Below are positions 1-32,538 of a DNA stretch of 32,538 nt, piece by piece. A model generated the notes under the pieces. The model worked only from the letters and a program-made list of their open reading frames with translations. It had not been told where the DNA came from and made no database searches. This stretch comes from Nocardia ninae NBRC 108245 (GTDB lineage Bacteria > Actinomycetota > Actinomycetes > Mycobacteriales > Mycobacteriaceae). The stretch lies in the NCBI RefSeq assembly GCF_007990755.1, contig NZ_BJXA01000089.1, forward strand, positions 1 through 32,538, read 5' to 3'. Each line of letters begins with the position of its first letter. Position 1 is the stretch's first letter. The position numbers and the translations under genes were made by a program.

Positions 1-602
1 CCGGTGCTCACCTGCGCGGCCACCGCCGCCACCCCGGCCCAAGCCAGGCCGGAGCAGGCCAGCGTCACCGAGAACGCCGCCGACCCGGCCAGTGGCAGGT
101 CGTTGCTGTACAGCATTGCGGTGGACAGGATTCCGACGACCACACAGCCGAAGGTGGTCATCAGCAGCACCGCGGTGAGCCCGGCGAAGCGGCCGATGCT
201 GGTCGCGCCGACGAGTTCGGCGCGGCCGGTCTCCTCCTCGACCCGGGTGTGCCGGATGACCGTGAGGATGGTCGCGATGCCGATCATCGCGAAATAGGGC
301 CCCGCTTTCCACAGTGACATGGAGCCGATATCGGTGCTGAACACCGGGCCGTACATGGCGACGAGCGCCGGGCTGTCGGTGATGGTCTTCGCGTAGTTGT
401 CGAGATCGGCCTGCGTGCCGTAGACGCTCTTGGTGCTCGCGACATAGAAGGCGGGCAGCAGCCCGAACGCGATCACCCACAGCGGCAGGACAATTCGGTC
501 GCGGCGCAGAAACAGGCGCAACAGTTGGCCGGTGCCCGCCAAGTCGGCCGAGCCGCGCACCGTCGGGGCAGCGTAATGCCTGCCCGCGGTTGCCGTAGTC
601 AT
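1..602 (-). CDS. ABC transporter permease, polyketide-antibiotic-exporter type (partial)
   Basis: Only the N-terminal 200 residues are in the window; the gene continues past the left edge. The protein starts with a short hydrophilic stretch, followed by a basic segment and a hydrophobic helix (about residues 38-56), an extracytoplasmic loop, and further membrane helices. A conserved cytoplasmic segment reads [18 protein letters not shown], a pattern typical of the large permeases annotated as exporters of polyketide antibiotics. The ATG overlaps the stop of the upstream ATPase gene as ATGA (599-602), so the two are translationally coupled and very likely form one efflux complex. The substrate cannot be told from sequence; a drug or lipid-like molecule is the family expectation. 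Confidence 0.85.
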
Positions 603-1531
603 GCGCCCACCTTCTCCCCGCTCTTCGTCGCGTGCGCCGAGGCGTCGCCGTCGACGTGGTAATGCCGCATGAACAGCTCTTCCAGGGTCGGCGGTGCGCT
701 GGTCAGGCTGCGCACGCCGGCGTCGCCGAGCACCCGGATCAGCTCACCGAGATGCTCACCGTCCACCTGACAGCGCAGGGTCGAGCCGTCCCGCTCGATG
801 TCCTCGACGCCGGCGATGCGGCTGAGATCCCCTGGGTCGCCCGACAATTCGGCGGTGATCGAGGTGCGGGAGAGGTGCCGAAGCTCCTGTAGCGAGCCGC
901 TTTCCACGGTGCGTCCGGCGCGAATGATGGTCACCCGATCGCAGAGCGCCTCCACCTCGGACAGGATGTGGCTCGACAGCAGCACGGTGGTGCCGCGCTG
1001 CTTGGCCTCCTCGACGCATTCGCGAAACACCTGTTCCATCAACGGATCCAGGCCCGAGGTGGGTTCGTCGAGCAGCAGCAGTCGCACGTCGGACGCGAGC
1101 GCGGAGATCAGCGCGACCTTCTGCCGGTTGCCTTTGGAGTAGGTGCGCGCCTTCTTGCGCGGATCCAGATCGAACCGCTCGATCAGTTCTTCGCGGCGGT
1201 CGGCGTTGATGCCGCCGCGCATGCGGGCGAGCAGGTCGATCGTCTCGCCGCCGGACAGCGACGGCCACAGCGTGACATCGCCTGGCACATAGGCGAGTTC
1301 GTGGTGCAGCGCGACCGCGTCGGACCACGGGTCGCGCCCGAGCAGTTCGGCGCGGCCGGAGGTGGCGCGCAGAATTCCGAGCAGGACGCGGATCGTCGTG
1401 GACTTACCCGCGCCGTTGGGACCCAGGAAGCCGTGGATCTCGCCCTCGCTGACCGTGAGGTCGAGGCCGTCCAGAGCGGCGACATGACCGAAAGCCTTGC
1501 GGAGATTGTGGATTTGGATGACTTCGGACAT
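599..1531 (-). CDS. ABC transporter ATP-binding protein (drug-efflux type)
   Basis: This 310-residue nucleotide-binding subunit drives the permease encoded next to it. Walker A is GPNGAGKST at 37-45. The signature loop is the variant YSKGNRQ near 131-137, Walker B is [13 protein letters not shown] at 151-163, and the H-loop His is 190 in LLSSH. The open frame extends upstream to 1687, but the extra 52 residues overlap the TetR gene and do not look like an ABC protein. The ATG at 1531 begins a normal ABC N-terminus ([15 protein letters not shown]) and shares one base with the TetR stop (TGATG). The divergent C-terminal part (about 225-310) matches the accessory region of DrrA-like ATPases. Transcribed with TetR and the permease. 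Confidence 0.93.
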
Positions 1532-2184
1532 CAATGCTCCTCGATGAAAGTGTCCAATAGCGTGGGGTCGGTCAGGATGCCCTGGGTGTAGAACTCCAGG
1601 GCGGGGGGTGTGAGCTCCTCGGTCAGCTCGCGAATCGCTTTGCGGAAGTCGAGCTTTTCGCCGGGCTGCTGGTGCATCTGCACCCACAGCAGGGTCGCGC
1701 CGACGTTGAGTGTCATCAGATATCTGGCACGCGCCGCCGGGTCGCGGCTCGGTTTGAGCGCGCCCGCATCGACACCTTGCTGGATGTAGATCTCGGCATC
1801 GGCGACCATGTGCTCGAAAAGCGACTGAGCCATCGGCCCGCCCGCCTGCAGGCTGCGCACCATGTAGGCGACCAGCGGTCCGTACACCTCGATCTCGGCA
1901 AGCGCGGACAGCATGCCCTTCGCCACACTCTGCGCGGTGATCGCCTTGATCTTCTCGTCGCGAATCAGCTGGAGCACCCGCTCGTCACAGGCCGCGCGCA
2001 GGCCGTCTTTGGAACCGAAGTGGTGGTTCACCAGGCCGGGCGAGACGCCTGCCGCCTGGGCGATCACGCGCACGCCGACCTGGAAGCCCTGGTCGCCGAA
2101 GACCTCGATCGCGGCATCACGGATTCGGGCCGCCGTGGTCAGATCCGTGGCGGGTCCTTGCGGTAGGGGCTGTTCGTTAAACAC
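1531..2184 (-). CDS. TetR-family repressor of the ABC efflux operon
   Basis: A 217-residue regulator. The TetR DNA-binding domain is residues about 18-64, with a helix-turn-helix around 38-58 ([19 protein letters not shown]) and the usual GSKDGL after it. The C-terminal ligand domain is not assignable to a specific inducer. The start is GTG at 2184: an in-frame stop lies just upstream (2197-2199), and a TATATT -10-like box lies six bases before the GTG. There is no room for a Shine-Dalgarno sequence, so the mRNA is probably leaderless. It is the first gene of a TetR-ATPase-permease operon and sits on two palindromic operators, so it probably represses its own operon until a transported compound binds. 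Confidence 0.9.
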
Positions 2185-2212
2185 ATGTTCAATATATTAA
2201 ACACTCGTTCAA
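2177..2212 (-). promoter_or_regulatory. Tandem TetR operators with leaderless promoter
   Basis: Read on the minus strand, two 16-bp boxes follow each other: TTGAACGAGTGTTTAA (2212-2197) and TTGAACATGTGTTTAA (2192-2177), separated by TATA. They match at 14 of 16 positions, each is an imperfect palindrome (TTnAACA..TGTTnAA in the better copy), and their centres are 20 bp apart, two helical turns. The -10-like TATATT (2196-2191) lies between them and the GTG start codon is inside the second box. Occupancy would therefore block both polymerase binding and transcript start. This arrangement is seen directly; binding by the adjacent TetR protein is inferred. Confidence 0.75.
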
Positions 2213-2278
2213 TCCGCCACAAGAGCCCTGCCCGGAATGTCGTGTCAACAGTCACGGTTTGCCCGGCGCGGCGCGGGC

Positions 2279-2284
2279 TAATGT
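2279..2284 (+). promoter_or_regulatory. Putative -10 box of the acyl-CoA oxidase-like gene
   Basis: TAATGT fits the actinobacterial TANNNT -10 pattern and lies exactly six bases before the ATG at 2291. No purine-rich ribosome-binding site is visible in between, which suggests a leaderless transcript. No convincing -35 element is seen. Confidence 0.4.
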
Positions 2285-2290
2285 CGAGTT

Positions 2291-4222
2291 ATGACTACCG
2301 GCACCGCTACGACGGCGGATCACCTACGCGCAGCACTGGACGGACCGTGGGGCGAGATCCGGGAGCAGGCCCGAATCCAGCTCGCGGACGACAAGTTCGC
2401 CGGAGACCCCTACCTCGACTACAAGGCCGCCCGGGCCCGGGTGCTCGAGCAGATGCGCGTCATCGCCACCATGGGCTACGCCGAGCGCGGCTTCCGCCGG
2501 GAGAACGGCGGCACCAGCGAGCCGGGCGCCGCGGTCACCGGGCTGGAGATGCTGGCCTACACGGATCTGTCGCTGTGGGTCAAAGCGGGCGTGCAGTGGG
2601 GCCTGTTCGGCGGGGCGGTGGAGAACCTCGGCACCGAACGGCACCGCGAGTACATCAAGCGGCTGATCTCGCTCGATCTGCTCGGGTGTTTCGCGATGAC
2701 CGAGTCCGGGCACGGCAGCGACGTGGCCCACCTGGAGACCACCGCGACCTACGATCCGGACACCGAGGAGTTCGTGATCCACTCGCCGACGCCGTCGGCG
2801 CGCAAGGACTACATCGGCGGTGCCGCCGAACACGCAAGAATGGCAGCGGTTTTCGCGCAGTTGATCACCCAGGGCGAGGGTCGCGGCGTGCACTGTTTCC
2901 TGGTGCCGATCCGCGACGACAACGGCGCCGACCTGCCGGGCGTGACCACCATCGACGATGGACTCAAGGGCGGCCTGCCCGGTGTCGACAACGGCCGCAT
3001 CGTGTTCGACCATGTCCGCATTCCACGGGAGAACCTGCTCAACCGGTACGCAGACGTCGAGCCGGACGGTACCTACACCTCCGAGATCGAGAATCCGAGC
3101 CGTCGCTTCTTCACCACCCTGGGCACGCTGGTGCGCGGGCGGGTCAGCGTCGGCGGTGCGGCGGCGGCAGGCACCCGGGTCGCGCTGAGCATCGCGCTGC
3201 GGTATGCGTTGAAGCGCAGGCAGTTCTCCGATCCGGACAGCGGACAGGAGACGGTGCTGCTGGACTACCGCAGCCACCAGCGGCGATTGCTGCCGCTGGT
3301 CGCCAAGACCTACGCCTTGGCGTTCGCGCAGAACGACCTGGTGCGCCGCATGCATCTCGTGCAGACCGGTCAGGATCTCAACCCGAGCTCGCAGCGAGCG
3401 CTGGAGAAGCGGGCCGCCGGTTTGAAGGTCGCGCAGACCCGGCACGCCACCCGCGCCATCCAGGAGTGCCGCGAAGCTTGCGGTGGCGCAGGCTATTTGA
3501 CCGAGAACCGCCTCGTCGGGTTGAAGGCGGACACCGACGTGTTCACCACCTTCGAGGGCGACAATGTGGTGCTCACCCAGCTGGTGGCCAAGGAGCTGCT
3601 CACCGCGTACTCCGACGAGGTGCGTGACCTGGACGCGCTGGGCTGGGTGAAGTTCGCCGCCACCATGGCGGGTGACGAAGTGCGCAAGGTGACCGGTGTG
3701 CGGCAGCTGATCCAGCGCCTGCGCGACGGTTCCAACGACTCCATCGACGACGGCGATCTCGCCCGGCGCGCGGTACAGCTCCAACTCTTCGCCGACCGCG
3801 AGGAATACCTGGTGCGCACCGCCGGTCATCGCCTGCGCGCCCGAGCCAAGGACACCACACCGTTCGAAGCCTTCAACAACGCCCAGGACCACATCCTGAC
3901 CGCGGGCACCGCCCACATCGATCGGCTGGTGCTGGAGGCCTTCATCGAGGGAATCGAGGACATTCAAGACCCGGACGCGCGCGCCCTCGCGGAGACGGTC
4001 TGCGATCTCTTCGTCTACTCGACGCTGGAAGAGAACTCGGCGTGGTACATCATGCACCGGTTCATGTCCGTCGAGCGGGCCAAGGCGGTGCGCCGGGGCG
4101 TCAACGAGCTCGTCGACCGGCTTCGGCCGGAAGCGCTCACCCTCGTCGAGGGCATGGGTGTGCCGGAATCAATGCTGCACGCCGCCATGCTGGACGACGC
4201 GAGCGTGTTCGAGCGGGGCTAG
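2291..4222 (+). CDS. Acyl-CoA oxidase / acyl-CoA dehydrogenase-like flavoprotein
   Basis: A 643-residue FAD enzyme expected to introduce a trans-2 double bond into an acyl-CoA in beta-oxidation. It is much longer than the usual 380-400-residue dehydrogenases and matches the size of peroxisome-type acyl-CoA oxidases. Visible motifs are FAMTE at 134-138 (flavin/substrate pocket), ACGGAGY around 396-402, and FEGDN at 421-425, where Glu422 corresponds to the catalytic base of acyl-CoA oxidases. The C-terminal 200 residues form the extra helical domain of that group. Whether electrons go to oxygen or to an electron-transfer flavoprotein cannot be decided here. The gene is divergent from the TetR operon and shares its 106-bp upstream region, so cross-regulation is possible but unproven. 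Confidence 0.9.
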   Translation: MTTGTATTADHLRAALDGPWGEIREQARIQLADDKFAGDPYLDYKAARARVLEQMRVIATMGYAERGFRRENGGTSEPGAAVTGLEMLAYTDLSLWVKAGVQWGLFGGAVENLGTERHREYIKRLISLDLLGCFAMTESGHGSDVAHLETTATYDPDTEEFVIHSPTPSARKDYIGGAAEHARMAAVFAQLITQGEGRGVHCFLVPIRDDNGADLPGVTTIDDGLKGGLPGVDNGRIVFDHVRIPRENLLNRYADVEPDGTYTSEIENPSRRFFTTLGTLVRGRVSVGGAAAAGTRVALSIALRYALKRRQFSDPDSGQETVLLDYRSHQRRLLPLVAKTYALAFAQNDLVRRMHLVQTGQDLNPSSQRALEKRAAGLKVAQTRHATRAIQECREACGGAGYLTENRLVGLKADTDVFTTFEGDNVVLTQLVAKELLTAYSDEVRDLDALGWVKFAATMAGDEVRKVTGVRQLIQRLRDGSNDSIDDGDLARRAVQLQLFADREEYLVRTAGHRLRARAKDTTPFEAFNNAQDHILTAGTAHIDRLVLEAFIEGIEDIQDPDARALAETVCDLFVYSTLEENSAWYIMHRFMSVERAKAVRRGVNELVDRLRPEALTLVEGMGVPESMLHAAMLDDASVFERG

Positions 4223-4229
4223 GAACACC

Positions 4230-4274
4230 TCGACTACCCGCGCGCGATCACACGCTTCTCGCGCGGGTAGTCGA
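4230..4274. terminator. Bidirectional hairpin between convergent genes
   Basis: A perfect 15-bp inverted repeat (4230-4244 and 4260-4274) with a 15-nt loop sits between the acyl-CoA oxidase-like gene and the convergent hypothetical gene. It has no T-tract, as is common in actinobacteria. The repeat lies inside the last codons of the minus-strand gene, so the same bases encode protein and form the hairpin. Confidence 0.7.
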
Positions 4275-4608
4275 TGATCTCCTTGCCGCCGAAGGTCCGG
4301 CAGACCTCGAACAGCGTCGGCAACTCGTCGATCGCATCCTTGATCACGGCTTCGTTCGACAGCAACGTCTTCACGTCCGACACCGTCTGACTCGAGCCGT
4401 TCAGCAGACTGCCGATGGTGTCGCCGACCAGCCGGGTGCCCTGGATGGTGCGCCAGGTCAGCGGATACTCCAGCAGCGTGTACTGCTGGACGAGCCAGCT
4501 TTCCTCGTCCGTGAGCTGCAGCTGGCAGGTGAGATTGAACTCGATGCCCTTGTGCCCGCCGCGCTTCCCCTTGACCGCCGTTTGGCTGCGGTTCACCACC
4601 AGTCGCAT
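4234..4608 (-). CDS. Conserved hypothetical protein
   Basis: A 124-residue soluble protein with no signal peptide or membrane helix. It begins MRLVVNRSQTAVKGKRGG and is mostly a mixed alpha/beta pattern with a hydrophobic, charged C-terminal half (about 60-110) likely to be helical. I do not recognise the family. The ATG at 4608 has a good GAGGAG ribosome-binding site six bases upstream and the third-position GC matches the neighbours, so the gene is real. It stands alone, convergent with the acyl-CoA oxidase-like gene and 112 bp from the end of the MFS gene upstream of it. No function is proposed. Confidence 0.75.
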   Translation of the reverse strand: MRLVVNRSQTAVKGKRGGHKGIEFNLTCQLQLTDEESWLVQQYTLLEYPLTWRTIQGTRLVGDTIGSLLNGSSQTVSDVKTLLSNEAVIKDAIDELPTLFEVCRTFGGKEIIDYPREKRVIARG

Positions 4609-4720
4609 AACGCACTCCTCGCGTGCTGTGTCGAGACGGCACTCATTGTCCGGTGTCGTCCAGATGAGTGTTGCACCAAGGACTTACGGCGTCTGTCCGC
4701 CGAACACCCGACATCGGCTT

Positions 4721-6076
4721 TCAGGAGCTGGCGGTCGAGCGGCGCGGGCCGGTCGATGAACCGGCCGCCCCCGCGATATCGCGCAGATCGCGCCCACGGG
4801 TCTCGCCCGCCCAGAGGAACGCGCTCGCGGTACAGGCCAGCGTCGCGCACAGCAACAGGGTGATGGGCACGGTCGACGGAAAGCGTTGCAGCAGCGCCAG
4901 ACCGATGAGCGGAATCAGCGAACCGCCGACGATCGTCGCGAGTTGGTAGCCCAATGACGCGCCGGTGTAACGCACCTCGCTCGGGAACAGCTCCGCGAAG
5001 AACGGCGCCTGCGCGCCCGTCAGCAGGCCGTGCAGGGTCAGGCCGACGGTGATGACCACCGTGATCCGGACCGCGCTTCCGCTGTCCACCATGGGTAGCG
5101 CGCTCAGCGCCCACGCCGCGACCAGCACCGTGAGCAGCACGCTGATCACCCGTCGCCCGAACCGGTCGCCGAGCGCCCCACCCAGCACGATCGCGGTCGC
5201 CTGAAAGACCGAGGCGATGGTAATCGCGGTCAGCGCAGTGGATTTCGGCACATGCACCACCTGGGTCAGATAGGCCAGCAGGAAGATGCTGAAGGTGTAA
5301 TACGTCGCCTTTTCGCCGACATCGGCCAGTGCCGCCATCAGCACCTGCTTGCGATAGCGACCCACTACGATCCGCAACGGCGCGTGCCCCTGCCGCGTCG
5401 CCCCGCGCCGCTGCGCCGCCACGAAGATCGGCGACTCCTCTACCGCGTGCCGCAGCCAAAGCCCCACCGCGACAAGCACTATCGACAGCAGGAACGGTAT
5501 CCGCCAGCCCCACGCCTCGAATTCCGCGTTGGAGACACCCAGTCCGAGCGCGGCGAGTACCCCGGTGGCCAGCAGGTTCCCCAACGGCCCGCCGGTCTGC
5601 GGCCAGCTGCTCCAGAACCCCCGGTGCGCCGCCGATCCGTGCTCGGCCACCAGTAGCACCGCGCCGCCCCATTCGCCGCCGAGCGCCAGCCCCTGCACCA
5701 GCCGCAGCAGCACCAGCAGAATCGGCGCCGCGACCCCGATCGTCGCGTAGGACGGAATGAGCCCGATCGCCACCGTCGCCGCACCCATCAGCATCAACGT
5801 GATGGACAGGGTGCGCCGCCGCCCGACCCGGTCGCCGAGGTGTCCGAACAGCACCCCACCGAGCGGCCGCGCGAGAAACCCCACCGCATAGGTCCCCATC
5901 GCCAGCAGGACCCCGACCAACGGATCACCGGCCGGAAAGAACACCTTGTTGAATACCAGCGCCGCCGCCAGGCCGTAGAGGAAGAAGTCGTAGAACTCGA
6001 TCGTCGTGCCCGCCACGCTGGCCGCGACCACCCGCGCGAATCGCGCCCCCGAAGTCGCCGCCGGTTCACTCATCAT
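4721..6076 (-). CDS. MFS transporter, metabolite:H+ symporter (MHS) type
   Basis: A 12-helix membrane protein of about 451 residues in the ShiA/ProP/KgtP group, which imports organic acids, betaines or shikimate with protons. The N-terminus carries the group hallmark GTTIEFYDFFLYG in helix 1, and the first cytoplasmic loop has GDRVGRRR, the MFS motif A. A second copy of this loop motif (GDRFGRRV) lies after helix 8. Of the possible starts, the ATG at 6076 (or the adjacent ATG at 6073) follows GAGGGG at a suitable distance; the ATG at 6103 lacks this. The gene ends with a short hydrophilic Ser/Thr/Arg tail. The substrate is unknown. It lies 86 bp downstream of the substrate-binding lipoprotein on the same strand, with no evidence of joint function. 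Confidence 0.88.
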   Translation of the reverse strand: MMSEPAATSGARFARVVAASVAGTTIEFYDFFLYGLAAALVFNKVFFPAGDPLVGVLLAMGTYAVGFLARPLGGVLFGHLGDRVGRRRTLSITLMLMGAATVAIGLIPSYATIGVAAPILLVLLRLVQGLALGGEWGGAVLLVAEHGSAAHRGFWSSWPQTGGPLGNLLATGVLAALGLGVSNAEFEAWGWRIPFLLSIVLVAVGLWLRHAVEESPIFVAAQRRGATRQGHAPLRIVVGRYRKQVLMAALADVGEKATYYTFSIFLLAYLTQVVHVPKSTALTAITIASVFQATAIVLGGALGDRFGRRVISVLLTVLVAAWALSALPMVDSGSAVRITVVITVGLTLHGLLTGAQAPFFAELFPSEVRYTGASLGYQLATIVGGSLIPLIGLALLQRFPSTVPITLLLCATLACTASAFLWAGETRGRDLRDIAGAAGSSTGPRRSTASS

Positions 6077-6162
6077 CACAGCCCCTCGCTCGTGCCGAAT
6101 CACCCTGTACGACTATGACTTAGCACTCAGCGTCCGGCCCGGTATTTCGACACGGCAACCGC

Positions 6163-7686
6163 TCATAGCGAGATGGAGGCTAGCTCGATGCCGCGCAGCG
6201 GGGTGGCCGTGACCTGGTGTACTCGCGGCGTCCAGACCGCGTGGCCGTGGCCGGACCACAGTGGGGCTATCGGGAGGTCTCGCAGCAGGTGGTTTTCGAC
6301 GAGGCGGTAGCGCTGGCCGCTCTCCGCTGCGGTGGCCGCGGCATCGGCGGCTGCCAACAGCTGGGTGAACCCTTCGTCGGGAAGGGCGGTGGTTTTCGCT
6401 AGGGCGGTGAGGAGTTCGTGGGGGCTGGCGGTGCTCGGTGCATAGGTCAGCAGGAAGGGCGCGTCGGACGGTTGGGGTGCCTGGTAGCCGCGTGGTCGGG
6501 CGGTCACCTCCAACGCGAAGGCGGTGCGCAGCTGCTCGGCGAGCGGCTGTGCCCATTGCTCTTGCGCGGCACCGAAATACAGCGTGACCGGGCCGGTGAA
6601 GGTGACCTGCCCGAGCAGCGACTTCGCCGCGGGCTGGTCGTGCGTGCACGGCCGACAGGTGGCGGAACGTTCGCCGGGGGCGATGCCGGGTGGCAGTAGC
6701 GCGCGGGCCGGATCGACCTGGTTCGCGAGCGGGCCCGCCGCCAAGGCCGCGCGGTCCAGCGCCATCGCGAACGCATGGCGCGCGGCCGCGTCCTCGAAAC
6801 GCTTGTCGGACATGGGGAATGCCAGATAGCTGGCTTCCGGCAACGGCCACATCGCGTGCCGATCGGCGAAATCCTGGTGCATGGCGTCGTGCCGCGCGCC
6901 GGGCACCTCGGTGGCCAGGTCGAGCGAGCCCGCCCGCACCTGTGCGTACTGCGCGACGGAATCGCCCACCCTGAGCTGGATCTCGCGCACGTTGCCCGCG
7001 GCCTCCCCCACCCGTAGCAGCCGACCGCCCGAATTCGGCTGCCATGGCTCGGCCAGCCGGAACGGCCCGTTGCCGACCGGTGCGACCGCGAAGCCTGCCC
7101 AATCCCGGGAGGCCAGCACCGATGCGGGCAGTGGGAGCAACGCCGGAGCGGCCAGCACGGCGGGCACCTGACCGAACGGCCGGTCGAGCACGATCCGCAG
7201 GGTGTGCTCGTCCGGCGCGCTGATCTCGTTGGCGCGCAACACTTCGGTGAGCGCGCCCGAGCCGGTCCATCGCTCGGCCGCCACGGTGCGCCAGGTGTCG
7301 ACATAAGACTTCGCGGTGACCGGCGTCCCGTCGTGGAACTGATTTCCGTTGCGTAACTTGACCTCCCAGGTCATCTGGTCCGTGCTGGAGACCGCCTCCG
7401 CGGCCCGCAGCGTGGTCGTCCCGGTCGCCGCGTCGTAGTCGACCAGCGGTGTCCACAGCGCGCCGACGATCATCCGGCCCGTCTGGTCGCGCAGATCGGC
7501 GGGCAGCAGGCCGGCCGGTTCGCGGACACCGACCGTGAGCACGCCCGGCTCCGGCTGCTCCGCCGACGCGGCGCAGCCGGCGACGCCGAGCAGGAGGACG
7601 ACGAACGCGGCGGCAAGGCGCACGGCCCGAGCAGCCCAGCGGCTATTGCGGGCAGCGACCCGGTTCGGGCATGGATCACCTGGCAT
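6163..7686 (-). CDS. ABC peptide-type substrate-binding lipoprotein (orphan)
   Basis: A family-5 solute-binding protein of about 507 residues. The signal peptide ends with the lipobox VAGC, so the mature protein is lipid-anchored at Cys38 of the chosen start. The body has the DppA/OppA pattern: an early VREPAGLLPADL segment, WEVKLRNGNQFHDGTPVTA around the first third, and APVGNGPFRL in the middle. The family binds oligopeptides or related solutes. No permease or ATPase gene lies beside it, so it either serves a transporter encoded elsewhere or acts as a receptor. The frame is open to 7815; ATG 7686 gives a normal-length signal peptide, but no strong ribosome-binding site is visible and ATG 7737 is an alternative. 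Confidence 0.85.
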   Translation of the reverse strand: MPGDPCPNRVAARNSRWAARAVRLAAAFVVLLLGVAGCAASAEQPEPGVLTVGVREPAGLLPADLRDQTGRMIVGALWTPLVDYDAATGTTTLRAAEAVSSTDQMTWEVKLRNGNQFHDGTPVTAKSYVDTWRTVAAERWTGSGALTEVLRANEISAPDEHTLRIVLDRPFGQVPAVLAAPALLPLPASVLASRDWAGFAVAPVGNGPFRLAEPWQPNSGGRLLRVGEAAGNVREIQLRVGDSVAQYAQVRAGSLDLATEVPGARHDAMHQDFADRHAMWPLPEASYLAFPMSDKRFEDAAARHAFAMALDRAALAAGPLANQVDPARALLPPGIAPGERSATCRPCTHDQPAAKSLLGQVTFTGPVTLYFGAAQEQWAQPLAEQLRTAFALEVTARPRGYQAPQPSDAPFLLTYAPSTASPHELLTALAKTTALPDEGFTQLLAAADAAATAAESGQRYRLVENHLLRDLPIAPLWSGHGHAVWTPRVHQVTATPLRGIELASISL

Positions 7687-7875
7687 ACCAACATCATTGA
7701 CCGCGCAGCGCTCGAAGCACACCGCCGAACCGGGCATCACGTCGCCTACCACGCGAAAGTTGCTCCCCAGTTCCCGATCTGGCGATATGGGTATCGCGTG
7801 CGGCCGCGCCGACACTTACAGTGAGGCATCTCGGCGACCAGGAATCCCCTGGTCACGCCTCGCTGGGAGGTAGTT

Positions 7876-9225
7876 GTGCGCCGCTTGTTCTTCCGGTCGT
7901 CCCTGCTGTTGATCGCCGTGACGGCGACCCTCACCGCCACCGCGCTGCCCGCCGTGGCCTGCGGGGAGGAGGACGGCCCACCGGCCGCGGCACCGTCGGC
8001 CACGAATGCGCCCGCCGCGGAAAAGAATGTCAAAGCCGTCGGCAGCGTCCCGGACGCGCAGGGCGCGATCTCGCTGCAATTCCTCCAGTACGGCGCCAGG
8101 GACGTCATGGTCGTGGCCGGTGAGTTCGGGGTGAAGACCTACGACCTCACCGCGAACCCGGCGGCCCCGAAACTCATCGGGCAGCTCAATATGCCGGGCA
8201 TGTGGGAGACCGAGGACACCGAGGTCGACCCGGTGCGCAAACGCGTCTTCCTCGCCAGGGACCCACGGGCCTTCGGCGGCAACGTCCGCACCGGCGAGTC
8301 CGGCATCTACGTGGTCGACCTCGCCGATCCGGCGAAACCGTCCGTGATGAGCTACGTCAAGGTGCCCGCGGGCCACACCACCACCTGCATCAACGACTGC
8401 CAATACCTGTGGACCGGCGGCCCCGCCAAGGCCGACAGCATGCCCGCCGAGTGGGGCGGTCGACCGATCTGGGTCACCGACATCAGGAACCCGCGCAAGC
8501 CGAAGGTCTTCCCCAACCCGATCGAACTGGCCCGCAACGACGGCAAGACCGACTACGTGCACGACGTCCAGGTCGACCAAACCGGTGTCGCCTGGGCGTC
8601 GGGCCGCGGCGGCGTGCGCGGGTACTGGACCGAGGGCATGCACAAGGACCCGGTGACCGGCAAAATGCGGATGGCCTCGGCGAGCGACCCGGTCCCCTAC
8701 GCAGGCGGCGGCATCAAGGAGACAGCCGCGCCGTCCAAGTTCATGCACAACAGCTACCGCCCGATCGGCAACCGCGCGAAAGACGGCGGCGGCACCGGCC
8801 CCTGGGGCAACGGAAACCTGATCTACGCCACCGAAGAGAGCTTCGTCGACGGCTGCGCCGGTGACGGCGTACTGGTGATCGCGTCCCTCGAAGGGTCTTA
8901 CAACGGCGAAGGCTGGCGATCAACCCCACAGAAACCGTACCGCCTCAACACCATCGGCACCTGGAGCGTCGCCGGCCAAGAAGGCAGCAACCCCGCCTCC
9001 CCCGACTGCTCCGCCCACTACTTCGACGTCCAGGACAAGGTCCTCGTCCAATCCTTCTACGCCCAGGGCACCCGCTTCTTGGACGTCAGCGACCCCACCA
9101 ACCCCAAACAGATCGCCTACTACCGCCCCGGTGACGCAGCCGCCTGGGCCCCCTATTGGCACCGCGGCTACGCCTACGTCGCCGACAACAACCGAGGCGT
9201 AGACATCCTCCAACTCACCCGCTGA
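7876..9225 (+). CDS. Secreted LVIVD-repeat beta-propeller protein
   Basis: A 449-residue exported protein. The GTG start at 7876 follows GGGAGG closely. Residues 1-29 are a signal peptide ending ALPAVAC, compatible with cleavage after AVA; the following Cys makes a lipoprotein possible, although the lipobox is poor. The mature part has repeated strands of the type YVVDLADPAKPSVMSYVKV and FLDVSDPTNPKQIAYYRPG, typical of LVIVD repeats that fold as a beta-propeller. Several Cys (CINDC, DGC, DC) could form extracellular disulphides. Conserved-looking His residues (HTTTC, HDVQVD, FMHNS, SAHYFDV) might bind a metal. It is divergent from the lipoprotein gene. The biochemical function of the family is unknown. 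Confidence 0.82.
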   Translation: MRRLFFRSSLLLIAVTATLTATALPAVACGEEDGPPAAAPSATNAPAAEKNVKAVGSVPDAQGAISLQFLQYGARDVMVVAGEFGVKTYDLTANPAAPKLIGQLNMPGMWETEDTEVDPVRKRVFLARDPRAFGGNVRTGESGIYVVDLADPAKPSVMSYVKVPAGHTTTCINDCQYLWTGGPAKADSMPAEWGGRPIWVTDIRNPRKPKVFPNPIELARNDGKTDYVHDVQVDQTGVAWASGRGGVRGYWTEGMHKDPVTGKMRMASASDPVPYAGGGIKETAAPSKFMHNSYRPIGNRAKDGGGTGPWGNGNLIYATEESFVDGCAGDGVLVIASLEGSYNGEGWRSTPQKPYRLNTIGTWSVAGQEGSNPASPDCSAHYFDVQDKVLVQSFYAQGTRFLDVSDPTNPKQIAYYRPGDAAAWAPYWHRGYAYVADNNRGVDILQLTR

Positions 9226-9239
9226 CGTCGAGCCGTTGC

Positions 9240-9584
9240 TCAGCCTTCGAGCGGGGCCTGAATGTTCAGCACGCGCCCGTCGGGGTCGCGAACCGTCATT
9301 TCCTTCTTTCCGTAGTGCGTTTCCTCGAACGGCGTGACCACGTCGATCGATGCGTCGGGCTGGAATTCGTCGGCGTTCGCGACCGACAGGATGAGCTGTA
9401 TCTGCGGCTCTTGGTTCTTCGGCACCTCGGCGATGAACAGGTAAGGCCCGTCGCCGCGGCGGAGCATGCCGGAACCGTGGTCGGTCGCGAAGTCCAGCTC
9501 GAAGCCGAGTGCCTCGTAGAACTTGGCCGCCCTGCCCCAGTTGTGGGTGGACAGGAAAATACCTTCGATGCCGTCGATTGCCAT
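9240..9584 (-). CDS. VOC-superfamily (glyoxalase/bleomycin-resistance fold) protein
   Basis: A 114-residue single VOC domain with the paired beta-alpha-beta-beta-beta modules. The N-terminal IFLSTHNWGRAAKFYEALGF is the classic first module, and DPDGRVLNIQ near the C-terminus is the end of the second. Such proteins act as dimers, either as metal-dependent lyases and dioxygenases or as drug-binding resistance proteins; the metal ligands cannot be assigned surely here. The ATG at 9584 has AGGAGA in front. The ribbon-helix-helix gene ends 10 bases upstream, so the two are co-transcribed. It is convergent with the LVIVD gene, with 14 bases between the ends. Confidence 0.88.
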   Translation of the reverse strand: MAIDGIEGIFLSTHNWGRAAKFYEALGFELDFATDHGSGMLRRGDGPYLFIAEVPKNQEPQIQLILSVANADEFQPDASIDVVTPFEETHYGKKEMTVRDPDGRVLNIQAPLEG

Positions 9585-9594
9585 ATCGGATCTC

Positions 9595-9762
9595 CTATTC
9601 AGCGTTTCGCTTGTCCGAGTGGGTATCGGCGAGGTAGGCGCGCAGCGCAGCGGCGACCAGAGCGGAGAGCGAGAGCTCGTGCTCGATCGCGTGATGCTTG
9701 ACCTGCCTGATCAGACCTAACGGCAAGTACACGTTGAACTGCTTCACTTCCTCGTCGCCCAC
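9595..9762 (-). CDS. Ribbon-helix-helix (CopG/Arc-like) DNA-binding protein
   Basis: A 55-residue protein. Residues 7-15 (KQFNVYLPL) form the beta-strand that reads the DNA major groove. Helix A ([14 protein letters not shown]) and helix B ([16 protein letters not shown]) follow, with the usual Ser-Leu-Ser-x-Leu turn. The GTG at 9762 is the only reasonable start; a stop codon lies upstream in frame just beyond the palindrome. TAGCAT lies seven bases before the GTG, so the mRNA is probably leaderless. The stop is 10 bases from the VOC gene it precedes. It probably represses its own two-gene operon. It resembles antitoxin regulators in size, but the partner is a VOC protein, not a recognisable toxin. 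Confidence 0.85.
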
Positions 9763-9770
9763 AACGTCGA

Positions 9771-9786
9771 TGCTAGCATGCTAGCA
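9771..9786 (-). promoter_or_regulatory. Perfect 16-bp palindrome: RHH operator over the -10 box
   Basis: TGCTAGCATGCTAGCA is a perfect palindrome and also two tandem copies of the 8-mer TGCTAGCA, with a partial third copy (ATCTAGCC) next to it at 9787-9794. Ribbon-helix-helix dimers typically bind such closely spaced repeats cooperatively. The site lies nine bases upstream of the GTG of the RHH gene and includes its TAGCAT -10-like hexamer (plus-strand 9770-9775 overlaps its edge). Autorepression is inferred. Confidence 0.72.
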
Positions 9787-9925
9787 ATCTAGCCGCCATG
9801 GTCCGGCGGCAGCACAGACTTCGCCCCCGACGGCGGATGATCATGGCGGCCGCCCGACACGCGGTTGGCGGGCCGTTGTGCAGCCCGGATGCGAAGGTCG
9901 CCGGGAGGTGACTACGTTCGCGTGC

Positions 9926-11455
9926 ATGGATTCAGACACGCTGCCGGGAGGCGACAGCACGGAGACGCGGGTCGATCATCTCGGTCGGCGGCGGCTGTTC
10001 CGGCGCGGGCGGCGCATGCCGGTGGTGAGTCAGGCGGTCGGGAAGCTGGTCGCCGATCGGCCGGCTACCGCGGACACGATCGTTGCGGCGCCTTCGCCGC
10101 TGCAACCGATCGACCTCACCGACGATGCGCGGGTGGCGGAGGTGCTGGATCTCGCGGTGCGCGTCGGCGAGGTGGTGCTGGCTTCGGGGACGGGCGTGAT
10201 CGATACGACCACCCAGGTCCGCTTCATCGCCGCCACCTACGGGCTGGCACGCTGCGATGTGGATGTCACCTACGACTCCATCAGGATCTGGGCCGATCGG
10301 GGCCCGCGACTGCCGCCGGCCAGTTCCATGCGAATCGTGACCTACCGGTCACTGGACTTCACCAGGCTGGCCGCGGTCGACCGGTTGACCCGCCGCATCC
10401 GCAACGAGGTGGTCGCGCCGGAGGACGCGCGCGCCGCGCTCGACACGATCACCACGGCGCCGCACCCCTACCACCGCTGGACGGCCACCTTCGGCTGGTC
10501 GCTGCTGGCCGCGGCGATCGCCGCGCTGCTCGGTGGCGGAATCGTCGTCGCGGCAGTCAGTTTCGTCACCACACTCGCCATCGACCGGTCCAACCGCGTG
10601 CTCAACCGCTACGGTCTGCCGTTCTTCTTCCAGCACATGGTGGGTGGTGCGATCGCCGCCACCCCCGCCGTCGTGCTCGCCACCCTCGCCGAGCCGCTCG
10701 GCATCCAGGTGGATCCGGCGCTGATCATCGCGGCCGGAATCACCGTGCTGCTCAGTGGATTACAACTGGTCGGCGCGGTGCAGGACGGCATAACCGGGGC
10801 GCCGATCACCTCGACCGCCCGCATGCTCGAGGTGATGATGATGACCGGCGGCATCATCGCGGGCATCGCGCTCACGCTGCGCATCGGCTGGCTCTTCGGC
10901 GCAACGGTGCCGCCGATCCTGACCACACCGGCGGGCGGCATCATCGACCTGCCGGTCCAGATCGTGGCCGGTGCGGTCGCGTCGCTCGCCTTCGCGCTCG
11001 CCTGCTACGCCGAGAAGCGCGCGCTCACCGCCGCGGCGGGCAGTGGCGCCGCGGGCACCATCTGCTATCTGGTGGTGCAGGAGATCGGGTTCGGCCCGGT
11101 GCTCTCCTCGGGCGTAGCCGCAACCGTGATCGGCATGGCCGGTGGTCTCATGGCGCGCCGCGCGCTGACTCCCCCGCTGGTCGTCGCCATCGCGGGCATC
11201 ACCCCGCTGCTGCCCGGTCTCAAGCTCTACCGCGGACTGTATGCGGTGCTCAACGACGAGCTGGTGCTCGGCGCGAATCAGCTGCTGCTCGCCTTCGGCG
11301 TCGGCTGCGCGCTGGCCGCTGGCGTCACCCTCGGCGAATGGTTCGACCGTACCGTTCGGCGGCCGCGCATCCTGCGCCGCTTCGGCTCGCTGCGCCGCCC
11401 GATCGTGCGCCGGATCCGGCCGCGCGGGCGCCGCAGGCCGCCGCCTATCCAATGA
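9926..11455 (+). CDS. ThrE-family threonine/serine exporter-like protein
   Basis: A membrane protein of about 509 residues. After a basic N-terminus comes a soluble domain with EVLDLAVRVGEVVLASGTG, a hallmark of the ThrE N-terminal domain (DUF1212 type), continuing through RCDVDVTYDSI. Then about ten hydrophobic helices follow, in two blocks that correspond to the ThrE and ThrE_2 membrane halves. The C-terminus is a very basic tail. The family exports threonine and serine from corynebacteria, but many homologues are uncharacterised. Three starts are possible: GTG 9878, GTG 9908 and ATG 9926. ATG 9926 is preferred as the first ATG, but the GGGAGG sits rather far upstream, so a GTG start is not excluded. 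It stands alone upstream of the haem oxygenase gene. Confidence 0.87.
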   Translation: MDSDTLPGGDSTETRVDHLGRRRLFRRGRRMPVVSQAVGKLVADRPATADTIVAAPSPLQPIDLTDDARVAEVLDLAVRVGEVVLASGTGVIDTTTQVRFIAATYGLARCDVDVTYDSIRIWADRGPRLPPASSMRIVTYRSLDFTRLAAVDRLTRRIRNEVVAPEDARAALDTITTAPHPYHRWTATFGWSLLAAAIAALLGGGIVVAAVSFVTTLAIDRSNRVLNRYGLPFFFQHMVGGAIAATPAVVLATLAEPLGIQVDPALIIAAGITVLLSGLQLVGAVQDGITGAPITSTARMLEVMMMTGGIIAGIALTLRIGWLFGATVPPILTTPAGGIIDLPVQIVAGAVASLAFALACYAEKRALTAAAGSGAAGTICYLVVQEIGFGPVLSSGVAATVIGMAGGLMARRALTPPLVVAIAGITPLLPGLKLYRGLYAVLNDELVLGANQLLLAFGVGCALAAGVTLGEWFDRTVRRPRILRRFGSLRRPIVRRIRPRGRRRPPPIQ

Positions 11456-11524
11456 CGCGCCGCCCAGTGAGTGAGGCATGTCCGTGCGCGGCGCACATTA
11501 ACCCGGTATGGTCAGACGAGTTAG

Positions 11525-11543
11525 TTAGGGTAGCCATACTAGA
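11525..11543 (+). promoter_or_regulatory. DtxR/IdeR-like iron box
   Basis: TTAGGGTAGCCATACTAGA matches the known DtxR/IdeR consensus TTAGGTTAGCCTAACCTAA at 13 of 19 positions, including the complete left half-site except one base and the central GCC. It starts 56 bases upstream of the haem oxygenase ATG and overlaps TANNNT-type hexamers, as expected for an iron-dependent repressor site. Binding is inferred. Confidence 0.62.
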
Positions 11544-11580
11544 AGGTGACCCGCAGGTGCGCGAGTGAGGTGGTTCGGAT

Positions 11581-12237
11581 ATGTCAGAGGCAACGCCGTT
11601 CTCGAAACAGATCCGTAGCGCCACCGAGCAGCAGCACGCGGAGGCGGAGAACTCCCGGTTCATGAGCGACATGCTCGGCGGGGCGCTCGGGGTCGACTCG
11701 TATCACCGCTACACCGGCCAACTCTGGTTCATCTATCGCGCACTGGAGAGCCGCTGGGACACCCTGAGCGAAGACCCGATCGCCGGTCCGTTCATCCGGC
11801 CCGAACTGGCCCGCACCGCCGAGCTCGAACGCGATCTCGCCCACCTCATCGGCCCGGACTGGCGCGCCGGACTCGAACCACTCCCCGCCACCGCTGCCTA
11901 CGCCGCGCGCATCGACGAGTGCGCCCGGGACTGGCCCGCCGGCTACATCGCGCACCACTACACCCGCTACCTCGGCGACCTCTCCGGCGGACAGGTCATC
12001 CGCGGTACCGCGGAGAAGCTGTGGAACCTGCCGCACCGCGGCGACGGCGTCCGCTTCTACGTCTTCGACGGCGTCGGCAACCCGGCCGCGTTCAAGCGCG
12101 AATACCGCAGCCTGCTCGACCAGCTGCCGCTCGACGATCTCGAGCGCCGCCGCGTGCTCGACGAGGGGCAGCGCGCGTTCGCGATGAACACCGCGCTGTT
12201 CCAGGAACTCGCGCAGGAGTTTCCGGCCGCTCAGTAG
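11581..12237 (+). CDS. hmuO: Haem oxygenase (biliverdin-producing)
   Basis: A 218-residue cytoplasmic enzyme that opens haem with oxygen to give biliverdin, carbon monoxide and Fe2+. Its length matches corynebacterial HmuO (about 215). The proximal haem ligand is His19 in the TEQQHAEAEN segment. The distal helix motif LGDLSGGQ is at 131-138, with the two flexible glycines 136-137 and Asp133, equivalent to the residue that organises the catalytic water network. The upstream iron box implies induction under iron starvation, so the role is iron release from host or environmental haem. No haem uptake genes are adjacent. The last seven bases overlap the convergent initiating-transferase gene. Confidence 0.95.
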   Translation: MSEATPFSKQIRSATEQQHAEAENSRFMSDMLGGALGVDSYHRYTGQLWFIYRALESRWDTLSEDPIAGPFIRPELARTAELERDLAHLIGPDWRAGLEPLPATAAYAARIDECARDWPAGYIAHHYTRYLGDLSGGQVIRGTAEKLWNLPHRGDGVRFYVFDGVGNPAAFKREYRSLLDQLPLDDLERRRVLDEGQRAFAMNTALFQELAQEFPAAQ

Positions 12238-13742
12238 GCGCCCGCGCCGCGGGTCACCGCGCCGATCGTCCTGGCGATGAGCAGCAGGTCCAGCACCATG
12301 GACCAGTTCTCCACGTACGAAAGGTCCAGCCGCACCGAGTCTTCCAGCGAGAGGTCCGAGCGCCCACTGACCTGCCACAGCCCGGTGACCCCGGGCTTGA
12401 CCAGCAGCCTGCGCCGCATCTCGCCGTCGTAGCTGTCCACCTCACGCTGCACCTGCGGGCGCGGCCCGACCACGCTCATCTCACCGCGCAGCACGTTGAA
12501 GAACTGCGGCAGCTCGTCCAGGCTGAACTTGCGAATGATCTTGCCTACCGGCGTGATACGCGGGTCGTCCTTCATCTTGAAGAAGACCGGATTGCCCCCG
12601 TGCCGCGCGATGAGCGCGTCCACGCCCGCCTCCGCCTCGACATACATGCTGCGGAACTTGATCATCCGGAAGGGCTTGCCGCCCCGCCCGATTCGCTCGG
12701 ACAGATAGAACACCGGCCCCGGACTGGTCAGTTTCACCGCCAGCGCGATGGCCAGCATCGTCGGCGCGATCAGCACCAGCACCGCGGCCGCGAAGCACAT
12801 GTCGAACACCGCCTTGCCGGTCGACTTGGCGCGGTCGTATTGCGGTTTGGCGATGTGCAGCATCGGCACTCCCGCGACGAAACGATTGGTCAGTCGGGTG
12901 CCCGCGATATCGACGACGCCGGGCGCGACGATCAGCTCGACGCCGAGCGGGTCGAGTTCCCAGGCCATCCGCCGCAGTTCGACCGGGCCGAGGTGATCGG
13001 TCGCGGTGACCGCCACAGTGTCGGCACCGCTGCGACGCACCGCGTCGAGCACCGTGCGGTCGCTGCCGACCACGGAGAACGTGTGCCCCGAGGGCTCCCG
13101 GATGTACTCGGTGATCTCGTTGAGCCCGTTCGGAATACACACACCGACCACCCGGTATCCCGAGGCCGGGTCGCGGGCGAAGGCGTTCGCCATCGCCTGC
13201 GCCGCCTCCGCGCAGCCGACGACGAGGACCGAGGTCCGGTACTCCCCCCTGGCGCGCAGCTGTCGCGCGTGGATGCGCCACAGCAATCTGTTGAGCATCA
13301 GTCCGAACAGACCGAGCGGTAGTGCAATCGCCAAATAGCCACGAGCGAACTCGATCTGGAAAACCAGTGACAAGATCGCGAGCACGCCGAACAAGCGCAG
13401 CGTCGCGGCGACCAAGCGCCGGTACTCCTCGCTGCCGCTGCCGACCACCTGGGGCGACCGGGTGTTGCCCACCGCGAGGAAACCGGCCCAGCTCAGCGCG
13501 AGCACGCCGGAGACGACCGTGTACCCCACTTCGTAGGGCAGGTGCCAGGCCAGCGGCGGCGCGGCGGGCCCGCCGAACCGGATGATCTGCGCCAGCGCCA
13601 CCGCAACCACGATCACGGCGAAATCGGTTGCGCCTATCCGTTTTACATACTCGGCTTGCCATCGTTCACGCTCGGAGCGCGGCATACTGTGCGGCGATCG
13701 ACGATAGTCCAGATCGTCGTCGTCGGTGAGCTCGTAGCTCAT
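12231..13742 (-). CDS. Membrane initiating sugar-phosphate transferase (polyprenyl-phosphate)
   Basis: A 503-residue WbaP/CpsE-type enzyme that moves a sugar-1-phosphate onto undecaprenyl or decaprenyl phosphate, the first step of repeat-unit assembly. The N-terminal half has four to five membrane helices and a Rossmann-like domain (SVLVVGCAEAAQAMANAF). The C-terminal bacterial sugar transferase domain, after one helix, has KFRSM, SLDELPQ, SVVGPRP, GVTGLWQVSGRSD and the closing YVENWS segment. The frame is open to 13814, but ATG 13742 has GGGGGAGG nine bases upstream and gives a normal acidic N-terminus. Its neighbours are sugar-modifying genes on the other strand. Which sugar it loads is unknown. 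Confidence 0.92.
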   Translation of the reverse strand: MSYELTDDDDLDYRRSPHSMPRSERERWQAEYVKRIGATDFAVIVVAVALAQIIRFGGPAAPPLAWHLPYEVGYTVVSGVLALSWAGFLAVGNTRSPQVVGSGSEEYRRLVAATLRLFGVLAILSLVFQIEFARGYLAIALPLGLFGLMLNRLLWRIHARQLRARGEYRTSVLVVGCAEAAQAMANAFARDPASGYRVVGVCIPNGLNEITEYIREPSGHTFSVVGSDRTVLDAVRRSGADTVAVTATDHLGPVELRRMAWELDPLGVELIVAPGVVDIAGTRLTNRFVAGVPMLHIAKPQYDRAKSTGKAVFDMCFAAAVLVLIAPTMLAIALAVKLTSPGPVFYLSERIGRGGKPFRMIKFRSMYVEAEAGVDALIARHGGNPVFFKMKDDPRITPVGKIIRKFSLDELPQFFNVLRGEMSVVGPRPQVQREVDSYDGEMRRRLLVKPGVTGLWQVSGRSDLSLEDSVRLDLSYVENWSMVLDLLLIARTIGAVTRGAGAY

Positions 13743-14233
13743 GGAAACGCACCTCCCCCTGGGAGAGAAGAAACTAGCCCCCCGATCTGCGTTGACCGGT
13801 CCCCGCGACATCATCCTGACGCCTCGGATGTCCGTCCTTCGGCGGCCAGAAGCCGATTGTTACAGAACACAATCCGTTTCACATGTCGAATCATCAGGGC
13901 CGCAAAGTGTTCCACTTAGTAGCCGACAGGGTAACGGTCGGTTTTCCGCCCCGGTATGTTTCCGGCGTTCGGGGGCACAGGAGGCCAGGTCGCGAACCTT
14001 CGCTATCCGCAGGCGAATTCATCCGATGGGGGCGGAACCACCAAGCCGCCCGATAGCCATCCGGAAGCTACTCGTCGGAAACAGGCCAAAATTACCGGAA
14101 ATTACTTCCAGACCAGTCGATTTCACCTACGACACGCGGGGCATTCGTTGTAACGTCTCACTGGATCGGGTCGACTTCAGGGGTGCGCCGGCAATGCGCC
14201 GGAGGTACGGCTCTCGGCAGAAGGTGGGCTTCG
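13743..14233. other. Non-coding divergent promoter region (about 490 bp)
   Basis: No gene is supported here. Open frames exist, but their codon third positions are much less GC-rich than in the flanking genes. The stretch is locally AT-rich at about 13855-13925 and 14085-14112, unlike the surroundings. It holds the ribosome-binding site of the initiating transferase, a short inverted repeat at 13855-13874, and a possible -10 (TAACGT, 14151-14156) for the sugar cassette. It probably controls both divergent polysaccharide transcription units. Confidence 0.55.
13855..13874. promoter_or_regulatory. Inverted repeat, possible regulator site
   Basis: GATTGT and ACAATC form 6-bp arms separated by 8 bases in an AT-rich stretch about 115 bases upstream of the initiating-transferase start. 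The position suits a regulator of this gene or of the divergent cassette. The arms are short and no known consensus was recognised. Confidence 0.3.
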
Positions 14234-15520
14234 TTGTTATGTCGACTGTGTGATTCCGAGCGCTTGACGAGCGTGCTCGATTTGGGAGCGACGCCGCCGT
14301 GCGAGAAATTTCTCGCGCCGGACGAACTCGACCTTCCCGAACCAACCTACCCGCTGCATCTTCGGCTGTGCACGGACTGTCTGCTGTTGCAGATTCCGGC
14401 ATTGATCACTCCCGCGGAGACGTTCACCGAGTACGCGTATTTCTCGTCGTACTCCGACAGCTGGGTGCGGCACGCGCAAACCTTTGTCGCACAGGCGATC
14501 GAGCGGCTCGGCCTGACCGCGCAATCCTTCGTCGTCGAGGTGGCGAGCAACGACGGCTACCTGCTGCGGCACGCGGTGGCGGCGGGCATCCCCTGCCTCG
14601 GCGTGGAGCCCTCGGTGAACGTCGGCGACGCCGCGCGGGCGGCGGGCGTACCCACCGAGACCACCTTCCTGGACGAGGACTCGGCCGCGAAGATTCGTGC
14701 GGCACACCGGCCCGCCGACCTGGTGGTCGCCAACAACGTGTACGCGCACGTGCCCGATCTGCGCGGCTTCACCCGGTCGCTGCGCGAGCTGATGGCCGAC
14801 GACGGCTGGCTCTCGATCGAGGTGCACCACGCGCTGAACCTGTTGCGACTCGGCCAGTTCGACACGATCTACCACGAGCACTTCCAGTACTACACCGTGC
14901 ATTCGGCGCAGTGGGCGCTGGCGACTGCCGGTCTGTCGGTCGTCGATGTCGAGCTGCTCGACACCCACGGCGGCTCGCTACGCCTGTGGGCCCGCCCTAC
15001 CCCGCTCGGCGCCACCCCGACCAGCCGGGTAGCCGACGTGCTTCGCTTGGAGCGGGAGGCGGGCCTGCACCAGGCCGACGGCTACACGCAACTGCGCCCG
15101 CGCACCGAGGCGGTTCGCCACGACCTGCTGCGCTTCCTGCTCGACCAGCGCGCCGCGGGCAAACGCGTCGTCGGCTACGGCGCACCGGGCAAGGGCAACA
15201 CCCTGCTCAACTACTGCGGCATCCGCACCGACCTGCTCGAGTACACCGTCGACCGGAATCCCTACAAGCACGGACGCTTCACCCCGGGGACCCGGATCCC
15301 GATCCACGCACCCGACCGGATCGAGCTCGATCGACCGGACGTCGTGCTGGTGCTGCCGTGGAATCTGGAAACCGAGATCACCGCGCAACTGCGCCATATC
15401 GCCTCGTGGGGAGCCGAATTGGTCTACCCGCTTCCGGCACTGCATCGTGCCGATCTCACCAGTCACAACGAAGTGAACAGCGCTACACATTCAGGAAAGA
15501 CAGGGAGGGGAGCGCGATGA
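14234..15520 (+). CDS. SAM-dependent sugar C-methyltransferase, zinc-binding type
   Basis: A 428-residue enzyme of the TylC3/TcaB9-like group, which methylates a carbon of a nucleotide-linked keto-sugar. An N-terminal zinc site is formed by CxxC pairs (Cys3, Cys6 and Cys46, Cys49). The SAM motif is EVASNDGY at 102-109. YHEH at 213-216 followed by FQYYT is the family's active-site motif (Tyr, Glu and His in TcaB9). The C-terminal domain has VVGYGAPGKGNTLLNY. The frame opens at GTG 14183, but TTG 14234 follows AGAAGG at good spacing and gives the usual short N-terminus before the first CxxC; both starts are possible. It is the first of five cassette genes and its stop overlaps the next start (ATGA). 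Confidence 0.88.
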   Translation: MLCRLCDSERLTSVLDLGATPPCEKFLAPDELDLPEPTYPLHLRLCTDCLLLQIPALITPAETFTEYAYFSSYSDSWVRHAQTFVAQAIERLGLTAQSFVVEVASNDGYLLRHAVAAGIPCLGVEPSVNVGDAARAAGVPTETTFLDEDSAAKIRAAHRPADLVVANNVYAHVPDLRGFTRSLRELMADDGWLSIEVHHALNLLRLGQFDTIYHEHFQYYTVHSAQWALATAGLSVVDVELLDTHGGSLRLWARPTPLGATPTSRVADVLRLEREAGLHQADGYTQLRPRTEAVRHDLLRFLLDQRAAGKRVVGYGAPGKGNTLLNYCGIRTDLLEYTVDRNPYKHGRFTPGTRIPIHAPDRIELDRPDVVLVLPWNLETEITAQLRHIASWGAELVYPLPALHRADLTSHNEVNSATHSGKTGRGAR

Positions 15521-16293
15521 AGGTTGTGCTGTTCTGCGGCGGGTACGGCATGCGGATGCGTGACGGGACCGACGACATGATTCCGAAACCCATGCAGCTC
15601 GTCGGCCCACGACCGCTGCTGTGGCATGTGATGCGTTATTACGCGCACTTCGGGCACAAGGAATTCATCCTGTGTCTCGGCTACGGCGGTCTGCACATCA
15701 AGAATTTCTTTCTGACCTACCAGGAATCGGTGTCCAACGACTTCGTCATGCGGGACGGCCGGGTGGAAATGCTGCGCTCCGATATCAACGACTGGCAGAT
15801 CACCTTTGTCGACACCGGCGTGGAATCGCCCATCGGCGAGCGGCTGCGCCGGGTCCGCGAACACGTCGGAAGTGACGAGCGTTTCCTGGCGAACTACGCC
15901 GACGTGCTCACCGACGCACCGCTGGACGACATGATCGAGAAGTTCACCGAGTCCGGCGCGGCCGCCTCGATGATGGTGGTGCCGCCGCAATCGTCGTTCC
16001 ACTGCGTGGACATGAAGCCGACCGGTGAGGTCAAGGAGATCATGCCGGTGTCGCGAATGCCGTTGTGGGAGAACGGCGGTTACTTCGTGCTGAACCAGGA
16101 GATCTTCGATCTGCTGCCGCCGGGCGGCGATCTGGTCGCGGACGCGTGCGGCACCTTGGCCGGGCAGGGCCGGCTGTTCGGCTATCGGCATCTCGGCTTC
16201 TGGAAGCCCGCCGACACGTTCAAGGAGCGCGCCGAACTCGACGCGGGCTACCGCAGCGGCGCACGGCCCTGGATGGTCTGGGAGCACGCGTGA
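15517..16293 (+). CDS. Sugar-1-phosphate nucleotidyltransferase, RfbF-like
   Basis: A 258-residue enzyme that joins a sugar-1-phosphate to a nucleotide, giving the NDP-sugar for the cassette. The N-terminal signature is FCGGYGMRMRD with IPKPM following, and the LCLGYGG and IKNFF segment near 55-65 is characteristic of glucose-1-phosphate cytidylyltransferases. A good GGGAGGGG ribosome-binding site lies inside the end of the upstream gene, and the start overlaps that stop as ATGA. The close match in pattern to RfbF suggests CTP and glucose-1-phosphate, but nucleotide and sugar choice cannot be proved by reading. The start of the PIG-L gene overlaps its stop (GTGA). Confidence 0.87.
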   Translation: MKVVLFCGGYGMRMRDGTDDMIPKPMQLVGPRPLLWHVMRYYAHFGHKEFILCLGYGGLHIKNFFLTYQESVSNDFVMRDGRVEMLRSDINDWQITFVDTGVESPIGERLRRVREHVGSDERFLANYADVLTDAPLDDMIEKFTESGAAASMMVVPPQSSFHCVDMKPTGEVKEIMPVSRMPLWENGGYFVLNQEIFDLLPPGGDLVADACGTLAGQGRLFGYRHLGFWKPADTFKERAELDAGYRSGARPWMVWEHA

Positions 16294-16940
16294 TCCGACT
16301 CGGCGTCGGAGCGGTCGCCGAGATCGCGGTGCTCGGTGCGCACTGCGACGACATCGCCATCGGCATGGGCGCGACGCTCCTGACACTGGCTGGCGCGCAC
16401 CCGGGACTGCGGGTGCGCGCCCTGGTCCTGTCCGGCGGCGGGACCGCGCGGGCGGACGAGGAAAGCCTTGCGCTGGCCGCGTTCTGCCCGGGTGCCGAGC
16501 TCGACCTCACCGTGCTCGACGTACCCGACGGCCGGGCTCCCGCGCACTGGGACCGAATCAAGGACGCGCTCAGTGCTTTTCGTGGCAGCACCGAACCCGA
16601 CCTGGTCTTCGCCACGCAACGCGGCGACGCGCATCAGGATCATCGGCTGCTGGCCGAGTTGGTGCCGACCGAGTTCCGCGATCACCTCGTGCTCGGCTAC
16701 GAGATCCTCAAGTGGGAGAGCGACACTCCCAGTCCCAGCGTCTACCACCGGATCACCGCGGCGCTCGCCGCGGAGAAGGCCCGGCTACTACTGAAGCACT
16801 ATCCGTCCCAGGCCCACCGGGACTGGTTCGACGAGCAGGCGTTCACCGGCCTGACCCGGCTGCGCGGCGTGCAATGCCACGCCGGGCACGCCGAAGCATT
16901 CGTGCTCGACAAGGCAGTCATCGATTTCGGAGGTTCGTAA
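16290..16940 (+). CDS. PIG-L-family deacetylase
   Basis: A 216-residue zinc hydrolase of the family that removes N-acetyl groups from sugars (MshB, PIG-L). The first metal motif is AHCDD at 17-21, where AHPDD is usual, so His18, the probable base Asp20 and the ligand Asp21 are kept and Pro is replaced by Cys. The second motif HQDH gives His115 and His118. GTG 16290 overlaps the upstream stop by four bases. Its place inside a nucleotide-sugar cassette suggests it unmasks an amino sugar or trims another acyl group. No aminotransferase is present, so the nitrogen would have to come from an N-acetylated precursor. Confidence 0.86.
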   Translation: MIRLGVGAVAEIAVLGAHCDDIAIGMGATLLTLAGAHPGLRVRALVLSGGGTARADEESLALAAFCPGAELDLTVLDVPDGRAPAHWDRIKDALSAFRGSTEPDLVFATQRGDAHQDHRLLAELVPTEFRDHLVLGYEILKWESDTPSPSVYHRITAALAAEKARLLLKHYPSQAHRDWFDEQAFTGLTRLRGVQCHAGHAEAFVLDKAVIDFGGS

Positions 16941-16943
16941 GCC

Positions 16944-17990
16944 ATGCGGGTACTCGTCACCGGACACCAGGGGTATCTGGGCACCGTCATGGTGCCGGTC
17001 CTGCGGGCCAACGCGCACGAGGTGGTCGGTCTGGACGCCGGCTTCTTCGCCGACTGCGTCCTCGGCGACCTGCCGGGCGACCCGCCCGGCCTGGCCGTGG
17101 ACCTGCGCGATGTGACCGTCGACCAGCTGCGCGGCTTCGACGCGGTCATCCATCTCGCCGCGCTGTCCAATGATCCGCTCGGCGCGCTGGCGCCCGAGAT
17201 CACCTACGCCATCAACCATCACGCGTCGGTGCGGCTGGCCCGGCTCGCCAAAGAGGCCGGGGTGCGGCGGTTCCTGTACGCCTCCACCTGTTCGGTCTAC
17301 GGCGCCGCGGGCGCGGACCTGGTCACCGAGGATGCGCCGCTGCGGCCGATCACCCCGTACGCGGAGAGCAAGGTGCGGGTCGAGGACGATGTCGCCGCGC
17401 TCGCGGACTCCGGCTTCTCCCCCGTATTCCTGCGCAACGCAACGGCATTCGGCTTCTCGCCACGGTTGCGGGCCGACATCGTGCTCAACAACCTGGTCGG
17501 CTACGCCACGCTGACCGGCGAGGTGAAGGTGCTCTCCGACGGCACCCCGTGGCGGCCGCTGGTGCACGCCCGCGATATCGCGTGGGCCTTCGCCAACTGT
17601 CTCACCGCTCCCCCGGCGGCAATCCACTGCCGCGCCTTCAACATCGGCACCGAGGCCAACAACCTCACCGTCGCCGATATCGCGCAGGCGGTGGTGGCGG
17701 CGGTGCCCGGGTCGCGGCTGAACATCACCGGCGAGAGCGGCGCCGACCCGCGCTCCTATCGCGTCGATTTCTCGGCCGCCCGCGCCGCCATCGGTTTTCG
17801 CGCACTGTGGACCGTGCAGGCCGGGGCGGACGAGCTGTTCCAGGAGTACACCGCGCGTGGCCTCACCTACGACGACTTCTTCCAGAAGTTCACCCGGCTG
17901 CCGCACCTGGAGAAGTTACGCGACAGCGGGGTGCTCGATGGGACGATGCGCCGGATACAGCCCGGACCCGCTCGTGTGCCAGCCACTTAG
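16944..17990 (+). CDS. NAD-dependent nucleotide-sugar epimerase/dehydratase (extended SDR)
   Basis: A 348-residue extended short-chain dehydrogenase. The N-terminal TGHQGYLG at 6-13 binds the dinucleotide, and the acidic Asp31 at the end of the second strand favours NAD. The catalytic triad region is ASTCSVYG at 113-120, with Tyr139 and Lys143 in the YAESK motif. The family carries out 4-epimerisation, 4,6-dehydration or 4-keto reduction of NDP-sugars. No second SDR is in the cassette, so this enzyme probably makes the keto intermediate that the methyltransferases need. It begins three bases after the PIG-L stop, with GGAGG upstream. It is followed by an 86-bp gap, the only sizeable one in the cassette. 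Confidence 0.9.
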   Translation: MRVLVTGHQGYLGTVMVPVLRANAHEVVGLDAGFFADCVLGDLPGDPPGLAVDLRDVTVDQLRGFDAVIHLAALSNDPLGALAPEITYAINHHASVRLARLAKEAGVRRFLYASTCSVYGAAGADLVTEDAPLRPITPYAESKVRVEDDVAALADSGFSPVFLRNATAFGFSPRLRADIVLNNLVGYATLTGEVKVLSDGTPWRPLVHARDIAWAFANCLTAPPAAIHCRAFNIGTEANNLTVADIAQAVVAAVPGSRLNITGESGADPRSYRVDFSAARAAIGFRALWTVQAGADELFQEYTARGLTYDDFFQKFTRLPHLEKLRDSGVLDGTMRRIQPGPARVPAT

Positions 17991-18076
17991 ACGGGCGGCT
18001 CCGGCGCAGCGTCGACGGCGGTCGGCCACGGTGCCATGCGTGCGGCCCGCACCGGCGCACCACGAAAGGGCCGGTG

Positions 18077-19189
18077 ATGGTTCCCCTCGATAGCGGGCGA
18101 CCCTGCCGGGGTTGCGGGGGCACCGAGCTCACGACGGTGCTCGATCTGGGTATGGTCCCGGCCGCGGACTACTTTCCGCCGGCGGCCGCGCCGGTCGGCC
18201 TCGCCGAGACGGCGCATCCGCTGCGCATGGATCTGTGCGCGCGCTGCGCTCTCGCGCAACTGGCCGAGGACGACACCCGCACGCAGGAACCACGCGGCAT
18301 CGAGCCTGCGGCGTTGCGCGAACAAGCGGCCGACGCCGTCGCGCGGGTCGCCGAATCCGGTCTGCTGCACGGGAATACGGTGCGCGAGTTCGGCAGCCCG
18401 CACGGGGGCACCTGGGTGCCCCTGCTGACCGAGCGCGGCTACACCCAGACCGAGGGTGTCGCCGATGTGATGCTCGACTGTTTCGGCCTTATGCACGAGC
18501 CCGACCAGCGTGCCGCCATCACCGAGCGGGCAGCGGCCACCGCGCCCGGCGGCCTGCTGTTGATCCAATTCCATTCGCTGGCCACGATCGTCGCCTCGCG
18601 CCAGTGGAACGCATTGCGGCACGGGCACTTTGCCTACTATTCGCTGTCCGCGCTGAGCCGATTGCTGGCCGCCGCGGGCATGAGCGTCACCACCGCGTGG
18701 CGGTTCGACCTGTACGGCGGCACCGTGCTGGTCGCTGCCCGCCACGGCACGCATCGCCCCGACGCGGCGGCGCGCGACATCCTGACCCAGGAGTCCGCCT
18801 ACACCGAGGTCGCCGCCGTCCGCGGCCTCCAGCAGGCTGCCGACGTACACGCCGAGGCGTTGCGCCGCTGGCTCACCAGGCATGCCGCACAGGGTGATCG
18901 GGTGTTCGCCTACGGCGCGGCGTCGCGTGCGGTGGCGCTGTTCAGTCTGGCGGGTGTCGATCGCGGGTTGATCGCCGCCGTCGCCGACGCGTCACCGGCC
19001 AAGCAGGGTCGCCGGATGCCGGGCACCGACGTGCCCATCATCGCGCCCGAGGAACTGGTCACGGCCCGACCGGATCTCGTGCTGCTGACGCTGCCCGATC
19101 TGCTGCCGGAGGTCCGCGCCCGCTACCCGGAACTCGACGGCTGCTGGATCGTCGACGACCCGGCCGACACCACCGTGCAAGGAGGCTGA
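18077..19189 (+). CDS. Divergent SAM-methyltransferase-like protein, zinc-binding type
   Basis: A 370-residue relative of the first cassette gene. The zinc site is retained (Cys10, Cys13, Cys54, Cys57) and so is the C-terminal domain (VFAYGAASRAVALFSLAG). However, the SAM loop reads EFGSPHGG at 104-111, where the paralogue has EVASNDGY, and the active-site YHEH is replaced by RHGH at 181-184. The fold is therefore kept while the catalytic Tyr and Glu are gone, so it may use a different chemistry, bind another cofactor or act as a partner of the first enzyme. ATG 18077 (or GTG 18074) follows AAAGGG. The longer open frame from 17549 overlaps the SDR gene and is not real. Confidence 0.82.
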   Translation: MVPLDSGRPCRGCGGTELTTVLDLGMVPAADYFPPAAAPVGLAETAHPLRMDLCARCALAQLAEDDTRTQEPRGIEPAALREQAADAVARVAESGLLHGNTVREFGSPHGGTWVPLLTERGYTQTEGVADVMLDCFGLMHEPDQRAAITERAAATAPGGLLLIQFHSLATIVASRQWNALRHGHFAYYSLSALSRLLAAAGMSVTTAWRFDLYGGTVLVAARHGTHRPDAAARDILTQESAYTEVAAVRGLQQAADVHAEALRRWLTRHAAQGDRVFAYGAASRAVALFSLAGVDRGLIAAVADASPAKQGRRMPGTDVPIIAPEELVTARPDLVLLTLPDLLPEVRARYPELDGCWIVDDPADTTVQGG

Positions 19190-19382
19190 GTTGCTCCGAA
19201 TTCGCTGTCCCCCAGCGCATGCTCGCCCGCTTGCTCGATGCGCTTGATCTGACATGATTCGATTTACCGAACACCTGATCGCCACAGATGATCGATGAGT
19301 TCTTCGCTCCCGCGTGTCGGGGAGCGGGCGTCGAGCGAACGACCACGCTCGGCCAGGTGTGTGTGCAGAGGGGACAAACCTG

Positions 19383-20018
19383 ATGAGGGATTTCACGCAG
19401 CAATGCAGCCGTTGCGTCCGAATGTTCGCGATCGCCACCGTGGTGGCGTCGGGGCTGGCTTTGGGAATAGGCACCGCGGGAGCGGTCGTCGACAGCAGTA
19501 ACCAGATCGTCGATCAGAAGGATCGTTCGATCGAGGCGATCCAGTCCGACACGCGGATCGACTTCGTGCCGCCGCTGGACGGAAACGCGTTGACCCGCGA
19601 GTGGTTTCACAATGGCGAAGCGGCCTACAAGATCGCCGGGCCGAACGCCGAGGACTGGCGCGGGCACATCACCATCGGCTACCAGGTCGGCTATCCGGCG
19701 ACCCTGACCGGACGGTTGAAGTTCAACTACTCGACGCCGGGTCTCGGGGTGGACCTCGGCAGCGACGGCGCGACCTTGAAGCTGGAGGGGCTGATCCCCC
19801 GGGCCGGCGTCGAACTCGAGGTCGGCTTCGGACCTGGGATCCAGACGGTGGAATGCGCGGGCGGCGATGTTTCCGGCGCGGCCGGCTTCCTGCGCATGTC
19901 CGGCTTCCACGGCACCGTAACCGGGGTGGTCGGGCAGACCACGATCCGGCCGTTCGTCAAGGTGGTCAGTTCCAGTGGTGACGCCGTGTTCACCTATGGG
20001 CGGCTCTGGTCGATCTGA
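19383..20018 (+). CDS. MspA-family porin
   Basis: A 211-residue precursor, the same length as mycobacterial MspA. Residues 1-34 are a signal peptide ending GTAGA. The mature part follows MspA closely: LTREWFHNGEAAYKIAGP, the GYQVGYP strand, NYSTPG, GPGIQTVE, DVSGA, HGTVTG, and the ending SSGDAVFTYGRLW. MspA proteins form octameric channels in the mycolic-acid outer membrane for hydrophilic solutes. In MspA the constriction is lined by adjacent aspartates; here the corresponding loop is VDLGSDG, with a different spacing of two aspartates. ATG 19383 has GAGGGG nine bases before it. It lies between polysaccharide genes, but a structural link to export is only a guess. Confidence 0.93.
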   Translation: MRDFTQQCSRCVRMFAIATVVASGLALGIGTAGAVVDSSNQIVDQKDRSIEAIQSDTRIDFVPPLDGNALTREWFHNGEAAYKIAGPNAEDWRGHITIGYQVGYPATLTGRLKFNYSTPGLGVDLGSDGATLKLEGLIPRAGVELEVGFGPGIQTVECAGGDVSGAAGFLRMSGFHGTVTGVVGQTTIRPFVKVVSSSGDAVFTYGRLWSI

Positions 20019-20043
20019 GGTGATCGCGATCAGGTGATCTTTC

Positions 20044-20084
20044 AACAGCGAAACCGCCCCGCAGTGCGGGGCGGTTTCGCTGTT
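20044..20084. terminator. Strong bidirectional hairpin terminator
   Basis: A perfect 20-bp inverted repeat (20044-20063 and 20065-20084) with effectively a tiny loop lies between the porin and the convergent GT2 gene. The GC-rich core (CCGCCCCGC) is flanked by AAA/TTT and by AACAGC/GCTGTT. It is well placed to end both transcripts. Confidence 0.9.
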
Positions 20085-20119
20085 CCTCGGACGTGCTCAG
20101 AGCACTGATCGGACGGTGC

Positions 20120-20959
20120 TCAGACCAGGAGATCCGGCCGGTTCCGCACGGTGGCCACCGTGCGAACCCGCAAGCGGTACAACGCCGCCCGCGCCAAGCG
20201 GGTATCCCCCGCCAGCACGTCGCCGCGGCTCACCAGGTGCGGATAGTCGCCCGCGATGCGGTGATGGAACCGGTACATGTCGGTCAGCTTGCTCACCGTC
20301 GAGGTGCGGCTGCACAGGTTGAACGACGAATTGCGCCAGGCCGCAAGGATTTCCGACATCCCGAAGAACCCGCCGAACGAGGACACCCTGGCGAACAGGT
20401 CGACGTCCATCGGGAACACCAGATCGCCGCGCAACCCGCCGACCAGGTCGAAGTGCTTGCGGTAGAACATCGCCGCAGCGGTCGGCCCGAAATCGGCCGG
20501 ACCGCGCCGCACGATGACCCTGGCCAGGGCCCGCGCGGTCTGCTTGCCGAGCAAACCGGCCAGTCCCAGGCCGGTTTCGAGCACCTCGCCCGCCTCGTCG
20601 ATCACCTCGAAGCGACTCGACGAGATGGCGATCGAGGGATCGTCGGCCATCACCGCGAGCTGCGCGGCCAGCGCACCGGGCCGCAGCACATCGTCGGCAC
20701 AGACCACCTTGACCAGATCCCCGGTCGACGCGGTGATCGCCTTGTTCCAGTTGTCCCCGATCGGTAGCACGGTGTCGTTGCGCAGCACCCGAATTCGCGG
20801 ATCGTCGATCCCGTGTGCGATGTCACCCGTCTCGTCGGTGCTGGCGTTGTCCAGCACCAGAAGTTCGAAGTCCACGTCCTGGTCGAGCACCGAGCGCAGT
20901 GTCGTGGCCAGCGTGCGTCCCGAGTTGTAGGCAGGCACGCAAACCGACAAACTAGCCAT
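20120..20959 (-). CDS. Glycosyltransferase family 2
   Basis: A 279-residue inverting sugar transferase of the GT-A fold that acts on the cytoplasmic face. The start SLSVCVPAYNSGRTLATTL is the classic first strand and helix of GT2. LLVLDNASTDET binds the nucleotide, and VVCADD at 85-90 supplies the metal-binding acidic motif. The region around FPMDVDLFARV (about 183-193) corresponds to the acceptor-side catalytic acid segment. No membrane helix is visible. The ATG follows GGGGGA, with three bases between the stop of the pyruvyl-transferase gene and this start, so the two form an operon that probably extends and decorates the same repeat unit. Confidence 0.92.
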   Translation of the reverse strand: MASLSVCVPAYNSGRTLATTLRSVLDQDVDFELLVLDNASTDETGDIAHGIDDPRIRVLRNDTVLPIGDNWNKAITASTGDLVKVVCADDVLRPGALAAQLAVMADDPSIAISSSRFEVIDEAGEVLETGLGLAGLLGKQTARALARVIVRRGPADFGPTAAAMFYRKHFDLVGGLRGDLVFPMDVDLFARVSSFGGFFGMSEILAAWRNSSFNLCSRTSTVSKLTDMYRFHHRIAGDYPHLVSRGDVLAGDTRLARAALYRLRVRTVATVRNRPDLLV

Positions 20960-20962
20960 GAT

Positions 20963-22342
20963 CTATCCCCCTAGCTGATGGCCCGGCCGCACCGGTCCGC
21001 TTTCCACCAGCCGGAAGACCCGTTCGAGCCCGGCCCGGCTGGCGTCGATCTGCTGGACGGCCTTCTGCTGCAACGTATCCCGCAGTGTCGGCGCCTCGGA
21101 CCACGACTCTGTCACGGCCGTGGTCAGCGTCCGGTCCAGCGCGGGGTCATCGAGGTGCACGATCCGCAGTCCGGTGCCGAACATCTGGCGCAGGCCGTGG
21201 AACTTGTCGTCGTAGTACTCCGAGGCGGTGATGCCGACGGCCGGAATGCCTTGGGACAGCGCGAAAACCGCGAGATGGTAGGCACTGGTGACCAGCACCC
21301 GGCACCCCGCGACCTGACGCGCGACATCCTCGGGCGTGCCGCCACGGCCGATGGCAGGCCTGGCGCACTCCGCTCCGGCGAGCAGCGGCAAGGTGGATAG
21401 TCGATCCTCGGAGGCGTATTCGGAGATGATCAGCGGCACCACCCCGGCGTCGAGCTGGCCGGCGCACGCGCGGACCACCCGGCCGAGCGTGGCCTGCGCG
21501 GCCGCGCTGACCCGTGAATAGTCGGCCACCCGCAGGCACAGTCCGATATCCGCGCCGATCTTGGCCTGCCGCAGGCGGTAGCCGAATTCGATCGCGTCGT
21601 CACCGGTGACCAGTACCCGTTCCGGTGCGACGCCGAAGCGCGACAACAGTTCCGGGCCACGCCTGGCTTCGCGCAGCGCCAGGAAATCGACGCCGGGCAA
21701 CACCTCGGACGCGCGGCGGACCAGCGCCGGATCACGCAGCGGTCCGAGGCCCTGGCCGACCAGGGCCGTCGGAATGCCCCGGGACCGCGCGTGTTCGAGC
21801 AGGTTCAGCGTCCGGTGCGCCTGATAGCGGTCGACGTCGGTCATGTAGCCACCGCCGAGGGCGAGCACCAGGGAGGCCTGCTCGACGGCGGCCGGGATCT
21901 CCACCGGGAACTCGGTCTCCTCCGGTGTCGTGACGTGTTCGGTGCGGCCGGGGCCGTCGGCGCGGCGCCGGGCGGCCGAGCGCAACGCCCGCAGCCGGTC
22001 CTTCGGTCCGTCGGTCGCGGCCCGCCAGCGCAGCGCCGCCGGGCCGACCAATCGTGTTCCGGCCGTACGGTTTAGGCGGCCGGGCCAGCTGTCGCGGCCC
22101 CAGCTCCAGTCGGGCCCGCACAGCGGTTCCGCCTCGGGCAGCAGCGCCTGCAGGATGCCGGGTTGATGGGTGAGCACGCCGATCCTGGCGCGCGGCCAGC
22201 GTGCCCGCAGCCGCTCGACGGTCACCGCCATCATCGCGATGTCGCCGCGGTTACGCAGCCAGTACTCACCGTTCTCGACCAGCACTCGGATATCGCCCTC
22301 GGCGATAGCGGCGCGCTCGGCCTCGGAACCTACGGTCCCCAC
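20963..22342 (-). CDS. Polysaccharide pyruvyl transferase family protein
   Basis: A 459-residue CsaB/WcaK-type enzyme that puts a pyruvate ketal from phosphoenolpyruvate onto a surface sugar, adding negative charge. The N-terminal NRGDIAMMAVTVERLRARWP is the hallmark of the family, followed by LALGGGYMTD, and near the C-terminus SAYHLAVFALSQGIPAVGI, matching the conserved His segment. A basic, low-complexity linker (about 105-135) is longer than usual. The GTG at 22342 has GGGAGG upstream at good spacing. It is the first gene of a two-gene minus-strand operon with the GT2 gene. Other members act as general PEP-dependent transferases, so the exact acceptor is open. Confidence 0.88.
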   Translation of the reverse strand: MGTVGSEAERAAIAEGDIRVLVENGEYWLRNRGDIAMMAVTVERLRARWPRARIGVLTHQPGILQALLPEAEPLCGPDWSWGRDSWPGRLNRTAGTRLVGPAALRWRAATDGPKDRLRALRSAARRRADGPGRTEHVTTPEETEFPVEIPAAVEQASLVLALGGGYMTDVDRYQAHRTLNLLEHARSRGIPTALVGQGLGPLRDPALVRRASEVLPGVDFLALREARRGPELLSRFGVAPERVLVTGDDAIEFGYRLRQAKIGADIGLCLRVADYSRVSAAAQATLGRVVRACAGQLDAGVVPLIISEYASEDRLSTLPLLAGAECARPAIGRGGTPEDVARQVAGCRVLVTSAYHLAVFALSQGIPAVGITASEYYDDKFHGLRQMFGTGLRIVHLDDPALDRTLTTAVTESWSEAPTLRDTLQQKAVQQIDASRAGLERVFRLVESGPVRPGHQLGG

Positions 22343-22467
22343 TGTCCATGTCCTCCCGCCAGTCCCCCGCGGGTCGGTCCGTGCCGAGCACGAACTCGTT
22401 GTGAAATCTACCTCACGCTATGCATCGCGGCTACCGGACCGAGGGTTACCCGCCAGCGCCGAGCTAC

Positions 22468-23163
22468 TTACTCCGTTGCGCGCGAAGCTGCTTCGTGCCG
22501 ACCGGATTGTTTGGTTATCCGCCCGGCGTAGAGCGCGCCGAGCGACGCACCGGCGAATGCCGTGCAATAGTCCACCAGCTCGTCCATCGGCACGGTCACC
22601 CGCCCGCCCTGCTTCTCCACGAGGACCCGCTCGAGCATCCCGACGACCGAGAGCGCGTAGATGTCGACCAGTTCGGCGGGCGGCCGCGCTTCGGGTCTGG
22701 CCTCGGTGGCGGTCGCGGCCACCAATCGCGCGAATCGCCACAGTGCCTCGCGCATCCGGTGTTCCGCGCCCGCCCCGGTGGGCTCCACGAAGACGATGCG
22801 GAGTTTGCGCGGATCCTCGGCCAGCGCGGTGAGGTAGGTGCCGATACCCGCGCGTAACTTGCGGGTCCCCTCGGCGGGCACGGCGCCCACGGCGCGGGCG
22901 ACCGCGTCGAACAGCTCGTCGATGACGCGATCGAAGACCGCGGCGAACAACTCCTTGGTGCCGCCGAATGATTCGTAGAAGTACCGGTCGGTGAGCCCGG
23001 CGGACCGGCACAGGTCTTTGACGCCGGTCGCCGCATACCCCTGGGTGCCGAACAGTTCCAGGCCGGCGTCGAGCAGTTTGCCGCGCCGCGCGGCGACCCG
23101 ATCCGCCGCACCGACGCCGCCGTAGGGCCGCACAGGTCGTCGCTGTTCGGCGCCGCCACTCAT
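22468..23163 (-). CDS. TetR-family regulator
   Basis: A 231-residue repressor. After an Arg/Gly-rich N-terminal tail of some 20 residues, the TetR domain runs from about 26 to 72. The helix-turn-helix is at 46-66 (TGVKDLCRSAGLTDRYFYESF) and GGTKELF closes the domain. The C-terminal ligand domain is not assignable. The ATG has GAAAGG ten bases upstream. It is divergent from the flavoprotein gene, with a perfect 8+8 palindrome in the 101-bp gap, so it probably controls that gene and itself. Both genes look like an insert between polysaccharide operons rather than part of the pathway. Confidence 0.9.
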   Translation of the reverse strand: MSGGAEQRRPVRPYGGVGAADRVAARRGKLLDAGLELFGTQGYAATGVKDLCRSAGLTDRYFYESFGGTKELFAAVFDRVIDELFDAVARAVGAVPAEGTRKLRAGIGTYLTALAEDPRKLRIVFVEPTGAGAEHRMREALWRFARLVAATATEARPEARPPAELVDIYALSVVGMLERVLVEKQGGRVTVPMDELVDYCTAFAGASLGALYAGRITKQSGRHEAASRATE

Positions 23164-23224
23164 CGCTGGACCTTTCTCGTCATCTCCGCATTGTCTCCCA
23201 TGGCGAGCGACCGTCTGCTAAATA

Positions 23225-23242
23225 TGACTATCAGGATAGTCA
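23225..23242. promoter_or_regulatory. 18-bp TetR operator in divergent promoter
   Basis: TGACTATCAGGATAGTCA has perfect 8-bp arms around a two-base centre. It lies 62 bases from the TetR start and 22 bases from the flavoprotein start, overlapping TA-rich hexamers suited to -10 boxes in both directions. Binding by the adjacent TetR is inferred. Confidence 0.75.
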
Positions 23243-23264
23243 GAATTGCGAACGGGGTCGTGCA

Positions 23265-25070
23265 GTGACAGCTCACTATCGGGACAGCGCGGTCAGCAGG
23301 CGATCGGTACTGCGTGGCGCGGCGGGTCTGGCAGGCGCGGCCGGGTTGGCGGCGACGGCGGGTCCGGCGGCGGCACAGGGGGCACGCAGGCGAAACGGTC
23401 CGCCGCGCAATACGGTCGCGGTCTTGGGCGCGGGCATCGGCGGACTCACCGCCGCGCACGAGCTCGCCGAGCGCGGCTTCCAGGTGACGGTGTTCGACCG
23501 CAAGGAGCTGGGCGGCAAGTCACGCACCATCCCGCTACCCGGCACCGGCGGCGGTGGTCGCGCGCCGCTACCGGGCGAGCACGGCGCCCGCGGCTTCACC
23601 TCGTTCTATCACCACGTGCACGACACGATGCGCCGCATTCCACTGCCCGGTACCCGAAACACGGTGCACGACAACCTGGTTCCGTTCTCGGTCAACGACC
23701 CGCGCTACCCGCGCGCCGGAAATCTGCCGGACGGCTTCCCGCTCATGTTCGGCTTCTACTTCGATCCACGGCAGGCCCTCACCCCGGACGGGTTGCAGCG
23801 CATTCTGGTCGAGGTCTTTCTGAAGAACAACCTCATCCCGCTCCCCGAGGCGATCCACATGGCCGGCCGGGTCGTCACCTACCTGACCTCCAGCGAGGAG
23901 CGCAGGTTCGGGCAGTGGGAGCACGTGAGCTGGTGGGATTTCGTCGACGCCGGGAGCAGGTCGGCGCAGTTCCAGGCCCTCGCCGCAACGGGTTTGACGC
24001 GCGCGCTGGTCGCCGCGAAGGAGTACGTCGCCAGCACCAGGACGATGGGCAACATGATGGAGGGCTTCTTCATCGCCCTGCTCCAGGAGCTCACCGGCGG
24101 CCCCAAGGTCTACGAGGTGCTCAACGGCCCGACCAACGAGGCGTGGCTGGATCCGTGGATCACGCTACTGCGCGAGATGGGTGTCGAGTTCCGGCCCGGC
24201 CATGCCCTCGACGGCTTCGAGGTGGCGGGTGACCAGATCGCCGGCGCGCGAATCCGTGTGCCGGACGGCGTAACTCGACTACACAGTGCCGACTGGTACG
24301 TCTGCGCGGTGCCGACGGACCGCGCGCGGCGACTGTGGTCGCCCGAAATCCGGGGCCTGGACCCGGATCTCGCGCGGATGGACGAGCTCACCCTCGACTG
24401 GATGACCGGCTTGCAGATGTTCGTCAGCGAAAAGCTGGAACTCGGCGCGGGTTACAACATCTACCTCGACGCGCCGTGGCGCTTGACCTCGTACTCCCAG
24501 CGCGCGTTCTGGGAGGTCGACTACGCCGCGAAGTACGGCGACGGCACCGTCCTCGACGGCCTCACCATCGACATCGCCGACTGGGATACCCCCGGCATCC
24601 TGTTCGGCAAAACCGCCAAACACTGCACCCGCGAAGAGATTTACCAGGAGACCTGGGCACAGCTCACCGCCGCGCTCAACGACGACGGCCGAATTCAGTT
24701 GCAGGACGGCATCGTCCGGGACTGGCTGCTCGATCCAGGCATCAGCTGGCAGGACGGCCGGAACCAGAACGATGAACCGTTGCTGGTCAACACGATCGGT
24801 TCCTGGGCGGCGCGGCCCAACGCGTACACGAAGATCCCGAACCTGTTCCTCGCCGCCGACTATGTGCGGACCAATTTCGACCTCGCGACGATGGAGGGCG
24901 CCAACGAGGCGGGCCGCGCCGCGGTGAACGCGCTGCTCGACGCCGCGGGATCCACCGCGCAACGGGCCACGCTGTTCACCAGAGACTCGATTCCCGCCTT
25001 CGAACCGCTGCGTCAGATGGACGCCGCTCGCTACCGCGCGGGGCAGCCGAATCTGTTCGATCTCGGTTGA
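23265..25070 (+). CDS. Tat-exported FAD-dependent amine oxidase/phytoene-desaturase-like protein
   Basis: A 601-residue flavoprotein. The N-terminus has the twin-arginine motif SRRSVL at 11-16, then an Ala/Gly-rich hydrophobic segment ending PAAAQG, so it should be exported folded with its FAD. The FAD-binding motif is GAGIGGLTAAHELAERG at 55-71, with Asp78 at the end of the second strand and GGKSRT after it. The C-terminal IPNLFLAADYVRTNFDLATMEGANEAGRAAV is the second FAD motif of phytoene desaturase and hydroxysqualene dehydroxylase-type enzymes. The substrate is unknown; a lipid or isoprenoid in the envelope is plausible. The GTG at 23265 is chosen because it precedes the Tat motif at a normal distance. 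Its gene is divergent from the TetR gene. Confidence 0.87.
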   Translation: MTAHYRDSAVSRRSVLRGAAGLAGAAGLAATAGPAAAQGARRRNGPPRNTVAVLGAGIGGLTAAHELAERGFQVTVFDRKELGGKSRTIPLPGTGGGGRAPLPGEHGARGFTSFYHHVHDTMRRIPLPGTRNTVHDNLVPFSVNDPRYPRAGNLPDGFPLMFGFYFDPRQALTPDGLQRILVEVFLKNNLIPLPEAIHMAGRVVTYLTSSEERRFGQWEHVSWWDFVDAGSRSAQFQALAATGLTRALVAAKEYVASTRTMGNMMEGFFIALLQELTGGPKVYEVLNGPTNEAWLDPWITLLREMGVEFRPGHALDGFEVAGDQIAGARIRVPDGVTRLHSADWYVCAVPTDRARRLWSPEIRGLDPDLARMDELTLDWMTGLQMFVSEKLELGAGYNIYLDAPWRLTSYSQRAFWEVDYAAKYGDGTVLDGLTIDIADWDTPGILFGKTAKHCTREEIYQETWAQLTAALNDDGRIQLQDGIVRDWLLDPGISWQDGRNQNDEPLLVNTIGSWAARPNAYTKIPNLFLAADYVRTNFDLATMEGANEAGRAAVNALLDAAGSTAQRATLFTRDSIPAFEPLRQMDAARYRAGQPNLFDLG

Positions 25071-25116
25071 CTTTTCGGTTGCTCGCCGACTGCCCGCCAG
25101 AAAAGCCTCGGTCCCC

Positions 25117-25122
25117 TAGACT
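25117..25122 (+). promoter_or_regulatory. Possible -10 box of the polysaccharide operon
   Basis: TAGACT fits the TANNNT pattern and lies 64 bases before the first glycosyltransferase start, in the 116-bp gap after the flavoprotein gene. No clear -35 box is seen. Confidence 0.3.
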
Positions 25123-25186
25123 TTCGCGGGAGAGACGGGTTCACCGACAGCGACTCGTCCGCCATCACCGCCAGTAGGGGGCATGG

Positions 25187-26275
25187 GTGACGGAAAGTAC
25201 CGAGATCGTCCGGGTGCACATGACGGGATCCGAGTGGTTCGCGTCCGCGCCGGGTGGGCTCAACCGGTACTTCACCGAGCTGTTCCACGCGCTCGCCAGG
25301 CAACCCGGCGCGGAGGTGTCCGCCGCGGCTTTCGGCGCGCCCGCCCCCGGTGCCCGATCATGGGGCAGGCTGGGCGGTTCCACGGTGCGCCGGGCCAGCA
25401 CCGCCTTCCTCGATCGCGACGAGCTGCGCCCCGGCACGGTGCTCGACCGGCACTTCTGCCTCTACGGGCCGGCCGCCGTCGCCCGGCACGGACGGCTCCC
25501 GCTGGTCGTTCACTTCCATGGGCCGTGGGCGGCCGAGAGCCGGCTCACCGGGCAGAGCGCGGCGGCGGCGCGCGCGAAGTATCTGATCGAACGCCTCCGC
25601 TACCTCGGCGCGGACCGATTCGTGGTGCTGTCCAACCACTTTCGCGAGGTACTACATACCGACTACCGGGTTTCCCTGGACCGCATCGCGGTCATCCCGC
25701 CCGGCGTCGACCTGACCCGCTTCGACGCCTCCCCTATCCGACCCGAGACGCGAACCGTGCTGTGCGTCCGCAGGCTCGAACACCGGATGGGGATCGATAC
25801 CCTGCTGCGCGCCTGGCCCGGTGTGCTCGACGAGCATCCGACGGCGCGACTGGTAATCGTCGGCACCGGCACGGCCGAGGCCGAATTACGCGCCGCCGCA
25901 ACATCACTCGTTGACACCGTCGAGTTCGCCGGGCACGTCGACGATCAGCGGCTCACCGAGCTCTACGAGCAGGCGCAGTTGACCGTCGTGCCCACCACCG
26001 CGCTGGAGGGCTTCGGCCTGATCGCGCTGGAATCGCTGGCTGCGGGGCGCGCGCCGATCGTCACCGACTGTGGCGGACTACCGGATTCGGTGCGCGGGCT
26101 CGATCCGTCGCTCATCGTCCCCGCCGGTGACGCCGACGCGCTCGGGGCCCGCCTGGTCGCCGGATTGCACGGCACCGTGCCCACCCCCGCACAATGCCGG
26201 GCCCACGCGGAGACCTTCTCCTGGGATGTCACAGCCGAGCGGCATCTCGCGATGTACCGGGCAATCAGGCAATGA
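25187..26275 (+). CDS. Glycosyltransferase family 4
   Basis: A 362-residue retaining sugar transferase with two Rossmann domains (GT-B fold). The N-terminal acceptor domain has the GGLNRYFTELFHAL loop, and the domain junction is IPPGVDLTRFD at 170-180. The C-terminal donor domain includes LVIVGTGTAEAEL and the EX7E motif Glu274-Glu282 (EGFGLIALE), which binds the donor nucleotide-sugar. The GTG at 25187 follows an AGTAGGGGG sequence. It is the first gene of a plus-strand operon running to the right edge, and its stop overlaps the next start (ATGA). It should add one sugar to the lipid-linked repeat unit in the cytoplasm. Confidence 0.92.
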   Translation: MTESTEIVRVHMTGSEWFASAPGGLNRYFTELFHALARQPGAEVSAAAFGAPAPGARSWGRLGGSTVRRASTAFLDRDELRPGTVLDRHFCLYGPAAVARHGRLPLVVHFHGPWAAESRLTGQSAAAARAKYLIERLRYLGADRFVVLSNHFREVLHTDYRVSLDRIAVIPPGVDLTRFDASPIRPETRTVLCVRRLEHRMGIDTLLRAWPGVLDEHPTARLVIVGTGTAEAELRAAATSLVDTVEFAGHVDDQRLTELYEQAQLTVVPTTALEGFGLIALESLAAGRAPIVTDCGGLPDSVRGLDPSLIVPAGDADALGARLVAGLHGTVPTPAQCRAHAETFSWDVTAERHLAMYRAIRQ

Positions 26276-27453
26276 CCACGGCACTGTTCGTGGCCCACAC
26301 CGCGGCGCCCTCCGGCGCCGAGCTCGCCACCTTGCGACTGGTGTCGGCCCTACGCGACCAGGGGCGGCTCGGCGTCGCCATGGTCTACACAGCGGACGGC
26401 CCCTTGGTCGAACGGATGCGCGCACGCGGGATCGAAACCCGCGTGCTGCGTGGCCGATTCGACAGCCGCGCGATGACCATCGGTTCCGGCCCGCTCCGCC
26501 TGGTCGCCGGATTCGCCGCTCTGCTGCGGCTCGGCTGGTCGCTCGGCGCGACCGCCAAAGAGCTCGGCGCGCACGTCGTGGTGGCGGAGAGCAGCAAGGC
26601 GCTGGTGATGGGTGCGGTGGCCGCGCGGCGTGCCCGCGTTCCGCTGGTCTGGCAGGTGCACGATCGCCTCGCCCGCGACTACTTCGGGCGACTGCCCACC
26701 CTCGTGCTGCGGCTGCTCGGGCGGCTGTTCAGCCGCGGCTATCTCGCCAACAGCCGCACCACGCTGGCCACCCTGCCGGTCGGACGCAGGCCCGCGCTGG
26801 TGGCCTATCCGGGGGTCGAACTCGGCCCTGATATCCCCCGTCGGGCTCAACGTCCGCCCGCCGACACCGTGGTCGCCGTGGTCGGCCGGTTGTCACCCTG
26901 GAAGGGCCAGGACGTGCTGCTGCGTGCCCTCGCCGCCGCGAAAGTCCGTCCGCGACAGGTGTTCCTGATCGGCGGCACGTTCTTCGACGAAGAGCCGTAC
27001 CGCGCCGAACTCGAACGTCTTGCCCGCGAACTCCAGTTGCCGGTGACTTTCACCGGCCACGTCGACGACCCCGCCGAATACCTGCGTGACACCGACATTC
27101 TGGTGCACAGCTCGGTCCTTCCCGAACCGTTCGGCCAAGTGGTGGTCGAGGGCATGCACGCGGGCTGCGCCGTCATCGCCAGCACGCCGGGAGGTCCCGC
27201 CGAGATCGTCCAGCCCGGTGTCGACGGGTTACTCGTACCAGGCGGCGACGAACGACGACTCACCGCCGCACTCGACACCCTCATCGGCGACCCAGCACTG
27301 CGCACCAGACTGGCCACGGCGGCCCGCACGCGCGCCAAAGACTTCGACATCACCGAAACGGCGCACACGGTCGCCACCTTCCTCTACGACATCGCACAAC
27401 GCAACGGCGCGGCGGGCACCCCCCATTCAGCAGAGAGAGCCCCGCATGGCTGA
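26272..27453 (+). CDS. Glycosyltransferase family 4 (second)
   Basis: A 393-residue GT-B enzyme. The N-terminal loop is APSGAELATLRLVSAL, the linker AYPGVELGPD at 178-187, and the donor domain starts VVAVVGRLSPWKGQDVLL. The EX7E motif is Glu285-Glu293 (EPFGQVVVE). ATG 26272 overlaps the preceding stop as ATGA; the frame is open further upstream, but that part overlaps the first GT4 gene. The stop overlaps the flippase start by eight bases. It adds a second sugar to the same acceptor series, as its operon position suggests. Confidence 0.92.
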   Translation: MTTALFVAHTAAPSGAELATLRLVSALRDQGRLGVAMVYTADGPLVERMRARGIETRVLRGRFDSRAMTIGSGPLRLVAGFAALLRLGWSLGATAKELGAHVVVAESSKALVMGAVAARRARVPLVWQVHDRLARDYFGRLPTLVLRLLGRLFSRGYLANSRTTLATLPVGRRPALVAYPGVELGPDIPRRAQRPPADTVVAVVGRLSPWKGQDVLLRALAAAKVRPRQVFLIGGTFFDEEPYRAELERLARELQLPVTFTGHVDDPAEYLRDTDILVHSSVLPEPFGQVVVEGMHAGCAVIASTPGGPAEIVQPGVDGLLVPGGDERRLTAALDTLIGDPALRTRLATAARTRAKDFDITETAHTVATFLYDIAQRNGAAGTPHSAERAPHG

Positions 27454-28810
27454 ACACGCGGACCAGCACGACCCGGACCGTTCACCCGCTCCACCCGGAG
27501 CGCACCGCCGAAATATCAAGCGCCGCCACGGCTTTCTCGGGATCGTTCGCGACATCGGCTATGTCAGCTTCGGCAAGTACGGGCAGTACGTCGTCACCAT
27601 CGTGACGGTGCCGCTGATCGCCCGCGTACTGGGCGCGCACGGTCTCGGCCTGCTCGCGATCGGCATGTCGGCCTATTTCATCGGCTCGCTGCTGGTCGAT
27701 CTCGGCATCACCTCGTACCTGGCCGCGCGGGTGCACGACGCTGGCCTCGGCGACGACCGGCTGGCGCACATCAATCAGCTGCGCGGCGACTACCTGGCCA
27801 TCCGCACGACCACCCTCGGCGTCCTCGGCGTCGCGTTGCTGCTCAGCTACGCGCTCGGCGCACCGGTGCATCTGGAGATGATCCTGCTCGGGCTGTTCGC
27901 GGGCGGCTTCTGGTCGGTGTCGGAAGACTGGTTGCTCATCGGGCAGGGGCGCTTCGGCGCCTCCACCGCCTATCAAGCCGTCGGCCGCATCGGGTACCTC
28001 GCGCTGCTCGTGGCGGTGCTCCCCCGCGTGCCCAATGCCCAGGTCGCGGTGCTGTGTCTGCTCGTCTCGTCCATTCCGACCGTGCTGCTGACCTGGTGGG
28101 ATTCGTTGCGCACCTTCGGGCTGCCGTCGCGGCCGCGCGACGTGCGGACCGTGTTACGTACCGGCGCACCGGTTTTCACTTCTCGTCTGTTGGTGACCAC
28201 CTACGGGCAAGGTGCGGCGGCGGTGTACTCGGGCGTGCTCGACGCCGTGTCGCTCGGGCTCTATTCAGCGGGCGACCGGTTGGTCCGCGCCATCCAATCC
28301 ACCCTGGACCCCATCGGTTTCGCCCTGCTACCGCGGATGGCGCGCAAGAGCGCCGACGACAACTTCTGGCGGCACGCACTCCAGGCCCTGGCCGCCTGCG
28401 TCTGCACCGCGACGGTGGCGGCCGCCGCGGTATGGCTGGCCGCGCCCATGCTGATCCATCTGGTGTTCGGCAAGGACTTCACCGCCGCGATCGACCTGCT
28501 GCGGGTGGAGACGTTCGTGCTGCCCGCGACGGCGATCACCTCGTTCGTCACCACCGCCGTGCTCCCGGTGCGCCAGGACACCACCGGCGTCCTGATCGGC
28601 GCGGTGCTCGGCACCTGCGTGGCGGCCACGGCACTGGCCATCGCGTTCCGCACCCACTCGGTGTGGACGCTGGTCTACGGCACCGTGATCGTCGAATTCA
28701 CCGTCGCCGCTTGGTATCTGCTCAGGATCCGCACACTCATCCGCCGTGAGCGGGTAACACCCGCTCCGGATCCCGCGATTGTGCTGATGCGGGAGGACGG
28801 CGGGACATGA
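27446..28810 (+). CDS. Wzx-like polysaccharide flippase
   Basis: A 454-residue membrane protein of the polysaccharide-transporter (MATE/Wzx) superfamily, expected to flip the lipid-linked repeat unit across the inner membrane. A hydrophilic, His/Pro-rich N-terminus of about 30 residues precedes 12 hydrophobic helices. The first helix region (SFGKYGQYVVTIVTVPLIARVLGAHGLGLL) is typical of Wzx, and the YSAGDRLVRAIQSTLDPIGFALLPRMAR segment in the second half matches the second repeat. ATG 27446 has AGAGAG upstream; the longer frame from 27086 is a shadow of the GT4 gene. It is co-translated with the genes on both sides. Confidence 0.9.
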   Translation: MAEHADQHDPDRSPAPPGAHRRNIKRRHGFLGIVRDIGYVSFGKYGQYVVTIVTVPLIARVLGAHGLGLLAIGMSAYFIGSLLVDLGITSYLAARVHDAGLGDDRLAHINQLRGDYLAIRTTTLGVLGVALLLSYALGAPVHLEMILLGLFAGGFWSVSEDWLLIGQGRFGASTAYQAVGRIGYLALLVAVLPRVPNAQVAVLCLLVSSIPTVLLTWWDSLRTFGLPSRPRDVRTVLRTGAPVFTSRLLVTTYGQGAAAVYSGVLDAVSLGLYSAGDRLVRAIQSTLDPIGFALLPRMARKSADDNFWRHALQALAACVCTATVAAAAVWLAAPMLIHLVFGKDFTAAIDLLRVETFVLPATAITSFVTTAVLPVRQDTTGVLIGAVLGTCVAATALAIAFRTHSVWTLVYGTVIVEFTVAAWYLLRIRTLIRRERVTPAPDPAIVLMREDGGT

Positions 28811-29820
28811 GAATTCTCTATCTTGGCGACGACTGGGTCGGCAGCAATGCCCACTCACTGGCCGACGGCTTCCGACAGGCCGGGCACGACGTCGTGGTCA
28901 TCGACACGACCCGGGTTACCCTGCCGACCAGACTCTCGCCGCCCTGGGTGTATTCGAAGCTGGCCCGCAAGCGCGCGCCGTGGAACGTGGCCGGGTTGCA
29001 CGCCGACATCGACCGGGCCGCCGCCGTGTTCCAGCCGGACATGTTGTTCGCGTTCAAGAGCATTCATTTCGACCAGCGCAGGCTGCTGGACGTCCCCGCG
29101 CGGCTGCACGTGCACTACAGCCCCGACGACGTCGCGAACCCCGAGAATGTCAGCGCGGAATACCTTGCGCACGAGGCCGACTGGGACCACATCGTCACCA
29201 CCAAACGCCACAATGTCGCCGAACTGCGCGACCGCGGCGCCCGCGCCGTCACCTTCGTGCGCAGCGCCTACGACCCGGCCTGGCACCACCCCACCGCGCG
29301 GCGCGGCACCCGGCAGTTCCTCGTCGGCTTCATCGGCGTGCGCCGCCCGGACCGCCGGGCCGAGCTGGTCGAGCTCGCCAGTACGCACGGCTCCCGCATG
29401 CTGGTGCACGGGCCGGGCTGGCGCCGGGTGCCCGAATTGCGCGCCACCGGAGCCGAAGTCGGCGGCGCCGTGTACGGCGAACGCTACTCGGAGGTGGTCG
29501 CGAGCGTCACCGCCAACCTGGTCCTGCTCAACTCCGACAACCGCGATACGCACACCTGCCGCACCTTCGAAGTGCCTGCCGCCGGTGGGCTTTTCGTCGG
29601 CGAACGCACCGACGAGCACGCCGAACTGTTGCAGGACACCAGCGAGTGCTTCCTGTTCACCGGGGCCGACGAGCTGAGCTCCATCCTGGACTGGTGCGCC
29701 GCGCATCCCGACAAAGCGGCCGCGGTGGCCGAGGCCGGGTACCAGCGCATCGTCGCGAGCGAGCACCGCTACGTCGACCGGGCCCGCGAGATCGTGCGCG
29801 CGGTCAGTGACCGCTCATGA
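28807..29820 (+). CDS. CgeB-like glycosyltransferase
   Basis: A 337-residue cytoplasmic protein of the CgeB/DUF3880-type GT-B group. The N-terminus MRILYLGDDWVGSNAHSLADGF, the central LHVHYSPDDVANPEN and the donor-side TCRTFEVPAAGGLFVGERTDEHAELL are characteristic. The last part corresponds to the donor-binding region, although the classical EX7E is replaced by an E-V-P-A-A-G-G loop, as is common in this group. The ATGA overlaps at both ends show tight coupling with the flippase and polymerase genes. It likely adds another residue or a side sugar to the repeat unit; donor and linkage are unknown. Confidence 0.83.
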   Translation: MRILYLGDDWVGSNAHSLADGFRQAGHDVVVIDTTRVTLPTRLSPPWVYSKLARKRAPWNVAGLHADIDRAAAVFQPDMLFAFKSIHFDQRRLLDVPARLHVHYSPDDVANPENVSAEYLAHEADWDHIVTTKRHNVAELRDRGARAVTFVRSAYDPAWHHPTARRGTRQFLVGFIGVRRPDRRAELVELASTHGSRMLVHGPGWRRVPELRATGAEVGGAVYGERYSEVVASVTANLVLLNSDNRDTHTCRTFEVPAAGGLFVGERTDEHAELLQDTSECFLFTGADELSSILDWCAAHPDKAAAVAEAGYQRIVASEHRYVDRAREIVRAVSDRS

Positions 29821-31217
29821 CAGCCACCACCGAGGTCCTGCTGATCGCGCTCGCGCTGGCCACGATCGTGGTGGCCGCCAGCACGATTCCCGGCGTCGCG
29901 CGGGTGTTCCTCATCGCGCAGGCGGCGTTCTGGTCGCTGTCGTATCTGGCGCGCCCGCTCGTGCTGCTGTGGGTGCAGCCCGAACCGCACTTCGGTGACA
30001 ATGTGGCCGACCCGCGGCTGGCCCAGTTCGGCTACGACCGCGGCATCGCGCTGGTGCTGGAGCACGTCGCCTTCGGCCTGTGGGTCTACGCGGGACTCGT
30101 TGTCGCCTATGCGTTCTGGGCTCGGCGGCATCCGCCCGTCAAGCTGCCCGCACTGACCGGCGATCCGAATTTCGTGCCGACCCTGGTGGCCACCTATGGC
30201 GTGGGACTGTTCGGCCGGGCCGCCTCCGTCGCCTCCGGTTCGGTCGGCGGCGCGGGCGAGATCGGCAGCGCCAATCCGATCCTGTCGTTCGTCGCCATCC
30301 TGGCCACCATCTCCGCCCTCGGGCTGATCATTTTCGTCCGCCCTGCCCGCCCGCAGCTGACCGCCCTGATCATCGGCGGGTTGCTCATGGGTGAGCTGGC
30401 CTGGACCGCCGTTGTCGAGTCGAAGACGCCCATCATCGGTGCCGCACTTGCCATCGCCATCCGCTTCGCGATCCTCGGGTGGACCAAGACCAAGGCGATC
30501 TCGGTCGGCGCCATCGCGGTGCTCGGCGTCGGCGGGTTCGGTTGGTTGCAGTCGCTGAAGCAGACCGAGTACGCGAAAGCCGAAGCAGCACTGGTCGATT
30601 CGAGTTATCCGCCGGTCGTCCAGCCCTTCCTGAGCATTCTGCGACGGTTCGATCTACTCGAGGCCGCGACCGACGCCTACTTCCACCAGCCGGGCCTGTG
30701 GCTGTCGCCCGTCGAGACGCTGCGGCATGCCGCGGCCAGCCTGGTTCCCAGTCAGCTGCTCGGCACGGCCAAGTTCCAGTCCGGCACCGCGTGGGCGCAA
30801 GATGTGCGCGGCGCGTCGGTCGACATGACCAGGGTGTCGGTGTCGCTGGCCGAGGGCAATCTCAACGAAGGCTATGTGCTGGGCGGCTATCCGGGCGTGG
30901 GCATCTGTGCCGTCTTCACCTTTCTGCTGCTGCTCGCCTGGGCCAGGGCGTTATATTCGCGCGTGTTCCCGATCGTGGTGCTCGGGCTCGCGATGACCGG
31001 CTCCTCCGCGCTGTTCGAACGCGGGATTCTCGGCAGCATGGAGAATCTCGGCAAATTCCTGCAAGCCGCCGTGCTCGCCTGGCTCATCTCGCTGGTCGTC
31101 CGCGAATACCGCAGGCGCACACAGACTGATCTACCGTCCGCGGAGCGACCACCTGCTGCGGAACCTGTTGTCGTCGGGGCTGTCACTACCGAAAAGAGAG
31201 AATCCCCATGGGATTGA
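29817..31217 (+). CDS. Wzy-like polysaccharide polymerase
   Basis: A 466-residue integral membrane protein with about 10-12 hydrophobic helices and one larger outer loop (about 245-350) containing KQTEYAKAEAAL and the FHQPGLWLSPVE segment. The sequence is poorly conserved, as is usual for Wzy. The call rests on topology, loop position and context between a flippase, a glycosyltransferase and a Wzz protein. It would join flipped repeat units on the outer face of the inner membrane. The start overlaps the previous stop as ATGA and its end overlaps the Wzz gene by ten bases. The hydrophilic C-terminal tail is Arg/Pro/Glu-rich. Confidence 0.75.
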   Translation: MTATTEVLLIALALATIVVAASTIPGVARVFLIAQAAFWSLSYLARPLVLLWVQPEPHFGDNVADPRLAQFGYDRGIALVLEHVAFGLWVYAGLVVAYAFWARRHPPVKLPALTGDPNFVPTLVATYGVGLFGRAASVASGSVGGAGEIGSANPILSFVAILATISALGLIIFVRPARPQLTALIIGGLLMGELAWTAVVESKTPIIGAALAIAIRFAILGWTKTKAISVGAIAVLGVGGFGWLQSLKQTEYAKAEAALVDSSYPPVVQPFLSILRRFDLLEAATDAYFHQPGLWLSPVETLRHAAASLVPSQLLGTAKFQSGTAWAQDVRGASVDMTRVSVSLAEGNLNEGYVLGGYPGVGICAVFTFLLLLAWARALYSRVFPIVVLGLAMTGSSALFERGILGSMENLGKFLQAAVLAWLISLVVREYRRRTQTDLPSAERPPAAEPVVVGAVTTEKRESPWD

Positions 31218-32491
31218 TCGATTATTGGCATATCGCGCGCCGACGCTGGGTCATCATCGTCGCGGTGATGGTGCTGTGCTTCGGCGCGTCGGCCGGATAC
31301 CTCAGCACCCTCCCGACCACCTACGTCGCCACCAGCAGCATGTACGTGTCGATGGCGACCGGCACGTCGGTCAACGACTCCTATCAGGGTGGACTGGCCG
31401 CCCAGCAGCGGGTCCGCTCGTATCTGGACCTGGCCACCAGCGCCACCGTCGCCAAACGCGTCATCGACGACCTCGGCCTGAAGATGTCGGTCAGCGAGGT
31501 CCAGGGCAACATCAAGGCGTTCTCGCCGCCCGCGACGACGAACATCATCCTCACCGTCCAGTCCTCGTCCGCCGAAGGCGCGCGCGACCTGGCCAATTCG
31601 GTGGTTTCCCAATTCCGGCGCCTGGTAGACGAATTGGAGACCATCGAGCGTGACGCGGCGCCGGCCGCACGGGTCACCGTGGTCGACCGCGCCGAGGTGC
31701 CCACGGCGCCGAGCGGACCGCAGTCGACCCGCATCCTGGCGCTCGGCCTGCTCGCCGGCATCGCGCTCGGCTGCGCGGCCGCCTTCGTCCGCGATCGCAC
31801 CGACCGCACCCTGCGCACGTCCAACGATCTGGCCGCCGTGCTGCCGGTGCCGATCCTGGGCATCATCGACGCGGATCGGCCCGGCGCGCCCGACGAGACA
31901 CGACGGCTACGCACCCGGCTGCTCCGTGAGGGCGAGAGCCGAAGCATGCTGCTGACCAGCTTTTCCTCGCAGTCCGAGCCGGAAGTAGCGGTGGCACTGG
32001 CGAAGTCGTTCGCCGACACCGGCAGCAAGGTGGTGCTGATCGACGCCGATACCTCGGGCCAAGGCAGCTCGCGCGCCTTGGCAGAGCAGCCGAGCGCCGG
32101 TCTAGCCACGGTGTTGCAGGGCACCGCGCCGATATCGGAGGCACTGACCGCGTGGCCGGAGACCGGCCTGACCGTGCTGCCGCTCGGCGCGGCCGACGAG
32201 CGGACACCCGATCTGCTCGCGTCGGACCGGTTCGCGGCCGTCGTCGCGAAACTGACCACCGACTACGACCATGTCGTGGTGCAGGCCGCACCCGTCGCGC
32301 ACGCCGCCGACGCCATCGCCGTGGCCCCGCTCTGCGATCACACCATCGCGGTCGTGCTGCTCGGGCGGACCAGCTCGCCGGAATTGCGCGGTGCGCTGGC
32401 CACATTCGGCGACAACAAGCTCACCGGCGCGGTAGCGTACAGCAAGCCGGGCAACCGGCTGCAGCGACTCAGCGGGAGGCTGCGGCGATGA
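31208..32491 (+). CDS. Wzz chain-length protein with degenerate BY-kinase domain
   Basis: A 427-residue co-polymerase. The N-terminus has a Wzz domain: a membrane helix at about 15-35, a periplasmic part to about 170 including the Pro-rich APSGP segment, and a second helix at about 174-194. The cytoplasmic domain aligns with BY-type tyrosine kinases by MLLTS (about 247-251) and the Walker A' motif VVLIDAD at 275-281. The Walker A GxGKS/T is missing (SSQSEPEVAV instead), and Walker B has Gln for the usual Asp (HVVVQAAP). The C-terminus has no tyrosine cluster. ATP use is therefore unlikely, and it may control chain length without phosphorylation. The start overlaps the polymerase gene; the stop overlaps the next ATG. 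Confidence 0.85.
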   Translation: MGLIDYWHIARRRWVIIVAVMVLCFGASAGYLSTLPTTYVATSSMYVSMATGTSVNDSYQGGLAAQQRVRSYLDLATSATVAKRVIDDLGLKMSVSEVQGNIKAFSPPATTNIILTVQSSSAEGARDLANSVVSQFRRLVDELETIERDAAPAARVTVVDRAEVPTAPSGPQSTRILALGLLAGIALGCAAAFVRDRTDRTLRTSNDLAAVLPVPILGIIDADRPGAPDETRRLRTRLLREGESRSMLLTSFSSQSEPEVAVALAKSFADTGSKVVLIDADTSGQGSSRALAEQPSAGLATVLQGTAPISEALTAWPETGLTVLPLGAADERTPDLLASDRFAAVVAKLTTDYDHVVVQAAPVAHAADAIAVAPLCDHTIAVVLLGRTSSPELRGALATFGDNKLTGAVAYSKPGNRLQRLSGRLRR

Positions 32492-32538
32492 ACGACGATG
32501 CGGTCGGCCGACGGCGCATGCTCGCCGCGGCGCTCGGC
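32488..32538 (+). CDS. Start of a further operon gene (partial)
   Basis: Only 17 codons are present before the right edge. They begin MNDDAVGRRRMLAAALG, with an ATGA overlap to the Wzz gene. The RRRMLAAAL stretch could be the start of a twin-arginine signal peptide, which would make this an exported protein, but the evidence is too short to name it. Confidence 0.5.
   Translation, partial: MNDDAVGRRRMLAAALG

Follow-up and report, generated by a model that had tools for sequence, protein, structure and literature searches.

A widely conserved gene set of Nocardia ninae and other bacteria, most likely for a branched, nitrogen-bearing sugar of cell-surface polysaccharide

Introduction

Which sugar is made by five consecutive genes that lie among polysaccharide genes of Nocardia ninae NBRC 108245, and are those five genes the whole pathway? 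We analysed a stretch of 32,538 nucleotides (contig NZ_BJXA01000089.1, the window), in which a first-pass annotation had proposed a cassette for an unusual methylated, possibly amino, nucleotide sugar. Databases scatter this one pathway over names that may mislead, namely glucose-1-phosphate cytidylyltransferase, glutamate-1-semialdehyde aminomutase and two methyltransferases, and the identity of the sugar, once established, would annotate many surface-polysaccharide loci together.

Results and Discussion

Cassette genes and surrounding locus

The five genes were confirmed at 14234-19189, all on the + strand, and each encodes a product of the type previously described:

14234..15520, + strand: MT1, 428 aa, TTG start; predicted SAM-dependent sugar C-methyltransferase of MtmC/TcaB9 type
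15517..16293, + strand: NT, 258 aa; RfbF-like sugar-1-phosphate nucleotidyltransferase of a separate EKP-less clade
16290..16940, + strand: PIG-L/LmbE-type deacetylase, 216 aa; PF02585
16944..17990, + strand: extended SDR, 348 aa; PF01370, best solved match 6vo6
17991..18076: gap of 86 bases, where most relatives have an RmlC-type epimerase gene
18077..19189, + strand: MT2, 370 aa; TcaB9 fold with shortened SAM lobe

Read from the sequence, the junctions are two 4-base overlaps, a 3-base gap and the 86-base gap, in agreement with the earlier description of the first three as overlapped or nearly so. The neighbouring genes are as follows:

12231..13742, - strand: bacterial sugar transferase of initiating glycosylphosphotransferase type; PF02397, its cluster in at least 42 loci
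20120..20938, - strand: family-2 glycosyltransferase; PF00535, its cluster in at least 30 loci
20963..22342, - strand: polysaccharide pyruvyl transferase; PF04230
25187..27453, + strand: two group-1 glycosyltransferases; PF00534
27446..32491, + strand: Wzx-type flippase, glycosyltransferase, protein without Pfam match in the Wzy position and GNVR/Wzz-type chain-length protein; PF01943, PF13524, PF13807/PF02706

The gene order from flippase to chain-length protein is the same in another genome, G079.

Conservation and spread of the gene set

Loci were collected by a nucleotidyltransferase profile search of genome contigs, from which the best 80 named loci were kept, so that wider spread is undercounted, and gene content was scored in flanks of up to 8 kb. 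The first four cassette genes were present in 70 and all five in 60 of these best 80 loci, and the grouping is not due to chance. The first-pass annotation had made its reading depend on such a survey of gene order across genomes, and on this point it was borne out. Gene by gene, the best 80 loci contained MT1 in 74, PIG-L in 76, SDR in 76, epimerase in 70, MT2 in 61 and an aminotransferase in 23. The five genes are thus not the whole set, as had been assumed, since the epimerase, which the window copy lacks, and the aminotransferase also belong to it.

Among the matches listed, the set recurs in Nocardia, Rhodococcus, Mycobacterium, Tsukamurella, Gordonia, Streptomyces and rhizobia. Plasmids of Tsukamurella and Gordonia carry seven of seven genes, with the aminotransferase overlapping MT2, and rhizobial plasmids carry the set without MT2. 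On Neorhizobium and Agrobacterium plasmids the aminotransferase (50-52% identical), SDR, DUF4910 and an opposite-strand epimerase accompany MT1, NT and PIG-L, the last three joined by 4-base overlaps. MT2 was not seen within 8 kb in Streptomyces loci, possibly through an edge effect, as for MT1 in the mycobacterial locus L149. Six mycobacterial loci (L104, L111, L114, L118, L122, L149) had appeared to form a subtype without MT1, which was rejected: in L149 (genome G192), the only one of the six looked at further, MT1 is present at a distance of about 9.5 kb, together with another methyltransferase-like stretch. The absence in L149 was an edge effect, and for this reason we no longer argue that PIG-L can act where methylation is lacking. 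We conclude that the set is widely conserved and most likely serves to make a branched, nitrogen-bearing sugar for cell-surface polysaccharide.

Epimerase and aminotransferase

Within the best 80 loci, the RmlC-type epimerase was found in 53 of 60 five-gene loci, in 50 of them on the opposite strand between SDR and MT2, and it was absent at the locus in 7, as it is in the window. A second cassette in the same N. ninae genome retains the gene. The copy on contig C36 matched PF00908 with 180.8 bits and TIGR01221 with 150.9 bits, just below the cut-off of 155.75, and PDB matches of the epimerase include NovW and PCZA361.16. The short SDR-MT2 junction also occurs in N. suismassiliense (L066), 92% identical over 191 bases; comparison with L067 gave short matches only, the best of 36 bases, which leaves the ends of the epimerase loss undefined.

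A class-III aminotransferase was present in 65 of 66 Nocardia genomes with NT and in 0 of 32 without it, and a dedicated epimerase (E<=1e-60) in 64 of 66 and 0 of 32, respectively; these genomes are not independent, the profile is partly that of a whole locus gained or lost together, and Fisher p-values ignore phylogeny. The two NT-bearing genomes in which no dedicated epimerase was found are G035 and G015, the latter 78% complete. NT and aminotransferase copy numbers agreed in 7 of 8 two-copy Nocardia genomes, and of 74 Nocardia NT copies, 59 had an aminotransferase copy on their own contig, in every case 10.5-27.3 kb away. Among the best 80 loci, 19 of the 23 showing an aminotransferase had it no more than 200 bases from one of the cassette genes, and on two rhizobial plasmids it adjoins the SDR.

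In N. ninae a copy lies on contig C80 (760-2127), matching NF004856 (PRK06209) with 686.9 bits against a cut-off of 486. The corresponding locus of G079 is unbroken, and from it we infer that C80 follows the window and that this gene belongs to the window locus. The earlier statement that there is no aminotransferase and a single SDR therefore stands for the cassette and all 28 predicted genes of the window and fails for the locus.

Of 12 further genomes carrying this NT, 7 gave the aminotransferase in a phylum-wide search limited to four scored candidates per genome. A full repeat search of six genomes, G110 not among them, found it in G271 and not in G192, G135, G214, G309 or G024; the last of these absences may be an assembly gap, the cassette of G024 lying on a 3.5-kb contig. 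G258 and G381 have a relative of the aminotransferase without this NT. Among solved structures the aminotransferase comes closest to true glutamate-1-semialdehyde aminomutases (E=7.6e-55), with C-6' aminotransferases at 9.2e-29 only.

Predicted activities of the cassette enzymes

Among solved structures NT is nearest to RfbF (1tzf, E=6.8e-49). Its best NCBIfam match, TIGR02623, gave 190 bits, below the curated cut-off of 300, and the EKP motif occurred in 0 of 97 NT relatives at 48% identity or more versus 18 of 18 below 42%, so that NT has neither of these two marks of an RfbF glucose-1-phosphate cytidylyltransferase. The EKP-less clade was split from true RfbF with support 100/100. CTP as substrate follows from the RfbF name only, and a pathway starting simply from CDP-glucose, as suggested before, is unsupported for an NT without the EKP motif.

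The PIG-L motifs AHxDD and HQDH were conserved in at least 97% of 88 sequences. Its overlap with or adjacency to NT is kept from Nocardia to Agrobacterium; it is separated from NT in L140 and was not found in L125.

The best PDB match of the SDR was 6vo6 (E=1.7e-26), which we take to be the C4-dehydrogenase Cj1427, followed by MoeE5 (E=1.4e-22). In its motif S-T-CSVYG, C and S are conserved in at least 97% and T in 75-90% of 89 sequences, giving T-C-S at the position where 4,6-dehydratases have T-D-E. TIGR02622, the CDP-glucose 4,6-dehydratase profile, was absent among 17 SDR profile matches at E<=0.001 and not found genome-wide at E<=1e-20, a search that gave a signal in 9 of 14 control genomes, above the cut-off in 1. 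The SDR looks like a C4-dehydrogenase rather than a 4,6-dehydratase; as an enzyme of Cj1427 type it would release a 4-keto sugar in dependence on alpha-ketoglutarate. Since GalE-type enzymes also match well, as does MoeE5, 4-epimerisation is possible.

MT1 matched PF08421, PF13489 and PF08484 (Methyltransf_13/23/14) and, in the PDB, MtmC (4rv9, E=4.7e-77) and TcaB9 (3ndi, E=4.1e-59). It has the four-Cys zinc site and SAM motif of TcaB9, KijD1 and MtmC and all five active-site residues of TcaB9, taken from mutants named in PDB titles: Y76, H181, Y222, E224 and H225 correspond to MT1 Y67, H172, Y213, E215 and H216, kept in 87, 83, 86, 86 and 86 of 87 aligned sequences. MT1 is most likely a sugar C-methyltransferase of MtmC/TcaB9 type, and is predicted to C-methylate a 4-keto nucleotide sugar with SAM as methyl donor.

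MT2, described before as methyltransferase-like, does not fit an ordinary methyltransferase: it shares the four-Cys zinc site and overall fold of this family and lacks part of the SAM lobe, its alignment skipping MtmC 134-167, the stretch after SAM motif I. A simple loss of motif I was rejected, as a joint alignment and profile showed a modified motif, E-F-G-S-P-H-G-G. Three of the five TcaB9 active-site residues are missing (Y76, Y222, E224); R181 takes the place of Y222, and G183 that of E224, in all 60 sequences, and the Y76 segment is absent. Invariant residues are S107-PHGG, H140 and R181-H-G-H184. To judge from these alignments, SAM binding of the usual kind is improbable for MT2, which would be a non-methylating enzyme or partner.

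Proposed pathway and alternatives

With a probability of about 60%, the cassette is the first section of a conserved pathway whose product, a branched C-methyl amino sugar activated by a nucleotide (probably as CDP-sugar), is destined for a surface polysaccharide of Wzx/Wzy type. From the observed gene content, co-conservation, motifs and folds we infer the following chemical steps, their order and the product. NT would activate a sugar-1-phosphate, not necessarily glucose-1-phosphate, and PIG-L would strip an acyl group, so that the precursor may be an N-acetylhexosamine. The SDR would then oxidise C4 with retention of the 6-OH, and the resulting 4-keto sugar would be inverted at C3 and/or C5 by the epimerase, which N. 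ninae would draw from its second cassette copy or from a housekeeping RmlC. MT1 would transfer the SAM methyl to a carbon beside the ketone (C3, or C5), the class-III aminotransferase would convert the ketone to an amine, which a GNAT enzyme may acylate in some loci, and glycosyltransferases, flippase and polymerase would build the polymer. This agrees with the earlier idea of an unusual, methylated nucleotide sugar, now probably an amino sugar.

It is improbable that the cassette sugar is a neutral (or 2-amino) branched C-methyl sugar and that the aminotransferase acts on a different sugar of this polysaccharide. The five NT-bearing genomes in which no aminotransferase was found and its 10.5-27.3 kb distance in Nocardia, where the two share a contig, are consistent with such a division, but its closeness to cassette genes in 19 of 23 loci, its place beside the SDR on two rhizobial plasmids and its 65/66 versus 0/32 profile argue against it. 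Still less probable is a modified form of the classical CDP-glucose pathway, in which a 4,6-dehydratase follows RfbF, leading to a 6-deoxy C-methyl sugar, the dehydratase being the SDR or encoded elsewhere: RfbF is the nearest solved structure to NT and Bacillus makes CDP C-methyl 6-deoxy sugars, but the SDR has T-C-S for T-D-E, the genome gave no TIGR02622 match at E<=1e-20, NT lacks EKP, and PIG-L would be left unexplained. We also consider it unlikely that the substrate deacetylated by PIG-L is the completed polysaccharide or an intermediate bound to lipid instead of the nucleotide sugar; PIG-L enzymes have varied acceptors and L140 and L125 depart from the usual arrangement, but the NT/PIG-L linkage conserved from Nocardia to Agrobacterium points to the nucleotide sugar.

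Within the pathway to a C-methyl amino sugar, we tentatively suggest that MT2 is a re-used C-methyltransferase that, with its invariant residues, works on the same keto sugar by base-driven chemistry, for instance epimerisation or isomerisation, and that the product is an unreported CDP-(2,)4-amino-3-C-methyl-hexose with a 6-OH, common to actinobacterial and rhizobial surface polysaccharides. MT2 would then be a new kind of nucleotide-sugar enzyme, and its conservation with a shortened SAM lobe offers a directly testable example of enzyme re-use for new chemistry.

Comparison with known systems

The route to dTDP-L-epivancosamine (Eva) combines a C-methyltransferase acting beside a ketone, an RmlC-type epimerase and an aminotransferase of DegT type. 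The Eva route and other deoxysugar pathways of antibiotic biosynthesis that use KijD1, TcaB9 or MtmC resemble the present set in the conserved MT1 active site and the epimerase matches to NovW and PCZA361.16, whereas the RfbF-like nucleotidyltransferase, non-dehydratase SDR, class-III aminotransferase, PIG-L and polysaccharide locus set it apart. The Bacillus cereus operon for CDP-3-C-methyl-6-deoxyhexose (cereose) likewise has a cytidylyltransferase and a C-methyltransferase, but uses a 4,6-dehydratase and a reductase and is not known to include PIG-L, an aminotransferase or an epimerase.

A search of open-licence papers found no biochemistry or described route for the set. The GDP-heptose route of Campylobacter jejuni, with C4-dehydrogenase Cj1427, C3/C5-epimerase and C4-reductase, oxidises C4 with no 6-dehydration and then employs an RmlC-type epimerase, as in our scheme; it differs in its GDP-heptose substrate and in ending with C4 reduction rather than the amination proposed here, and the passages on this route do not mention C-methylation (PMC10680097). 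In Brucella, the run BRA0429-0439/BMEII0827-0838, with aminomutase-like, 4-epimerase-like, opposite-strand 3,5-epimerase, methyltransferase and glucose-1-phosphate cytidylyltransferase genes, has a similar gene order when compared by annotation alone (PMC1413539).

Das et al. (2014) linked the DUF4910/CA_C2195 neighbourhood, found in many phyla and comprising sugar epimerase/dehydratase, nucleotidyltransferase, glycosyltransferase, N-acetyltransferase and SAM-dependent methylase, to a predicted modified surface sugar (PMC4000134). The earlier suggestion of an undescribed pathway agrees with the open-licence literature searched as far as a described route is concerned, and is to be qualified in view of this overlapping neighbourhood (PMC4000134). 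Unlike in the present set, the words aminotransferase and deacetylase occur nowhere in the main text of that paper, and no 3,5-epimerase is named in its section 10 (PMC4000134). DUF4910 had no Pfam match among the 28 window genes, and its cluster (c13) was not in the Nocardia loci compared, within about 8 kb. The Streptomyces and rhizobial forms of the set carry DUF4910, as does the neighbourhood predicted in 2014 (PMC4000134).

Composition and conservation of the gene set

The first-pass annotation proposed a five-gene cassette for an unusual methylated, possibly amino, nucleotide sugar, and all five genes were confirmed on the forward strand at the positions claimed, in a genome of 9.7 Mb (window, contig C89, 1-32538):

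14234-15520, +, C-methyltransferase (MT1)
15517-16293, +, RfbF-like nucleotidyltransferase (NT)
16290-16940, +, PIG-L deacetylase
16944-17990, +, SDR
18077-19189, +, methyltransferase-like protein (MT2)

The MT1/NT and NT/PIG-L junctions both overlap by 4 bases, and gaps of 3 and 86 bases separate PIG-L from SDR and SDR from MT2. Starts of MT1 and MT2 were chosen to retain the first two zinc cysteines, the gene caller having put both further in. The nearest named relative among the matches listed was Nocardia suismassiliense, with 97% identity in NT.

Within the best 80 named loci matching the NT profile, some of which are cut by contig ends, MT1 was present in 74, PIG-L in 76, SDR in 76 and MT2 in 61; the first four genes occurred together in 70 of these loci and all five in 60. 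The cassette is well conserved, and the main point of the first-pass annotation was judged right. Taking the five genes as complete was wrong, because the conserved set is larger and an RmlC-type epimerase and a class-III PLP aminotransferase belong to it too. One Nocardia aurea locus (L070) has an NT without nearby MT1, PIG-L or SDR, and the same genome carries a five-gene cassette at L085.

The epimerase was located in 53 of the 60 five-gene loci. The SDR-MT2 interval holds it on the opposite strand in 50 and on the same strand in 1; in 2 it lies elsewhere. It was not found at the locus in the window or in L066, L069, L085, L088, L100, L124 and L135. A second cassette in the window genome, on contig C36 and 67-80% identical, retains it, and the gene has thus apparently been lost from the window copy. 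Among 98 Nocardia genomes, a dedicated epimerase (match at E<=1e-60) was present in 64 of 66 with NT and in none of 32 without; in one of them (G042, C1:241176-241751) it lies more than 4 Mb from NT. The C36 region (L146, L176) is a second, paralogous locus for polysaccharide, where the cassette is accompanied by an epimerase, an aminotransferase, a flippase and a Wzz-type gene of its own.

The aminotransferase matched NCBIfam PRK06209, a family named glutamate-1-semialdehyde aminomutase, with 687 bits (cut-off 486). Among solved structures it is closest to true glutamate-1-semialdehyde aminomutases; C-6' aminotransferases rank lower and would provide precedent for a sugar substrate. It occurred in 23 of the 80 loci. 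In 19 of these (Streptomyces, Tsukamurella, Williamsia, Mycolicibacterium and Rhodococcoides) it was no more than 200 bases from a cassette gene. On Tsukamurella and Gordonia plasmids it overlaps MT2, and on Neorhizobium and Agrobacterium plasmids it stands first in the set. In the 98 Nocardia genomes it was found in 65 of 66 with NT and 0 of 32 without, and 59 of 74 Nocardia NT copies shared a contig with it, at 10.5-27.3 kb in all 59. As evidence to the contrary, in the phylum sample it was present in 7 of 12 other genomes having this NT, and was not found in 5 of the 6 NT-bearing genomes given a full re-search. Two genomes lack this NT but have a related aminotransferase (G258, 56% identical; G381, 41%), their RfbF-like matches being of the low-identity range only. 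The Nocardia co-occurrence partly tracks the whole locus, and cross-phylum adjacency is the better argument.

Predicted enzyme functions and pathway

The family to which NT is assigned is named for a glucose-1-phosphate and CTP enzyme, yet NT reaches 190 bits where the cut-off is 300. The EKP motif is missing in all 97 distinct NT sequences of at least 48% identity and in three rhizobial ones (43-44%), and is present in 18 of 18 sequences below 42% identity from the same searches. In a tree of 47 sequences, 26 were drawn from the 97 (every one under 60% identity among them), 3 were rhizobial and 18 canonical; the canonical sequences split from the rest with 100/100 support. Judging from the missing motif, NT may use a sugar substrate different from that of RfbF.

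Every NCBIfam match of the SDR fell below its cut-off. The motif at its site is S-T-C-S-V-Y-G, in which C and S are kept at 97% or more, whereas 4,6-dehydratases have T-D-E in place of T-C-S; a CDP-glucose 4,6-dehydratase was not found in the window genome at E<=1e-20. The best solved match was PDB entry 6vo6 (E=1.7e-26), which we take to be Cj1427, a C4-dehydrogenase. MoeE5 came next at 1.4e-22, a match by which the SDR could possibly be a 4-epimerase instead. Cj1427 is reported to make a 4-keto heptose with alpha-ketoglutarate (PMC10680097).

All of the pathway chemistry is what we infer from these genes: once activated, the sugar would be deacylated, oxidised at C4, epimerised, C-methylated next to the ketone and aminated, then possibly acylated by a GNAT enzyme, and polymer assembly would follow. 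The coupling of PIG-L to NT suggests an N-acylated precursor. Routes to dTDP-epivancosamine-type sugars combine a C-methyltransferase, an RmlC-type epimerase and an aminotransferase, and the same three enzymes are combined in this set. The set is real and already partly predicted in print: in Das et al. 2014, an overlapping gene neighbourhood from ten bacterial clades is predicted to make a modified surface sugar (PMC4000134), and a Brucella gene table contains a run of similar annotations (PMC1413539). A biochemical description of this gene set was not found in searches of a collection of open-licence papers.

Surrounding polysaccharide locus

A bacterial sugar transferase gene lies upstream of the cassette on the opposite strand, and MT2 is followed by genes for an MspA-type porin, a family-2 glycosyltransferase and a pyruvyl transferase. 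Further on are a TetR gene and a gene for a flavin amine oxidase, then genes for two group-1 glycosyltransferases, a flippase and another glycosyltransferase. After them come a protein in the polymerase position, for which Pfam gave no match, and one of GNVR/Wzz type. In genome G079 the locus is unbroken and continues with a pectate-lyase-like protein, a GNAT-domain protein, the class-III aminotransferase and a glycosyltransferase, counterparts of which form the start of contig C80 in the window genome. From this gene content in the window, G079 and C80, the locus is a Wzx/Wzy-type surface-polysaccharide locus.

The porin gene (19422-20018) is directly 3' of MT2, and its cluster was seen in 15 loci. 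The run of polysaccharide genes is broken at 22468-25070 by the TetR regulator and the flavin amine-oxidase-type enzyme, and ThrE-type exporter and heme oxygenase genes occupy the upstream flank of the locus (9926-12237). In L174, the stretch from the Wzz-type gene to the aminotransferase contains the pectate-lyase-like protein (8643-10013) and a second protein that has two GNAT segments (7252-8616).

On Neorhizobium and Agrobacterium plasmids, tblastn confirmed SDR, MT1, NT, PIG-L, epimerase and aminotransferase at 35-52% identity; a separate MT2 was not seen there by tblastn. Sinorhizobium and Rhizobium head the plasmid matches listed, mostly at less than 60% identity. In three rhizobial plasmid loci (L189, L191, L193) the set has polysaccharide export genes or a gene for LPS biosynthesis as neighbours, and an unannotated Indioceanicola plasmid stretch (L192) carries SDR, MT1, NT and PIG-L at 42-54% identity.
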